Shown here one piece after another: positions 1 through 64,000 of a stretch of DNA of 64,000 bases. The stretch's first letter is position 1; every line of letters begins with the position of its first letter. The notes beneath the pieces are model-generated. The model was not told the origin of the DNA. It made no database searches and worked only from the letters and a program-made list of their open reading frames with translations. The DNA is taken from NCBI RefSeq assembly GCF_022919215.1, contig NZ_CP095046.1, positions 1,354,501 through 1,418,500 of the forward strand, read 5' to 3'. The position numbers were made by a program, and so were the translations under genes. This stretch comes from Hymenobacter cellulosilyticus (lineage in GTDB: Bacteria > Bacteroidota > Bacteroidia > Cytophagales > Hymenobacteraceae).

Positions 1-40
1 CAACTCGGGAGCAACCAACTTCGTGAAGCTCGGCAACTAG
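1..40 (+). CDS. 3' end of an unidentified gene (partial)
   Basis: One frame reads NSGATNFVKLGN and then stops at a TAG at 38-40, just before the convergent ketosynthase gene on the other strand. Only 12 codons are visible, too few for identification. The ending is plausible for a plus-strand gene whose body lies outside the window, but it could be a chance open frame. Confidence 0.3.
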   Translation, partial: NSGATNFVKLGN

Positions 41-52
41 TAGGCCGGGCTT

Positions 53-1000
53 TTAGCGCTCCAGCAACATGGCTCCGTAGGAGTAGCCGCCGCCAAACAC
101 GGTAATAATTACCCGCTCCCCAGCCTTGATCTGGTCTAGCTGCTCTGATAAGGCAATGGCCGCGCCGGCACAGCCCGTGTTGCCCAGCCGGTCGATGTTG
201 GACACGGCCCGCTCCTCGGGCAGGCCCAAGGTTTGCAGCACGTTGCGGGTAATGCGCAGGTTGGCCTGGTGCGGAATCAGCCAGTCGAGGTCGGCGGTGG
301 TCAGGCGGTTGCGTTCCAGAATCTGCTCGGTTACCCGGGCCATGTACTGGCAGGCGTGGATAAACACGTCCTTGCCGTAGGGCATGATAATTCCCTTGGC
401 TACCGGCGTCAGGGTTACGGCTTCGTTGGCTTTGCCGATGCCGCCGGCCCCGGCCGTAATCAGGTCCCGCACGAGCAGGTCGGTGGGGGCCAGGCGCTCC
501 TTGCTGATGAGCAGGGCCGAGGACCCGTCGCCCCAGAGGTGGCCGGCTACGGTGTCTTCTTCGTTGTTGTAGGCCGTGTTGTGCTCCGATACTACCACCA
601 GGGCGCGGCTGGCTTTGCCCATGGCAAAGTAGCCTTCCACAATTTCAATGGCGTTGAGCAGCGACGAGCAGGCCGACGAAATACTAACTACCGGAATGTC
701 CGTGACGCCAATGGCGCGCTGCACGGCGTGGGCCAGCGTAAAGATGGTGTCGTGGGGCGTGTAAGTAGCACCCACGATGAGGTCCACGGCGGCGGCGGGA
801 AACAGGGGAGTGTCGGCCAGCACCCGTTCGGTGGCTTCGATGGCCATGGTGTTGGTATTTTCCCCCACGGCCGCCTTGCGCCGTTCCCGAATCCCCGTCC
901 GTTCAATAATCCACTCGTGCGACAGGCCGTTCAAACGTGTGAAGTGCTCGTTGGTAATGACTTGGGCGGGCAGATAGGCCGCCACCTGATGAATGTACAC
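53..1000 (-). CDS. 3-oxoacyl-ACP synthase III family protein (FabH-like ketosynthase)
   Basis: This is a 315-residue thiolase-fold ketosynthase of the FabH type, which condenses an acyl-CoA starter with malonyl-ACP in type II fatty acid synthesis. The Cys-His-Asn triad is in place: Cys111 in SSACSS, His244 in PHQAN and Asn274 in GNTGCAG, nearly the numbering of E. coli FabH. I chose the GTG at 1000 because the product then begins VYIHQVAAYLP, the usual FabH N-terminus; the frame stays open 39 codons further upstream but that stretch looks like intergenic DNA. The gene stands alone, away from the usual plsX-fabH pair, so it may be an accessory ketosynthase acting on special starters; that is inference. 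It is divergent from the outer-membrane protein gene at 1163. Confidence 0.88.
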   Translation of the reverse strand: MYIHQVAAYLPAQVITNEHFTRLNGLSHEWIIERTGIRERRKAAVGENTNTMAIEATERVLADTPLFPAAAVDLIVGATYTPHDTIFTLAHAVQRAIGVTDIPVVSISSACSSLLNAIEIVEGYFAMGKASRALVVVSEHNTAYNNEEDTVAGHLWGDGSSALLISKERLAPTDLLVRDLITAGAGGIGKANEAVTLTPVAKGIIMPYGKDVFIHACQYMARVTEQILERNRLTTADLDWLIPHQANLRITRNVLQTLGLPEERAVSNIDRLGNTGCAGAAIALSEQLDQIKAGERVIITVFGGGYSYGAMLLER

Positions 1001-1162
1001 GGGTGGAAAAAGAAACGTAGGAAGACAGGTGAAAGAGGCCGCAAGGTACGCCAAGCAGTGCAAAAATGGACTATTTGCCGGGTAGGCGCGTACTTTGGGA
1101 AACCTCTGCGCGTTCAAACGCTTAATCGTTGGCCTGAGTTTGTAGTAGTTCCCATAAAGATT

Positions 1163-1741
1163 ATGACTTTTTCATCTGCCTTTTCGCGCTGCCTCAGCGG
1201 CGCCGTGTTGGCTGCGGCCTACCTGTTGTGTGTTCCGGCGGCGCAGGCCCAGAAATACCGGACGGCGGCGGGCTTCCGGCTGGGAGCCGGCAACTACGGC
1301 GTGACCGTGCAGCATAAAATTCTGGACAAAGTAACTCTCGAAGGCATTGGTGTGGTGGGCACCCGGGAGTTTTCGGGCACGGTGCTGGCCGAGCGGCACT
1401 TCGGCATTCTGGGGCCCAGCCTCAACTACTACCTCGGCGCCGGCGGCCACCTGGGCAACCACAAGGATGATGGCGCTTTCGGCGGCTTCGACGGCATCGT
1501 GGGGGCCGAGTACAAAGTGGCCTTTTTCCCGCTGGTGCTGTCTTTCGACTTTAAGCCCAGCGTGGAATTCAACTCGGCCGACTGGGCGCGGTTTCCTACC
1601 GCCTTTTCGGTGCGCTACGTATTCGTGAAAGAAAAGAAAACCGGCCTGTTCGACGGTATCCTGGGCGGCGACAAGGACAAGAAGAATAAGCCCCGCAAAA
1701 AGGAAAAAACGACCGAGCGCCGGGGCCTGTTCGACTTCTAA
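1163..1741 (+). CDS. Small outer-membrane beta-barrel protein
   Basis: A 192-residue protein with a Sec signal peptide (hydrophobic LAAAYLLCVPAAQAQ, cleavage after AQA). The mature part alternates short amphipathic strands and Gly-rich turns, as in porin-family or opacity-like barrels found throughout Bacteroidota. The C-terminal 35 residues are a charged Lys-rich tail (KDKKNKPRKKEK) ending in the aromatic GLFDF, so the barrel ends earlier than is typical. The ATG at 1163 is preferred because it starts directly before the signal peptide; the frame upstream overlaps the divergent gene antisense and is not credible. The substrate is unknown. Assignment as a barrel rests on pattern and size only. 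Confidence 0.75.
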   Translation: MTFSSAFSRCLSGAVLAAAYLLCVPAAQAQKYRTAAGFRLGAGNYGVTVQHKILDKVTLEGIGVVGTREFSGTVLAERHFGILGPSLNYYLGAGGHLGNHKDDGAFGGFDGIVGAEYKVAFFPLVLSFDFKPSVEFNSADWARFPTAFSVRYVFVKEKKTGLFDGILGGDKDKKNKPRKKEKTTERRGLFDF

Positions 1742-1755
1742 GCCAACCCCGGCGG

Positions 1756-2751
1756 CTACAGCAGCAGCACGCTCACGATTACTGACAGCACAATGCTGGC
1801 TGTTAGCACCACGCCGTAAGTAGTCATCATTAGCAGCACCTTGGCCAGGGTTTTCGGTACCGACTGGCCAAAATTGTTGCGCAAAGCCAGGAAGAAATAC
1901 ACCGCCGGCAGTACCATCAGGGCCAGCTCCAGCCAGTCACCGCCGCTAAACCGGCTCAGAACCAGGTTCAGAATGAACAGCACGAACACGAAGCAGTGGA
2001 AGTGGATGGAGAAGATCAGGTGGGAAAGGTAAAACTGGCGCTGGCGCAGGTATAAGCCCTTGAGCAGCAGGGCAAACAGCGGCATCAGAATGAACATCAG
2101 AATGGGCAGGTTCTTGAGCCACTTGCGTGTTATATCCTCCGGCGAAAGATTCATAGTACGCACCGTTTGGCGCAAGGCCAGCTTGCGCATAAACGTGGGC
2201 TCAACGCCCCGGCTGCGAATGGCCGAGTCAATCCGGGCTGGGGTAAGGTCCTGACTCAGCTTAAGCAGGTCGGCCTGGCTGAAGCCCATGCCCAGGATGG
2301 TGTTCATCGGACTGTCGCCGTCCAGAACGAGGATGTCGGACTGGTTGGTATTGCGGCGTACCGAATCGGCAGCCGCGCGCAGGTCAGCGTCCTTAATCAG
2401 CTCTTTGGACGGACGGGTAGAGCTGGGCGTGATGCTGAGCGACAACAGAAAAAAGAAAACGAAGCTGATAAAGATATACAGCCGGATGGGCGGCACGTAG
2501 GGCATGCGGTGCCCCTGCAAAAAACGTTTGGTCAGCTCCCCGGGCTTGAACAGTAGCAGCTTGGCCGTGCGAAATACCTTGCTGTCGAAGTGGAAGATTC
2601 CTTCCAGAAACTCCTCCGTGACGTGGCCCAGCGAAAGGCTGACTTCCTGGTTTTGCTGCCCGCACTGGGGGCAGAACTCATCGGGCTGCTCGGCTTGGAA
2701 AGAGTAGCCGCAATTGGCGCAGGCGGGTAGCTTGGAGTGCGAATGAGCCAT
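1756..2751 (-). CDS. DUF3667 membrane protein with N-terminal zinc ribbon
   Basis: A 331-residue protein. Residues 8-35 carry two CxxC pairs (CANCG and CPQCG), a zinc ribbon, followed by a conserved stretch containing FLEGIFHFDSKVFRT and the phrase KPGELTKRFLQGHRMPYVPPIRLYIF that marks the DUF3667 family. Four or so hydrophobic segments follow: one directly after RLYIF and three near the C-terminus. The function of the family is unknown; members are common in Bacteroidota. The start at 2751 (MAHSHSKLPAC) is chosen because the ribbon follows at once; in-frame ATG 2781 and GTG 2793 are alternatives. It converges on the outer-membrane protein gene with only 14 bases between stops. Confidence 0.8.
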   Translation of the reverse strand: MAHSHSKLPACANCGYSFQAEQPDEFCPQCGQQNQEVSLSLGHVTEEFLEGIFHFDSKVFRTAKLLLFKPGELTKRFLQGHRMPYVPPIRLYIFISFVFFFLLSLSITPSSTRPSKELIKDADLRAAADSVRRNTNQSDILVLDGDSPMNTILGMGFSQADLLKLSQDLTPARIDSAIRSRGVEPTFMRKLALRQTVRTMNLSPEDITRKWLKNLPILMFILMPLFALLLKGLYLRQRQFYLSHLIFSIHFHCFVFVLFILNLVLSRFSGGDWLELALMVLPAVYFFLALRNNFGQSVPKTLAKVLLMMTTYGVVLTASIVLSVIVSVLLL

Positions 2752-3139
2752 AAGCAGACAGGGCTGCACGAGCGGCAGCATATAGGTATTCACAAATAAA
2801 CAGCGCAGTTCTGGAATAGCCAGTACGGCCCGGCCTCATTTGCAAAGTATGCCCGCTGCTAGCTGCTTAAATATTGGACAGGAACCTGTTGGCTCCTGCA
2901 GTTCGCAGGATTTTAAATAATAGAATTATAATATATATAAAGGGCAATAATCCGGGATGTAAGCAGGCTGGGAAGTAGACCAACGGAAAAAATCAACACG
3001 TGAAACCAGCTATCAGGGAGCATGGAATCAATTGCTTAGGAGTTTATTTAATGCAAATAAAAATAAAAAACTTGCAAATAATTATAAAACGGTTAGCTTT
3101 GATATACCGCCTTTTTGTTGGACTATATAAAGCAAAAGT
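2752..3139. other. AT-rich intergenic region
   Basis: About 390 bases between divergent genes, with a marked AT-rich core near 2905-2950 and 3050-3090 that contrasts with the GC-rich surroundings. Apart from the promoter at 3072-3101 I see no gene, repeat or RNA fold in it. Confidence 0.7.
3072..3101 (+). promoter_or_regulatory. Bacteroidota-type promoter (TTG, 19 bp, TAGCTTTG)
   Basis: TTG at 3072-3074 and TAGCTTTG at 3094-3101, a perfect TAnnTTTG -7 box with a 19-base spacer, lie 38 bases before the ATG of the PA14 protein gene. This matches the known consensus for the primary sigma factor of the phylum. Confidence 0.7.
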
Positions 3140-6009
3140 ATGAACTTGTCGTTTACTCTTGTTTCTGCTTCTCGCTTGCTGTGCTCAGGTAGTATGTTGC
3201 TGTTGAGCTTATTGGCGAGTATTACGGGCTGGGCCCAGCCAAGTTCTTGTCCAGGTAGCGACCCAGGTGGAACGCCTGCCGGAGCGGGCCTGTACGCGGA
3301 ATACTACCGGGGCTTCTTCAACACCGATTTTTCCTTCTTTACCAACAATGCCCTTGCGCCCGTAATCACGCGCGTCGAGCCCGAAGTTAACTTCACCACC
3401 AACACCAGCTTCGGCGACCTGACTGCCGTGGCAACCGGACCCGTGAATGACCCGGACAACTTTAGTCTGCGGCTGCGCGGCAGTATTATCATTCCGGTTG
3501 CGGGCCAGTACACCTTCTTTCTGACCTCCGACGACGCTTCCTACCTGTGGTTGGACGGAGCCGCCGTGGCCCTGCCCGCCAATCCGGCCGCGGCAACCAT
3601 TGACAACGGCGGCTTCCACGCCCCGGAGGAAGTGTCCCGAACCGTGACGCTCACCGCCGGTCCGCACAGCCTGCTGATTCATTATGGGGAAGCCGATGGC
3701 GACAATACGCTGATCCTCGAGTATGCGGGGCCCGGTATTGCCCGGCAGCCGGTGCCCGCCAGTATGTTTTGCACGGCCACCCAAATGCCCCGTCCGCCCC
3801 AGTCTTTGGCGTACTTCCCGACCACGTTGCAGGCTTTTGTGGGTAGCCGGAGAACTTCCACGGCTCCCACCGTGGCCGATGGCGGCTCGGCCGTAACCTC
3901 TTACGCCCTGGTGGGCCCGGCCGTAGCGGGTATCACCATCGAGCCCACTACCGGAGTCGTTTCTATGGCCGACAATACGCCCCTGGGTACCTACAACCTG
4001 GAAGTAGCCGTGACCAATGCCCATGGTACCAGTACGTTTCGCAACGCGCTGACCGTGGACGTGATTGTGGGTACGCCGCCGGGCTGCAGCGGCCTCGACC
4101 CGGCCGGCAATAGCCCCACCTCCGGGCTGTACGCAGAGTATTTTACCGGGTATTTCAACAATTCCCCAGGCTTTTTCAGCGCCGCTCCGGGTCTGAGCCG
4201 AACGGAGCCGGTAATCGACTTTAGTGGGGAAGACAGCTTTGGCAGCCTGACCGGTGTGGCCGGCGACGGCACCGCCAATGACCCCGACGAGTTTAGCGCC
4301 CGGATGCGGGCAGTCTGCGCATTGGCACCCCGGGCCTCTACACCTTCTTTCTGACTTCCGACGACGCTTCTTACCTATGGCTGGACAATGCGGCTCTGGC
4401 TTCCCCCGTGAGTCTGACCAACGTAACCATCGACAACGGGGGCCTGCACCGGCCCGAAACCCGGGCGGCCAACGTGTATCTGACGGCGGGCCTGCACAAT
4501 ATACTGCTGCTCTACGGCGACGCTACCGGCAGCAGTACCCTGGTGCTGGAATACCAGGGGCCAGGCCTGACGCGGCAACTGGTACCCACCGGCATTCTGT
4601 GTACCGGCATTCAGCCTGAGCGGCCCGTGGCTTCCAATCTGGCCTACTCGCCCCACATGGCAGCCCGGGTAGAGGGTACCACCGGCGTATCATCGTTGCC
4701 GGAGCTGGCTTCTTCCAGCGCCATAGCGGCCTTTGTTATTGCCAACGCGCCGGCCTTGCCCGCCGGTATTACCATCAACACCGACAACGGACGCCTGGCC
4801 GTGGATGGCACCGTGCCGCTGGGAACCTACAGCGTGGATGTGGCCGTGACCAATGCCGGAGGCAACGCTACCTTCCAGGATGCCTTTGTGTTTACGGTGG
4901 CTCCGGCCCCGCCGGCCGGCTGCGCGAAAAATGCCCCGAACGGCAGTCCGCCCACGGCCGGCCTCTACGGGGAGTATTACACGGGTTATTTCGATGATGA
5001 CCCGACCTTCTTCGAAACCAACACGCCCCTGATTACGCGCCTGGAACCGGGGTTGAACTATACTACCGACGACGGCTGGGGCAACGTGCTGCCGCCGGCC
5101 GACAACACCCTGCTTGACCCGGACCACTACAGTGCCCGCTACCGGGGCAGTATCTCCCTGCCCACGGCCGGCTCGTATACTTTCTACCTGACTTCCGACG
5201 ATGCTTCTTACCTGTGGCTGGATAACGCGGCGCGCATGTCGCCCCTGCGGATCGGTCAGGCGGCCATCAACAACGGCAAGCGGCACAAGCCCACGACGGA
5301 ATCGGTAACGCTGACGCTGGCCGCTGGCCTGCACGACTTTGTGGTGCTGTTTGGGGAAGACACGGGCGCCAACCAGCTGGTACTGGAATATGAAGGCCCG
5401 GGCATCGCCCGGCAGCCGTTGCCCGGCGGCATTACCTGCAGCGCGTTCACGGGCCAGCCGCTGCCCGTGAAGCTGGTACGGTTTGAGGCTACTCCCAGCG
5501 GCAGCTATGTGAACATCGAGTGGGCTACAGCTCAGGAAGTAAACAGCCTGAAGTACGTAGTGGAACGCTCCCGCAACGGAGCGGTTTTTGAAACGGTGGA
5601 AAGCCGCCCGGCCCTGGGCAACAGCACTCAGGCCCAGACCTACCGCCTCACCGACCGAGCTCCGCTGCCGGGCCTGAGCTACTACCGCCTGCGCCAGATT
5701 GATAAAGATGGCAAAGAGTCTTTCTCGGCCGTGGTGGTGGTGCAGGTAAGCAAACCCAATGCCCTGACAGCGGCGGTGTTTCCTAACCCTAACCGGGGCA
5801 GCTTCTCGGTGCGGGTGCAGCAAATCACTGCCGAGCCGGCTCAACTCGAATTGGTGAACATGCAGGGGCAGGTGGTATATCGGCAGCAGTTGCCAGCCGC
5901 CGCCATTGCCGAATACGACCTGAAAGTGCCCGGCCTGGCAGTCGGCCTGTATCAGCTGCGACTCAGCTCGGCCACCGGCGTGGCCACGCAGAAGGTCGTA
6001 ATCGAATAA
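3140..6009 (+). CDS. Secreted triple-PA14 protein with T9SS sorting domain (frame break near 4308)
   Basis: The repaired product is about 956 residues. After a signal peptide (ending near ITGWAQ) it alternates three PA14 domains with two cadherin/He_PIG-like linkers: each PA14 copy shows YAEYY or YGEYY, then TFFLTSDDASYLWLD, then LEY.GPG. PA14 domains bind glycans or adhesion partners. A fibronectin-like segment (VNIEWATAQEVNS) and an 80-residue T9SS type A sorting domain (FPNPNRGSF ... VVIE) end the protein, so it should be exported by type IX secretion and anchored at the surface or released. The reading frame breaks in the second PA14 copy at 4307-4310: alignment with copies 1 and 3 (RYRGSI, RLRGSI) shows one G missing from a G run, giving RAV instead of RGS. 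A carbohydrate-binding adhesin role is inferred; no catalytic domain is visible. Confidence 0.85.
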
Positions 6010-6017
6010 CAACGCCG

Positions 6018-6075
6018 CTACTTACAGCAAAAAGCCGGTTCTCGTGGAGAGTAACCGGCTTTTTGCTGTAAGTAG
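6018..6075. terminator. Long hairpin terminator, probably bidirectional
   Basis: A perfect 23-base inverted repeat (6018-6040 with 6053-6075) around a 12-base loop; both arms contain an A5/T5 run (AAAAAGCCGGTT / AACCGGCTTTTT). It lies between the convergent PA14 and GIN-domain genes and can serve both strands. Confidence 0.85.
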
Positions 6076-6084
6076 CAAGTGGCA

Positions 6085-6785
6085 TTAGCCCCGCCGGACC
6101 CGCCCGCTGCCCACGGTTTTGCTGTTGATAGTGGGGTTGCCAGTCACGAACACGTTGCCCGAGCCCCGCAGGCTGGCGTCGAGGCTGCCGGTTACGTTCA
6201 AGCGGCAGTTGCCCGAGCCGCTGATGCTGACCTTGCCGCTCTCGGAGCGCAGGTCGTCGGCCTTGACCGTGCCCGAGCCGCTGATGCTAACCGAATGCGT
6301 AGGACTGGCACCGGCCGCGCTGATAGTGCCCGAACCCGAAACGGTGGAGTGCAGCTCGGTAGCCTGCAGGGTGCTAACCTCCAGCCGCCCCGAGCCGCTG
6401 ACCGCCAACTGCAGATTGCTGGCCTGGATGCTGCCGGTCCGGAGTGTGCCCGAGCCGCTTACGGCCAGACTGTTGATAGTTGGTACGGTGATGTACACCG
6501 TCATCTTGCCGAAGCTAGGATTTTTGAGTCCTGGCGTGATGCCAATCCGTAGCTTGCTGTTGCTCACAGTCGTTTCCAGGCGGCTTAGGTCTTCGGGGAG
6601 CCTTCCACTTCCACCTTCTGCGGGCTGCCTTGGGTAACAACTACCGTAGCCGAGTTGGCCAAACTGATTTCGGTAAAGGCTGCTACTTCCCGCACTTCGC
6701 GGCCGGCTGCCCGGGCTGGCACTACGTGAAACAAAATCGCAACGGCTACTAACAAGCCCGATAACAAGAGGCGAAACGTTTTCAT
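6085..6785 (-). CDS. GIN/DUF2807 adhesin-like protein (frame break near 6596)
   Basis: The repaired product is about 233 residues: a signal peptide (MKTFRLLLSGLLVAVAILF, cleavage near ARAAG) then a repetitive right-handed beta-type domain in which SGSG recurs every 20 or so residues (VSGSGTL, VSGSGRL, VSGSGTI, ISGSGTV, ISGSGNC, LRGSGNV). This is the head GIN domain (DUF2807) of Bacteroidota periplasmic or surface proteins of unknown role. The frame breaks at 6595-6598, where a C run on the coding strand is one base short; upstream reads VEVEGSP and downstream EDLSRLETT. The start at 6785 is used; ATG 6791 two codons earlier is equally possible. It converges on the PA14 gene over a shared terminator. 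Confidence 0.82.
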
Positions 6786-6932
6786 TGGCATTGATTGCTA
6801 GGTGAACTAGTAGGTATGATTGGCAAGATGCACCGAGCACGGTAGCCGTTGCCTGGGCCAGATAGGAAGCAGTCCGAGGTTTGGGAAAGGTAGCAGAGAG
6901 TTGAGGTAAAATCTCCACCTTTAGGCCCTTCC

Positions 6933-6940
6933 TATTTTTG
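6933..6940 (+). promoter_or_regulatory. -7 box TATTTTTG
   Basis: A perfect TAnnTTTG sits 13 bases before the ATG at 6954, which would give a very short leader. I see no TTG at the right distance upstream. Confidence 0.45.
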
Positions 6941-6953
6941 CTACCTGGCCACT

Positions 6954-7423
6954 ATGCACCCGCACGAAGAACTGCTACACCGTTTCTACCAAAGCTTTCA
7001 GCGCCGCGACCATGCCGCCATGGCTTCCTGTTACCACCCGAGGCCACCTTCGACGATGCTGCCTTTTCCCTCCGGGGTGCCGATATCGGGCTGATGTGGC
7101 GCATGCTTATCGAGCGGGGTAAGGATATGCAACTGACTTACAACCACCTGCAGGCTGACGAAAACGGGGGACGGGCCGTGTGGGATGCCCATTACTCTTT
7201 CTCCCAAACCAAGCGGCGCGTGCACAACCACATCAATGCCCGCTTCACCTTCAAGGACGGCAAAATCCTGAACCACCACGACCATTTCAACTTCTGGCGC
7301 TGGAGTCGGCAGGCGCTGGGACCCATCGGCTGGCTACTGGGCTGGACGCCTTTTTTGCAGCAGAAAGTGCGGAAGTCGGCCGCCGAAGGACTAGCGCAGT
7401 TCAAGGCTTCCCGCGGAGTCTAA
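6954..7423 (+). CDS. NTF2-like (SnoaL-type) protein (frame break near 7040)
   Basis: The repaired product is about 156 residues. It opens MHPHEELLHRFYQSFQRRDHAA, then SCYHPEATFDD, the alpha+beta cone pattern of the NTF2-like/SnoaL superfamily, and continues through DAHYSFSQTKRRVHN and FTFKDGKILNHHDHF to a basic C-terminal helix. Members are small-ligand-binding or isomerase-like proteins; the phylum has many of unknown role. The break lies at about 7038-7041, where HPEATF requires CCG GAG but only one G of the GG pair is present. The ATG at 6954 is chosen because it begins the conserved helix. Confidence 0.8.
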
Positions 7424-7429
7424 ATAGTT

Positions 7430-7590
7430 GTCATTGCGAGGAGGGACGACGAAGCAATCCGTCCTCTGAAATGTACTGAGTTCTCTAATGTGAAAAGCCC
7501 TGACGTTACACTACCGTCAGGGCTTTCTGGTAAAAGAGCGTTTGTCACGAGTAGAGGACGGATTGCTTCGTCGTACCTCCTCGCAATGAC
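7430..7590. repeat. Large imperfect palindrome with nested terminator
   Basis: A 38-base left arm (7430-7467, beginning GTCATTGCGAGGAGG) pairs with a right arm at 7553-7590 (ending CCTCCTCGCAATGAC) with only one or two mismatches. The GTCATTGCGAG...GAAGCAATCC unit is a dispersed intergenic repeat seen in many bacteria, including Hymenobacter and relatives. A separate terminator hairpin sits in the loop. Confidence 0.8.
7494..7530. terminator. Hairpin terminator inside the palindrome
   Basis: AAAGCCCTGACG (7494-7505) pairs perfectly with CGTCAGGGCTTT (7515-7526) around a 9-base loop. It lies between the convergent NTF2-like and M13 peptidase genes. Confidence 0.75.
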
Positions 7591-7615
7591 TGGTAAATTC
7601 GAATAGCTGGGAATT

Positions 7616-9667
7616 CTACCAGATTTTAACCCGGGCGCTGTCGGGGCGCCAGAGCTTCTGGCCTTCTTTCACCTGGAAGGCTTCGTAGAACTCGGGCACG
7701 TCGGCGAAGGGGCCATTGACGCGGTACTGGGCCGGGGAGTGCACGTCGGTGAGGATGCGCTGGGCCAGTACCTCGTTGCGCTGGTGGTTTTGCCAGCCCA
7801 GGGCATAGCCTAAGAAGTAGCGCTGGGTGGGAGTAAGGCCCCCGATTTTCTCGCCCTTCTTGTACTGCTCGGTCTTTTTGAAAGCATCGAAGGCAATGAC
7901 GATGCCGCCCAGGTCGGCAATATTCTCGCCGGCCGTGGCCTTGCCGTTGATGTGCAAGGAATCCAGCACGGTGTAGCCGTTGAACTGGCGCACGATGCCG
8001 TTGACGCGCTGCTGGAAGGCGGCGCGGTCCTTTTTGCTCCACCAGTTGCGCAGGTTGCCCTTCTCGTCGAACTGGCTGCCTTCGTCGTCGAAGCCGTGGG
8101 TGAGCTCGTGGCCGATGGTGCTGGCCCCGGCGTAGCCGTAGATGATGGCGTCGTCGGCGTTTTTATCCTCCAGGCCGGGAATGGCGAAGATGGCGGCTGG
8201 CAACACGATTTCGTTGTTGGAGGGGTTGTAGTAGGCGTTGTAGGTCTGGGGCGTCATGTCCCACTCGGTGCGGTCCACGGGCTTGCCCAGCTTGTTGATG
8301 TTATAGCGGTACTGCCACTCATTGGCCCGCATCACATTGGCCAGGTAAGAGTCGCGCTTGATTTCCAGGGTGGAATAGTCGCGCCACTTGTCGGGGTAAC
8401 CTACTTTGGGCGTAATCTTGGTGAGCTTCACCAGGGCTTTCTGCTTGGTCGAGTCGCTCATCCAGTCCAGGGCCTGAATATGCTCCCGGAAGGAGGCCAC
8501 CACGTTTTCCGTGATTTTGGCGTAGCGGGCCTTGGTTTCGGGCGTGAAGTACTCCTTCACGAACAGCTGGCCCAGGATTTCGCCCATGCCGCTTTCTTCC
8601 TCATCCAGTACCCGCTTCCAGCGGGCCCGCTGCTGCTTGCTGCCCTGCAGTACGGTGCCGTAGAAGCGGAAATGCTCGTCATCAATGGGGCGGCTGAGCT
8701 GACCGGCAAAGGCATTCACCAGGTGCCACTGCAGGTAGGCCTGCCACTGGTCGAGCGGCACCGATTTGAGCAGTTGCCCAGCTTTCTGGTAAAACTCGGG
8801 CTGCCCCACGATAACCGTGTCGGTTTTGAGCTCCATCTGGGCCAGCCAGGGTTTCCAGTCGAGGCCGGGCGTGAGTTTGCTCAGGTCGGCCACGGCGCGC
8901 TTGTTATAGTTGGCGTACGGGTCGCGCAAATCTTCCAGCTTGCGCGAGGAGCCGGCCAGCTGGGTTTCGAGCTGCATAATTTGAGCGGCGTGGCGCTGGG
9001 CCGTGACGGAATCCTGGCCGGTGAGTTGCAGCATATGGCCCACGTGGCGCACGTATTCCTTGCGGATATTGCTCGTGCGCGAGTCCTTGTTGAAGTAATA
9101 GTCGCGGTTAGGCAAGCCCAGGCCCGCCTGGTAGAGGTGCAGGGCCATTTTGTCGCTGTTCTTGGCGTCCTGCCCCACGTAGAGGCCGATGAGGGAATTG
9201 ACGCCCAGTACCTTGTGGCGAGCCACCACGCTCTGCACATCGGCCACCGACTTAATGGCGGCAATCCGGTCCAGCTCGGGCTTCAAGGGCGCAATGCCCT
9301 GCTTGTCGATGGCAGCGGAGTCGAGGCCGGTGGCCCAAAAGTCGCCGATTTTCTGCTGGCTCGTGCCGGCTGCGGCGTTGGCCTTGGCGGCTTCCTCGTT
9401 GAGGGCGCGCAGGCGGGCGTACACCTCGTTCTGCACTTCCTTGCCGATGCCCCAGGAGCTTTCCGAAGCCGGAATGGGGTGCTTTTTCAGCCAGCCGCCG
9501 TTGGCGTAGGTGAAAAAATCGTCTCCGGGGCGCACGGTGGTGTCGAGGTTGGCCTGCAATAAGTCGGGCTGGTTGGCGCCGGCTTGATTGCCGGAATTGC
9601 AGCTGGCGAGGCCGGCCGCGGCCACACCCATCAGGAGCCAATTGCGGAGCGCAGAGGCTTTATTCAT
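7616..9667 (-). CDS. M13 (neprilysin/PepO-type) zinc metallopeptidase lipoprotein
   Basis: A 683-residue M13 peptidase, full length for the family, predicted to cleave oligopeptides in the periplasm or at the outer membrane. The N-terminus is a lipoprotein signal (LLMGVAAAGLASC, lipobox LASC). The N-terminal M13 domain spans about 40-430 and the catalytic domain the rest: zinc ligands His520 and His524 in GHELTHGFDD with catalytic Glu521, third ligand Glu581 in GENIADLGG, and the substrate-binding NAYYNPSNNEIVLPAAI motif. The C-terminus ends VKIW, the usual M13 ending. It is monocistronic, on the opposite strand to its neighbours. No frame break is visible. Confidence 0.93.
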   Translation of the reverse strand: MNKASALRNWLLMGVAAAGLASCNSGNQAGANQPDLLQANLDTTVRPGDDFFTYANGGWLKKHPIPASESSWGIGKEVQNEVYARLRALNEEAAKANAAAGTSQQKIGDFWATGLDSAAIDKQGIAPLKPELDRIAAIKSVADVQSVVARHKVLGVNSLIGLYVGQDAKNSDKMALHLYQAGLGLPNRDYYFNKDSRTSNIRKEYVRHVGHMLQLTGQDSVTAQRHAAQIMQLETQLAGSSRKLEDLRDPYANYNKRAVADLSKLTPGLDWKPWLAQMELKTDTVIVGQPEFYQKAGQLLKSVPLDQWQAYLQWHLVNAFAGQLSRPIDDEHFRFYGTVLQGSKQQRARWKRVLDEEESGMGEILGQLFVKEYFTPETKARYAKITENVVASFREHIQALDWMSDSTKQKALVKLTKITPKVGYPDKWRDYSTLEIKRDSYLANVMRANEWQYRYNINKLGKPVDRTEWDMTPQTYNAYYNPSNNEIVLPAAIFAIPGLEDKNADDAIIYGYAGASTIGHELTHGFDDEGSQFDEKGNLRNWWSKKDRAAFQQRVNGIVRQFNGYTVLDSLHINGKATAGENIADLGGIVIAFDAFKKTEQYKKGEKIGGLTPTQRYFLGYALGWQNHQRNEVLAQRILTDVHSPAQYRVNGPFADVPEFYEAFQVKEGQKLWRPDSARVKIW

Positions 9668-9823
9668 AGAGCGGTAGATAAGAAAGAAGGAAGGGAAGCC
9701 GAAGGTAATATTCTGTTAGCATAATGGACTAAGCAGCTTCTCGGGAGTTGCAGATCAGCTGACTTTTCCTTTTCCTGCGGCTTCTGCGTACATGAGGCGG
9801 CTCCCAAACCGACCGTTACTGTT

Positions 9824-10255
9824 ATGCTCCCCAAACTTCTACTCGTCAACTTTGCCCTTGCCGCCTACCTCACCGGCGTTATCTGGATGGTGCAGCTCGT
9901 GCATTACCCCGGCTTTGCCCAGGTGCCGGCGGCTGGTTTCGGGGCGTTTCATCAGGCCCACCTGCGGCGCATGGGCTGGGTGGTCATGGCTCCGATGGTG
10001 GCTGAGCTGCTGCTCAGTGGCTGGTTGGCTTGGGCCGGGCGGGAGCTGGGTGCGGCCGTATGGGGGAGCCTGGCGCTGGTGGTCATTATCTGGCTGGTGA
10101 CCTTCTTTATTTCGGTGCCGTTTCACAACCGCCTAACCCGGGACGGCTACAATTACATTACCATCGACGGGCTGGTGCGCACTAACTGGCTGCGTACCCT
10201 GGCCTGGACACTGCGGCTCGGGCTACTGGGCTATTTGCTCTGGGAGCGGCTATAG
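9824..10255 (+). CDS. Four-helix membrane protein of unknown function
   Basis: A 143-residue protein with four hydrophobic segments (about residues 4-24, 50-72, 78-98 and 120-140). Between helices 1 and 2 it has VQLVHYPGFAQVP and FHQAHLRRMGWVVMAPM, and between helices 3 and 4 FISVPFHNRLTRDG; such conserved His-rich loops occur in DUF1772/anthrone-oxygenase-like four-helix proteins, to which the layout is similar, but I do not claim membership. It is 48 bases upstream of arfB, which however has its own -7 box. Confidence 0.7.
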   Translation: MLPKLLLVNFALAAYLTGVIWMVQLVHYPGFAQVPAAGFGAFHQAHLRRMGWVVMAPMVAELLLSGWLAWAGRELGAAVWGSLALVVIIWLVTFFISVPFHNRLTRDGYNYITIDGLVRTNWLRTLAWTLRLGLLGYLLWERL

Positions 10256-10270
10256 GCCGGGCCATTCGCG

Positions 10271-10278
10271 TAACTTTG
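10271..10278 (+). promoter_or_regulatory. -7 box TAACTTTG
   Basis: A perfect TAnnTTTG lies 25 bases before the arfB ATG. No TTG stands at the expected -33 spacing, so this is a partial match. Confidence 0.45.
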
Positions 10279-10303
10279 CCGCTTTCCTGCCGTTCTTCAG
10301 CCC

Positions 10304-10711
10304 ATGCTCCCGCCCGCCGACGCCTTTTTGCCCGAACTCCAGTTTCAGACCAGCCGTAGCAGCGGGCCGGGCGGCCAGAACGTGAACAAGGTCGAGTCGC
10401 GGGTGGAGGCCCGCTTCCACATCGGCAACTCCCAGCTGCTCAGCGACGAGCAGAAGCAGACGCTGCTGGCCAAGCTGGCCTCCAAGCTCACCACCGAGGG
10501 CGAGCTGCTGCTCACGGCCCAGGAAGACCGGAGCCAGCTGCGCAACAAGGAAATCGTGGTGCAGAAGTTCTACGACACCTTGCGCAAGGCCCTGCACAAG
10601 CCCAAGGCCCGCAAAGCCACCAAGCCCAGCAAAGGCGCCGTGCGGCAGCGTCTCGAATCCAAGAAAAAGCACGGCGAGAAAAAGGCCAACCGCGGCAAGC
10701 TGGATTTCTAG
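10304..10711 (+). CDS. arfB: Alternative ribosome-rescue factor ArfB (peptidyl-tRNA hydrolase)
   Basis: A 135-residue class I release-factor-like protein that hydrolyses peptidyl-tRNA on ribosomes stalled without a stop codon. The catalytic GGQ is at residues 23-25 in SGPGGQNVNKVES, followed by VEARFHI. The C-terminal third is a strongly basic tail (KPKARKATKPSKGAVRQRLESKKKHGEKK) that in ArfB/YaeJ enters the empty mRNA channel. Short length with no stop-codon recognition domain separates it from RF1/RF2. Its TAG abuts the stop of the convergent lipoprotein gene with no base between. Confidence 0.93.
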   Translation: MLPPADAFLPELQFQTSRSSGPGGQNVNKVESRVEARFHIGNSQLLSDEQKQTLLAKLASKLTTEGELLLTAQEDRSQLRNKEIVVQKFYDTLRKALHKPKARKATKPSKGAVRQRLESKKKHGEKKANRGKLDF

Positions 10712-11440
10712 CTAGTTCAAATCCAGGCCAAACAGCACCCCAAACCAGGGCTTGCGCTGATACAGCCAGTGGCTACCGTCGGGACCCAGGAGCTGGTCGA
10801 AGCCTACGGCCAGGCCCAGATTGAATATGCGGGCATCGTAAATAGCTGCCGCGCCGGCGTGCACCACGAAGCCTTCGTACTCTACGCCGCTGCCGACCTG
10901 CCGCAGCACATCGGCGCTGACGGCCGTGGAGCCCAGACCCGTAAACACTCCGTAGCCCAGCCCCACGGTGCGCACCTGCGGCGTCTGGCGCTGGTTGAGC
11001 TGCAAGTGGCTGTTGACGTGGTAAAAATCGAGGCGGCGGCCGAAGTACAGGGCCGCGTTGAAGTTGGTGTTGAGCTGTACCGGCACACCGCCCCGGGGCG
11101 GACGGGCTTTAAAGGGAATGGTGAATACGTCGAGGTCGAATTTGCGCTGGACCAGGACCACATACCGGCCGCGGCGCACGGCGTAGCTCAGGCGGTGGGG
11201 CGGGGCATCCGTTTTCGACTGCCCAAAAAAGTGCAGCGAATCCTGCGCCTGCTCCACGTAGAAAGCCCGGTCTTTGCCAACGGCCGTGGCCAGGGCCGGG
11301 TCGTTGGTGCGCAGAAACTGGTAGTCGCCGGGCTCCAGGGTGGGCACGTGCCCCACGGCGGCACAGCTGGCTAGCAAGCTGCTCAGGCCCAGGCAGAGGA
11401 AGTGACCCGTGAAATTCCGCAACAAGGAAAGATGGCGCAT
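10712..11440 (-). CDS. Lipoprotein, probable outer-membrane barrel-like, unknown function
   Basis: A 242-residue protein with a lipoprotein signal (LCLGLSSLLASC, lipobox LASC) starting at ATG 11440. The mature part contains repeated short beta strands (RRGRYVVLVQRKFDLDVFTIPF, NFNAALYFGRRLDFYHV, TVGLGYGVFTGLGSTAV, FNLGLAVGFDQLLG) and ends KPWFGVLFGLDLN, which suggests a beta-rich envelope protein. I do not recognise a family; similar proteins are seen in Hymenobacter as hypothetical lipoproteins. It converges with arfB, stop codon to stop codon. Confidence 0.7.
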   Translation of the reverse strand: MRHLSLLRNFTGHFLCLGLSSLLASCAAVGHVPTLEPGDYQFLRTNDPALATAVGKDRAFYVEQAQDSLHFFGQSKTDAPPHRLSYAVRRGRYVVLVQRKFDLDVFTIPFKARPPRGGVPVQLNTNFNAALYFGRRLDFYHVNSHLQLNQRQTPQVRTVGLGYGVFTGLGSTAVSADVLRQVGSGVEYEGFVVHAGAAAIYDARIFNLGLAVGFDQLLGPDGSHWLYQRKPWFGVLFGLDLN

Positions 11441-11511
11441 GCAGAGCGTTTGGATGGGAAGGAGCGCAAATATCCGGTTCGGGCGGGTTTGCACTGCACG
11501 CCCCGGGTTTA

Positions 11512-12430
11512 TTAAATCCAGCCCTTGCGCTTAAACCACCCGTAAATTCCCACTGAAATGACGAGCATGGCCACCATGGCCGTGGGGTAGCCAAACTTCC
11601 AGGTCAGCTCGGGCATGTACTGGAAGTTCATGCCATAGATGCCCGCAATAAAAGTCAGGGCAGGAAAAAGGCCGAAAACACGGTCAGTACGCGCATGGCC
11701 TCGTTGGTGCGCTGCGACGACAACGAGAGGTACAGGTTCATCAGGTTGGTAGCGGCCCCGTCGAGCTGCTGGTAGAGCGTTTCTACTTTCACCTGCAAAT
11801 CCTGGGTGTCCTGCAGCAGCGTTGAGTCGGTCGTGGAGGAAGTCAGCGTCTGCCGTCGCAGAATCGTCATAATGTCGCGGGTGAGCAACAGCAGCTGTTT
11901 GGCCGCCGAGGCTTTGCGCTTCAGAAAGTACAGGCCCTGCAGGGCGTTGGGCACTTCCCGCTTCAGGAATATCTCGGCCTCGTAATCATCCAGCTCCTTG
12001 GTGAGCACCAGGGCGGGCTGCACAAAGCTGTTGAGGGCGTAGCGCACCAGATGCACCGCCACCTCGGCCGGCGAAATGCACTCCTGCCCCGGCGACTGCG
12101 CCACTTTCTTCAGTTGGCTCAGCACCGGATGCGCCCGGCGGTGCACCGTAATCAGGTAGTCGGCGGCGTAAAAAATGGCAATCTTGGTACTAAGCTCCTG
12201 AATGGTATCAGCCTCCTGGTTGTCGGGGCCGCGAATACCCGCAGAATCACGAAGTTCAACCCGTTGGTGGTTTCAAACTTAGGCAGGTGCGTGGGCTCCA
12301 GGCAGTCCCGCACCAGGGAGTCGGGCAGGTCGTACTGCTCGGCCACGGCGCGTAGCTCGGCGGCAGAAGGATTGGTAATGTCAAGCCAGGCAAAGTGGCA
12401 CTCTTGCTTGGTGAGCAGGTCTTCAGTCAT
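11512..12430 (-). CDS. corA: CorA-family magnesium/cobalt channel (two frame breaks)
   Basis: The repaired product is about 306 residues, normal for CorA-like channels. The N-terminal soluble domain begins MTEDLLTKQECHFAWLDITNPS; a long helix runs through VHRRAHPVLSQLKKVAQ and DDYEAEIFL; the signature YGMN follows the first membrane helix (LTVFSAFFLPLTFIAGIYGMNF), and a second helix ends in the basic GWFKRKGWI. Frame breaks fall at 12225-12228 (PDNQEAD is lost by one missing C in the coding strand) and at 11658-11660 (one C short in FLPLTF). The gene is directly downstream of mgtE on the same strand, separated by a hairpin at 12500-12525, so both magnesium uptake routes are neighbours. Confidence 0.88.
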
Positions 12431-12499
12431 AACGTAGGGAGCTGCCAGCCTTGCCCATTGGTGGTAAATGGAGGGACCAGCACTACTGTGCATACGCAA

Positions 12500-12525
12500 G
12501 AAAGGCGCAAGTATTTGCGCCTTTC
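12500..12525 (-). terminator. Hairpin between mgtE and corA
   Basis: GAAAGGCGCAA (12500-12510) pairs perfectly with TTGCGCCTTTC (12515-12525) around a 4-base loop. The following T run is short, so it may attenuate rather than stop transcription from mgtE into corA. Confidence 0.6.
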
Positions 12526-12554
12526 CGTTCTGAAGTTGAATATTGGCCAGCTGC

Positions 12555-13940
<1,386 letters not shown>

Positions 13941-14404
13941 GGAAAAAGTCAGGAGGGAGGTGCTTCGCTAGGCAGCAGATTGAGTGAGGAATTCGGCGCG
14001 CAAAAGTAGGCCAAAAAAACCGGCTAGCCGCGTCGGTTTGCGTCATTTTTCCTAACGCCAAACTCCCGGCGGCAATTCCCGCAGCGGTTCACAAATGTTG
14101 GATTTATCCGCGTTGCCCGGCTTGGGTGCTGTTGGGCTACTCTGGCAGGGACGCAGGCTCCGCAATAGGCCGGCCAACGCATGTTTTGAGACCTGAAACC
14201 CGCCAAAAAGTTGTGCGCACCCGCAAATTCCCGAAAAAAATAATGTTTGGGTAACGGACTCGGTAAGCACCGATAAATCAAATCCGTACTGGCTTTTTCC
14301 CGCTATCAGCTTTCTGCGGGAGCTCAACCGTGGCAACTCCCCACCACTGGCCTCGTTGGGAAGTCAGTATCCCATGTACTTTTGAACCTGCTTACCCCTG
14401 TATT
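13941..14404. other. Intergenic region of 464 bases between divergent genes
   Basis: It separates mgtE (minus) from the cyanophycinase-like gene (plus). It contains the promoter at 14356-14384 and a copy of a 19-base sequence at 14311-14329 (TTTCTGCGGGAGCTCAACC) that recurs at 14738-14756 inside the next gene. The short open frames in it show no family resemblance. I see no RNA gene. Confidence 0.6.
14356..14384 (+). promoter_or_regulatory. Bacteroidota-type promoter (TTG, 18 bp, TACTTTTG)
   Basis: TTG at 14356-14358 and a perfect TAnnTTTG at 14377-14384 are separated by 18 bases and lie 20 bases before the ATG at 14405. Confidence 0.65.
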
Positions 14405-15216
14405 ATGCCCCAGTCGTCTGCGTCACCCCTCGGAACGCTCGTTGCCCTCGGTGGCGGCGACGACGATGCCCTGCTGGCCCTGCTCACCGACCTGCTGGCC
14501 GATCCGGACGCGCCCATCGTAGTACTGGCCATGGCCGCCAGCGACGCCACGGCCACTGGCAACAACTACGTGAAAGCTCTGCGGGAGCTGGGCAATACCA
14601 ACGTCTGCCACATCAAGATTGATGAGCGGCACTCCGCCGACAAGCCCGCCTCGCTTCGCCGCCTGAAAGAGGCGCGCCTGGTGTTTTTTACCGGCGGCGA
14701 CCAGGAACTCATTACCGAATTCCTGCAGGGCACTGAGTTTCTGCGGGAGCTCAACCACCGTTACCGCACCAAGGCCGACTTTATTATTGCCGGTACCAGC
14801 GCCGGGGCTTCCGTGATGCCCGAGCACATGCTCGTGTCGGGCTACGGCTGGCGGGCCCTGCGCAAGGGTGGCATCCGCACCGACCACGGCCTGGGCCTGA
14901 TCAGCAACGTGCTTATCGATCAGCACTTTGTGGAACGAGGCCGCTTCGGGCGGCTGGCCCACGCCATGCTCACGCACTCCATGTCCCTGGGCCTGGGCCT
15001 GGCTGAGGAAACCGGCATTATCATCCGCCACGGGCAGGAAGCCGAAGTGTTTGGCGACGGGGTGGTGATGGCCGTGGATGGCAAGCACATGCACGGCAAC
15101 AACCTGGGCCGCATTGGTCGGGGGAGCCCGTGGCTGCCCAGGATTTCCGGGTGCACCTGCTTGTGAGCGGGCAGCGGCTCAATCTGAAGACCCGGCAGGT
15201 AGTAAATGAAGAATAA
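14405..15216 (+). CDS. Cyanophycinase-like serine peptidase, family S51 (frame break near 15122)
   Basis: The repaired product is about 270 residues, the size of cyanophycinase, which cleaves cyanophycin (multi-L-arginyl-poly-aspartate) into beta-Asp-Arg dipeptides. The nucleophile Ser132 lies in GTSAGAS, the same number as in Synechocystis CphB from memory, and DQHFVERGRFGRL carries the conserved His and basic residues. The N-terminus GTLVALGGGDDDALL is the family opening. The frame breaks at 15120-15124, a G5 run that must be G6 for the C-terminus EPVAAQDFRVHLLVSGQ; without repair the last 17 codons are wrong. No cyanophycin synthetase or isoaspartyl dipeptidase is visible nearby, so the polymer may be scavenged or the substrate may be another beta-linked peptide. 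Confidence 0.82.
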
Positions 15217-15347
15217 TAGCTGCATTTTTGGGGCGTTCCACGGGCACTTCATTAGTGGCATAAATAGTCGGCACGCCTACTAGTTAATTCTTTTTTCTCG
15301 CTACATTTAGTCCCACAACCTCTCATTCTCACCCTTTTTTCTTTGTT

Positions 15348-16598
15348 ATGAATCTAAGAACTCTACTCCTCGCGGGTGGTGCGCTACTCTCGGGTACGGC
15401 AGCCTCGGCAGGTGGCTATCAAGTGTCGCTGGCCGGGATAAAGAACAACGGCATGGGCGGCGTAGGTGTAGGGCTTTCCCTGGACCAGGCCGCTATGTTC
15501 TACAACCCTGGTGCCCTGGCCATGGTGCGGGAGCGGGGCGTACAACTTGGTGGTAACCTCACGTTTGCCCGCAACGCCTTTGTGGCGGAAGGCAGCAACA
15601 CCCAGCGTGAACTCCGGAACTCGGTCGTTACTCCTTTTAGCCTGTTTGCCGGCTACGGCCCAGAGGAAGGCAAGTTCCGCGCGGGCATTGCCGTGTATAC
15701 GCCTTTCGGCAGCAAACTGCAGTACGCCGAGGGTTGGGAAGGCCGCACTTCTCTGACCGACATTGACCTGAAGTCCGTATTCGTGCAGCCTACATTCAGC
15801 TATGCCCTGACCGACCAGCTCAGCGTGGGTGCGGGCCTGGTGGTGCTGGCATATGGTGCTGTAAACCTGCAGCGGGATGTTCCCCTGCCCGATTCTTATG
15901 GTCACATTGAGCTCGATGGCAAGGCCAAGACCAAGCTCGGCTATAATGCGGGCATTTTCTTTAAGCCTTCTACCAAGCTGACCCTGGGTATCAGCTACCG
16001 CTCCAAGATTGACGCCCAGGTAGAAGACGGTGACGTAACGTTCACTAATATCTCGCCCACGTTTGCCCCGCGCTTCCAGGCTACTAAGTTTGCCGCTACG
16101 CTGCCTTTGCCTGCTACCACCAGTATCGGTCTGGGCCTCATGCCCACCGACAAGCTGACCTTCGGCGTCGACATCAACTATGTGAACTGGAGTGCCTACC
16201 GGACCCTGGAGTTCAACTTCGACCAGCCTATCAACGGCTCTACGGTTTCAAGCTCCAAGCGCTATTACCAGGATGCCTTCACGTTCCGCGTAGGTGGGCA
16301 GTACAAAGTAACCGATGCCTTCACGGCCCGTATCGGTGGCGCCTACGACAACTCGCCGGTGAAAAATGGCTACGTGACGCCCGAAACACCCGATGCCGAC
16401 CGTATCAGCGGAACGGCGGGCGTGTCTTACGCCGTTAATGAGCATTTCAGCGTGGATGTTTCTACGCAGTTTGTGAGCCTGAAGAAGCGCAGCCAGACGG
16501 CGCAGGACCTGCAGAACAACCAAACCACTGACCGCGTGGCTGGTACCTACAAAACCAACATCGTGATTCCGGGCCTGGGCCTGAATTACACCTTCTAA
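15348..16598 (+). CDS. OmpP1/FadL/TodX-family outer-membrane transporter
   Basis: A 416-residue outer-membrane barrel of the FadL family, which moves long-chain fatty acids or other hydrophobic compounds across the outer membrane. The signal peptide ends at ASAGG, followed by the plug-like opening GYQVSLAGIKNNGMGGVGVGLSLDQAAMFYNPGALAMV with its NPG motif typical of the family. Alternating strands fill the rest and the last residues NIVIPGLGLNYTF end in Phe as outer-membrane barrels do. A GDSL-type lipoprotein follows after 22 bases in the same direction, so the pair probably forms an operon for lipid or ester use (inference). Confidence 0.92.
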   Translation: MNLRTLLLAGGALLSGTAASAGGYQVSLAGIKNNGMGGVGVGLSLDQAAMFYNPGALAMVRERGVQLGGNLTFARNAFVAEGSNTQRELRNSVVTPFSLFAGYGPEEGKFRAGIAVYTPFGSKLQYAEGWEGRTSLTDIDLKSVFVQPTFSYALTDQLSVGAGLVVLAYGAVNLQRDVPLPDSYGHIELDGKAKTKLGYNAGIFFKPSTKLTLGISYRSKIDAQVEDGDVTFTNISPTFAPRFQATKFAATLPLPATTSIGLGLMPTDKLTFGVDINYVNWSAYRTLEFNFDQPINGSTVSSSKRYYQDAFTFRVGGQYKVTDAFTARIGGAYDNSPVKNGYVTPETPDADRISGTAGVSYAVNEHFSVDVSTQFVSLKKRSQTAQDLQNNQTTDRVAGTYKTNIVIPGLGLNYTF

Positions 16599-16620
16599 TC
16601 CACCCTTTGCCTCTCGACTC

Positions 16621-17961
16621 ATGAATACGACACTGTTTCGCAAGTTTGTGCCCTTCGTGGCACTGCTGGGGCTGGGCTTAACGGCATGCCAGCCCGATCT
16701 AGAAGATGATTTCAAAGCCAGCGCCGGTACGGCCGACTTTACCCGCTACATCGCCGTGGGCAACTCCCTGACGGCGGGATTCTCGGACAACGGTCTGTAC
16801 CTGGAAGGACAGCAGAACTCCTACCCTAATCTGCTGGCCATGCAGTTTAAGGCAGTAGGTGGCGGCGACTTTGAACAACCCTTGTTTGAATCCAACCAAA
16901 GCAATGGTAGCGGCTATCTGACTATTACGGGCTTCGACAGCAGCGGCAACCCCATCATCGGCAACGTGGCCGCCAACGCGGCCGTAGGCTTGGGTGCTGA
17001 TAAAAAGACCCCGCTGCTGGCTAAGTATACCGGCACCGGCAACCAGAACCTGGGCGTTCCTGGTATTCGCGTTGCAGATATTACCACGGTGGGCTACGGG
17101 TTCAATAACCCTCAGGGCTTTAACCCTTACTTCGAGCGCCTGCTCAACAACTCACCAGCCACCTACCTGCAGTACGTGCAGGAGCGGGTGAATACCATTA
17201 AGCCGACCTTCTTTACCAACTGGCTGGGCAACAACGACGTGCTGGGCTACGCTACCTCTGGCGGCGCGGGTACTCCTCTGACTACTGCGGCAGAGTTTTC
17301 CACCAAGTACCGCCAAATGCTGGATGTACTGACTTCTGGGGGAGCCAAGGGAGTGGTTGCAACCATTCCACCCGTAACCAACGTGCCGCTCTTCACGACG
17401 GTACCAGTAACGGCAATCATTGCCGGCATCAAAGCCAACAAGGATATTCCGAATGCCAGCAATGCTAGCCTGTATATCCGGACTGGCACGAACACTGTTC
17501 GGGAGGCTACCGCTAACGATTTGTTGCTCTTGCCGGCACGAGCTGTTATTGGCACAAAAGACCCTCTCAATCCGCTCCCGGTTGGGGTAGGATACAGCGC
17601 TACGTCGGCCAACCCTTTGCCTTCCCAGTTCGTCCTGGATGCCACTGAAATTACGAACGTAAACAACCGCACGGCTGACCTGAACAAGGTTATTACGGAC
17701 GAAGCAAATGCCCGGGGACTAGCTGTATTCGACGCCAACGCTTACTTCGCTATGGTAGCCCGGAACGGGGTTATTACCAACGGTATCAGCAATTCGGCGG
17801 CCTTTGTAAGCGGCAACCTGTTTTCGCTGGATGGGGTTCATCCTACGCCCCGCGGCTATGCATTGATTGCAAATGAAATGATTAAGACCATCAATGCTAA
17901 GTACGGCGCAAGCGTACCGCAGGTGAATGCTGCTGCTTATCGGGGAGTGGAGTTTCCATAA
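16621..17961 (+). CDS. SGNH/GDSL-family hydrolase lipoprotein
   Basis: A 446-residue lipoprotein (lipobox LTAC in LLGLGLTACQPDLED) with SGNH esterase blocks: block I as VGNSLTAGFSDNG with the nucleophile Ser, block III as NWLGNNDVLG with the oxyanion Asn, and block V as LDGVHPTPRGYALIANEM with the catalytic Asp and His. Such enzymes hydrolyse esters of lipids or acylated glycans; here the enzyme is likely anchored in the outer membrane. Position 22 bases after the FadL gene suggests hydrolysis of a substrate whose product enters through FadL. A strong terminator follows. Confidence 0.88.
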   Translation: MNTTLFRKFVPFVALLGLGLTACQPDLEDDFKASAGTADFTRYIAVGNSLTAGFSDNGLYLEGQQNSYPNLLAMQFKAVGGGDFEQPLFESNQSNGSGYLTITGFDSSGNPIIGNVAANAAVGLGADKKTPLLAKYTGTGNQNLGVPGIRVADITTVGYGFNNPQGFNPYFERLLNNSPATYLQYVQERVNTIKPTFFTNWLGNNDVLGYATSGGAGTPLTTAAEFSTKYRQMLDVLTSGGAKGVVATIPPVTNVPLFTTVPVTAIIAGIKANKDIPNASNASLYIRTGTNTVREATANDLLLLPARAVIGTKDPLNPLPVGVGYSATSANPLPSQFVLDATEITNVNNRTADLNKVITDEANARGLAVFDANAYFAMVARNGVITNGISNSAAFVSGNLFSLDGVHPTPRGYALIANEMIKTINAKYGASVPQVNAAAYRGVEFP

Positions 17962-17981
17962 CCGATAGAGCACTACGCCCA

Positions 17982-18027
17982 CAAAAGAAAAGCTCCTTCC
18001 CGCTACTGGGAAGGAGCTTTTCTTTTG
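17982..18027 (+). terminator. Strong intrinsic terminator
   Basis: Two 20-base arms (17982-18001 and 18008-18027) pair perfectly around the loop GCTACT, and the right arm ends in TTTTCTTTTG. It closes the FadL/SGNH unit. Confidence 0.9.
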
Positions 18028-18102
18028 GGTGGTCATAACTACACAGCAGGCCAAAGCTACCCTGAAAGCCCCTCGTTGACTAACCTCGGCGCAGAAACGG
18101 AC

Positions 18103-18132
18103 TTGGCCCTTGAGGTACTTCTGCTAGCTTTG
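18103..18132 (+). promoter_or_regulatory. Bacteroidota-type promoter (TTG, 19 bp, TAGCTTTG)
   Basis: TTG at 18103-18105 and TAGCTTTG at 18125-18132 with a 19-base spacer. It lies about 105 bases before the ATG at 18238, giving a leader of roughly 100 bases. Confidence 0.6.
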
Positions 18133-18237
18133 TAGGCTGTTATTTGTGCGCCAACCGAAAATGGCGGAGTACAATGATTTTTATACTTCTCGCGAATAGC
18201 AAGTAGTATTTCCTGTCTTCCCTTTATTCATTTTTCT

Positions 18238-18726
18238 ATGAAACGTTTACCCATTGCAGTTCTAGCGCTGGCCTGTGCCTTTACGGGCTGTAAAAAGGAC
18301 AATGAGGATACCCCCGCGCCTGCCCAGTCCAAGACGGACATGCTGACGTCGAAGAGATGGCGCGTAATTGCTGATGTCAGCACCGAAACCATCAATGGAA
18401 AAACTACGTCTTACGACGAGTTTGCTGATTATGAGGCGTGTGAGAAAGATAACTTCACCAAGTTCAGCCCTGATAAAACGCTGAAAGTGGATGAGGGTAC
18501 CCTGAAGTGCGACCCCAGTGCAGATCAGCAGAGCAGCGGCACTTGGGACTTTAACTCGGATCAGAGCAAGCTTCTGCTAGCCTCGCCGGATTTGGGTGGT
18601 TTGACCGTTCCCTTCGAGCTGGTAGAGTTGAACTCGACCACTATTAAGCTACGCCTCACGCAGACCTTCGGGACGGACCCCAACAAGGAGACCTATACGG
18701 AGACCTACACGTTCAGCGCTTTCTAA
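18238..18726 (+). CDS. Lipocalin-like lipoprotein, copy 1
   Basis: A 162-residue lipoprotein (lipobox FTGC in LACAFTGCKKDNED). The mature part shows LTSKRWRV, then YEACEKDNFTKFSPDKTLKVDEGTLKC, then SSGTWDFN and a series of beta strands, the pattern of the small lipocalin-like (DUF5004/lipocalin_4-type) lipoproteins of Bacteroidota. Two Cys residues (in YEACEKDN and TLKCDP) are shared with the paralogues at 19928 and 21426 and could form a disulfide. Ligand and role are unknown. Confidence 0.75.
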   Translation: MKRLPIAVLALACAFTGCKKDNEDTPAPAQSKTDMLTSKRWRVIADVSTETINGKTTSYDEFADYEACEKDNFTKFSPDKTLKVDEGTLKCDPSADQQSSGTWDFNSDQSKLLLASPDLGGLTVPFELVELNSTTIKLRLTQTFGTDPNKETYTETYTFSAF

Positions 18727-18742
18727 AGTTGATTTCTGACAC

Positions 18743-18784
18743 ATAAAATAAGCCCGCTTCACTTACAAAGCGGGCTTATTTTAT
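18743..18784. terminator. Bidirectional hairpin terminator
   Basis: ATAAAATAAGCCCGCTT (18743-18759) pairs perfectly with AAGCGGGCTTATTTTAT (18768-18784). It lies between the convergent lipoprotein and ypdA genes and carries T runs on both strands. Confidence 0.85.
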
Positions 18785-18793
18785 GGCTTCTTC

Positions 18794-19791
18794 TCAGCTC
18801 CCAGCAGTCAATTGACTGGCAATGACGGCGGCATGATGACGGCCGTTTTCAATAAACCAGAGGCTGGTGTTGAGTCCACCGCACACGGTACCGGCCAGAA
18901 AGAGGCCGGCTCGGTTGGTTTCGAAGGTTTCGGGATCATGCGTGGGAGTACGGGCCGCGTCATCCTGAAACGACACGCCCAGGGCCTCCAGCAGGCTATA
19001 GTCGGGGCGGTAGCCGGTAAGAGCATAGATGTAGTCGGCGGGCAGCAGCAGCTCCCCTCGGGCGTAACGACCGTGACGCCGGACGCCGAGATGCTGTGCA
19101 CGGTTGTGTTGTACAGAGCCCGAATCCGGCCTTCGGCAATGCGGTTCAGCAAATCGGGCCGAATCCAGTATTTCACCGAATCGGAAACGGCCGCGCCGCG
19201 TACCACCAGCGTAACCTGAGCCCCGGCCCGCACCAGCTGCAGCGCGGCTTTGGCTGCCGAGTTCTTCGCCCCAATCACGACGACATGCTGGCCCATGTGC
19301 GGGTAGGGCTCCTTGTAGTAGTAGCTCACGTGCGGAGCATCTTCGCCGGGCACGTTCAGGCGGTTGGGTACGTCGAAAAAGCCGGTGGCCACAACAACGT
19401 AGCGCGCGGCAAGCCGGCCCTTTTCGGTTACAGCTTCGTAGGCTCCGGGTCCGCCTTCCAGCCGCAGCACCCGCTCGTAGAGGCGCAAAGTCAGCTTTTC
19501 GGACACGGCCACCCGGCGGTAATAGTCGAGTGCATCTTCGCGCAGGGGCTTGTAGTGGGCAGTAGGGAAGGGGTAGCCCCCGATTTCGAGCAGCTCGGGG
19601 GTGGAGAAAAACTCCATGTTGGTGGGGTAGCCCACCAGGGAATTAACCAGCGCGCCTTTATCGACGACGCAAACGGACAGACCCCGGCGCTGCGCTTCCA
19701 GGGCACAGGCCAAACCCACGGGCCCGGCCCCAATGACTACGGCATCGTAGGCGGCCGGGGCGGTGGCAGAAGAAAAAACGGTTTCAAGCAT
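18794..19791 (-). CDS. ypdA: YpdA-family FAD/NADPH oxidoreductase (frame break near 19056)
   Basis: The repaired product is about 332 residues. It has an FAD-binding GAGPVG at 21-26 in YDAVVIGAGPVGLACALEAQ, the segment SLVGYPTNMEFFSTPELLEIGG, and an NADPH-binding fold with VVVIGAKNSAAKAALQL. There is no CxxC, which separates it from thioredoxin reductase and agrees with the YpdA family (bacillithiol disulfide reductase in Firmicutes; Bacteroidota also carry bacillithiol genes). The frame breaks at 19054-19057, where PEGELLLPADYIYALTGYRPD needs one more base in a run; downstream the true C-terminus reads HDPETFETNRAGLFLAGTVCGG. The start at 19791 is chosen for the usual short lead before the Rossmann fold. 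Confidence 0.82.
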
Positions 19792-19927
19792 CACACGTCT
19801 AATACCAGTTGGCTTTGCTTCTGGTTTACAAAAAAAGAACATAAGTCAGCCAGGCCCAACCGGTAGGCCGGCCTGGGGTCCGGCTGAAACTGCTTAACTT
19901 GGCTATTCTTTCCGCAGTTAGTTTATT

Positions 19928-20389
19928 ATGCAACGAGTACGTGTGTTTTTGCTGGTGTTTTTGGTCCTGGGCTTGGGTGCGGGCTGCAAAAAGGAGAAAA
20001 CCGATTCGAAAGCCGCCTTGCTGACCAATAAAAACTGGCAGGTCAAGGCCATTGCCATTACCTCAACGGGTTCCCAGGCCGGCACCGTCGACGGCTATGC
20101 GCTGCTGCAGCCTTGCGAGAAGGACAACTACCTGCGCTTCAGTTCCAGCAAAGCCCTGGAGCTGAACGAGGGACCCAGCCGCTGCCCCGATGCCGAGCAG
20201 TCATCGGCGGGTAGCTGGGACGCCAGCGCCGACTACAGTACGCTGACCATTCAGCTGAACCAGTACAGCCGCATTGCCGGTGTGAAGATGGACGTCGTTA
20301 CGCTGGAAGAAAGCCAACTGGTGCTGAAAAGCACCGTGGTACAGCCCGATCAGACGGTGGTTACGGTGACGACCTTCGGCGTACAGTAA
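19928..20389 (+). CDS. Lipocalin-like lipoprotein, copy 2
   Basis: A 153-residue paralogue of the protein at 18238. Its lipobox is GAGC in LVLGLGAGCKKEKTD. It repeats the landmarks LLTNKNWQV, LLQPCEKDNYLRFSSSKALELNEGPSRC, SAGSWD and ends in strands (VVTLEESQLVLKST). The ypdA gene lies between the two copies in the opposite direction. Confidence 0.75.
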   Translation: MQRVRVFLLVFLVLGLGAGCKKEKTDSKAALLTNKNWQVKAIAITSTGSQAGTVDGYALLQPCEKDNYLRFSSSKALELNEGPSRCPDAEQSSAGSWDASADYSTLTIQLNQYSRIAGVKMDVVTLEESQLVLKSTVVQPDQTVVTVTTFGVQ

Positions 20390-20413
20390 AAGTAATAGAC
20401 CCGTTTTTAAAGG

Positions 20414-20440
20414 CCGTAACCCCAGTGGGTTGCGGATTTT
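20414..20440 (+). terminator. Weak hairpin terminator
   Basis: CCGTAACCC pairs with GGGTTGCGG (one G-T pair) around a 4-base loop and is followed by ATTTTCTGTTTT, 25 bases after the lipoprotein stop. Confidence 0.5.
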
Positions 20441-20499
20441 CTGTTTTAGGGTTTGCGCAAAGAAAAGAATAGCTCGGTAGGCACGACTTACTTAGTGCG

Positions 20500-20756
20500 A
20501 ACCATGTTGCGTATCAGCCTACCCAACTGACTATAGACTGGGGCACCTGGAGCATACCGACAGCCGGAGCGCTGGTCGTAACCGACGCCTGGAAATAACC
20601 CGATAAGAGTTCTTTGCCCGTTATGGAACGGGTGAAAGGCAGCTACAGCATTGAGGAGCAAGTCAGCAGACGCTGGCTCTGAAGTCTACGCACATTACTG
20701 GCCGCAACCAGGACTCAGGCATAGTGTATCGGGCGGTGTTTACCCGGGAGCCATAG
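20500..20756 (+). pseudogene. Decayed lipocalin-like lipoprotein, 3' half
   Basis: No open gene spans this stretch, but translations in shifting frames recall the family on either side: DWGTWSIP (compare SGTWDFN), then GSYSIEE, then after one frame change ALKSTHITGRNQDSGIVYRAVFTREP and a TAG at 20754-20756 (compare ESQLVLKSTVVQPDQTVVTVTTFG in copy 2). An in-frame TAA after TDAWK and the lack of any signal peptide or start argue for a real remnant rather than only a missing base. The call rests on weak matches seen by eye. Confidence 0.45.
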
Positions 20757-20803
20757 CGGCAGCTTTTCTAATCGGCTGACGCAAAGAGCTGGTTATGTAG
20801 GAG

Positions 20804-21217
20804 CTAGGCCCGGCGCTGCCGGGCCTTTAAGGCCCCCGTCGACCACAGGGCCGTACCAATAAGCACGGGCTGAAAGAACAGGCGGCCCAGCCGTTTGGCG
20901 TCGGTGTCGAGGCCGAAAGCGGAAATGTGGTGGGTGTACTGGTGGAGGTTGCCGGGAAAGACTAACGCGTAAAAAACGCCCAAGCCCAGGCCCATTTCCC
21001 GGCGGCGCCGTTTCCAGAGCAACAGCGCTAGTCCCAGCCCGATTTCTATCACGCCCGATTGCAGCACGACGGTATCCTTGTCTAGCGGTACGAAGTCGGG
21101 GACCTGGGCCTGAAACTCCTGGCGGGCCACGGTGAGGTGGCTAAGGCCAGCTACGACCATAAATGCGCCCAGCCCGATGCGGGCCAGTTTTTGGGCAGTG
21201 GTAGTAGGCTGAGGCAT
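20804..21217 (-). CDS. DoxX-like membrane protein
   Basis: A 137-residue protein with four hydrophobic helices (about 10-30, 48-67, 73-93 and 108-128). The pattern ARIGLGAFMVVAGLSHLTVARQEF, then SGVIEIGLGLALLLWKRRR, then GVFYALVFPGNLHQYTHH fits the DoxX/DoxD-like group common in Bacteroidota. Members are linked with oxidoreductase partners, but the role of this one is unknown. The start at 21217 (MPQPTTTAQK) is preferred over the frame's upstream GTG. Confidence 0.78.
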   Translation of the reverse strand: MPQPTTTAQKLARIGLGAFMVVAGLSHLTVARQEFQAQVPDFVPLDKDTVVLQSGVIEIGLGLALLLWKRRRREMGLGLGVFYALVFPGNLHQYTHHISAFGLDTDAKRLGRLFFQPVLIGTALWSTGALKARQRRA

Positions 21218-21425
21218 AGGTTGGCGAAGTTTGAACAAGGTGGAGCCCAACTATACGCGGCTGGCCGGGCGCCGGATAAGCTGCGCCGCAAAAAGCCCGG
21301 CCAGCCGGCGTAGAATACCCAGAACTTGGTATTGCAGCCGGCGGCGGAAGAGAGGACCTTTGTGGAGGCAACTGGCTTGCGTAAGAAGCTGGTCGTCAGT
21401 CCCGTATTTCCCTTCCCTGCTCTCC

Positions 21426-21878
21426 ATGAAACACTACTACTTATTGCTCCTCGGCGGCCTGCTTACTTCCTGCTTTGATAAAGAAGAGGTGCCCCCAAGC
21501 CGTACCCAACTGCTGACGGCCAGCCCCTGGGCCATGACCAGCTACGTCGACGACACTAACGGGCAAAATCCCCTGCAGCGCTTCCAGAGCTGCGACCAGG
21601 ACGACTCCTTCCGCTTCGATACCGGCGGCACCTATATCGAAGAACGCGGCAGCCTGCGCTGCACCAACGAAACGGCCGGTCCTACTTCGCTCGGGCGCTG
21701 GACGGCCAAAGACGACGTGGACTCGCTCACGGTGACCGGGGTGGCTGGCGACGGGCTCATTCTACGCACGAAGTGGAAAGTAACCGAGCTGACCACCAGC
21801 AGCCTTACGCTAAGCCGCCGGACCGTCAGCTCGACCGGCGTGGCACGCACTAGCACGGTGCAGCTGGTAAAAAAGTAA
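21426..21878 (+). CDS. Lipocalin-like lipoprotein, copy 3
   Basis: A 150-residue lipoprotein (lipobox LTSC in LLLLGGLLTSCFDKEE), the most diverged of the three intact copies. It keeps LLTASPWAM, SCDQDDSFRFDTGGTYIEERGSLRC and SLGRWTAKDD, including the two spaced Cys residues. It converges on polA with a shared terminator. Confidence 0.72.
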   Translation: MKHYYLLLLGGLLTSCFDKEEVPPSRTQLLTASPWAMTSYVDDTNGQNPLQRFQSCDQDDSFRFDTGGTYIEERGSLRCTNETAGPTSLGRWTAKDDVDSLTVTGVAGDGLILRTKWKVTELTTSSLTLSRRTVSSTGVARTSTVQLVKK

Positions 21879-21940
21879 CCTCTCCCACGTTATCTATCTT
21901 CACATTTCTGGTTGCTACTTTATCAAGTTAGGGCGAAAAG

Positions 21941-21970
21941 AAACGGGCAGCCCTGCATGGCTGCCCGTTT
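21941..21970. terminator. Bidirectional hairpin terminator before polA 3' end
   Basis: AAACGGGCAGCC (21941-21952) pairs perfectly with GGCTGCCCGTTT (21959-21970) around CTGCAT, followed by TTGG; A residues precede the left arm. Confidence 0.85.
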
Positions 21971-21995
21971 TTGGTTGTGGCTGGTAAGCCGTGCG

Positions 21996-24866
21996 TTAGT
22001 GAGCTTGTAGCCAGTTTTGGCCGGTGCCCACTTCCACTTCCATTGGTACGCTCAACGGCAGGGCCCCAATCATGAGCTCCTTGATGCGCGGAATGATGTA
22101 GTCGACTTCCTCTTTGGGGGCGTCGAACACCAATTCGTCGTGCACCTGCAGAATCATCTTGGTGCCCAGGTTTTCCTTGTCCAGCCACTCGTGGATGCGG
22201 ATCATGGCAATCTTGATGATGTCGGCCGCCGTGCCCTGTATGGGGGCGTTAATGGCGTTGCGCTCGGTGAAGCCCCGCAGCGTGGCGTTGCGGGAGTTGA
22301 TGTCGCGCAGGTAGCGGCGGCGGCCCAGCAGGGTTTCGGCGTATTCCAGCTCCCGGGCCTTGTTGATGCTGGCGTCCATGAACTGCTTGACGGCCGGGAA
22401 CTCCTGAAAGTAGGCATCGATAATTTCCACGGCTTCCTTGCGGCCCACGCCCAGGCGCTGGGCCAAACCGAAGGCTGAAATACCGTAGATGATGCCGAAG
22501 TTAACCATCTTGGCCTTGCGGCGCATTTCGCCGTCCACGGCTTCTAGTGGCACTTTAAACACCTTGCTGGCGGTGCTGCTGTGAATGTCGATGCCCTGGC
22601 GGAAAGCCTCAATCATGGTGGCATCCTTCGAGAAGTCGGCCATGATGCGCAGCTCAATCTGGGAGTAGTCGGCCGCTACCAGAATGTGCTCGGCGTCACG
22701 CGGCACGAAGGCCTTGCGGATTTCCCGGCCTTTCTCGGTCCGAATCGGAATGTTCTGCAGGTTGGGGTTGGTGCTGCTCAGTCGGCCGGTGGCGGTTACG
22801 GCCTGGTTGAAGGACGTGTGCACCCGGCCGTCGGCCTCACAGACCAGCTGGGGCAGGGCCTCGACGTAGGTGCTGCGGAGCTTGGTGAGCTGGCGGTGCT
22901 CCAGAATCAGGGCGGCTACAGGGTTTTCGGCGGCCAGCACGCTCAGTACTTCCTCGCCGGTAGCGTACTGCCCGGTCTTGGTTTTCTTGATTTTGCCGCC
23001 CCCGAGCTGAAGCTTGTCGAACAGGATTTCGCCCAGCTGCTTGGGGGAGCCAATGTTGAATTCCTGCCCGGCCGCCGCGAAAATCTGCTTTTCAATGTCG
23101 GTGATGTAACCCTGGAGCTGGGCCGAATATTCGCCCATGGCGCTGGAGTCAATCCGGACGCCTTCGTACTCTACGTCGGCCAGCACCGGCACCAGCGGGT
23201 TTTCCACCTCGTTGAGCAGCTTAAGCAAACCCAGGGCCGCCAGCTTGGGCTCAAACACGTGCTTGAGCTGCAGGGTCACGTCGGCATCTTCGCAGGCGTA
23301 GTCGGCCACTTCCGCGGGCGGGATGTCAGCCATGGTTTTCTGCTTTTTGCCCTTGGGCCCAATCAGCTCGATAATGGAAATGGGCGTGTAGTGCAGGTAG
23401 GTTTCGGCCAGCACGTCCATGTTGTGGCGCATGTCGGGCTCCAGCAGGTAGTGGGCCAGCATGGTGTCGAACAGGGGCCCGCCGATGCGGATGCCGTAGT
23501 GCTTGAGAATGGTCAGGTCGTACTTAATGTTCTGCCCAACCTTGGTGATGCCCTCGTGCTCGAGAAACGGCCGGAACTCGTCCACCAGCGCCTGGGCGGC
23601 CTGCTCGTCGTCGTGGGGCACGGGTACGTAGTAGGCCTCGCCGGGCAGCCAGCAAAAGCTCAGGCCCACCAGGCGCGCCGTCATCGTGTCGAGGCCGGTA
23701 GTTTCGGTGTCGAAGCTGACTTCCTTTTGCAGCAAGAGGAACTTGAGCAGGTCCTGACGCAGGGCGGGCGTGTCGATGAGGTGGTAGTTGTGCGGTACTT
23801 CGGCCAGGGTGCGGCGGGTAGTGGGCAGCGCGTCGGCTTCGTCGTCCTCGATAAACTCGGTGATGCCCACGGGCGCGGCAAACAGATTGGCCTGGTGGCC
23901 GGCACCGGTCGGAATCAGGCTTTTCTTGCCCTTGGCGGGGCTAATCGGGGTGGCTGAGGTGCGGGCCGGACCGGTTTTGAGCACTCGGGCGGCCAGCTGC
24001 CGGAACTCCAGCTCGTCGAACAGGGCGGTGAGTTTTTCCTCGTCGGGGGCCGAGCAGCTCAGCTCATCCGGCTCGAAGGGAATGGGCACGTTGATGTGGA
24101 TGGTAGCCAGCTCCTTGCTCAGCAACCCCTGCTCGGCGAAGTTGCGCACGTTTTCCTGCTGCTTGCCCTTGAGCTGGTCCACGTTGGCAATCAGGTTTTC
24201 GACCGAGCCGTACTGCTTAATCAGGGCTTTGGCCGTCTTCTCGCCGATGCCGGGAATGCCGGGAATGTTGTCGGAAGCGTCGCCCTGCAGGCCCAGAATA
24301 TCGGTGACCTGCTCCACCCGGTCAATTTCGAAGCGCTGCAGCACGTGGGCCAGGTCCAGCACTTCGGCCGAGTTGCCCATAAAGGCCGGCCGGTAGATTT
24401 TCACCTTCTCCGTCACGAGCTGGCAGTAGTCCTTGTCGGGCGTCATCATGTACACCTCGTCGAAGCCCTGCTCCTCGGCGTGCCGGGCCAGGGTGCCAAT
24501 CACGTCGTCGGCCTCGAAGCCGTCCATGACCAGAATCGGGATGTTGAAGGCCTCGATGATCTTCTTGATGTAGGGAATAGCCGTGCCTATGTCCTCGGGC
24601 ATGGCCTGGCGCTGGGCCTTGTATTCGGCAAACTGCTCGTGGCGGAAGGTCTTTTTGGCCGCGTCGAAGCACACGCCAATGTGGGTCGGCTTTTCTTTCT
24701 GCAGCACTTCCACCAGGGTGTTGGTGAAGCCTAGCACGGCGCCGGTGTTCATGCCCTTGGAGTTGATGCGCGGATTTTTGCTGAAGGCAAAGTGGGACCG
24801 GTAAATCAGGGCAAAGGCGTCGAGCAGGAAAAGCTTTTTGCGGGGTTGGGTGGCGTCGGTAGTCAT
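21996..24866 (-). CDS. polA: DNA polymerase I
   Basis: A 956-residue family A polymerase with all three activities. The N-terminal 5'-3' flap nuclease (about 10-310) shows LFLLDAFALIYRSHFAF, DGFEADDVIGTLA and NIPGIPGIGEKTA. The 3'-5' proofreading domain carries Asp386 and Glu388 in SFDTETTGLD. The polymerase domain has Asp733 in DYSQIELR and Asp910 in VHDELVF, the two metal ligands. It fills gaps in repair and Okazaki fragment processing. The start at 24866 (MTTDATQPRKK) is chosen because the 36 codons upstream in frame do not resemble the family. No frame break is seen over 2.9 kb, in contrast to many neighbours. Confidence 0.97.
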   Translation of the reverse strand: MTTDATQPRKKLFLLDAFALIYRSHFAFSKNPRINSKGMNTGAVLGFTNTLVEVLQKEKPTHIGVCFDAAKKTFRHEQFAEYKAQRQAMPEDIGTAIPYIKKIIEAFNIPILVMDGFEADDVIGTLARHAEEQGFDEVYMMTPDKDYCQLVTEKVKIYRPAFMGNSAEVLDLAHVLQRFEIDRVEQVTDILGLQGDASDNIPGIPGIGEKTAKALIKQYGSVENLIANVDQLKGKQQENVRNFAEQGLLSKELATIHINVPIPFEPDELSCSAPDEEKLTALFDELEFRQLAARVLKTGPARTSATPISPAKGKKSLIPTGAGHQANLFAAPVGITEFIEDDEADALPTTRRTLAEVPHNYHLIDTPALRQDLLKFLLLQKEVSFDTETTGLDTMTARLVGLSFCWLPGEAYYVPVPHDDEQAAQALVDEFRPFLEHEGITKVGQNIKYDLTILKHYGIRIGGPLFDTMLAHYLLEPDMRHNMDVLAETYLHYTPISIIELIGPKGKKQKTMADIPPAEVADYACEDADVTLQLKHVFEPKLAALGLLKLLNEVENPLVPVLADVEYEGVRIDSSAMGEYSAQLQGYITDIEKQIFAAAGQEFNIGSPKQLGEILFDKLQLGGGKIKKTKTGQYATGEEVLSVLAAENPVAALILEHRQLTKLRSTYVEALPQLVCEADGRVHTSFNQAVTATGRLSSTNPNLQNIPIRTEKGREIRKAFVPRDAEHILVAADYSQIELRIMADFSKDATMIEAFRQGIDIHSSTASKVFKVPLEAVDGEMRRKAKMVNFGIIYGISAFGLAQRLGVGRKEAVEIIDAYFQEFPAVKQFMDASINKARELEYAETLLGRRRYLRDINSRNATLRGFTERNAINAPIQGTAADIIKIAMIRIHEWLDKENLGTKMILQVHDELVFDAPKEEVDYIIPRIKELMIGALPLSVPMEVEVGTGQNWLQAH

Positions 24867-25112
24867 AGTAGGGGCGAAGGTAAGCAACGACTCGGGCGTT
24901 GCGGCGGCAGGCGCGTTGTGGCTGGTACCGGTAAAACCTGGGTTGAGGAATACGTAAAACAACTCCTTGGGCAAAGTTTCTACTACGCAGCTCAGCCAAA
25001 GACACTACCTATACGAAGAAACCGGCAGCTTGACAGTAGTAATTGCCCGCAGGAAGTCGAAGCAGTTTTCAACGCATCGACAACGGAAAGCCTGCAGCGT
25101 CTAAAATGTCGT

Positions 25113-25120
25113 TAGTTTTG
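25113..25120 (+). promoter_or_regulatory. -7 box TAGTTTTG
   Basis: A perfect TAnnTTTG lies 23 bases before the ATG at 25144. The -33 TTG is not evident. The remaining 24867-25112 stretch shows nothing recognisable. Confidence 0.5.
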
Positions 25121-25143
25121 CTAATTGTCTAACCAACAACTAT

Positions 25144-27675
25144 ATGAAAAAACTAATATACGCAAGTCTAGGGCTGGTACTATGTATGGGAGCAGGGCCG
25201 GAGGCCGCCGCGCAGGCCGTGGCCGATCCGACGCTTGGGCCCGTCACGGTGCTACAGTCGGGGATAGTAAACAACGTGCAGCAGCAGCCTGATGGCAAGT
25301 ACCTGGTAGGCGGCTATTTCACGCAGGTAAATGGCACCGCCGCCACGGGCCTGGTCCGACTAAACGCCGACGGCTCGTTGGATAATGCTTTTACCAGCAC
25401 CGCCAATAACCGGTATCCCATCAACAAAATCCGGCTGCTGCCCAACGGCCAGATTCTGCTGCAGGCGTACGGGGCCATTACGGTCGGGGGCCGCAACTTC
25501 ATCACAATAGCCAAGCTGAATGCCGACGGCAGTCCGGTCACAAGCTTCTCGGTGGGTAGCGGCGCACCGTCGGTAAGCACGATGGAAGTACAGGCCGATG
25601 GCAAAATCCTGGTGGGCGGCGACTTTACCACCTTCAACGGCGTAACCGCCAACGGCCTGGTGCGGCTGAATGCGGACGGCAGCATTGATCAGGCCTTCTC
25701 GACGGCCCTGAACGGGGGCTTTACCCGCACGAGTTCCAACCAAGCTACCGTCCGGAGCGTAGCCGTGCAGCCCGACGGTAAAATTCTGGTGGCCGGTAAT
25801 TTCGACAACTACAATAATACGGGCCGCAAGGGCCTGGTACGGCTGAATGCCAACGGCTCGCTCGATACCAGCTTTACGCCCGCTATTACTACCAACAACA
25901 CGGATTCTGAAGTGCTGGCCGTTGCCCTGGACCCACGTACCAATTACGTGCTGGCTTTCCGGAGCGGCTTCTCGGTCCAGCAGATTCTGCGCATGACCAC
26001 CACCGGCGCCCTCGACAACACGTTCACCACCCAATCTACGTTCAACTGCCTGAGCTACAGCTCTACGAACAGTGAAGAATTCGCCGTCGACTCCAACGGC
26101 CGGGTGATAGTGAGCGGCTGTTTCGTTAACTATGGCGGAGTGGCCAGTGGCAATAACTTCGTTACCCGCTTCCTGTCCAACGGCCAGCGCGATACGCAGT
26201 TTGCCGTTGGCCAGCAACTGGATAGCCGGGCCACTTGCGTAAAGGTGCTGGCCAATGACGATGTGCTGTTGGGCGGGGAGTTTTCCCGGTATGGCAGCAT
26301 CCGCAACGTAAACCTGGTGCGCCTGAACAGTGCTGCGCAAGCCCTGGCTACGCCCCGCCCGGCCCTGATGGCGGACGGCGCGGTGGAGGATGTAGTGCAG
26401 CAGCCCGATGGTAAGCTGCTGGTGGGCGGTAAGTTTTGGCAGATCAATGGGCAGGCAGCCGGCAACATTGCCCGGCTCAACCTCGACGGCACGCTCGATA
26501 ACAGCTTTCAGCTGAATGGCGTAGATGGCCAGGTGCGCAAAATTGCCGTGCGCGACAATGGCCGCATCGTAGTTGCCGGCGACTTTACTACCGTTGGCAC
26601 CCAGGCCTCACCCATGGTGGCGCAGCTGCTGGCCAATGGCAGCCCGGATGCTTCCTTTGCTACGGCTGGAACTGCCACCTCGGCCGGTGCTTATACCAGC
26701 AACGTACATGCGCTGGCACTGCAGGCGGATGGCAGCCTGCTGATAGGCGGCCCATCCACTACCCTGGGCAATTTCTATGGCCCCCTGCACCGGGTACTTA
26801 CCAACGGCGCCGTTGACGCGGCCTATTCCAACCAGATTGGCCAGTTCCCGGAAGTGCTGAGTCTGGCTGCGCTGCCTTCCGGTAAGCACTACGTCGGTTT
26901 CCGAGGATCTAGCCCCGCCGCCCTGGTCCGCCTCAACGCCAACGGCAGCCTCGATAACACGTTTACCGCCGGAACGTCCACTGGCTATGTCGTGATTAAC
27001 GACCTGGTGGTTTTGCCCAATGAGAAGGTGTTGGCGGGCGGCTCGTTTTCCAACTACGGCGGCACAGCCCGCACCAACCTGGTGCAGCTGAATGCCAACG
27101 GGACGGTGGATGCGGCGTTTGTGCCGCCGGTGCTCAGCGGCACCGGGATTACCTCGCTGGCCCGCTACGCGAATGGGCGAATTCTAATTGGTGGCGGCAG
27201 CCTGAGCGTCGACGGCATTTCGCGGGGAACGGTAGCGCGCCTGAATCCGAATGGCTCCTACGATGCGTCGTTTAGCAGCACCCTGCGGAGTGGGTATAAT
27301 GCCTACGTGACGCTGCAGGCCGACGAGTCGGCGCTGGTGTACAGCACGTCACTGTATTTCGGCAGCACGCCGAATCAAACCTTGCCGCTCGTGCGCCTGA
27401 CGGCCCCGAACGTGCTGAGCGTGAGCAGCCGCCAAAGCACGGCCCGCACCGAGGCCTGGCCCGTTCCGGCCCACTCAGAGCTGCACGTGCAGGTAGAAGC
27501 CGCCGCCCAGCCCCGCAGTCTGGAACTGCTCGACGCGACGGGCCGGGTGGTGCTCAGTCGGGCTATTCGGGAGGCCGAGCCCGTGGTGCCCGTAAGCCAG
27601 TTGCGGGCCGGGCTTTACCTATTGCGCGTGAACTACGCCAACGGCTCCGTGACCCGCCCCGTCGCGGTGGAATAA
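25144..27675 (+). CDS. Delta-60 repeat secreted protein with T9SS sorting domain, copy 1
   Basis: An 843-residue protein: signal peptide (LGLVLCMGAGPEAAAQA), then about 14 units of 45-60 residues built on the pattern QPDGKILVGGxFTxxNGxxxxxLVRLNADGSLDxxF, and a C-terminal type A sorting domain (ARTEAWPVPAHSEL ... LYLLRVNYANGSVTRPVAVE). The unit is the delta-60 repeat, expected to fold as a beta-propeller-like or solenoid array. Export should be through the type IX system with removal of the last domain. Binding partner and role are unknown. It is the first of five related genes in tandem, and ends at a GC-rich terminator. Confidence 0.88.
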   Translation: MKKLIYASLGLVLCMGAGPEAAAQAVADPTLGPVTVLQSGIVNNVQQQPDGKYLVGGYFTQVNGTAATGLVRLNADGSLDNAFTSTANNRYPINKIRLLPNGQILLQAYGAITVGGRNFITIAKLNADGSPVTSFSVGSGAPSVSTMEVQADGKILVGGDFTTFNGVTANGLVRLNADGSIDQAFSTALNGGFTRTSSNQATVRSVAVQPDGKILVAGNFDNYNNTGRKGLVRLNANGSLDTSFTPAITTNNTDSEVLAVALDPRTNYVLAFRSGFSVQQILRMTTTGALDNTFTTQSTFNCLSYSSTNSEEFAVDSNGRVIVSGCFVNYGGVASGNNFVTRFLSNGQRDTQFAVGQQLDSRATCVKVLANDDVLLGGEFSRYGSIRNVNLVRLNSAAQALATPRPALMADGAVEDVVQQPDGKLLVGGKFWQINGQAAGNIARLNLDGTLDNSFQLNGVDGQVRKIAVRDNGRIVVAGDFTTVGTQASPMVAQLLANGSPDASFATAGTATSAGAYTSNVHALALQADGSLLIGGPSTTLGNFYGPLHRVLTNGAVDAAYSNQIGQFPEVLSLAALPSGKHYVGFRGSSPAALVRLNANGSLDNTFTAGTSTGYVVINDLVVLPNEKVLAGGSFSNYGGTARTNLVQLNANGTVDAAFVPPVLSGTGITSLARYANGRILIGGGSLSVDGISRGTVARLNPNGSYDASFSSTLRSGYNAYVTLQADESALVYSTSLYFGSTPNQTLPLVRLTAPNVLSVSSRQSTARTEAWPVPAHSELHVQVEAAAQPRSLELLDATGRVVLSRAIREAEPVVPVSQLRAGLYLLRVNYANGSVTRPVAVE

Positions 27676-27696
27676 CCTGCGCCACACTTTTTTCCC

Positions 27697-27735
27697 AACC
27701 CCGCGCCGCCGTTCTGCTGGCGCGGGGTTGTTTTT
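27697..27735 (+). terminator. Intrinsic terminator
   Basis: AACCCCGCGCC (27697-27707) pairs perfectly with GGCGCGGGGTT (27719-27729) and GTTTTT follows. Sequence homologous to the inside of the neighbouring delta-60 genes resumes immediately after the T run. Confidence 0.9.
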
Positions 27736-28644
27736 CCTGCACCGGTTGTCGGCCACGGGTACCGCGGACGCAGCTTACCAAGCCGCCATTGGTACCGGAC
27801 CAGGGCAAAACGGGATAGTACCGCGCGTAAATGTCATTGCTTCGCTGCCCGATGGCAAGCATTATGTCGCTGGTCTGTTTAATCAATTCAACAGTGTGGG
27901 GGCTCCGGCCCTGCTGCGCCTAAACGCCAACGGAACCCGCGACAACACGTTTGTCCCCAGCCTGAGCAATACGTCTATGGCCCGGGTGCTGCCGCTGGCC
28001 AGTGGCAAAGTGCTGGTAACGGGCGTGAATACCAACGGCCAAAGTAACAACCTGGCCCGGCTTACGGCTACCAGTGGGCTGGACGCAACCTTCGCCGCCG
28101 GCATCAATAGCTTCAGCCAATTTGCCTTAGCTGAGCTACCCAACGGCCGGATTCTGGTCGGGGCAGCGCGCTGGTACCCAGCGGCCCGGCCCGCGGCCCG
28201 CTGGTGCGCCTCAATCCCGACGGTACAACTGACAATTCGTTTGTCAACGCCTTTGGTCCAACCGGCGCGACCATCAATACGGTGGCCGTGCAGCCCGATG
28301 GCGCCTTCCTGGTGGCGGGCAATTTCACGCAGGTGAACGGGCAAACCCGCCCGGGGCTAGCCCGTCTGACGGCCCCCAACGTGCTGGCCGTCGGCAACAA
28401 GCAGCTGGAAGCCCGTACCGAAGCCTGGCCCGTGCCAGCCCACTCGGTGCTGAACCTGCGCCTTGATGCCGACGGCCAGCCCCGCACAGTAACGCTCCTC
28501 GACGCCCTGGGTCGGGCTGTGCTCACCCAAGTCGTCACCCAGCCCAGCCTCGCGCTGCCTACTCAGCACCTGCGCGCCGGGGTATACCTGCTGCGCGTCG
28601 ATTATGCCGATGGCGCCGCGGTGCGGCAGGTCATTGTTGAATAG
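27733..28644 (+). pseudogene. 5'-truncated delta-60/T9SS gene remnant, copy 2
   Basis: About 300 codons equal to the C-terminal third of the neighbouring delta-60 genes, starting abruptly at LHRL.ATGTADAAYQ right after the terminator of copy 1. The same point in copies 1 and 3 is preceded by several hundred residues, so signal peptide and most repeats are absent; only a TTG at 27728 could start it. One further break at 28160-28163 (a G run one base short before SALVP) interrupts the frame; repaired, it continues through LVRLNPDGTTDNSFV to an intact sorting domain (ARTEAWPVPAHSVL ... VRQVIVE). Truncation is real because no base insertion can supply the missing part. It may act as a donor of 3' sequence for recombination with its neighbours (inference). 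Confidence 0.8.
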
Positions 28645-28670
28645 ATAAGAGAGGAATTGCCGCATATAAA

Positions 28671-28707
28671 AAGGCCCTGGCAAAACATGGCGCCAGGGCC
28701 TTACTTT
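28671..28707 (+). terminator. Intrinsic terminator
   Basis: AAGGCCCTGGC (28671-28681) pairs perfectly with GCCAGGGCCTT (28692-28702), followed by ACTTTTA; A residues precede the stem. Confidence 0.85.
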
Positions 28708-28831
28708 TACCCGGCACCGGCCGGACCGCAAAGGGCTAGTCTGCTGGCGTGCTGTTTGAATTTTATTTTCGTGCTCCTGATAAGAGTGTGGTAACTTGCT
28801 CACCAATAGTTTCTTTTACCTGATTCATATT

Positions 28832-31324
28832 ATGCAGAATAAAATACTCTTCCTCGTATTGCTGGTCCTCTTATCTGTCCGGCTGGAAGGCTGGGCTCAG
28901 AGTGTGGACCCCACGTTTGCCCCGGTCAGCCTATTCGCTTCGGCTTCTGTAACGGCGGCTGTGCAGCAGCCTGATGGTAAATATGTGGTGAGCGGCAACT
29001 TCACCCGGATCAACGGCTCCTCAGCTTCTACTATTGTTCGCCTCAACGCCAATGGCACCCTCGACGAGAGTTTCGCTCAGAATTTGCGAACCCGCTCGCC
29101 CGTTTCAGCTTTGGCCGTATTGCCCAATGGGCAGATTATGGTGGCCTCGCCGGGCACGCTCGTTCTTAATATTAATGGGCAGAGCTATTCCAACCTGGTT
29201 AAGCTGAATGCCGACGGGACCGTGGCCGATGGGTTCGGGACCGGGGCTGCGGGCGTGATTCAGTCAATAGCTGCGCAGCCGGATGGCAAAGTGCTGGTAA
29301 TCGGTGCTTTCACAACCTTCAATGGTTCGCCCGCACCGGGCATGGTGCGCCTCAATGCCAATGGCACGGTGGATCAAGCTTTCCAAACGGCTTTGGGCAC
29401 GGGCTTTACCGGCGACGTGTACGTACTGGCTCTGGAAAGCAACGGACGAATTCTGGTAGGGGGATGTTCACTGATTTTAACGGTACGGGCCGTAAAGCCC
29501 TGGTGCGGCTGCAAACCACGGGCGCACTGGATACGAGCTACAATCCCAACGTTGATACCACGCCCCGCCCTTACGTTGCCTTGCTGGCCGTTGACCCTCT
29601 TACAAACCAGGCTGTTGTGAATGGCCAGTTAGGAGAGTTAACCCGGCTGAACCAGGATGGTACCATTGATAACTCCTTCCAGACGGCGGCAACAAGCTAC
29701 TGTATTGGTCTTACTGGGGCCAATAACCGCCGCCTCATTGTGGATCGGTTGCGCCGGGTGTGGTATGGGCGCGGCTGCGTGACCGCAGGCAGCACCGAGT
29801 ATCTGGTGCGGTACCTGTCCAATGGCAACGTAGACCCGCAGTTCTCGGCCGCCGGGGCCAGCAATGGAACGGTGAATGTGCTGTTTCAACAGGCCGACGG
29901 ACTTATTGTAGCCGGCGGCAATTTCAACCAGTTCCTCGGAGTGGCCAATGCTCCGCTAGTGCGGTTTACCGACCAAAACTTCGTGCAGGTAGATGCTACC
30001 TTCCGCCCCACTCTGGATGCCGTAGGTTCGGTACTGAGAACCGTGCGGCAAGCAGACGGGAAACTGGTTATTGGCGGCGTATTTCGCGAGGTAAACGGGC
30101 AGCCCGCTGCCAATCTGGCCCGGCTTAATGCCGATGGCACCCTGGATGCCGCCTTTACTGTGCCAGCCGTAAATGGTCCGGTGCAGAGCCTGGCTCTACA
30201 GGCCGATGGTAAAATCGTTTTGGCCGGCGACTTCTCGACGGTAGCGGGTGTAAGCTCCCCCAGTATTGCTCGGCTGCTGCCCAATGGTACCTACGACCCG
30301 GGCTTTACCAGCAACGTTGTCAGTAACCGCGCTGTCACGGCATTGGCCATTCAGCCCGACGGTGCTATTTTGCTGGGTGGTAATTCGGCGCTGACCATCG
30401 GGGGCGTAGTGCCTTCTTGCACCGCCTGCTGCCCAACGGGCAGGCCGACGCAACCTACGGCCAGAACAACGGTACCGGCCCCACCGGGTCCATGCGCGAC
30501 ATTACCTTGTTGCCCGATGGCCGCCATTATGTGTGTGGGTTCTTCTCTCGGCTAAACGGGGTGACGGTTGAGGGCGTAGCCCGCCTGCTGCCCAGCGGCG
30601 CCCTCGACCCGTCCTTTACGCCTACGACCAGCAATACAACCCGGACTATTTTCAGAGCATTGCCCTGAGTAGTGGTCAGGTATTGGTGGCGGGCGCATTC
30701 ACCACCTTTGGTACCACAGCCCGCACCAATCTGGTGCGGCTCAATGCCAACGGCACCATTGATCCAAGCTTCGACGCCACCCTAACCACGGGTCAGGTTT
30801 CCGCCATTTACGAGCAGGCCGACGGTAAAATCATTGCTGCCGGCATTGGCAATCAAGTAGCCGGCACCAACCTGAACACCCTGTTTCGCCTGAACCCGAA
30901 CGGCAGCCTCGACAACAGCTTTAACGCCACTGCTGGCCAGATCGACGCCGTTGTGCAGTCCTTCCTGGTGCAGCCCGATGGTAAGCTGATTATTAGCGGC
31001 AGCTTCAGCCAGGTATATGGGCAAAGCCGTCCGTCAATAGCCCGCATTACGGCGTCCGGCGTACTGGCCGTGGCCAATCAGCAGTTGGACGCCCGCACCC
31101 AGGCTTGGCCGGTGCCCGCGCACGAAACCCTGAACCTGAGCCTGGATGCAGCGGCCAAACCGGAGTCGGTGGAACTGCTCGACGCGCTGGGCCGCGTGGT
31201 CCTGACCCGCCGCGCTACTGCCCCTGAGCTAGCGCTGCCCGTGCGCCAGCTTAAGGCCGGGGTATACCTCCTACGTGTACGCTATGCCACGGGCCCCGTC
31301 ACCCGCCGCGTGGTAATCGAATAA
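28832..31324 (+). CDS. Delta-60 repeat secreted protein with T9SS sorting domain, copy 3 (three frame breaks)
   Basis: The repaired product is about 831 residues with the same plan as copy 1: signal peptide (FLVLLVLLSVRLEGWAQ), repeated QPDGK...LVRLNANGT units and a C-terminal sorting domain (ARTQAWPVPAHETL ... VTRRVVIE). Breaks fall at 29459-29463 (G5 should be G6, restoring LVGGMFTDFNG), at 30417-30418 (one T short, restoring PSLHRLLPNG) and near 30637-30645 (restoring NPDYFQSIALSSGQ). Each frame change is in the same direction, one missing base. Unrepaired, the gene would give four fragments. Homology continues across all three breaks, so loss of function would be very recent if real. Confidence 0.78.
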
Positions 31325-31446
31325 AAGGTAGCAGTCCTTTCAGCCGAACCGGTTATTCACACGAGTTCTTGCCCACCTGCCTGGACAATGTGTGGCTAGG
31401 TTGGTGACAGAATTACTACGCTCTCCTCTTCTTCTACTTGCATTCT

Positions 31447-34023
31447 ATGTTACTTCGCTTACACCGCTTATTGCTCGCTGTAGGTCTTGCCGTGGTTGTT
31501 GCCCCTGCGAGCCGGGCTCAGTCCATCGACCCAAATTTTTCCGTGGCCGATATCGATCAGCCCGCGACCGTGGCAGCTATGCTGCGGCAGGCTGATGGTC
31601 GGTACATCATCAGTGGTAACTTCCAGAAAGTGAATGGCACGGCTGCTACTGGGCTTATCCGGCTGAATGCTGCTGGAGTGCTGGATCAGAGTTTTACCAC
31701 GGCCGCTGCGGTGCAAACTCCACCCGATGCCCTGCGCCTTTTACCCTCCGGACGAATTCTGCTCTTCAGCCCGGGTACGCTCACCGTGGGTGGTCAGGCT
31801 TTTCGCAACCTTGTGCAGCTGAATGCTGATGGTACGCTGGGGCCGGCGCTGGCCACGGGTACGGGCACCAACAACTTTGGCGCCCAGGCAGTAGCCGTGC
31901 AGCCGGATGGTAAGATTCTGCTCGGTGGGTTGTTCACGTCTTTCAACGGGGTAGCCGCGCCCTACCTGGTACGCCTAAACGCTGACGGAAGCGTGGATAC
32001 GCCGTTTATGACCAACCTGGGCACCAGCTTTACGGGCGGAGTAAGAACGATGGTAGTGCAGCCCGACGGTAAAATCGTGCTCGGCGGGCATTTCCAGAAT
32101 TTCAACGGCACGGGCCGCCACCTGCTGGTGCGCCTGAATGCTGATGGTACCTATGACAACAGTTTTGTACCGGCCGTAACGGGTGGCCCCGATGCCTACG
32201 TGGCTCACCTGGCCCTGGACCCCCGCAACAATGACGTGATTGTGGAAGGCGTGCTACTGCGGTTCACCACGGGAGGGGCTCGGTCCCTGTTCCGCCTGAA
32301 AACGGATGGCAGCGCCGACTCGCAGTTTTCCCCTGGGTTGGGCCATACTGGGTGCTACCTGAACAACTTGACCGGCAACGACCAAATGACCGTCGATGCC
32401 CAGGGGCGTATTGTGCTGGGCGGCTGCTTCGAGAAATTTTTAGGTTCCCCTGCTTCGCCTGTTACCAGCTTAGTGCGTTTGCAGCCCGACGGGCAACTCG
32501 ACGCGCAGTTTGCTACCGGGCCTACGCTGCTGGGCTCTATTAACAACGTGCAGCTGGAGCCCGATGGCGGCGTAACGGTGGCCGGGAATCTAAGAGCAGC
32601 CTTTGGCCTGCCCGGGGCCAGTGTGGTACGGCTCACCGCTACGGCCCAGCCCGACCTGGCTTTTCAGCCGGAACTGGTAACTCCCGGCCGCGTGGCCAAG
32701 CTACTCCGGCAGGCGGATGGCAAGCTGCTGGTCGGGGGCCGCTTTACCAGTATTCAGGGGCAGAGGGTTAGCAATATAGCGCGTCTGAATGCCGATGGTT
32801 CCCGCGACGCCTCCTTTGCCACCACGGGGCCCAACGCCGCTGTGGAGGCGCTGGCCCAGCAGCCCGACGGCAAAATCCTGATTGGCGGCCGCTTCTCGGA
32901 AGTGGCCAGCAACCCTGCTGCTCTGGTAGCGCGGCTAGAGGCCGATGGCCGCTACGATGCGTCATTTGCGGCGGGCTTTGTGCATAATGGTACCAGTAGT
33001 CAGATAACCGCTGTAGCCCTGCAGCCCGACGGCAAGGTGCTGGTTGGCGGGGTTAGCCTGACTTATACGGGTACCTTTGGCGACGCGCTGCACCGGTTGT
33101 TGCCCACGGGCCAGCTCGATCAGGCCTATGAAAACAACCTGCAGGCTAATCCAAAGCAAGTTCAGGTATTGAGCCTGAAGGTTCTGGCCGACGGCCGGGC
33201 CTACGTGGGCGGCTCCTTCACGCCCTCCAATGGCAGTGCCTACACTGGGAGCGGCTTGCTGCGCCTGCTGGCCGATGGGCGGCCTGATGCTGGTTTTACG
33301 CCAGGAACCTCCAGCGTTAGTGTCGTGGTAAATGACGTGCTGCCCCTGGCCAACGGGCAGGTGCTGGTTGGTGGACACTTCAGCAACTATAATGGGGCAA
33401 GCCGGGTGAATATGGTGCGGCTGAATGCTGACGGTAGCGCCGACCCGGGCTTCAACGCCAATATGGCATCTAGCGCCATTAGTAGCACCGGCGTCAGCTT
33501 CATAGCGCCCCAGCCCAACGGCCGTTTACTTATTGGCTCGGGCCTTACCATGCGCATTAACGGGGTAAACCAGGGCACCTTGATGCGGCTGCTCCCGAAC
33601 GGCGACCTGGATGCTTCTTTTGCCAACAGCACAACCCTGGTAAACGGACAAGTGAACAGCGCCATCGTGCAGCCCTCCGGTGAAATCATTGTGGGCGGGC
33701 AGTTCAGCCAGATTGCGGGCCAAACGCGCTGGTCGGTGGCCCGCCTGACGGCCCCGCAGGTGCTAGCCGCTGAGCCTACAGTTGCCGATGCTACTACCGG
33801 TATCTGGCCCAGCCCGGCCCACGACCAGCTGCACCTGCGGCTGAACATGACTCTGCAGCCCCGGCAAGTTGAGCTTCTGGACCTGACGGGCCGCTGCCTG
33901 CGCCAGACGGCGGCCCCGCAGGCCAGCACCGAGTTGTCGGTGCGGGGCTTGGCTGCGGGCGTGTACCTACTGCGTGTCCATTACGCGGCCGGGCCCATGA
34001 CGCGCCGCATTGTGGTAGAGTAG
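31447..34023 (+). CDS. Delta-60 repeat secreted protein with T9SS sorting domain, copy 4
   Basis: An intact 858-residue copy. The signal peptide (LLLAVGLAVVVAPASRAQ) is followed by about 14 repeat units (VQPDGKILLGGLFTSFNG, QQPDGKILIGGRFSEV and others) and a sorting domain that differs from its neighbours in the last segment (TGIWPSPAHDQL ... MTRRIVVE). The start at ATG 31447 is chosen over the upstream TTG because it begins the signal peptide. A good terminator follows. The sorting domain lacks the ARTxAWPVPAH wording shared by copies 1, 2, 3 and 5, so this copy may have diverged first or been replaced. Confidence 0.87.
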   Translation: MLLRLHRLLLAVGLAVVVAPASRAQSIDPNFSVADIDQPATVAAMLRQADGRYIISGNFQKVNGTAATGLIRLNAAGVLDQSFTTAAAVQTPPDALRLLPSGRILLFSPGTLTVGGQAFRNLVQLNADGTLGPALATGTGTNNFGAQAVAVQPDGKILLGGLFTSFNGVAAPYLVRLNADGSVDTPFMTNLGTSFTGGVRTMVVQPDGKIVLGGHFQNFNGTGRHLLVRLNADGTYDNSFVPAVTGGPDAYVAHLALDPRNNDVIVEGVLLRFTTGGARSLFRLKTDGSADSQFSPGLGHTGCYLNNLTGNDQMTVDAQGRIVLGGCFEKFLGSPASPVTSLVRLQPDGQLDAQFATGPTLLGSINNVQLEPDGGVTVAGNLRAAFGLPGASVVRLTATAQPDLAFQPELVTPGRVAKLLRQADGKLLVGGRFTSIQGQRVSNIARLNADGSRDASFATTGPNAAVEALAQQPDGKILIGGRFSEVASNPAALVARLEADGRYDASFAAGFVHNGTSSQITAVALQPDGKVLVGGVSLTYTGTFGDALHRLLPTGQLDQAYENNLQANPKQVQVLSLKVLADGRAYVGGSFTPSNGSAYTGSGLLRLLADGRPDAGFTPGTSSVSVVVNDVLPLANGQVLVGGHFSNYNGASRVNMVRLNADGSADPGFNANMASSAISSTGVSFIAPQPNGRLLIGSGLTMRINGVNQGTLMRLLPNGDLDASFANSTTLVNGQVNSAIVQPSGEIIVGGQFSQIAGQTRWSVARLTAPQVLAAEPTVADATTGIWPSPAHDQLHLRLNMTLQPRQVELLDLTGRCLRQTAAPQASTELSVRGLAAGVYLLRVHYAAGPMTRRIVVE

Positions 34024-34047
34024 CCGGATACTGCGGGGTGCTTTGGA

Positions 34048-34089
34048 AGAAAGCCGCCGTGCCTTATGGGGGTGCGGCGGCTTTCTTTT
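34048..34089 (+). terminator. Intrinsic terminator
   Basis: AGAAAGCCGCC (34048-34058) pairs perfectly with GGCGGCTTTCT (34076-34086) and TTTG follows. The rest of the gap to 34341 holds nothing I recognise. Confidence 0.85.
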
Positions 34090-34341
34090 GTTAACGCGGG
34101 GCCAACGAAATACGGGATACCTACGGCGGGGCCGCTACATCGACCTTCGGATCCTGTGGTAGTGCTCGACTTCAACCAGGCCTATAACCCATACTGCGCT
34201 TACGCGGCTAGCGGCAAGTGCTCCTGCCCAATACCACCGACCGAAAATCGTCTGCCCGTAGCTATTCGGGCCGGGGTGCGTAGCGACCATTAAGTCATGC
34301 AGGTTGGCAGAAAGTGCCGGGGCGCCGTATAGGCTCACGGT

Positions 34342-34956
34342 ATGCGCTATATTTCTCTCGACCTCGAAACCACCGGCGGAAACCCCGGCCGCCACCAGAT
34401 TCTGGAGCTGGCCGCCGTCGTAGAAGATACCAAACACCTGCGGCCGTTGGCGGAGCTGCCCGCGTTTCGGCGGGTGGTGCGCCACCCCGATTACACGGGC
34501 ACGGCCGGCGCCCTGGCCCTCAATGCCCGTTTGCTGGAAGAGCTGGCCCGCAAGGAACCCAACCCCGAGCTGTGCCTGCCCGAGGAGCTGATGCCGCAGC
34601 TGCGCGAGTTTCTGCTACTGCACGGCTTCCGGCCCGACAAGAAAGACTGCGTAGCCGTGACGCTGGCGGGCAAGAACATCGGCTCCTTCGACGTGCCTTT
34701 TCTGCGGCTGCTGCCAGGCTGGGGCACCCTGGTACGCCACGAGCCCGCCCTGCTCGACCCGGCCGCCTTTTACCTGAACTGGCGCAAAGACTCCCGCCTG
34801 CCCACCATGAGCATCTGTAAGGCCCGCGCCCACTTCGCCGACGATACCGTGGCCCACCAGGCCCTGGCCGATGCCCTGGACGTGGTGCAGCTGCTGCGGC
34901 CGTTCTATGAAATGCCGCTGTATAAGCAGGTAAACAACGCGGAAGAGCTGGATTGA
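34342..34956 (+). CDS. DEDDh 3'-5' exonuclease (DnaQ/oligoribonuclease-like)
   Basis: A 204-residue RNase T/DnaQ-fold exonuclease. All DEDDh residues are visible: Asp7 and Glu9 in ISLDLETTGG, Asp117 in GSFDVPFL, and His172 with Asp177 in AHQALADALD. It would degrade short single-stranded DNA or RNA from the 3' end. Length matches stand-alone members rather than the PolIII epsilon subunit, which it lacks motifs for. It sits between two delta-60 genes with no functional link, and its last codons overlap the promoter of the next gene. Confidence 0.87.
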   Translation: MRYISLDLETTGGNPGRHQILELAAVVEDTKHLRPLAELPAFRRVVRHPDYTGTAGALALNARLLEELARKEPNPELCLPEELMPQLREFLLLHGFRPDKKDCVAVTLAGKNIGSFDVPFLRLLPGWGTLVRHEPALLDPAAFYLNWRKDSRLPTMSICKARAHFADDTVAHQALADALDVVQLLRPFYEMPLYKQVNNAEELD

Positions 34957-34980
34957 GGGTAGAAATAAGGACTACATTTG
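34953..34980 (+). promoter_or_regulatory. Bacteroidota-type promoter (TTG, 17 bp, TACATTTG)
   Basis: TTG at 34953-34955 overlaps the exonuclease stop codon; TACATTTG at 34973-34980 is a perfect -7 box. The ATG of delta-60 copy 5 follows 24 bases later. Confidence 0.65.
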
Positions 34981-35004
34981 TCGGATGTCCTTATACTTTC
35001 CTGC

Positions 35005-37533
35005 ATGAAAAAACCCTTACACCTTTTATTACTTCTTCTGGGCGCCAGCTACAGCGGGCGGGTAGCCGCGCAGGTGCCTGATGCCTCCTTTGCCAGCAAC
35101 GGCGTGTATGCGCCGGCCGAGGTATACTCGTCGTTGCAACAAGGCGACGGTAAACGCGTCATCAGTGGCTCTTTTACCCGCATTAACGGTACGGCTGCCT
35201 ACGCGCTGGCCCGCTTTGATGCCACTGGAGCTCTGGATCTGGGCTTTACTCAAAACGTGGGCAGGGCCAGCGAAATTCTGAAAGTCCATCTGCTGGCTAG
35301 CTCCCAGTACCTGTTAGTTTCTACCTTCGACACCGTGCGCGCCGGTGGGCTTACCCGCCTGAACCTGTTACGCCTCAATGCTGACGGTACCGCCGATGCC
35401 AGCTTCAACACGGGAGGCTTGGCTATGGCGCAGGGTAAGAGAGGTTGGATAGATGATGCCCAGGAGCTGAACAACGGTCAGATTCTGGCGGCGGGCTACT
35501 TTGATAGCTTTAATGGAGCTGCCGTCAGCAACATCATGCGCCTCAACAGCGACGGTACAGTAGACACTAGCTACAAGCTCGGCACCGACCCAAGCGAGGA
35601 AATAACGACCCTGGTAAAGCAGCCCGATGGCAAGATTCTGCTTTGTGGCTACTTTAATTCGTTCGATGGCCGTCCCTGTCCGGGCCTAGCTCGCCTCAAT
35701 GCGGATGGCAGCTTCGATACCAGCTTCGTACCAGCCCTGGCAATGGGTAGCACCACGGCCAACATAACGGTGCAGCCCAATGGTAAGCTCCTTGTAGATG
35801 GAGTGCTTGGTTTGGCCTCCGGTGTAGCAAGCTTGGCCCGACTAAATGCCGACGGCTCGCTGGATAACACTTTTACTTTCCCCAGAATAAGCACGCTTGC
35901 CCTGAGCCAGCCGTATTTCAACAACACGGTGCAAGTGCAGCCCGATGGCAAAATTCTCATTGGTGGCTCTTTCTCGTTAGCTAATGGTGGTCCGGGCAAT
36001 GGAATAGCCCGCCTGAATGCCGACGGTAGTACCGATGCTTCCTTTCAAGTAGGTACCGGCATAGGCAATACAGGCAGCATTGGTCGTCCATATACGCTGA
36101 CCCTGCAAGCCAATGGAACGGTGCTGGTGGGCGGCCCCTTCTATCTGTTTGGTTCTCGCGATGATGCTCCGCTGGTGCAGCTTACCAGCACGGGGGCTCT
36201 TGACCCTACTTTTGCTCCCACGGTGCTAAAACCGGCTAACATTGGCAACATCGTTCAGCAAGCCGATGGAAAACTGGTTGTTTCCGGCAACTTCACAGAA
36301 TTCAATGGGCAACGGGTGCACCGCCTGGCCCGCCTAACAGCCAATGGGGCATTGGACGCAGCATTTAGCACTACGGTAGGAACGTCTCTGTTGACTCCAA
36401 CCACGGCCGTACCCCAGCCCAACGGCAAAATTATTGTCACTACCAGTACAACGGTGAGGCGGTATAATGCCGACGGGACCCTTGACCCCAGTTTTGCTGC
36501 CGTCACTGTCACCGGTGGCTCAATAAACGCCCGGCCGGTGTTGCAGCCCGATGGAAAAATCCTGATTGGGGGCTCTTTCACACAGGTAGGTAATGTGAAC
36601 GTGTACGAGAGGCCAGTAGCCCGGCTCAACCCCGACGGTACGGTCGATACTTCTTTCAACCTGGAAGAAATATCAAATCTTGACGGGATTAGTACCGTGT
36701 ATGCTTTAGGATTGCAGGCCGATGGCAAGGTCGTAGTAGGGGCTTTACACAACATTTGGGATCTGTATATGAGCCGGTATTCCAGCACCGGAGCTCTGGA
36801 TAATACCTTTGCCGTTACGGCCGTAACGAACCCTGGTACCAACCGTTTAGGCGCTGTATATGACATCGTGCAGCAGCCCGATGGCAAGATGCTGGTGGGC
36901 GGGCCGTTTGAAAAATACGGTACCGCTTCGTACTCGGGCCTGGTACGCCTGACCAGCAACGGCGTGCCCGATCCGGCCTTCGCCCAGGTGGCTCCCTTGC
37001 GCGGCGTAATCAACCGAGTGGTGGTACAGCCCAACAACCGTATCCTGCTTGGGGGTAACTTTGTAAGCACCGCAGTGCCGGCCCACAACAGCCTCATGCG
37101 CCTGCTCCCCGATGGACAGATTGATGCCAGTTTCGCGCCTACAGCCAAGCCCGATGCTACGGTCCGAGCCATTGTAGTGCAGCAAGACGGCAAGATCGTG
37201 CTTGGCGGAGAGTTTACCCGAATCAGCAACCAGGCCAGCATCAGCATCGCCCGTATTATGGCCTCGAATGTGCTGGTGATAACTGAGAAACAACTCGAAG
37301 CCCGCACCCAGGCCTGGCCCGTGCCCACTCACGGAACTTTGAATCTCTCCCTCGACGCTGTTGCTCAGCCAGAGTCGGTGCAGCTGCTCGACAATCTGGG
37401 CCGCACGGTGCTGAGCCAGAAAGTCACGCAGGCCGAAACGACCTTGCCTTTGCGGCAGGTGAAAGCTGGGGTGTATCTGCTCCGCGTCAACTACGCCAGT
37501 GGCCCCGTGACTCGCCGCGTGGTGGTCGAGTAA
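35005..37533 (+). CDS. Delta-60 repeat secreted protein with T9SS sorting domain, copy 5
   Basis: An intact 842-residue copy with signal peptide (LHLLLLLLGASYSGRVAAQ), delta-60 units (KQPDGKILLCGYFNSFDG, QVQPDGKILIGGSFSLANG, QQPDGKMLVGGPFEKYG and others) and a sorting domain (ARTQAWPVPTHGTL ... PVTRRVVVE) almost identical in wording to copy 3. The start at 35005 gives a classical Lys-Lys signal peptide; the in-frame TTG at 34978 lies inside the promoter. Local base composition is a little less GC-rich than that of copy 1, which suggests different ages of the copies. Confidence 0.88.
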   Translation: MKKPLHLLLLLLGASYSGRVAAQVPDASFASNGVYAPAEVYSSLQQGDGKRVISGSFTRINGTAAYALARFDATGALDLGFTQNVGRASEILKVHLLASSQYLLVSTFDTVRAGGLTRLNLLRLNADGTADASFNTGGLAMAQGKRGWIDDAQELNNGQILAAGYFDSFNGAAVSNIMRLNSDGTVDTSYKLGTDPSEEITTLVKQPDGKILLCGYFNSFDGRPCPGLARLNADGSFDTSFVPALAMGSTTANITVQPNGKLLVDGVLGLASGVASLARLNADGSLDNTFTFPRISTLALSQPYFNNTVQVQPDGKILIGGSFSLANGGPGNGIARLNADGSTDASFQVGTGIGNTGSIGRPYTLTLQANGTVLVGGPFYLFGSRDDAPLVQLTSTGALDPTFAPTVLKPANIGNIVQQADGKLVVSGNFTEFNGQRVHRLARLTANGALDAAFSTTVGTSLLTPTTAVPQPNGKIIVTTSTTVRRYNADGTLDPSFAAVTVTGGSINARPVLQPDGKILIGGSFTQVGNVNVYERPVARLNPDGTVDTSFNLEEISNLDGISTVYALGLQADGKVVVGALHNIWDLYMSRYSSTGALDNTFAVTAVTNPGTNRLGAVYDIVQQPDGKMLVGGPFEKYGTASYSGLVRLTSNGVPDPAFAQVAPLRGVINRVVVQPNNRILLGGNFVSTAVPAHNSLMRLLPDGQIDASFAPTAKPDATVRAIVVQQDGKIVLGGEFTRISNQASISIARIMASNVLVITEKQLEARTQAWPVPTHGTLNLSLDAVAQPESVQLLDNLGRTVLSQKVTQAETTLPLRQVKAGVYLLRVNYASGPVTRRVVVE

Positions 37534-37552
37534 AAGTTATTTGTGTAGAAAG

Positions 37553-37587
37553 AAAAAGGCCTGAACCATGTTGGTTCAGGCCTTTTT
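37553..37587. terminator. Bidirectional hairpin terminator
   Basis: AAAAAGGCCTGAACC (37553-37567) pairs perfectly with GGTTCAGGCCTTTTT (37573-37587) around a 5-base loop, between convergent genes. Confidence 0.92.
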
Positions 37588-37614
37588 CGTTTTGCTAGAA
37601 ACTGCGAAATGAGC

Positions 37615-38447
37615 TTACCAGCTGCCGCTGGCCCCGCCGCCGCCGGAGGAACCGCCCCGAAGCCGCCGAAACCACCGCCTCCGCCGCCGCCAAATCCTCC
37701 GCCGAAGCCGCCACCGCCAAACACGCCGCGGCCGCCGCTGAAGTCGCCGAAGATGATGGGCGGCATCATGCCGCCGCGGAATCCGCCGCCCCGGCCCCCG
37801 CCACCACCGCGGCTGCGCATCAGGATAAAGAGCACAATGACGCCGATAACCAGCCAGAACATCCAGCCCGAGCCGCCGGATTCGCCGCGGCGCTGCTGTT
37901 GCCGCACCGGGGCCTGGTCGGCCTGGTACTCGCCCTTAGCCAGGGCAATAAGTTGGTCGGTGGCCCGGTCCAGGCCCTCGTAGTACCGCTGCTCCTTAAA
38001 AGCTGGAATGATGGTGTTGGAGATAATACGCTTGGCCAGGGCATCCGGAATAGCTCCTTCCAAGCCGTAGCCGGTTTGGATGCGGGCCAGGTGCTCCTTT
38101 TCAGCTACCAGCACCAGCACGCCGTTGTTTTTGCCTTTTTGCCCAATGCCCCAGCTTTCATAAAGCGTCTGGGAGTAGTTGGCAATGTCATCGTCGCCTA
38201 GTGTGGGCACGGTCACAACGGCAATCTGGGAGGATGTGGAATCGTTGTAGGCCACCAGCTTCCGTTCCAGAGCTTCCTCTTCGGCGGGCTGCAGCATGCC
38301 GGCCAGGTCATTCACCAAGCGGGGCGGGCTGGGCCGGGGCGGCACCTGCTGCGCAAACGTCAGGCTGGCGCTTAGCACCAGCCCTAGCAGCAGCAAGAGT
38401 ACGTGTAAGCTGGGACGAAGCCTCAGCACAGGGAAAGGGTTACTCAT
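37615..38447 (-). CDS. TPM-domain membrane protein with Gly-rich tail (YgcG-like; frame break near 37656)
   Basis: The repaired product is about 277 residues: signal peptide (LLLLLGLVLSASLTFAQ), a TPM domain (about 40-185, with VNDLAGMLQPAEEEALERKL, SSQIAVVTVPTLGD, NNGVLVLVAEKEHLARIQTGYGLEG), one membrane helix (WMFWLVIGVIVLFILM) and a tail made almost wholly of Gly with Phe, Ser and Arg ending in SGSW. TPM (TLP18.3/Psb32/MOLO-1) proteins are envelope proteins often coded with LemA. The break at 37655-37658 (four C on the plus strand where five are needed) replaces the expected GGSSGGGGASGSW ending; without repair the frame runs antisense into the delta-60 gene. Start and upstream stop overlap as ATGA, so translation is probably coupled. 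Confidence 0.85.
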
Positions 38448-38899
38448 ACGCGTGGCGGCGCAGGGTCGCCGTAGGAAATAGAATCGTCAAGCTCGTTTTT
38501 GTCGGTCTTGGCGTTGTAAGGAAAGTAGCGCTTAAGCTGCTCGCCCACCATGCGCACACCCCGCTCCAGGCCTACCACGTACTTGCCGGCCCGGAAATGC
38601 TCCAGCACGGTTTCCTTGGTCGTTTCCCAGAAGTCGTCGGACACGGCCGCGTTGATGCCCGAGTCGCCGATGACGGCAAACTGCCGGGTTTGCCAGGCCA
38701 AGTAAAACAGCACGCCGTTGCGCTGGGCGGTATTGTGCATGCCCAGCTCGGCAAACACCTGGGCGGCGCGGTCCAGGGGCTCAGGCGTGGGGCAGGTATC
38801 TTCCAGATGCACCCGAATTTCCCCGGAGGTGGTGATTTCGGCTTGCCGGATGGCGGCCACCAACGCGGCTTCCTGCTCCGGGGTAATAGGATTGGTCAT
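38444..38899 (-). CDS. Small TPM-domain protein
   Basis: A 151-residue soluble TPM domain without signal peptide or clear membrane helix (ITTSGEIRVHLED, AQRNGVLFYLAWQTRQFAVIGDSGI, LERGVRMVGEQLKRYFPY). It is the middle gene of a lemA-TPM-TPM operon, an arrangement common in Bacteroidota; the products probably act together at the membrane. The start at 38899 (MTNPITPEQEAALV) is chosen because the 26 codons upstream in frame are of odd composition. Confidence 0.88.
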   Translation of the reverse strand: MTNPITPEQEAALVAAIRQAEITTSGEIRVHLEDTCPTPEPLDRAAQVFAELGMHNTAQRNGVLFYLAWQTRQFAVIGDSGINAAVSDDFWETTKETVLEHFRAGKYVVGLERGVRMVGEQLKRYFPYNAKTDKNELDDSISYGDPAPPRV

Positions 38900-38985
38900 G
38901 ACATCGGTTTTTGGTGAATCGTTTTCGGTTTTTGGCTTTGGCCAATAAAGAAGCCAAAACCAAAAACCAGAGACCAAAAACGAAG

Positions 38986-39564
38986 TTAGAACTGTACGGT
39001 AGGCGCCTTTTGCGAAGCGGCGTCAGCTTCGAAATAGGGTTTCTCCTTAAAGCCGAACATCCCGGCGAAAATGTTGTTGGGGAAAGACTTCACCGTGCCG
39101 TTGTAGTCGTTGGTGACGGTGTTGAACTTGTTGCGTTCCACGTTGATGCGGTTTTCGGTGCCCTCAATCTGAGCCTGCAACTCCTGGAAGTTGGCGTTGG
39201 CCTTCAGCTCGGGGTAGTTTTCCGACACGGCCAGCAGGCGACCCAGACCGGAGCTAACCTGGCTTTGGGCTTCCTGAAACTGCTTGATATTCTCGGGCGT
39301 CAGGTTTTCGGCCGAGAGCTGCACGCTGGTAGCCTTGGCGCGGGCATTGATGACATCGGTCAGCGTCGTTTTTTCAAAGTTGGCGGCACCTTTCACGGTA
39401 TTCACCAAGTTTGGAATCAGGTCGGAGCGGCGCTGATAGGCACTCTGCACGTTGGCCCACTGGGCTTTCACGGCCTGGTCCTTCGACACCATGGTGTTGT
39501 AGCCGCAGGACGATTGGCTCAGCAGCACTACCAGCCCGATTAGGTACAGAAAAAGACGTTTCAT
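38986..39564 (-). CDS. lemA: LemA family lipoprotein
   Basis: A 192-residue LemA protein: lipoprotein signal (FLYLIGLVVLLSQSSC, lipobox QSSC), then the helical-bundle domain with the family landmarks AQWANVQSAYQRRSDLIPNLVNTVKG, LLAVSENYPELKAN and the ending NIFAGMFGFKEKPYFEA. The function is not established; LemA is membrane-tethered and often found with TPM proteins, as here. It is the first gene of the operon, 86 bases before the small TPM gene. Confidence 0.92.
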   Translation of the reverse strand: MKRLFLYLIGLVVLLSQSSCGYNTMVSKDQAVKAQWANVQSAYQRRSDLIPNLVNTVKGAANFEKTTLTDVINARAKATSVQLSAENLTPENIKQFQEAQSQVSSGLGRLLAVSENYPELKANANFQELQAQIEGTENRINVERNKFNTVTNDYNGTVKSFPNNIFAGMFGFKEKPYFEADAASQKAPTVQF

Positions 39565-39758
39565 GGGAAAAAGAAATAGGTAGTTGAAAGGAAAAGAAGA
39601 AAGAAGGGTGTCAGACAAGTGGGTCAGATAGGCAAACCGGAGGCCCAGGGCACGGTTGCTGTCGGGTTCCCAGTACGAATTCAGGTCATTGCGGTTGTAT
39701 TATGGTCCGCTCCCGCAATGATTCACTATTTTGCGGACTTACGCATGTTTCATACCGC

Positions 39759-40757
39759 ATGAAAGCTGTTATCCCCGTCGCTGGTATCGGTTCCCGGTTG
39801 CGCCCCCACACCCACACCCAGCCCAAGTCGCTGGTACCGGTGGCCGGCAATACCATTCTGGGTCATATCATTGACCGCCTGCAGGACGCCGGAATCGATG
39901 AGTTTGTGTTCATCATCGGCTACCTGGGCGAAAAAATTGAAAGCTACGTTCGGCGCTACTACCCACAGCTGCGCTCCACCTTCGTTATCCAGGAGCCGCG
40001 CGAAGGCATCGGGCACGCCCTGTGGCTGGCCCGCGACACCTTCCGCCACGACCAGGACGGGGTGCTCATCATGCTCGGCGACACCATCGTGGACGTGGAC
40101 CTGCGCGAGCTACTCCGCACCGAAGGCAACGTGCTGGCCGTGAAGGAGGTCAAGACGCCGTCAATATTCGGGGTGGTGGAAACCAGCAACAGCGGCCGGG
40201 TAACCAAGGTGATTGAGAAGCCCCGGATTCCGAAGTCGAACTACGCGCTGGTGGGCTTGTACAAGATTGCCGACCCGGCCTGGCTGGCTTCGGCCCTGGA
40301 GCGAATCATCGAGCAGGACCTGCGCACCCACAACGAGTTCCAGCTCACCGACGCGCTGATGCTCATGATTCAGGACGGCGCCCAGATGACCACCGCGCCC
40401 GTAGACCACTGGTTTGACTGCGGCCGCAAAGACTCCCTGCTCGAAGCCAACGCCAAGCTGCTCAACCGACCCGAATTCCTGGGCAATAAGTACCCCGAAT
40501 TTCCGGATACCATCATTATTCCGCCGGTCAGCATCGGCAAGGACTGCCAGATTTCGCACTCCATCATCGGGCCCAACGTGGCCATCGGCGACCGGACCAT
40601 CGTGAAAAACACCATCCTGAGCGACTCCATTATTGGCTCCTACAGCGAGCTACGCCAGGCCGTGATGCACGACTGTATCGTGGGCTCCGACGCCTCGTTC
40701 CGGGGCCTGAACCACAGCCTCAACATCGGCGACAACACCGAAATCGACTACAGCTAG
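39759..40757 (+). CDS. Sugar-phosphate nucleotidyltransferase (RmlA/GlmU-like)
   Basis: A 332-residue enzyme that activates a sugar phosphate with NTP. The signature GIGSRLRPHTHTQPKSL near the start binds the nucleotide, LGDTIVDVD carries the metal-binding Asp, and PVDHWFDCGRKDSLLEAN closes the transferase domain at about 240. The last 90 residues are hexapeptide repeats (ISHSIIGPNVAIGDRTIVKNTILSDSIIG), a left-handed beta helix as in archaeal-type bifunctional enzymes and GDP-mannose or glucose-1-P transferases. The exact sugar cannot be told from the sequence. The start at 39759 is directly before the Rossmann strand. Confidence 0.88.
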   Translation: MKAVIPVAGIGSRLRPHTHTQPKSLVPVAGNTILGHIIDRLQDAGIDEFVFIIGYLGEKIESYVRRYYPQLRSTFVIQEPREGIGHALWLARDTFRHDQDGVLIMLGDTIVDVDLRELLRTEGNVLAVKEVKTPSIFGVVETSNSGRVTKVIEKPRIPKSNYALVGLYKIADPAWLASALERIIEQDLRTHNEFQLTDALMLMIQDGAQMTTAPVDHWFDCGRKDSLLEANAKLLNRPEFLGNKYPEFPDTIIIPPVSIGKDCQISHSIIGPNVAIGDRTIVKNTILSDSIIGSYSELRQAVMHDCIVGSDASFRGLNHSLNIGDNTEIDYS

Positions 40758-40780
40758 CCGACAAGAGCCACGTCATTTGC

Positions 40781-40818
40781 CGCCGCTACCAGATTGAAAT
40801 ATCCGGTAGCGGCGTTTT
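40781..40818 (+). terminator. Intrinsic terminator
   Basis: CGCCGCTACC (40781-40790) pairs perfectly with GGTAGCGGCG (40805-40814) and TTTTCTTT follows. Confidence 0.88.
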
Positions 40819-40848
40819 CTTTAGCCTCCAAATCATGCCTACGGAAAT

Positions 40849-41490
40849 ATGAGCGAGGAATTTAAGTTTCAAACCAAAACGGAGTCGGAGGGCAAGGTGC
40901 TGATGCTGGGCGGCCGGATCTGTGACTGGCTCCCGATACTGGACACGCCGGCCCTGCGCGCCGTGGAAGAAGTGAAAGGCCGAATGAGCGTGCTGAACGC
41001 GCTAATCAACATTTCCTTTCAGGCGCCTATTGACATTATCCGCGACTGGCTGACCCGGCACGATTTGCTGGTATTCCTCTCGCCGGAGGAAGAAGCACTG
41101 CTTGACAAAGACAACGACGAGCTAACCGAGCAGGAGCTAATAAACCTGCGCTGGAGTCTGGAAAGTCTCTGGGCCATGATGTGGGCTACCGGCATGACCG
41201 ACGAGCTGCAACCCACCGAGTGGTGCGGCGACGACATGGCTTCCCTGCTCCCGAACCTGGAACAGAACGAAGACAACACCAAGCTGGCGCAGGTCCAGGC
41301 GCTCCGCCCGGCTGCCGAGCTCTACCGCATGCTCGACTACTATTACCGGCTGCACTGGTACTGCGTGGATGAGCGCCTGAACGGCCGCGAAGCCCTGGTG
41401 TCGGAAAGCCTGGTGTATGAGCGCCGCAAGGCCCTGGAATGGATTTTCAACCGGGCCGAGGAGTGGGACAACGTGGAGATGAGTACCTAG
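40849..41490 (+). CDS. DUF4272 domain protein
   Basis: A 213-residue soluble protein. The middle and C-terminal parts (LINLRWSLESLWAMMWATGM, PAAELYRMLDYYYRLHWYCVDERL, LVYERRKALEWIF) fit the DUF4272 family, whose function is unknown and whose members often occur singly. No signal peptide or membrane helix. It follows a terminator, so it is probably transcribed alone, and converges on the lipoprotein gene with 10 bases between stops. Confidence 0.78.
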   Translation: MSEEFKFQTKTESEGKVLMLGGRICDWLPILDTPALRAVEEVKGRMSVLNALINISFQAPIDIIRDWLTRHDLLVFLSPEEEALLDKDNDELTEQELINLRWSLESLWAMMWATGMTDELQPTEWCGDDMASLLPNLEQNEDNTKLAQVQALRPAAELYRMLDYYYRLHWYCVDERLNGREALVSESLVYERRKALEWIFNRAEEWDNVEMST

Positions 41491-41500
41491 GCGACCCTTC

Positions 41501-42704
41501 CTACTCGTACTTCGGCGTTACGAGCGAGTAGCGCGCCGCCCCGCCCACAGTATCAACGTACAGGGTAAGCCGGCTGCCCAAGTCAGAAGCAAGGTGAAAC
41601 CGGACCTCGCTAGGGCGCTGCGGAGCGACAAACTTGCGCAGCCGGTTCACGCTGACGGGCCGGTGCGCCAACGGTTTGTCGCGGGACAGCACCCAAAGAA
41701 CCTTATTACCCGCGTCGAATAAATAGTGGGAGCGGGTTTGGGCCAAGTACTGGTGAATGAAGCCGTAGCCCATTTCGGCCTGAAACCCTTGAAAGTTGGA
41801 GCGCCCGATTTCACGGCCGTTCAGGTCGAGCAAGTAAGCGTTGGGGCCTGCTATTTCCCGGCTGGTCATTCCGCCATCCGCATCCAGGTAGGTTTCTCCG
41901 TTATACACTGCCAGTACGGTATTGTCGTCAATGAGTAGCGCACCGGCTGTTTCCTGGTTTTTGCGAGCCAGCTTTACGTGCCTGCCATCGGCATGCACGA
42001 TTTCGTAGGAGGTGAGCAGGGTGCGGCCGTCCGGGTCAGCGTGATGTCGTCTGTGGCCCCAAAAGCCCAGCCTTGCGGCCCAATGTGGCGCACTTTGCCG
42101 GTAGCGGCGTCGAGCAGCAGCAGCGCTTCGCCACCATCGTCGGTGTCGTGCAGGTAAAAAGGAACGACGAAGACCAGGGCGTTAAACTTGGGCAGATAGC
42201 CGTAAAAGTCGGGAGCGGCGGCAAAGGACTCGTTGACGTGGTCTTGCCCTAGAGCAGCGGCAAAGTCGGCTTTGTGCAGCGTTGTCGTGAATTTTGGTTT
42301 GCCATTAGCTGCCACCAGGCGCACGGTGTAGTTCACGTCGTAGCCGTAGCTGCCCTCCAGCGCCATAGCCTCCGACTTTGCCGTGGCTACCTCAGTTGAG
42401 TCGGTTGGGTCTTTGGGTACGGGCAGGCGGCGGCTGGCGTCGGTGGTGGCGCTGGTCAGCACCCGGTACTGTTGGCTTCCGATGGTGACTAGCGGCGGGC
42501 GACGGGTAGAATCGGCCTGGGAGCGTAAGGTCACGAAAGCTGCGGCCGTATCGGCTACGGCGGGGCCCAGGCGGCGCGGCGCGGCGGCGGGAGGAGCTAC
42601 TTCCGCGGGAGCAATAGGGACGAAGTGGTAGCTGCGGGCTGCCGCGATTCGCAGCTCAGCAGCGCGGCGCTTAGCAGCAGAGCTGCTACAAATGATTTAG
42701 GCAT
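41501..42704 (-). CDS. Unrecognised lipoprotein, possible beta-propeller (two frame breaks)
   Basis: The repaired product is about 401 residues. It begins MPKSFVAALLLSAALLSC, a clear lipoprotein signal (lipobox LLSC). After an Ala/Pro-rich linker come strands and turns such as VRLVAANGKPKFTTTL, LLLLDAATGKVRHIG, ITLTPDGRTLLTS, AYLLDLNGREIGRS and LWVLSRDKPL, similar to the blades of WD40- or PQQ-like propellers, but I do not recognise a family. Breaks lie near 42636-42638 (G run on the plus strand one short, between CESRQP and YHFVPI) and at 42033-42035 (one base short in TPDGRTLL). Its start is 310 bases from the divergent start of the 43-55 kb cluster. Confidence 0.65.
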
Positions 42705-43013
42705 AATTACAGGCTAACCAGCCAAGCCCACCGACGAGCCCCAAGCTGGGCGCTACAAGATGCGCAACTGCCTGCTGATAACCCAGTCTGGCGGAAGCAA
42801 GTAGAGTTCAGTTGCCACTTCACCTAAGCCAATTGCCGGTCTTTGGCACAGTTTTAAGCACCTGACGGGCACAACCTTGCTACGGTCTGCGGGCCGGCAT
42901 GCGGTTTTTGCCGTAAAATTTTATAGCCTTACGTACGTTCCACCCACAACCTGCCGGCCGTGCTGGCAGTACGCAGAGGGCGGCGCTCCGTCGACGGCTC
43001 TTAATTTGTTCGA
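42705..43013. other. Intergenic region of 309 bases upstream of the 43-55 kb cluster
   Basis: It must hold divergent promoters. I see no exact TTG/TAnnTTTG pair, no strong hairpin and no repeat. Confidence 0.5.
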
Positions 43014-44388
43014 ATGCATTTGACCAGTTCTTTCCGTCTGCTCCCAGCTCTGGCCCTTGGGCTGCTGTTGTTACCCGGCTGCTACTCCCGCAAGGATATC
43101 AAAGAGGAGGCCGGGGCCGAAACTCCCACGGAGGTACCCCCACGGAAGCGCCCGGGCTGTGGCGCCCAAAGAATCTACGGCGGAGGTTGCTCCCACTGCG
43201 GCCAGCTCTGGACCACTGGCTCAGGTCAACGTGTTTCTGGAAGTATCGGGCTCCATGGAAGGCTTCATGCCCAAAACCGGGGCCAGCGGCTCCAATACCC
43301 GCTTTCAGCAGCACGTGGCGCAGTTTCTGTCGGAAGTAAACCGCAGCTCGGCGGCCCGCAAAAACTTTCTGCGCATCAAGGAGAAGCCCTACCGTGACTC
43401 CTACCAGCAACTCTCCCAGACCGTGCGCGGCGGCATTCAGCAGCCGGCCAGCAGCACCGATATTCCCACGGTGCTCGATACGCTGGTGGCCAACTACTAC
43501 GCGCCCAACTCGGTCAGCGTGCTGATTTCGGACTTTATCTACTCCCCGAAAAACGCTGGCGCCATTCCCTACATCAGCACCGACATTACCGACGCCCTCA
43601 ATCGGGCCCAGCAGCAGGATCTGGCCGTGTCGGTGTATGGCTACACCTCTGACTTCCGCGGTACCTACTACCCGGCTCTGACCTCAAGCGTGAAGCGCAT
43701 CAACAGCTGCTGCGACACGGATATTCCCTACTACTTCTGGGTAATCGGGCCCGCCGATGCTGTGCGCCGCTTCGATAATGCCCTGCTCGAAAAGCAGCCG
43801 GCCCAGCAGGCTCACTTTGGGGTGAAATATCCGGTGCCAACTTCTTCGCTGCTGAACCGCTTCCAGAACGTGGGCTCCTGGTACTACGGCGAGAAAGACG
43901 CCAGCAAGCGGGCCGCCGGCGCTACCTACCACACGGTAGCCGTCAGCAGCGTGTCGGCCAAGGAGCCGGTGGAGTTTGTGGTGGGCCTGGATCTGAAAAC
44001 ATTGCCTGGCCTGTACCGGGACGTAAAGTATCTGAAGCCCAACCTCAAACTGCAGGCCCAGGACACCGACGCCAAGATTATCGACGTCTTTGCGGCCAAC
44101 GACCAAACCAAAAACAGCAGCGGGGCCGAAAATCAGTACACGCATTTTGTGAAAGTGCGCGTTACCAAGCTCGGCAAAGCTGCCCGCCCGCTCCAGCTCG
44201 TGCTCCAGAACCAGCGCCCAGCCTGGATAGGGCAGTGGACCACCAAGAATGACGGGAACATCAACCAGTCCGGCGCCAAGACCTTTGCTCTCACTTCCTT
44301 GCTCGACGGAGTGGAGGCCGTAACCACTGGTGAGCAAGACAAGGCCCCAATTTTCACCATTCCACTTACCCTGCAGTCGGCCGATTAA
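43014..44388 (+). CDS. VWA-like lipoprotein with altered MIDAS, first gene of the 43-55 kb system (two frame breaks)
   Basis: The repaired product is about 458 residues. The signal is that of a lipoprotein (LALGLLLLPGC, lipobox LPGC), followed by a Thr/Pro/Ala linker and a Rossmann-like domain that opens VNVFLEVSGSMEGFM. The layout matches the first strand of a von Willebrand A domain, where a DxSxS metal-ion site is expected; here the first residue is Glu77 with Ser79 and Ser81. Later strands SVSVLISDFIYSP and LAVSVYGYTSDFRGTYY supply further VWA-like features. The C-terminal 150 residues form a second beta-rich domain. Two single-base losses, at 43137-43141 and 43154-43156, best explain the switch from ETPTEVP through TEAPG to AVAPKES. 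The protein should be anchored in the outer or inner membrane facing the periplasm and may be the envelope sensor or ligand of the cluster (inference). Confidence 0.75.
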
Positions 44389-44493
44389 CCCGGTAACGCA
44401 CTCCGTCAATTCCCGTATCACCGGCACCCGCTCTACCGCTTTTCACCCTCGTTCCACGCTCCGCAAACCACCGTTTGCTCTACATTCCGCTCT

Positions 44494-44885
44494 ATGAAAG
44501 GCTTCTTCCGCTTTATCTACGAACTCATTGGCTCACCCCAGCCCCGTCCGAAACGCCAGTATACCGGGACGTGATTTTTCCCAACGTGGGCCTGCTGACC
44601 CTGGGCGTATCGTTGGCCATGGTTCTTATTTTCTACTACCTCATCAACCGCGCCATGGGCGTAGCTACCTTTAACAAGGTGCGGCACTGGGTAATTTTCC
44701 TGGTTGTCAACGCTCTGCTGGCCTTCATCATCGGTATCTGGCAGGCCAACTCCCAGGCTGTGGCCTCCCACAGCTATATCTACTGGATGTCGACCTGGAA
44801 CGCTATTCTGGGCTTGTTCTGGTTTTTCCTGTTCTCCGTCATCCTCAAGCGCGGCTCAACCAACGCCAGCACGACTCCTTTTTAA
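44494..44885 (+). CDS. Small three-helix membrane protein of the 43-55 kb system (frame break near 44567)
   Basis: The repaired product is about 130 residues: an amphipathic start (MKGFFRFIYELIGSPQPRPKRQY) then three hydrophobic helices (VGLLTLGVSLAMVLIFYYLI, HWVIFLVVNALLAFIIGIW, WNAILGLFWFFLFSVIL). I do not recognise a family. The break at 44566-44568 (GGG where GGGG is needed) lies between QYTG and DVIFPNVG. Spacing of 105 bases after the VWA-like gene and 165 before the tubulin-like gene, all on one strand, suggests co-expression and a role as a membrane anchor or channel part. Confidence 0.72.
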
Positions 44886-44901
44886 GGCTACAGAACTAAG
44901 T

Positions 44902-44945
44902 CCCCTCCTTAGATAAGGAGGGGTGCCCGAAGGGTGGGGTGGTTG
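44902..44945. repeat. Dispersed GC-rich hairpin repeat
   Basis: CCCCTCCTTA (44902-44911) and TAAGGAGGGG (44914-44923) form a tight palindrome, followed by TGCCCGAAGGGTGGGGTGG. This wording recurs between genes in many Bacteroidota genomes, from memory; it may also end transcription of the small membrane gene. Confidence 0.6.
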
Positions 44946-45050
44946 AAAATCCAGAACAACTGACGCTCAACGACCTCCGTCAAGCCTACCCAAACTGCAT
45001 CATCCCCGCATCATCTGCACAGGGGAGATTCGCCAAACTTCAACTCCAAC

Positions 45051-46498
45051 ATGGCTAAACTGTTCATTTTCGGCATTGGCGGCACCGGTTCCCGCGTTAT
45101 TCGGTCCCTGACCATGCTGCTGGCCTCGGGCGTGAAGCTCGCCAACTGCGACCGGGTGGTGCCCATCATTATCGACCCCGACGCCCACAACGGCGACATG
45201 AACCGCACGGTCGACATGCTCAAGAGCTACCAGCAGATCTACCAGCGCCTAGGCAAGCGCGACGAGGGCTTCTTCCAGACTGACATCAGCACGCTCAGCA
45301 GCATCTCGGCCGACAACAACGGCGGCGTGAAGGACACCTTCGTGTTCGACTTCGGCGGCATCAACCAGAGCTTCCGCCAGTATCTGAGCTACGACCAGCT
45401 TTCCGTGGATTCCAAGGGTCTGGTGGAACTGCTCTTCACCCAGGACAACCTGGAAAGCCCGCTTACTATCGGCTTCCGCGGCTCGCCCAACGTGGGCAGC
45501 ATCGTGCTGAACAAAGTAGTGGAATCGCCGGAAATCCGGTTTTTCGCCGACAACTTCCAGGCCGGCGACCGGGTGTTCTTCATTTCCAGCATCTTCGGTG
45601 GTACCGGCGCGGCCGGCTTCCCGCTGCTGCTCAAGAACCTGAAGGACCAGAATACCCGCCTGAGCAACGCCCGCTACCTGCGCGACGCCCTCACCGGGGC
45701 CGTGACGGTGATGCCCTACTTCGCCCTGCAGAGCGAGGACAACTCCATCATCGACTCCAACTCCTTCCTGACCAAAACCAAGGCGGCGCTCAGCTATTAC
45801 GAGCACAACCTGCAGGGCCTCGACGCGCTGTACTACCTGGCCGACACGCCCGACACGCCCTACGAAAACCAGCCCGGCGGCACGGCCCAGCGCAACAAGG
45901 CCCACCTCATCGAGCTGCTGGCGGCCCTGAGCGTGGTCGACTTCATGCAGTACACCGATGCCGAACTGCGCAACGGCGGACCGCACTTCCACGAGTACGG
46001 CCTCGGCGTCGACACCCAGGAACTCAACTTCAGCCACCTGCCCGATGAGAGCCGCGAGCTGGTAGCCAAGAACCTGACCCAGCTGCTGTACTTCTCGCGC
46101 TACCATAAGCAGCACCTGCCCACCGACAAGGCGCCCTACTTCGACAACCTGAACCTGGACCACGCCCTGCGCAACGAGCCCATCTTCAAGGAGCTCAACA
46201 ATTTCCTGCATAGCCCGAGTACGGCGTGGATGAGTGGCTGAAGGAGCTGGCCCAAAACCGCCGCGCCTTCCGCCCCTTCGACCTAACCACCGACGACTTC
46301 AACGCCATGATTGCCGGCAAGCCCGTAGAAAAGAAGTGGAACGACTTTTTCAACAAGGGTCTCAGCCAGAACTACTTCCTTAACCAGCTCAACGACGCGG
46401 CCAAGTCCGTGCAGGAGCCCGACAACTTCAAGAAGCTCGTGGCTTTGTTTGACAGGGTAACCGACAAAGCCTTTGAGGAAAAGGTGAAAGTCGTTTAG
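45051..46498 (+). CDS. Tubulin/FtsZ-like protein of the 43-55 kb system (frame break near 46216)
   Basis: The repaired product is about 482 residues with no signal peptide, so cytosolic. The N-terminus LFIFGIGGTGSRVIRSL (glycine loop at 8-15) and the later FGGTGAAGFPLLL (183-189) match the two nucleotide-contacting glycine loops of the tubulin/FtsZ superfamily, the second corresponding to the GGGTGSG signature. VVPIIIDPDAHNGDMNR between them fits the second strand and loop. Sequence outside these motifs is unlike FtsZ or TubZ, and there is no FtsZ C-terminal tail. The break at 46214-46217 (one base short between LHSP and EYGVDEW) detaches the last 95 residues. Filament formation and GTP use are predicted from the fold only. 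The closest description I know is the tubulin-like family predicted to work with VWA and OmpA proteins in membrane remodelling. Confidence 0.78.
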
Positions 46499-46517
46499 TA
46501 GAACGTCAACCTGGAAC

Positions 46518-46606
46518 GTCATGCTGAGCTTGCCGAAGCATCTCTACCGCAATGGTAAAGTCTGTCTACTACTGCGGTAAAGATGCTTCGGCAAGCTCAG
46601 CATGAC
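46518..46606. repeat. Perfect 26-base inverted repeat
   Basis: 46518-46543 (GTCATGCTGAGCTTGCCGAA...) and 46581-46606 are exact reverse complements, with a further 7-base TACCGCA/TGCGGTA pair inside. The GAGCTTGCCGA wording is shared with the repeats at 54160 and 54995, so this is another member of the same dispersed palindromic family. It lies between two genes of the cluster. Confidence 0.85.
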
Positions 46607-46678
46607 CGGCTAGCTTATTTGACGTTCATCCGCCGTTTCCCTTCCGGTGGCTCTCCTTATTAAAGCAAACTCCCGACA

Positions 46679-49600
46679 ATGCCCAAAGTTCTTCGTCTTC
46701 ATAACAACGGTTCCCAGCAGGTGCAGGGCTGGCAGAAAACCGCCCCCATCACCAGCACCGAAATCAATACCGTAACCGACCCCACGGGCGGGCGGGCCAA
46801 GAACGTGGCGGTCAGCATCCCGACGCCCTTTGCGCGGATGCACCTTTTTGAAACGGCCTTCGACTTCCTGGCCCGCGAAGGGCAGCGCAACCCGGCTCGG
46901 TCTACCACGAGCTGGTGTCGCACTTCTGGGACCTGTTCGAAATCCTCTACAACTACAACCTCTATACCCAGGCCGGCCGCAAAATCACCCTGCGCCGCTG
47001 GAACGTGGAGTCGGAGCTGCGGCGGATGCAGGGTGACGAAGGCACCCGCCTGCTGGGTGAAACCCTGCGCCTGTTCTTGCAGGACGACCGGTTCCGCGAC
47101 TTCTCGGACATGTACCTCGTTTTCTACGAGTCGCCGAACCTGCCCGGTGGCCCGCAGCTGCTGGGTGGCACCTCGCCGCTGACCATGTTCTTCACGGCTC
47201 CGGCCGTGCGCCGGCTGGACTTGGAGCGCGCCCAGGCCCGCGGCCATTACTTTGATGATCAGGTGGTGCTGCTCGAAGACCGTTCGCCGGCTTTCCGGGA
47301 GTTTGTCTACGAGCTGTTCCTGGCGTATCCGCAGCTGCAACGCCGCGACTTTGCCGGCAGCGTGTTTGCCGGATTGGACCGCAACATCATCAACCAGATG
47401 CAGATGCGGGGCGACCATACGGCCCAGCAGTTTGCCACCAAGTACCCCGCCATTGCTGACTTCCAGGGCAACTTGGCCAGCGTGAAGCACGTGCCCCTAC
47501 CGAGCCGCGCCGATCAGTCGGCCGTGACCAGCTCGGACCTGTTCATCGCGCCCACGCGGCAAACCAACCAGAGCCGGCCCACGCCGCTGGTGCTGCGCCC
47601 CAACCTCACGATGCAGGGCGCCAACTACCTCAACGGTCAGCCCTGGGACGACCGGACGCCGGTGCCCTACGCTGACGAGCTGACCCTAGAAAACCGCGTG
47701 CTGCCCGGCAAAGGCTTCAAGTATCCGTACCTAACCGTGGGCGACTTCCTGGAAGACGCCCTGGTGGAGCTGCCCTACGAGCTGAATTCGCAACGTTTCC
47801 ACACCGGCAAGGTCACCTTCCAGTACGGAGCCGACACCCAGGGCCGGGCGCGCTTCCCCTATCTGCTGCCCCTGCGCCAGACCTTCTTCGAGTACTTCTC
47901 CGACCACGACCTGGCCGAGCTGCTCACCTTCACCATCGATTTGAACCACGTGCGCATCGCGCTGCGGATTCCGGTGCAGGGAGGCCGCTTCATCACCTTC
48001 GAGCGGAGCTATTACCAGAACCCCCAGAACCCCAAGGACGCCCAGGGTCGGGAGATTCCCGAGAAGGGCCGCATTGTGAAGGCCAACATTGGAATGGGCG
48101 TGTTCCCGTTCTACAAGATGCGCGCCCAGCCAGAGTACAACGACTTCTACAAGGTCATGCTCGTGGACGCCGACAACTCGCCCACGATGCTGCAGCGCCG
48201 CTACGACCTCACGTTCTTCGTGAACGGGGAGCGGCTCACCGACCAGGGCGCGGCCAAGAAAGCCACCAAGTTTGAGCGCACTCAGAAGAGCGTATCCACG
48301 GCTGGCAGCACCTACTACGAAATCACCGGGACGCACTTCGACCTAGCGGAGCTGACCTGCCCGCCCGCTTTTCACGGCGCACCGCCAGCTCGGGGCCTCA
48401 TCGTGCCGCGCTGGCGGGAGCTGGACCGTGGCACCCGGCGCTTCACCTTCGCCGTCGACTTTGGTACCAGCAACACCCACGTGGCCTACGCGGATGGTCC
48501 CTCGGCCCACCCGCGCCCGTTTACCATCGGCGAAAACGACTTGCAGATGGAGCTGCTCAACGCCCCACTGCCCGACACCGGCTACTCGGCTTTCCAGCGC
48601 TACATGCGCGGCCCCGGCCAGCTGTTCGACATTCCGCTGATTCAAAACCGCGAATTCGTGCCCAGCATCATCGGGGAGGCCGGCTCGGTGTATGAATTCC
48701 CGATTCGGACGGCCGTGTGCGAAACGAACTCCTACGCCAACGAGCCGAGCAAGGTGCTGAGTAACATTAACATTGGCTTCAGCATCAACACCGAGACCGG
48801 GCAGCCGCCCCAGAACCGCTTCGTGACCAACCTGAAGTGGAGCGCCGAGTTGGACCCCCAGGGCGTGAACCGCATTGCGGCCTTCTTCAAGGAGATCTTG
48901 CTGCTGATGAAGCATAAGGCGGCCATGCAGGGCGGTATTCTGGAAGACACCCGCGTGGTGTGGTTTGCCCCACTGAGCTTTGATATGTTCCTGCGCAACC
49001 AGTTTCAGCAGGTCTGGGACGAGGCCTTCCAGCAGATTTTCCGGGCCCGCCGCCCCACCCAGTGCATTTCGGAGTCGGTGGCGCCGTACTACTACCTCAC
49101 GGCCACCAACCAGGTGGTTCCCAACCGCGACGAAAACGTCATCAACATCGACATCGGCGGCGGCACCACCGACCTGCTGATTTTCGCCGAGCAGAAGCCG
49201 GCCTTCAGCTCCTCGTTCCGCTTCGCCGGCGACGACCTGTGGGGTGATGGTTACGCCCGCGTGCAAGGCGCGCCCAAGCAGAACGGTCTGTTGCGCCTCG
49301 GGGTACAGTACGTGGAAAGCCTGCCGGACTCCGAAGAAAACCAGGAGTACAAGGGCTACCTGCGCGCCGCCCTGCAAAACCCCGATTTCGGCTCGGCCGA
49401 CGTGACCAGCCTGCTGTTCACCTACAACGACGCGCTGCGCTTCACCCAGAGCCTGGGCCTGGGCAAAGGGCGGCAGCTGCGGGTGTTGTTCTACCTGCAC
49501 TACACGGCCATCGTCTACCACGTGGCCCAGCTCGTGCAGCACCTTGGCCTCAAGCCCCCGCGCTACCTGTGCTTCTCCGGTAAGGGTAGTTTGTACCTGC

Positions 49601-50148
49601 GTCTGCTCAGCGGCGGGGCCAGCATGGCGGCCATTGAGAAAATCAGCAAGGCCGTGTTCAAGGCCGCGACGGGCCAGGAAGCTCCCCAGAACTTCCGTGT
49701 GATTTTGGCCGACAACCCCAAGGAAGCCACCACCAACGGCGGCGTACTGTTCGAGGAAAGCGCTACCAGCGCCGCCGACTTCGACCAGATCCGCACCGTG
49801 AAGCTCAACGGCGCCACCGAAGGCCAGGACATCGACACGGCCCGCCTGAAAATGCCCCAGGTGGATGCCGACCTCAAGCAGAGCGTTATCGACAACACCC
49901 GCCGCTTCCTGGAAATCGTGCTCGACAACGACGACGTGGCCCCGCTTATGCGCGAGGTGGGCGTGGACGTGGACCGCACCCGCATCAAGGAAATCCTGCT
50001 GCGCGAAATCGAGGACAGCCTCAACCTGGGCCTGCACCAGATTGGCCGTAATCTCGGCCAGGGCGAAACCCTACCCGAAACGCTGTTCTTCTACCCCATG
50101 AAGCAGGCGTTGTATAACCTGAGCCGGGAGCTGATTTCGAACGGGTAG
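46679..50148 (+). CDS. Giant actin/Hsp70-fold ATPase of the 43-55 kb system (frame break near 46894)
   Basis: The repaired product is about 1,156 residues. The C-terminal half is an actin-like ATPase domain: phosphate-1 loop FAVDFGTSNTHVAY with Asp594, phosphate-2 loop INIDIGGGTTDLLIF with Asp825 and Asp832, and FSGKGSLYLRLL near 966 as a likely adenosine motif. The N-terminal 590 residues (with RLFLQDDRFRDFSDMYLVFYES, LPYELNSQRFHTGKVTFQYG, FTIDLNHVRIALRIPVQGG) have no family I recognise; SrfB-type proteins are also about 1,000 residues with an Hsp70-like fold and are worth comparing. The break at 46894-46895 loses one G before GSVYHELVSHFW. No signal peptide. As a chaperone-like or filament ATPase it would be the cytosolic partner of the tubulin-like protein coded just upstream. 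Confidence 0.8.
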
Positions 50149-50182
50149 GAATCAAATCAGTAGTTGATAGTGCTGCTGACTT

Positions 50183-50596
50183 ATGAAATACATCTGCAAG
50201 TTGTTTCTGCTTCTTCTCCTGCCCCTGAGCTCTTGCTTTTGGGGCAGTGAGTTTGAAGAGAAACACATTACTGGCAAGTATTACACTTCAGGGTATGAGC
50301 ATTGGCAGCAGCCTATGAGTGCAGTTTATCTGTATTTCAAAGAAACTGATGATGAGGTATCCGAAGCGTTAATTCCGGAGATGCTTGAAGCAGTGGGAGC
50401 CAATGAGAGGAATATAGTCTTGAAAGGCTTTGGTGAAAACCATTACTACATTGCTAGAATAGTATCCGACGCCGACCGGAATACCGCACGTAAGAATATT
50501 CTTGGCCCGCTTGATAAGAGTACCTTTTATCAAAAACTGCGACAGATGAACGGTGATACGGCCCTATGTTTCACGCACCATTACCAGATGTTGTAG
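50183..50596 (+). CDS. Small AT-richer lipoprotein inside the 43-55 kb system
   Basis: A 137-residue lipoprotein (LFLLLLLPLSSC, lipobox LSSC) with mature part EEKHITGKYYTSGYE, IVLKGFGENHYYIARIV and a C-terminal helix. I do not recognise the family. Codons are visibly AT-richer (for example runs like GAATATAGTCTTGAAA) than in the flanking genes, which suggests separate acquisition. It starts 34 bases after the actin-like gene and ends 26 bases before the next, in the same direction. Confidence 0.65.
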   Translation: MKYICKLFLLLLLPLSSCFWGSEFEEKHITGKYYTSGYEHWQQPMSAVYLYFKETDDEVSEALIPEMLEAVGANERNIVLKGFGENHYYIARIVSDADRNTARKNILGPLDKSTFYQKLRQMNGDTALCFTHHYQML

Positions 50597-50622
50597 CCCG
50601 TCTACTTTCCTTTCCCCTTCAT

Positions 50623-52226
50623 ATGACTTTTCCCCGCCGCCTTTTCTTACTCTTTAGCATCCTGCTGCTAACGGCTTCCCGCCTATCGGCCCAAACGCCC
50701 TTGGGTCAGCCCACGCTCGACGAGCAAAAGGTGCAGATCTGGTGCGCTACGGCCCGCTACGTGTACGACGACAACAACCGTCCTAATCTCAAGAACAGCC
50801 TGAACTGCGGCGGGTCGTTGCAAGACTTCGTGAGCAGCATCAAGGCTGACAGCCAGAAGGTGTACAGCATGCTGTATCAGCCGCTGGAAGGCAAGGGCAC
50901 GATGTATAAAGGCCTGGGCTCGGATAAGTCGCGCCTGCAGAAGCTGACTACTGAAATCATCACCAAGCTCCAAGCTTCGCCAGCCCGCCGCGCAGATGCA
51001 GCCCGCATGGCCAAGCTCACCACCCTCAAAGGCCAGCTCGACGCCTACGTAACCAACGGCACCCCGCCCGCCGACCTGAACGAGGACGTAACCGCCGGCG
51101 CGACGGATACCGAAGAAGCTGCCGTTGTGGATGAAGCCGCTCTGGCTACGACCGACGCCGGAGTAGGGCAGGGGGCTGTGGAAGCTAATACCGTGGCTCC
51201 TCGTCCGGCGGCCAGTGAAAGCCTGATGAGCAAGCTGTTTGCCCCGCTGGCGTTGATTCTGTCCTTGCTAAGCATTTTTCTCTACGTGATGCTGCGCCGC
51301 AGCATCAGCGCCCTGGGCACCCGCGCCGACCGGCACCGCAGTGAGCTGGAATCGGTGAAGGCGGCGGCTCTGAGTGGTAGTGCACCCTCGGCGGGTGTAG
51401 TGGCCGCCAACGCTTCCAAGCGAATGACGCCCGAGCTGCAGCGCGAAATTGAGCGAATCGTGCAGCAGCGGGTTGCCGAAGAACTTGCCAAGCAGCAGTC
51501 GGCTCCAATAGTTCCCGCACTTAAGGCAGAGGCCCCAGCCCCGCGTCAGGCTGCTCCCGTAGCTCAAGCTCCTAATCGGGCCACGAATGTGCCGAACCGT
51601 GCTGCCGGCCCTCCGGCCCCGTCCGCCAGGCGGCTCCGGCTCCGGCGCAGCCAGCACCCGCTCCAGCTCCGGCGCCGCCGGTGCAGAACCAGTTTCAGAA
51701 CATTGCCTCTGCGCCTACGACGTACGCCCCGCCGCAGGTTCCGATGCACGAAACGGCGCAGACACCCCAGCCCATTCCTTCGGGCTCCCCGGCTTCCGCT
51801 CCGCGCGACGACTTTGACAGCCTCGTGCCACCCGTGCAGCTGCCCGGTCCCGAAACCTGGGAAACGCCAGCGCCTGCTGCCCCAGTAGTACCTGCTCCCG
51901 CACCCATGCCGACGCGCTACTATGTGAAGGTGCCCGTCAACGGCGGTTTCAGCGAGTACGACCTGCAGGACCAGCCCCAGCACGACAGCATCTACGAAAT
52001 CATAACGGACGCAAAAGTGCCCGAGCGGGCTACGTTCCGCGTTACTTCCAACACTGGCGTCCACGCCTACGCCATTCAAAGCGCCCAGTATTCCCTGCGC
52101 GAGGCCTGCGCCTACCAGCAGCCCAACGGCCCTGTGTCGCGCATCGTCACCGATAAGGACGGCACGCTGGTGAAGAGCAACGGCGCCTGGCAGATTGAGC
52201 AGAAAGCGGCTATTCACTTTGAGTAG
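50623..52226 (+). CDS. Membrane-spanning linker protein of the 43-55 kb system (frame break near 51627)
   Basis: The repaired product is about 534 residues. Order: signal peptide (LFSILLLTASRLSAQ), a periplasmic domain to about 135 with conserved Cys (IWCATARYVYDD, LKNSLNCGGSL), an acidic linker, one membrane helix (LFAPLALILSLLSIFLYVML, about 207-226), a basic and helical segment (PELQREIERIVQQRVAEELAKQ), a 150-residue Pro/Ala/Gln-rich linker, and a C-terminal domain (YYVKVPVNGGFSEYDLQDQPQHDSIYEI ... KNGAWQIEQKAAIHFE-like). It thus joins the periplasm to a cytosolic domain across the inner membrane. The break at 51626-51627 (one C short in SAQAAPAPAQ) falls in the Pro/Ala linker. No family is recognised. 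Confidence 0.7.
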
Positions 52227-52228
52227 CC

Positions 52229-52627
52229 GTGGCGCTAAAAAAGAAAAATGGTGGTTTTGAATTGCCAATAATCGGGTTGCGGGTAGCGCAGATTGTCTAT
52301 TCTGGGCGCTTAAAACTGGTTTTTGATGATGCTGAACAAAGCCGGCTCGATCTTGACGGCGCATTCAGTATTACCCGTTATGATCAAACCATTCGTTTCG
52401 AGCCACTTTCCAAAGAGGCTTATATGTGTGGCTACGATATCTTGAGCTTAGGAATTAAGGCGGCAACGGGCGGCACTCATGGGACGCTGCTGCTCGTTTT
52501 TGAAAATGGCTGGGAACTGTACGTAGAGGACGGCCCGTATGAGAATTGGCACTACACGAAAAGAAGCCTTTGTAATCCTTCTGCCAACCTGTATGTGCAT
52601 GGCGGGGTAGGCCAAACATCTTATTGA
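52229..52627 (+). CDS. Small AT-richer protein, possibly DUF6188-like
   Basis: A 132-residue soluble protein starting at a GTG two bases after the previous stop, which suggests coupled translation. Segments ELPIIGLRVAQIVYSGRLKLVFDD, YDILSLGIKAATGGTHGTLLLVFENGWELYVED and GPYENWHY resemble small DUF6188-type proteins, some of which sit with toxins as immunity proteins; this resemblance is from memory and uncertain. Base composition is clearly lower in GC than the neighbours. Confidence 0.6.
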   Translation: MALKKKNGGFELPIIGLRVAQIVYSGRLKLVFDDAEQSRLDLDGAFSITRYDQTIRFEPLSKEAYMCGYDILSLGIKAATGGTHGTLLLVFENGWELYVEDGPYENWHYTKRSLCNPSANLYVHGGVGQTSY

Positions 52628-52689
52628 GCGAGGAAGATGGCTACTACGCATTGTTAACCTAAGGCAATAGTATGTAGCTTCGTAGCCTT

Positions 52690-54146
52690 ATGCTCGAAAT
52701 CATTCTCGAAGTCGTTGTGGTCGCCATCGTGGTAGGTCTGCAGATTCGCACGTTTCTGCAAACCCGCACTCAGGCCCTGCGACTCAGCCAGCTCTACCCA
52801 ACCCGCGACGCCCTGCGCGTGGAGCGCCGCCTGGTTACGCCGGCCGGCATCGACTTGCCCGACTACGCCGCCGACGCCCCGGCCGACTCCTTTCTGGTGG
52901 ACATCATTAAGGCCGACAACGTGTCGGAGGGCTTCCGCGAGATTATCGACGATACCAACGGCTACCTGCGCTACAACAAGGGCGCGGCTGATTTTAGCAT
53001 TCTGAAGGACATTTCTGAGCGCCAGAGTCAGGTGCTGGAAAACGCGGTGCAGGCCAACGTAGCTACCCCGCTCTACCTGGGCTTGCTCGGCACGTTCCTG
53101 GGCGTAATCCTGGGCTTGGTGGGCATAGCCCGCAATGGCGTATCGGACGACGAAGCCCTGACACCCTTCCTCACCGGCGTACTCATTGCCATGACTGGCT
53201 CTTTCGTAGGCCTGCTGCTCACGTTGCTCGGCAACGGGGTGGTGCGCAACGCCCACCAGAAGCTCGACCAGGCCCAGAACAACTACTACACTTTCCTGCA
53301 AGCCCGCCTGCTGCCCATTCTGCACTCGGATATGGCCGGCAGCCTCTCGAATCTGAAGGCCGTACTCGACGCTTTCAACCAGGATTTTGTCAGCAAGGTC
53401 ACCGTCTTTGAGCCCGTCATTGGCACGCTCACCGAGAACGTGAAAGTGCAGCGCGACTTCCTGACGCGGCTCAATGAAATCGGGTTCGACAAGATGGCCA
53501 GCGCCAACGTGGCCGTGTTTGAGAAGGTGAGCCAGTCGGCCGAAATGTTCGGGCAGTTTGTGGGCTACCAGCAGCGGCTCAACCAGATGCTGGAAGACGG
53601 CACCGCCACGGCCCAGGCCGTCAGCAGCATCCTGGACCGCCTCGTGGGCTTCGAGCGAGGCATCAACAACGTGGGCAGTACATCGGCCAGCACGACAACC
53701 TGGTACAGGCCCAGCTCGACTTCTTCCAGCGCCACCAGAAGGAAATGGGCAACCTGGCGGCCCGCACCGAGCAGTATTTCGACGAAGCCACCGGCCGCCT
53801 CACCGATCTGATGCAGCAGCGCCTGAGCTTCCACGAGCGCGACGCTCAGCAGGCCTACGAAAAGTGGCAGCAGCACTTCCAGAAGCTCAACGAGGACAAC
53901 GTCTTCGACCGAATCCGGCAGTACCTGGAGCCCTTCAAGACCCTCAACGGCCAGCAGGAAGCCCTGAACCGCGACGTAACCGCTACCCAGCGCGAGCTGC
54001 TGCGCAAAATCGAGCTGGACTCCCAGATTCAGGCCAAGCTGCTTTCCGAGCTAACCAACTTAAACACGGTGCTAGTGAAGGCCACGTCTAAAAATCGGTT
54101 CCAGCGGTTTATGGACAGCCTGTTCGGCGGCGTGAAGCCAGTATAG
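52690..54146 (+). CDS. MotA/TolQ/ExbB- and ZorA-like channel subunit with long cytoplasmic tail (frame break near 53676)
   Basis: The repaired product is about 485 residues. A first membrane helix (residues 2-19) is followed by a cytoplasmic stretch to about 124, then helices 2 (TPLYLGLLGTFLGVILGLVGI, about 126-146) and 3 (LTPFLTGVLIAMTGSFVGLLLTLLG, about 157-181) with the MotA/ExbB proton-channel pattern. About 300 residues of mostly helical, coiled-coil-prone tail follow (LDFFQRHQKEMGNLAARTEQYFDEA, KLNEDNVFDRIRQYLEPFKTLN). This topology, a stator channel with a long C-terminal cytoplasmic tail, is that of ZorA. The break at 53676 loses one C before QYIGQHDNLVQ. With the next gene it should form a proton- or sodium-driven stator. 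Confidence 0.82.
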
Positions 54147-54159
54147 ATCTTGATAATTA

Positions 54160-54260
54160 GAACGTCATGTCGAACGCAGTGAGACATCTCGCGTGGCATC
54201 GTTCGGTTAATAACTCAACATCAGCACGCGAGATTCCTCGCCAAGCTCGGAATGGCGTTC
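54160..54260. repeat. Imperfect palindromic repeat, copy A
   Basis: Begins GAACGTCATGTCGAACGCAG and ends AAGCTCGGAATGGCGTTC. Its reverse complement matches the repeat at 54995-55093 closely over almost the full length, so the two copies flank the OmpA-like gene in opposite orientation. Confidence 0.8.
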
Positions 54261-54287
54261 AAATAGGAACAGTATAGTACCAGTACC

Positions 54288-54965
54288 ATGAACGACCCGC
54301 AAAACCGCTCTTCCAACGACTTCTTCTGGCCCAGCTACGTGGACCTGATGACGTCGCTCTTCGTGGTGATGCTGGTTTTGTTCGTGTATAGCTTCAAGCT
54401 GTTCAAGGACCGAGAGCACGACCTGAAAACAGCCAACGGGGAGCTCAAAGCCAAGGCCGAGGAGCTGGAGCAGATTACCAAGATCCGCAACTCGCTCAAG
54501 CGCCTGGAAGGCCGCTACTTCAAGTACGACCCTGCCCTGGAGCGGCACGAGCTGCTGGTGCCGGTGCAATTCAAGTCGGGGCGCGACGAAATCCAGGACG
54601 CTTACAAGCCGGCCCTGCTGCAGGCGGGTCGCACGCTGCGCTCGGTGCTCAAAACCATCAAAACCGAGCAGCCAGTGCGCTACCTCGTCATTGTAGAAGG
54701 CATGGCGGCCCGCTACGCCGGCAACGACGCCCGCAACCGCGCCGAGGAGCAGCTCACCTACCAGCTCAGCTACCGCCGGGCCCTGAACCTGCTCAACTTC
54801 TGGAAACAGAACGGCCTCGACTTCAGTCAGGACAGCGGGGTGGAGCTCATCATCGGCGGCAGCGGCTTCTTCGGCACCGGCCGCTACCGGGGCGCAAAAG
54901 AAGGCCAGAACAAGCGGTTTTTGATTCAGGTGATTCCCAAGATCGGGCGTATTACCAGCCGGTAG
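54288..54965 (+). CDS. MotB/ZorB-like OmpA-family protein
   Basis: A 225-residue protein with a short cytosolic start, one membrane helix (about 20-40) preceded by FFWPSYVDLMTSLFVVMLVLF, a coiled-coil (41-85) and a C-terminal OmpA-like domain. Asp19 in YVDLMTSL occupies the place of the ion-carrying Asp of MotB. The OmpA-like part shows VPVQFKSGRDEI, LVIVEGMAARYA, LSYRRALNLLNFW and NKRFLIQVIPK: the Arg of the NxR motif is present, while the usual Thr-Asp after the EG is missing, so peptidoglycan binding may be altered. It follows the MotA-like gene by 141 bases and completes a stator pair. Confidence 0.85.
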   Translation: MNDPQNRSSNDFFWPSYVDLMTSLFVVMLVLFVYSFKLFKDREHDLKTANGELKAKAEELEQITKIRNSLKRLEGRYFKYDPALERHELLVPVQFKSGRDEIQDAYKPALLQAGRTLRSVLKTIKTEQPVRYLVIVEGMAARYAGNDARNRAEEQLTYQLSYRRALNLLNFWKQNGLDFSQDSGVELIIGGSGFFGTGRYRGAKEGQNKRFLIQVIPKIGRITSR

Positions 54966-54994
54966 CAGCGCCTAAATCAGAAAGCGCCTTTCCA

Positions 54995-55093
54995 GAACGT
55001 CATTCCGAGCTTGCCGGAGAATCTTGCGTGCTGGCTTCGCTCAACAAGTGGGTTACTATGGCACGCGAGATGTCTCGCTTTGCTCGACATGAC
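54995..55093. repeat. Imperfect palindromic repeat, copy B (inverted)
   Basis: Begins GAACGTCATTCCGAGCTTGC and ends GCTCGACATGACC. It is the inverted counterpart of the copy at 54160-54260 and marks the 3' edge of the cluster. Confidence 0.8.
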
Positions 55094-55232
55094 CATCCTG
55101 TTTCAGTGCAGACGAAAGCCGGAGTAAACACCGTTAGGAAGTAGGTAAGCCAAAACAAAAAGCCGCAATCCGCGCAGTTTGCGGGTTCTGGGTTTATATT
55201 CGGCCCATCCTCCTTTCTACGCTCTGTATCGT

Positions 55233-57472
<2,240 letters not shown>

Positions 57473-57549
57473 GCCGTAGGTAGGTTTCGGGCGTCGCTTC
57501 GTATCTTGCGGCCCCAAAGTCCCAAACGCCTGTCTTATTTCGGCTTACT

Positions 57550-57788
57550 ATGAACAAAAAGTTCCTGCTCGGTCTGCTGACCGGCGCTTCGCTGCTGACG
57601 CTGTCCGTGACCTCGTGCAAAAATCCTGATAACGAAACCAATGAGACGGTAGAGGCTCAGGCCCTGCCCCCATTCCTCCGGCTCCCGACACGACGGGCGG
57701 CAAAACGGCTCCTCAGAACGCCGCTACCCGCGAAATCAACTCGGTGAATGCTACCGAGGATATCAAGAAAATGCAGCCCCAGATGTAA
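57550..57788 (+). CDS. Small lipoprotein (frame break near 57663)
   Basis: The repaired product is about 79 residues: MNKKFLLGLLTGASLLTLSVTSC (lipobox VTSC) then a disordered Asn/Thr/Pro-rich mature part ending EDIKKMQPQM. The break at 57662-57664 (CCC should be CCCC) restores QAPAPIPPAPDTTGG. No family recognised. It is 77 bases after the prolyl oligopeptidase. Confidence 0.6.
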
Positions 57789-57940
57789 TTTCAGCCTTCG
57801 GGCTTTTCTGCCAACGCCCACTTGCGCTTCGTTTGAGCAGGTGGGCGTTGGTGTTTTTTGCTATTCTTGCGAGGCTGAAAGCCGTTTGTGATGCTGCGCT
57901 CTGCATGACGTGCTTTTTCGGTTCTAAATTCTTCTGATCC

Positions 57941-58468
57941 ATGGCAAACATTACCATTCGGCGCGGTACGCCCGACGACCTGGCCCGCGTGCACGAGCTG
58001 ATTGTGGAGCTGGCTATTTATGAGCGGGCTCCCGAGGAAGTCACCAATACCCTGGTGGACATGCACCGCGACGGGTTCGGGCCCGAGCCCATCTTCGGCT
58101 TTTTCGTGGCCGAAACGGCTGAGCAGGGCATTCTGGGCATTGCGCTGTTCTACACGGCCTACTCGACCTGGAAGGGGCGGATGCTGTATCTGGAAGACCT
58201 GGTGGTAACCGAAGCAGCCCGCGGCACGGGTATCGGCAAGAAGCTGTTTGATGCCGTGGTAGCCGAAGCCCGCCGCACCGGGGCCCACCGCCTCAGGTGG
58301 CAGGTCCTGGAGTGGAATGAGCCCGCCATTGGCTTCTACAAGCACATCGGCGCCAACCTCGACCCGGAATGGTTCAACGGCAACCTCAACGCCGAGCAGC
58401 TTCAGGCATACGCGTGCGACGAGGCTGTAGTAGCCGCCGTAGAGGCGAATACTTTGCGGAACGAGTAA
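57941..58468 (+). CDS. GNAT-family N-acetyltransferase
   Basis: A 175-residue GNAT enzyme that transfers acetyl from acetyl-CoA to an amine. Motif A is clear in YLEDLVVTEAARGTGIGKKLFDAV, with the RGxGIG acetyl-CoA loop, and motif B in WNEPAIGFYKHIGA. The N-terminus ITIRRGTPDDLARVHELI is the usual opening. The substrate may be a polyamine or diamine (SAT-like wording), which is uncertain. Its last 67 bases overlap the convergent sterol desaturase gene as annotated. Confidence 0.88.
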   Translation: MANITIRRGTPDDLARVHELIVELAIYERAPEEVTNTLVDMHRDGFGPEPIFGFFVAETAEQGILGIALFYTAYSTWKGRMLYLEDLVVTEAARGTGIGKKLFDAVVAEARRTGAHRLRWQVLEWNEPAIGFYKHIGANLDPEWFNGNLNAEQLQAYACDEAVVAAVEANTLRNE

Positions 58469-59655
58469 GCCCAGCAGAGCGAAACTGCCAGCCAGGCCGT
58501 GCCAGCCGCCGCCGCAGTTACGAATAGGGACGACTCACGCAGGGCGAACAGTAGCAGGGCCAAAGAGGCCGCAAGGCGCACCGGCTCCAGCAGGTAGCCG
58601 GTGCGCTTGGCTTCAAACAGGGCTCCGCAGGCTACGGCTGTCCACATGCACCAGCCGGCCACGAGGTAGCGCACGGCGGGCTGCATGTCTTTCTGGGTGA
58701 ACATAAACACAGCCGCCACGCTCAGCAGCACGGCGTATTGTAGCAGCACGTAGAAGTTGACGGTACGCGGGGCGCTGGTCGTGTACTTTTGCACGGTGTC
58801 GGCGCTGACTTCCGGAATCTGGTAGGGGCCGCCCAGGGCGGCGGGGCGCCAGCCGGGCCGGCCAAACATGACGCGCAGCTTATTCCAGAAACCGGGCGTT
58901 TCGCGCACCTGCTCCCGCATCTGGAAGTAGTGCCCGAAGTTGACCCACACCGGGTTCCAGGACTGCACCGGGGTGGTAATGCCGTACACTGGGGTTTCCT
59001 CTTCGACCTGGAAGGTGCCGAACAGCCGGTCCCAGATAATGAAGGTGCCCGCGTAGTTTTTGTCGATGTACTTGGGGTTGCGGCCGTGGTGCACGCGGTG
59101 GTGAGATGGAGTGTTGAAAACCCATTCCAGCGGGCCTAGCTTACCGATAAACTCGGTATGAATCCAGAACTGGTAGAGGGTAACCAGGGCCGAGACGTAG
59201 ACGAAAAACTCGGTTTCGAAGCCCAGAATAGCCAGCGGCAAGTAAAACAGGAAAGTAAAGAAGCCCTGCAATGAGCTTTGGCGCAGGGCTACCGAGAGGT
59301 TGTAGTCCTCACTTTGGTGGTGTACCACGTGCCCGCCCCAGAAGAAGTTGATTTCGTGGGAGTAGCGGTGGGCAAAGTAGTAGCACAAGTCGGCCAGGAT
59401 GAAGAGCACGATGCCCCAGGCCCAGGTTTGCGGAATGTGAAACAGGGCAAAGTGAGTGTACAGCAGCTCGTACATACCAATGACGCCAACCTTGAGCAGC
59501 ACGCCGGTAATCTGGGAGGTCATGCCGCAGCTGATGTTGGTAATAGCGTCGTGGAAGCGGTACCGCTCGGTGTGTTGCAGCCGCTCGACCAGCAGCTCCA
59601 CGCCGATGAGGGTGAAGTAAATTGGAATAGATAAAACGATAGGGTTCAGGTTCAT
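58402..59655 (-). CDS. Sterol desaturase/fatty acid hydroxylase family membrane protein
   Basis: A 417-residue di-iron membrane oxygenase. His clusters are visible: HRYSHE, HVVHH in FFWGGHVVHHQSEDYN, and HHRVHHGRNPKYIDKNYAG, with HTEFIG between. Four or more membrane helices surround them; a further C-terminal block of helices (VLLQYAVLLSVAAVFMF, YLVAGWCMWTAVACGALF) extends beyond the core domain. Enzymes of this type hydroxylate or desaturate lipids such as sterols, carotenoids or alkylglycerols. The last 22 codons run antisense over the GNAT gene, so the true C-terminus may be shorter if a base is missing here too. Confidence 0.87.
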   Translation of the reverse strand: MNLNPIVLSIPIYFTLIGVELLVERLQHTERYRFHDAITNISCGMTSQITGVLLKVGVIGMYELLYTHFALFHIPQTWAWGIVLFILADLCYYFAHRYSHEINFFWGGHVVHHQSEDYNLSVALRQSSLQGFFTFLFYLPLAILGFETEFFVYVSALVTLYQFWIHTEFIGKLGPLEWVFNTPSHHRVHHGRNPKYIDKNYAGTFIIWDRLFGTFQVEEETPVYGITTPVQSWNPVWVNFGHYFQMREQVRETPGFWNKLRVMFGRPGWRPAALGGPYQIPEVSADTVQKYTTSAPRTVNFYVLLQYAVLLSVAAVFMFTQKDMQPAVRYLVAGWCMWTAVACGALFEAKRTGYLLEPVRLAASLALLLFALRESSLFVTAAAAGTAWLAVSLCWAYSFRKVFASTAATTASSHAYA

Positions 59656-59707
59656 GGGTGGGAATAGCTAGGGTGGGAGAGGGCAGAGTTGGGAATAGGA
59701 ATATAGC

Positions 59708-59738
59708 AAAAAAGGGCCGCTCCTGACAGGAACGGCCC
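59708..59738 (-). terminator. Intrinsic terminator (minus strand)
   Basis: GGGCCGCTCC pairs with GGAACGGCCC (one mismatch); on the minus strand the stem is followed by TTTTTTGC. It ends the DUF4286 gene. Confidence 0.8.
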
Positions 59739-59770
59739 CTTCTGTTGGGCTAAGCGGCAAACAGCTGGTG

Positions 59771-60072
59771 CTAGTCGACTACTTCCAGCATGGTGCGGAA
59801 GGAGGCATAGCGCCCCCGAAGTGCTTTTCCATTTCCCGGATGAGGGCCGGAGCAGCTACTTGCTGGTATTCTTCGAGCTGCTCCATGCTCACGCAGTAGT
59901 ACTGGGAGGCGTAGGTAACGCCGTTGTCTTCCTCATTGAGCATGCGGCAGAGCTGACTTTTCAGGAAAAAGCCGGTGGCCATAACTTCGGGCATGTGCGT
60001 GTCGCGCATGTAAACAAGCCATTCCTCCGCAATTTCCGGATCGAGGCTGGTGGTGACGTTGTAGAGAATCAT
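59771..60072 (-). CDS. DUF4286 family protein (frame break near 59815)
   Basis: The repaired product is about 100 residues. It opens MILYNVTTSLDPEIAEEWLVYMRDTHMPEVMATGFF, the DUF4286 pattern, and ends HFGGRYASFRTMLEVVD after adding one base to the C5 run at 59813-59817. Small ferredoxin-like-fold protein of unknown function, conserved in Bacteroidota. Confidence 0.85.
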
Positions 60073-60225
60073 AGTGAGCTATTGGTGCTGCGGGGCTTGA
60101 AAGGCAGAAATTTCAGCTGGGGCCAAGTGAAGGTGGGCCGGCCAGCGGCGTATCAGCCTAGGGTAACGCAAAAGTCGGCGGAAAAATCCATGCTCCGGAA
60201 TTCTTACGGCGGTAGGAGCCGAAAA

Positions 60226-60675
60226 TCAGACCCGCAGGTGGTCGAATTGGAAGTCCTGGATGCGGGCCTGAATGTCTTTGGGGCTAAGGTTTTCCTTGGC
60301 AGCCGTCTCGACCAGGGCAGGCAGTTGGGCGTCGCCGGCAAAGCGCAGGGACAGAATCTGCTTCATCTGGAGCTGGGTTTCGTAGGCGCGCAGGCTTTTG
60401 CCAGTCAGCTCGAAGTAGCGCTGCCGAACTTCCAGCCGAATCAAGCGGTCCTGCAAACTCAGGGCGTAGTGCTGGCGCAGCATGATGAGCCCGCCCAGGG
60501 TGACGATGCCCAGCAGCATCACGGTAAACCAGAGCCGGGAGATTTCGTCGTCGTTGCCGGCCACGTTCAGGTAGCGCCGAATGCCGTAGCCAGCTAGCAC
60601 TAGGGCAGCGGGCACCAGTACAAAGTGGTGCCAGGGATAATACATTGGTTTGTTTTTGGTCGGATTATCGGCCAT
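60226..60675 (-). CDS. DUF6526 family membrane protein
   Basis: A 149-residue protein with two membrane helices (FVLVPAALVLAGYGIRRYL, LWFTVMLLGIVTLGGLIML) followed by a helical cytosolic domain (RLIRLEVRQRYFELTGKSL ... LPALVETAAKENLSPKDIQARI). The wording YYPWHHFVLVPAAL fits DUF6526, a Bacteroidota family of unknown role. The start at 60675 (MADNPTKNK) is preferred to the in-frame upstream codons. Confidence 0.78.
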   Translation of the reverse strand: MADNPTKNKPMYYPWHHFVLVPAALVLAGYGIRRYLNVAGNDDEISRLWFTVMLLGIVTLGGLIMLRQHYALSLQDRLIRLEVRQRYFELTGKSLRAYETQLQMKQILSLRFAGDAQLPALVETAAKENLSPKDIQARIQDFQFDHLRV

Positions 60676-60714
60676 AGCGCGGAAAGAATGAAGGTGAAGG
60701 AAGGGGCAAGTAGC

Positions 60715-60748
60715 ACAAAAAACACTCCGACCCAAGGGCCGGAGTGTC
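60715..60748 (-). terminator. Intrinsic terminator (minus strand)
   Basis: ACACTCCG (60722-60729) pairs with CGGAGTGT (60740-60747); on the minus strand TTTTTTGTG follows. It ends the small secreted protein gene at 60788. Confidence 0.85.
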
Positions 60749-60787
60749 AGTATGTACGGGTATCAGCGCACAGCAGGCGGAGCCCGC

Positions 60788-61126
60788 CTACGATACTTTG
60801 GTCGCGGCTTTGGCGGCCCGAGTGCGCCTTTTCTCTTCTTGCAAGGCTTGCTTAGCGGCTTTTTGCTGCGTACGGGCCTGTTTGGCCGCCAATTGCTGCT
60901 CCTTGAGCTGGCGCTTCTGCTCTTTCATCTGCGCTTTGGTGTCAGATACGGCGCTGCTGCTGGCCGTGGCCTGGTCTTTCTGGGTGGCTAGGGTGGCTTT
61001 GGCGTCGGCGGTGCGCTGCTGCTGCATTTGCAGGCGGGCCTGGGCCGTATCAGCGGGAGCGGTTTGGGCCTGGGCAGCACTGGCGAGCAGCACGGCGCCG
61101 GTAAGTATGGCGAGAAACTTTTTCAT
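60788..61126 (-). CDS. Small secreted basic coiled-coil protein
   Basis: A 112-residue protein with a signal peptide (FLAILTGAVLLASAAQAQ) and a mature part of Lys, Arg, Gln and Ala with few other residues (KAQMKEQKRQLKEQQLAAKQARTQQKAAKQAL), a long helix or coiled coil. No family is recognised; similar small proteins are frequent in Hymenobacter. A periplasmic scaffold or nucleic-acid-binding role is possible but unsupported. Confidence 0.65.
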   Translation of the reverse strand: MKKFLAILTGAVLLASAAQAQTAPADTAQARLQMQQQRTADAKATLATQKDQATASSSAVSDTKAQMKEQKRQLKEQQLAAKQARTQQKAAKQALQEEKRRTRAAKAATKVS

Positions 61127-61190
61127 GACAAAGGGGAGTTACTGTTTAGGCTGTAACGGCCCCGGGTGCCATAGTTGGTAATGCAGGCGT

Positions 61191-62457
61191 TTATTCCTCC
61201 AGATAGTCAAGGTCTTTGCCGTAGCTCTCGGGCAGGGTGCTGACGGCCCAGAAAGCTACCAGCAGCGACACAACCCCAATAATGGCCGCGCTGCCGATAA
61301 TGCCCAGCGGCTGCCCGCCAATCTGCAATCCGGAAAGACCTTTGAAGATAGGAACCAGCAGCACCACCGAGCCCGGGCAAAGTTGGGGCCGTAGTAGCCA
61401 CCGTGGCCCGCAGGTTGGTGCCAAACTGCTCGGCGGCCACCGTCACGAACAAGGCCCAGAAGCCTACCGTGAAGCCCAGCACGAAGCACACTGCGTAGAA
61501 CGCCGTGGGCGAAGCGCCCCGAATGGCAAACAGGTATACTGCGCATAAAATACCGCAGATAAGGAGAAACAGCTGCAACGCCCGGTTGCGGCTGCGTAGC
61601 AGCTGGCTTAGGGTGCCGCTGGCAAAGTCGCCGAAGACCAGACCGAAGTAGCACCAGAACACGCCCAGGCCTGCTGTAACCTCGCCGGTGATGCCCAACG
61701 CGCGGCCAAACTCGGGGCCAGGGTAATCAGGATGCCGACCACAAACCACAGCGGCACCCCGATGAGCAGACACTTCAGGTAGCGGGCCAGGCGCGGACCA
61801 TTGGTAAACAAGCTCAGGAAGTTGCCCCGCGAGGCCTCCGACTGCTTAGCTTGCTCAAACATACCCGACTCATAGACACCCACGCGCAACGCCAGCAGCG
61901 CCAGACCCAGGCCGCCGCCCACGAAATAGGCATTGCGCCAGCCAAGAGCCTCGCCCACCCAATACGCCAGCATGGCCCCCGACACACCTACGGTGGCCAC
62001 AATCATGGTGCCGTAGCCGCGCTTTTCCTTGGGCAGGGTTTCGGAAACCAGGGTAATGCCCGCGCCCAGTTCCCCGGCCAGACCTACGCCGGCAATCAGC
62101 CGCAGCCAGGCGTACTGGTCGATGGTTTGGACGAAGCCGTTGGCCAGATTAGCCAGGGAGTACAGCAGAATGGAACCGAACAGCACCGACAGCCGGCCCC
62201 GTTTGTCGCCCAGAATGCCCCACAAAATACCGCCAAGCAGCATGCCGCCCATCTGCATGTTAATCAGGTACAAGCCTTGGTCGGTTACTTCAGCAGCAGC
62301 TGTGATGCCCAGCGTATTGAGGCTCTGCACCCGCACGATGCTGAACAGAATCAGGTCGTAGATATCGACGAAGTAGCCCAGGGAAGCCACAATGACAATG
62401 GCGCTGAACAGAGAGGCTGTTTTGGGGCGGAATCAGGGCGGGGGTGGTAGTGGCCAT
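61191..62457 (-). CDS. MFS transporter (about five frame breaks)
   Basis: The repaired product is about 423 residues with 12 predicted helices, of the sugar/metabolite:H+ symporter type. Landmarks: LGYFVDIYDLILFS in helix 1, GGILWGILGDKRGRLSVLFGS (the loop 2-3 MFS motif), GVGLAGELGAGITLVSETLPKEKRGYG, and EQFGTNLRATVATTAPNFARGSVVLL after repair. Single missing bases are inferred near 62430 (two, restoring SAPKTASLFSAIVIVASLGY), at 61714-61717 (restoring LAPEFGRALGITGEV) and near 61375-61395 (two). The start at 62457 fits a short cytosolic lead. The substrate is unknown. This is the most broken gene in the window. Confidence 0.78.
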
Positions 62458-62496
62458 GCGGGAAAAGAGCGGAGTGAGCGGGATTAGAGCCGCAGA

Positions 62497-63464
62497 TTAC
62501 AAAGATTTCCCTGATGTAGTAGCAGCAGCTACTTCCTCGGCGTCGCAGCAGCCGTGGTGGCCTGCCACGGCAGTGTCCTGCTCAATCTGAACGGTGCAGT
62601 GGCCGATGTTGAATTCGTGGACCAGGTCGTGCTGCAGGTTTTTAAGGAAATGGTTGGCGTCGGAGCTGCTGGTGGGGCGCACCACGTGGGCCGTCAGGGC
62701 GGTATCCTGGGTGCTCAGGGGCCACACGTGCAGGTCGTGGACCTCCGTCACGCCGGGCTGGGCCAGTAGAAAGGTGCGGACGGCTTCCAAATCAATACCG
62801 GGGGCACGGCCTGCAGGCTGAGCTGCACCGTTTCGCGGAGCAAGCCCCAGGAGCTGTAGGCAATGACGGCCAGAATAATAAAGCTGATGGCCGGGTCAAG
62901 CCAGAGCCAGCCGGTCCAGAGCACCAGGCCGCCACCCACTACCACGCCAGCCGAAACCAGGGCGTCGGTGAGCATGTGCAGGTAGGCCCCGCGCACGTTC
63001 ACGTCGCCTTTCTGCCCCCGGCTGAACAGCCAGGCCGTGAAGCCGTTGACCACAATGCCCAGGCCGGCTAGCAGCATGACCAGCTTGCCGTTGACGGGCT
63101 CGGGGTGGCGCAGGTGCTCAATGGTTTCCCACAGAATGGCCCCTAAGGCCGCATAGAGCAAGGCAGCATTGATGAGCGCGGCCTGAATGGTGGCCCCCTT
63201 GTAGCCGTAGGTGTAGCGGGCCGAGCTGCGGCGCTTGGCCAGTACCGCCGCGCCCCAGGCCAGGGCCAGGCTGAGCACGTCGCTCAGGTTGTGGCCCGCG
63301 TCGGAAAGCAGAGCCGTGGAATTGGCCCACAGGCCGCCGACCACTTCCGCAATAACGAAGGCCACGTTCAGGGCAATGCCTATGCCAAACGCCCGCCCAA
63401 ACTCCGCCGGGGCGTGGGAATGGTGGTGATGGTCGTGGCTATGGTGGTCGTGAGAATGAGCCAT
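62497..63464 (-). CDS. Cation diffusion facilitator (ZitB/CzcD-like; frame break near 62808)
   Basis: The repaired product is about 322 residues. The N-terminal 17 residues hold nine His (metal-binding tail). Transport-site residues are visible as His58/Asp62 in AGHNLSD (helix 2) and His163/Asp167 in HMLTDA (helix 5), the HD-HD arrangement of zinc exporters. The C-terminal cytosolic domain (GIDLEAVRTFLLAQPGVTEVHDLHVW) is the CDF dimer domain. It exports Zn, and perhaps Cd or Co, with proton exchange. The break at 62808-62809 restores VPPGIDLEAV. A terminator and the TonB-dependent receptor lie upstream on the same strand; a metal link between them is possible. Confidence 0.9.
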
Positions 63465-63477
63465 ACAGGCCAGGGGC

Positions 63478-63519
63478 TAAAAAAGCAGTTGGCAGCAAGT
63501 TACCTACTTGCTGCCAACT
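63478..63519 (-). terminator. Intrinsic terminator (minus strand)
   Basis: AGTTGGCAGCAAGT (63487-63500) pairs perfectly with ACTTGCTGCCAACT (63506-63519) around TACCT; on the minus strand GCTTTTTTAG follows. It ends the TonB receptor gene. Confidence 0.9.
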
Positions 63520-63589
63520 ACCGGAACGTACGTAAGGTGCCTTTATCGGCTGGAATCGGCATTAAGAAGCTATTGCCGACTCCTGGGCT

Positions 63590-64000
63590 TTAGTTAAACG
63601 CCAGCGGCACGACCAGCTTCAGGCTCACGTTGCGGCCCATGTTGAATACGCCGTTACGCCCGTTGGCCACGTTGTAAGCCGCATACTTCAGGCGACTCAG
63701 GTGGCTCTGGTAGCCCACGTCGAAGAGGTTGGTGGCCGTCAGGTAAAGCGAAAAAAGAGTGCGGGCCCGGGCATTCACCACGTCGGAGCCCAGGCCCACG
63801 TTGACCAGCGTGTAGCCCGGCGTCCGGGTTTCGGTGTCGAAGGCTGAGAAAAAGCGGTTCTGGGCGAAGGTATGCTCCAGGCCGGCCCGGGCGTAAAGGT
63901 TGCTCAGGCGGGACTTGCCCACGGTGTGGAAGTTTACCCGCACGGTAGACTGTAGCCGGTCGGCGGGAATGAAGGGCAGGTACTGCTGGCCCTCGGGCTG
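63590..64000 (-). CDS. TonB-dependent receptor, C-terminal end (runs off the window)
   Basis: The last 136 residues of an outer-membrane receptor, open to the window edge. Strands such as LYARAGLEHTFAQNRFF, YTLVNVGLGSDVV and FSLYLTATNLFDVGYQSHLSRLKYA are typical of the TonB-dependent barrel, with the common NLFDxxYxxHLSRLKY wording, and the final NVSLKLVVPLAFN ends in an aromatic-Asn pair. The neighbouring CDF exporter suggests, but does not prove, a metal substrate. Confidence 0.85.
   Translation of the reverse strand, partial: QPEGQQYLPFIPADRLQSTVRVNFHTVGKSRLSNLYARAGLEHTFAQNRFFSAFDTETRTPGYTLVNVGLGSDVVNARARTLFSLYLTATNLFDVGYQSHLSRLKYAAYNVANGRNGVFNMGRNVSLKLVVPLAFN

Follow-up and report, generated by a model that had tools for sequence, protein, structure and literature searches.

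FtsZ and FtsA are a tubulin-family and an actin-family protein that act together at the inner membrane. For another group of prokaryotic tubulins, FtsZl1/Tubulin_2, we know of no tested function since the prediction made in 2010. In that prediction, FtsZl1 (Tubulin_2, PF13809) was proposed to form a membrane-remodelling system together with vWA and OmpA proteins (Makarova and Koonin, 2010; PMC2875224). In the available part of its text the word "actin" occurs six times, never as a partner, and "MotA" and "stator" do not occur. Tubulin homologues were also described in systems that join them with GTPases and an HSP70 protein, the tubulin and HSP70 themes being non-overlapping according to section 29 of that paper (Kaur et al., 2020; PMC7159879). 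An operon combining a tubulin-family protein, an actin-family protein and a stator was not found described among open-licence PMC papers.

The cluster analyzed here lies at positions 43014..54965 of the window, the 64,000-nucleotide stretch of Hymenobacter cellulosilyticus DNA under study (GCF_022919215.1, NZ_CP095046.1, positions 1,354,501 to 1,418,500), to which all coordinates refer. An earlier note on this DNA had described a co-directional cluster, and every gene was recovered, all on the + strand. The core order is, 5' to 3', a VWA-like lipoprotein, a small membrane protein (TM3), a tubulin-like protein (TUB), an actin-like protein (ACT), a linker (LNK) and a putative stator pair (STA and STB). 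In a tblastn comparison of the window with the proteins of Hymenobacter metallicola (L001), the reference for gene lengths and breaks, six of the seven core genes run across two frames each, the exception being STB. Intact copies of the core genes are present in Hymenobacter relatives, and since the presumed ftsA of this assembly is likewise split across two frames, the breaks look like assembly indels and are likely sequencing errors. Two small ORFs, at 50183..50596 (+, lipoprotein-like by eye, no Pfam match) and at 52229..52627 (+, DUF6188, PF19686, E 7.4e-7, above cut-off), are probably variable inserts outside the core, because L001 differs at both positions: the first is occupied by a different ORF, itself present in one of 40 loci, and the second is a mere gap of 0.2 kb without room for a gene.

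TUB (45051..46498, +; 482 aa in L001; break near 46214-46265) carries the loops GIGGTGSR and FGGTGAAG from which its tubulin-like nature had been proposed, and the T1 and T4 glycine loops, GGTG and FGGTG, are invariant in 82 aligned TUB sequences. At E 0.01 or better, the Pfam families Tubulin_2 (PF13809) and Tubulin match 17 and 16 of the 22 aligned members, respectively. While TUB of the window reaches 16.7 bits against Tubulin_2, under the Pfam cut-off of 27, its relatives L053, L090, P0203 and L199 exceed this cut-off. A direct comparison with Bacteroidota FtsZ profiles is weak (E 0.016 at 3% probability and 0.006 at 6%, with the alignment close to the T1 loop; control with an MreB profile 0.42), and it is the Tubulin_2 and Tubulin matches that support membership of the tubulin family. 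TUB is not the FtsZ of this genome, which has a separate, ordinary ftsZ.

ACT (46679..50148, +; 1156 aa in L001; break near 46891) contains the expected phosphate loops of actin/Hsp70 type, DFGTSNTH and DIGGGTTD, and about 580 aa precede the first of them. In 84 ACT sequences the residues D594, G596, D825, G827, G828, D832, G968 and G970 are invariant, and what we take to be the phosphate-1, phosphate-2 and adenosine motifs of the ASKHA superfamily all occur in order. Pairwise profile comparison with hhalign relates ACT to MreB (E 9.4e-7), FtsA (9.9e-8) and HSP70 (5.7e-6), with an FtsZ profile as control at 0.47, and actin is matched in the PDB (8r2n, E 1.6e-4); all Pfam matches stay under their cut-offs. 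These comparisons support the actin-like fold claimed for the protein and its placement in the actin (ASKHA) family. Ordinary copies of FtsA and MreB elsewhere in the genome rule out that ACT serves as either. A possible membership of SrfB was dropped, the Pfam similarity being weak (E 0.065-0.072), and a literature search listed nothing that bears on it.

The MIDAS motif of VWA domains is formed by DxSxS, T and D residues. In the VWA-like lipoprotein (43014..44388, +; 459 aa in L001; frames 3 then 1 by tblastn, break near 43140-43230) the lipobox cysteine and an [IV]SD motif with its Ser-Asp pair are invariant in 18 of 18 members, which also share an SGSM-like stretch with Glu, Asp or another first residue; two of three cyanobacterial proteins read DGSGSM and DASGSM, and the annotated start of the third lies further on. 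A VWA domain was not found by Pfam profile in these 18 members or in three further proteins at the same position, and the PDB gave no relevant match; the VWA label is suggested by the motifs. TM3 (44494..44885, +; 130 aa in L001; break near 44544) has the three predicted membrane helices ascribed to it. LNK (50623..52226, +; break between 51624 and 51681) combines a signal-peptide-like start, recognized by eye, with one predicted TM helix and a conserved C-terminal domain (CTD). The iterated LNK profile was distrusted for its Pro/Ala-rich stretches and a CTD-only profile was used. In one locus (L085) the CTD is fused to the tail of STA.

STA (52690..54146, +; 494-aa ORF in L001; break near 53676) is ZorA/MotA/TolQ-like; three TM helices are predicted in it, and its tail is long. 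It matches PADLOC ZorA2 (E 8.1e-6) and, under the Pfam cut-off, MotA_ExbB (PF01618, E 3.8e-4); in the PDB its top matches are coiled-coil proteins, followed by TolQ (7.6e-4) and ZorA (0.0096). The ZorB/MotB-like STB (54288..54965, +, intact) has one predicted TM helix that indeed carries Asp19, invariant in 13 of 13 STB proteins, and an OmpA-like C-terminal domain whose OmpA match lies under the Pfam cut-off. It matches PADLOC ZorB1 (E 5.6e-13), and its best PDB match is the Shewanella type I ZorB (8vvn, 1.1e-13). Judged by these features, the pair has the make-up of MotAB, ExbBD and ZorAB stators, namely a MotA/TolQ-type subunit and a B subunit with a membrane Asp and a periplasmic domain.

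The cluster is more than a chance association. In 40 Hymenobacter loci the VWA-like gene, TM3 and TUB are each present in all 40, ACT in 39, STA in 38 and STB in 37, and the absences of ACT, STA and STB all fall in loci that reach a contig end (L007, L018, L033). TUB occurs in 36 of 36 same-genus genomes. Its chromosomal place is conserved in the main clade only, since the upstream NDP-sugar gene (39702) accompanies all 40 main-clade loci but only one of six loci of more divergent Hymenobacter. Across the class, TUB was found by profile search in 22 of 395 genomes, the own genome included. Of these 22, 21 have a long ACT match (E 2.1e-78 or better), and no other genome of the 395 has one; in the remaining one (G422) TUB is cut off at a contig end. 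Any match to an ACT profile occurs in 359 genomes; the count is limited to the 21 genomes whose matches are long, the others, among those listed, being short and situated near phosphate-2. Some of the loci behind the profiles A1 and A2 had been located through TUB, so that in a distant clade an ACT lacking TUB could escape them.

TUB and ACT belong together. At least four TUB-ACT fusion proteins occur among the 120 ACT relatives listed, three with both parts full-length (P0203, P0205, P0208) and one distant (P0238). Distances between TUB proteins correlate with those between their ACT partners (r 0.94, n 25; within clade 1 r 0.77, n 17; 0 of 2000 permutations in each case, species relatedness being ignored), and the two trees contain the same groups without agreeing in every branch. 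On three cyanobacterial plasmids, within a search confined to plasmids, a membrane protein, TUB and ACT lie side by side with an adjoining VWA-like gene. In G040 the parts are kept though unlinked, with VWA-TM3-TUB in one place, ACT-LNK-STA in another and STB in a third. Around TUB of G037 no ACT was detected by ACT profile within about 30 kb; the search of the relatives' genomes for ACT used a single query sequence and could miss a distant ACT, should one exist in G037 for instance. A match in G133 (E 6.8e-4), lying within a frame of 1,499 aa, was left out, as the TUB and ACT profiles did not detect it. Co-occurrence, correlated distances and fusions bear out that the two genes occur together across genomes and are not regularly found apart. 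The presence of tubulin and actin folds in one operon, the point stressed in the earlier note, is less unprecedented than stated, as the same combination is known from ftsA and ftsZ.

The stator had been regarded as an inherent part of the machine, and this is rejected. Six families contribute the 10 TUB genomes (of 22) in which it is linked to TUB; because STB is undetectable in 10 of the 22 and STA-STB pairs stand alone in TUB-negative genomes (TUB is missing from 6 of 18 STB genomes), it appears optional. We favor, with a probability of somewhat under one half (about 0.47), an FtsA/FtsZ-like nucleotide-driven envelope complex for which a stator was recruited in part of the Bacteroidota and which serves envelope upkeep or remodelling under stress. 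TUB and ACT would form one cytosolic complex at the inner membrane, possibly polymerising, and act like the FtsZ/FtsA pair; TM3 and LNK may serve as its membrane anchors, with the VWA-like lipoprotein as a putative partner on the envelope side. The added ZorAB-like stator, presumably of 5:2 stoichiometry, would let ion flow move STA, whose long tail might reach the TUB-ACT assembly while STB grips the cell wall. The CTD common to LNK and the STA tail of L085 and the invariant Asp19 are consistent with such a coupling, which, if real, would directly link membrane ion flow to a tubulin-actin assembly. An envelope or stress role is suggested by PspA_IM30 beside TUB in L090, TerD and OmpA in L096 (PspA and TerD each in a single locus), a kinase in L095, and the constancy of TUB in the genus and of the upstream neighbour in the main clade.

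More doubtful is a novel type of motor, a composite tubulin-actin filament or switch, spread over at least two phyla and sometimes a single polypeptide, to which in Bacteroidota a rotary stator powered by ions would pass mechanical drive through the CTD as a shared docking domain; a single envelope-spanning machine would then be acted on by ion flow, GTP and ATP.

The earlier note had also considered a response to invasion. A Zorya-like anti-phage system, whose stator senses envelope disturbance at phage entry with TUB-ACT as the effector module, is unlikely, and less probable than an envelope role. PADLOC matches of the 10 window ORFs are confined to ZorA and ZorB models, and the structural match of STB, TerD in L096 and the kinase gene in L095 fit a defence function, as does L141, where a DEAD/DEAH helicase protein is encoded at a distance of some 2 kb from the same stator family. 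No ZorC, ZorD or ZorE was matched by PADLOC in these 10 ORFs, however, TUB is present throughout the genus, the main-clade neighbour is constant, and there was no match among 50,697 phage records. A defence island is not favored either: 16 PADLOC families (mad2, mad3, mad6, mad8, ThsB and PD-T4-6 among them) occur at E 1e-10 or better in 97 flanking ORFs pooled from 13 loci, but each matches at most three of the 97, and most of the 25 listed Pfam families (of 62) in flanking ORFs are metabolic, transport or surface families, both tallies being raw counts over the flanking ORFs.

Rather unlikely is that TUB and ACT are non-polymerising switches of a conflict or signalling system with triggered oligomerisation. 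The accessible text of Kaur et al. (2020; PMC7159879) describes GTPase systems that include tubulin homologues, vWA proteins and HSP70, and the patchy distribution outside the genus and the cyanobacterial copies from a search of plasmids would suit this reading; against this, the 10 window ORFs have no P-loop GTPase Pfam match above cut-off, and the cluster is present throughout the genus sampled. It is decidedly improbable that the stator is a mere operon neighbour from a separate system while TUB-ACT works alone, a reading that overlaps the others, so that the odds do not add up. Standalone STA-STB pairs and TUB-ACT without STB speak for it, whereas the linkage in six families, the shared CTD and the persistence of STA beside ACT and LNK in G040, with TUB elsewhere, speak against it. 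A motility, secretion or cell-shape machine, in which the stator moves a surface or wall component through a TUB-ACT scaffold, would agree with the long tail, the OmpA-like domain and the lipoprotein, but is very improbable given versions without a stator and no gliding or secretion Pfam family above cut-off in the 10 window ORFs.

Compared with known systems, the favored envelope complex resembles FtsZ-FtsA in that neighbouring genes code for a tubulin-family and an actin-family protein, yet the genes are different, as the genome has its own ftsZ with an adjoining actin-family gene taken as ftsA, and some 580 residues precede the actin motifs of ACT. With the GAP1-N2 systems it shares tubulin-domain, vWA (here VWA-like) and HSP70-fold proteins; those are centered on P-loop GTPases, and the available text on them mentions no stator (Kaur et al., 2020; PMC7159879), while the 10 window ORFs gave no such GTPase in the Pfam scan above cut-off. 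STA and STB resemble ZorAB of Zorya in the long cytoplasmic tail, the membrane Asp and the periplasmic OmpA-like domain, as far as the accessible part of the source describes them (PMC11890865), but here the stator sits with TUB-ACT, and the 10 window ORFs include no PADLOC match to ZorC, ZorD or ZorE. Closest is the FtsZl1 system, with a tubulin of the Tubulin_2 kind, a VWA-like protein, cyanobacterial members and, in some loci, an OmpA-domain protein and a kinase. The available 2010 text has no actin-family partner, stator or linker (PMC2875224), whereas here TUB is regularly partnered by an actin-family protein, sometimes fused to it, in Bacteroidota and Cyanobacteriota, which gives the machine a concrete and testable composition. 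The present cluster is best read as a widening of the FtsZl1/VWA system predicted in 2010.

Nine ORF groups lie at 43014–54965 on the + strand of the window and relatives carry the same core, so that the cluster described in the earlier note was confirmed. Compared with the proteins of the H. metallicola reference locus (L001), the VWA-like lipoprotein, the small three-helix membrane protein (TM3), the tubulin-like protein (TUB), the actin-family protein (ACT), the linker (LNK) and the ZorA/MotA-like stator subunit (STA) each occupy two frames, and the ZorB/MotB-like subunit (STB) is unsplit. The presumed ftsA of this assembly (L178; an actin-family match adjoining ftsZ) is likewise found in two frames, and for this reason the breaks in the cluster are read as indels of the assembly (6.09 Mb, 3 contigs) and not as decay. 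One flanking gene (41504–42564, - strand) is clearly and another (55152–55999, + strand) possibly frame-split relative to L001 and a further locus, L006, which together with the split ftsA-like gene points to an indel-rich assembly. At 25144–37530 (+ strand) the window also contains a series of related ORFs spread over several frames; the two that were scanned encode beta-propeller proteins of the DUF5122 family that carry Por secretion tails. A pattern search, which finds close relatives, yielded 40 Hymenobacter loci that all encode the VWA-like lipoprotein, TM3 and TUB, with ACT in 39, STA in 38 and STB in 37; the loci without ACT, STA or STB stop at a contig end. The small ORFs at 50183 and 52229 (DUF6188) seem not to belong to this core. 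Since an upstream NDP-sugar gene is present in 40/40 main-clade Hymenobacter loci and in 1/6 more divergent ones, the genomic place of the cluster is kept within the main clade only.

The window TUB matches the Pfam families Tubulin (E 1.7e-5) and Tubulin_2 (0.0046) under the cut-off of both; among 22 diverse TUB members, Tubulin_2 matches 17 (best 4.1e-10) and Tubulin 16, and a cyanobacterial relative (tblastn E 7e-29), annotated as tubulin-like, exceeds the Tubulin_2 cut-off. Profile comparison of TUB with Bacteroidota FtsZ gave weak matches, with E 0.016 (probability 3%) and 0.006 (6%). ACT is, judged by its sequence, a member of the actin family, as pairwise profile comparisons with MreB, FtsA and HSP70 gave probabilities of 86 to 94% and the control was negative. 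ZorB is the closest match of STB, in which Asp19 is kept in 13/13 proteins. OmpA proteins bind peptidoglycan by a motif with an LSxxRA stretch and an Asp; the usual Asp is missing from STB though LSxxRA is kept, so that wall binding is uncertain. STA has three predicted transmembrane helices and weak similarity to ZorA/TolQ, and its top PDB matches are coiled-coil proteins. The label of the VWA-like lipoprotein derives solely from a lipobox plus SGSM and SD motifs, and profile tests of it gave no support.

TUB and ACT are one unit. Among 59 relatives, TUB was found in 40 and ACT in 39, the sole TUB genome without ACT being G037, whose TUB is distant; G036 gave a weak ACT match (E 2.1e-4), and its TUB sits at the edge of a contig of 6.8 kb. 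A survey of 395 genomes from the same class (Bacteroidia) gave TUB profile matches in 22 and long ACT matches in 21, every one of these within the 22; the two genes adjoin by coordinates in 20/21, and the exception, G175, carries them on separate contigs. Even where the cluster is split, in G040, both are kept, 234 kb apart. Fusions with TUB in front were identified in 4 of 120 ACT relatives among the matches listed, three with both parts full-length (P0203, P0205, P0208) and one distant, of 1642 aa (P0238); the remaining 116 have at most 1229 aa, and the TUB scan covered three of these. Moreover, TUB and ACT distances are correlated (r 0.94, n=25; clade 1: r 0.77, n=17; 0/2000 permutations each, species relatedness being ignored). 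Co-occurrence, fusions and correlated distances thus make the tubulin–actin pairing, singled out as striking from the sequence alone, stronger than could be known at that point.

The pairing also extends beyond Hymenobacter. In a cyanobacterial survey of plasmids, those of Gloeothece and two Picosynechococcus-group strains encode contiguously a membrane protein with three or four predicted transmembrane helices, TUB (HMM 1.3e-72, 4.2e-69, 1.3e-70) and ACT (6e-43, 7.3e-46, 1e-44). An adjoining protein matches the VWA-like profile (1.1e-17, 4.5e-6, 3.5e-9), encoded in Gloeothece on the strand opposite to TUB–ACT; lipobox and DxSGSM are present in 2/3, and the third has a later annotated start. 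Among the tested proteins of these three loci, none matched a stator gene. Two ACT-family proteins are from Acidobacteriota (P0260, P0264; subfamily-to-ACT profile link E 1.7e-47). A second Bacteroidota group (L094–L098) pairs TUB with ACT, by eye with a lipoprotein at the VWA position in L095–L098, and includes TerD and OmpA genes in L096 and a kinase in L095. In a Prevotella record of 1.77 Mb (L198, NC_022111.1), which is catalogued as a plasmid and bears a single annotated feature, the VWA-like protein, TM3, TUB, ACT and a protein with the LNK C-terminal domain (CTD) are encoded in a row.

The stator is modular. By coordinates, STB is linked in 10/22 TUB genomes of the class survey, is located only elsewhere in the genome in G438 and G422, and was not detected in 10/22 at the thresholds used; conversely, 6/18 STB genomes are without TUB. 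A claim that the stator is inseparable from tubulin and actin in a single machine is unsupported. The TUB-less STB genomes contain an STA–STB pair in five loci (L143–L147, four genomes), the order STA–STB–STB in L141 and STB as the only recognised subunit in L142. L143–L147 and L138 are two-gene STA–STB units with neither TUB nor ACT in the vicinity and represent an uncharacterised stator that stands alone; L141 (5173–15596), whose surroundings include a large DEAD/DEAH helicase protein as well as an ORF of 460 aa, may be a different stator-based system. Downstream in stator-less clade-1 loci other proteins are found, e.g., aspartyl-protease and WG-repeat proteins; in L083 (15206–17358, +) and L084 (14897–17020, +) an aspartyl-protease-like and a WG-repeat membrane protein occupy the STA/STB position, families that were scanned in L083. 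Even so, the stator is more than a chance neighbour, because the LNK CTD is widespread (18/19 clade-1 loci outside L001–L050 that cover the region after ACT, the exception being L091), is fused to the tail end of a 700-aa STA in L085 (2198–4300, - strand), and STA remains with ACT and LNK in the split cluster of G040. In L056 (5576–7189, - strand) a second LNK-like protein, which has the CTD, is encoded upstream of the cluster on the opposite strand.

From gene content, order, families, co-occurrence and fusion, which were observed directly, we infer a nucleotide-driven TUB–ACT envelope complex with an envelope-stress role, to which a stator was added in some lineages; we give this reading a probability of roughly 0.47, lowered from 0.50 because the conserved genomic place is confined to the main clade. 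FtsZ and FtsA work together under the inner membrane, and TUB and ACT would similarly form one nucleotide-driven complex beneath it. LNK, which has a single transmembrane segment between a signal-peptide-like N-terminal part and the CTD and whose membrane orientation is presumed, may anchor this complex together with the small membrane protein, and the VWA-like lipoprotein might report or act at the envelope side. Where a stator exists, STB would be positioned at the cell wall, and the tail, via the CTD or its partner surface, could relay ion-driven movement to TUB–ACT. The least certain step is the envelope-stress role, suggested by the genus-wide presence in the sample, the main-clade neighbour, TerD in one locus and PspA/IM30 in another (L090 2741–3466, + strand; PF04012 E 4.5e-20), where it directly follows TUB with no ACT adjoining. 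Alternatively, the cluster might be a Zorya-like anti-phage system in which the stator senses phage entry and TUB–ACT is the effector. This is less likely, even if the confinement to the main clade raised its standing slightly: among the 97 ORFs that flank 13 loci outside the genus, matches at E 1e-10 or better were obtained for 16 PADLOC families (raw counts), but none matches more than 3 of these ORFs, and the flanking Pfam families are mostly metabolic, transport or surface families among the 25 listed of 62 (raw counts).

Among known systems, Zorya ZorAB is the closest motor to STA/STB in the part of the source available (PMC11890865). In their overview, Kaur et al. (2020; PMC7159879) describe systems in which GTPases occur with tubulin homologues and an HSP70 protein, and in section 29 they treat the tubulin theme and the HSP70 theme as not overlapping. 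No description of the tubulin–actin–stator combination was found in the open-licence literature searched. The whole cluster comes closest to a 2010 prediction, the FtsZl1/vWA/OmpA system, for which the accessible text names vWA, GTPase, kinase and OmpA proteins as partners; in a search of that text actin, MotA or a stator are never named as partner (PMC2875224). We rate the cluster as belonging to a known, predicted-only kind of system in a new form.
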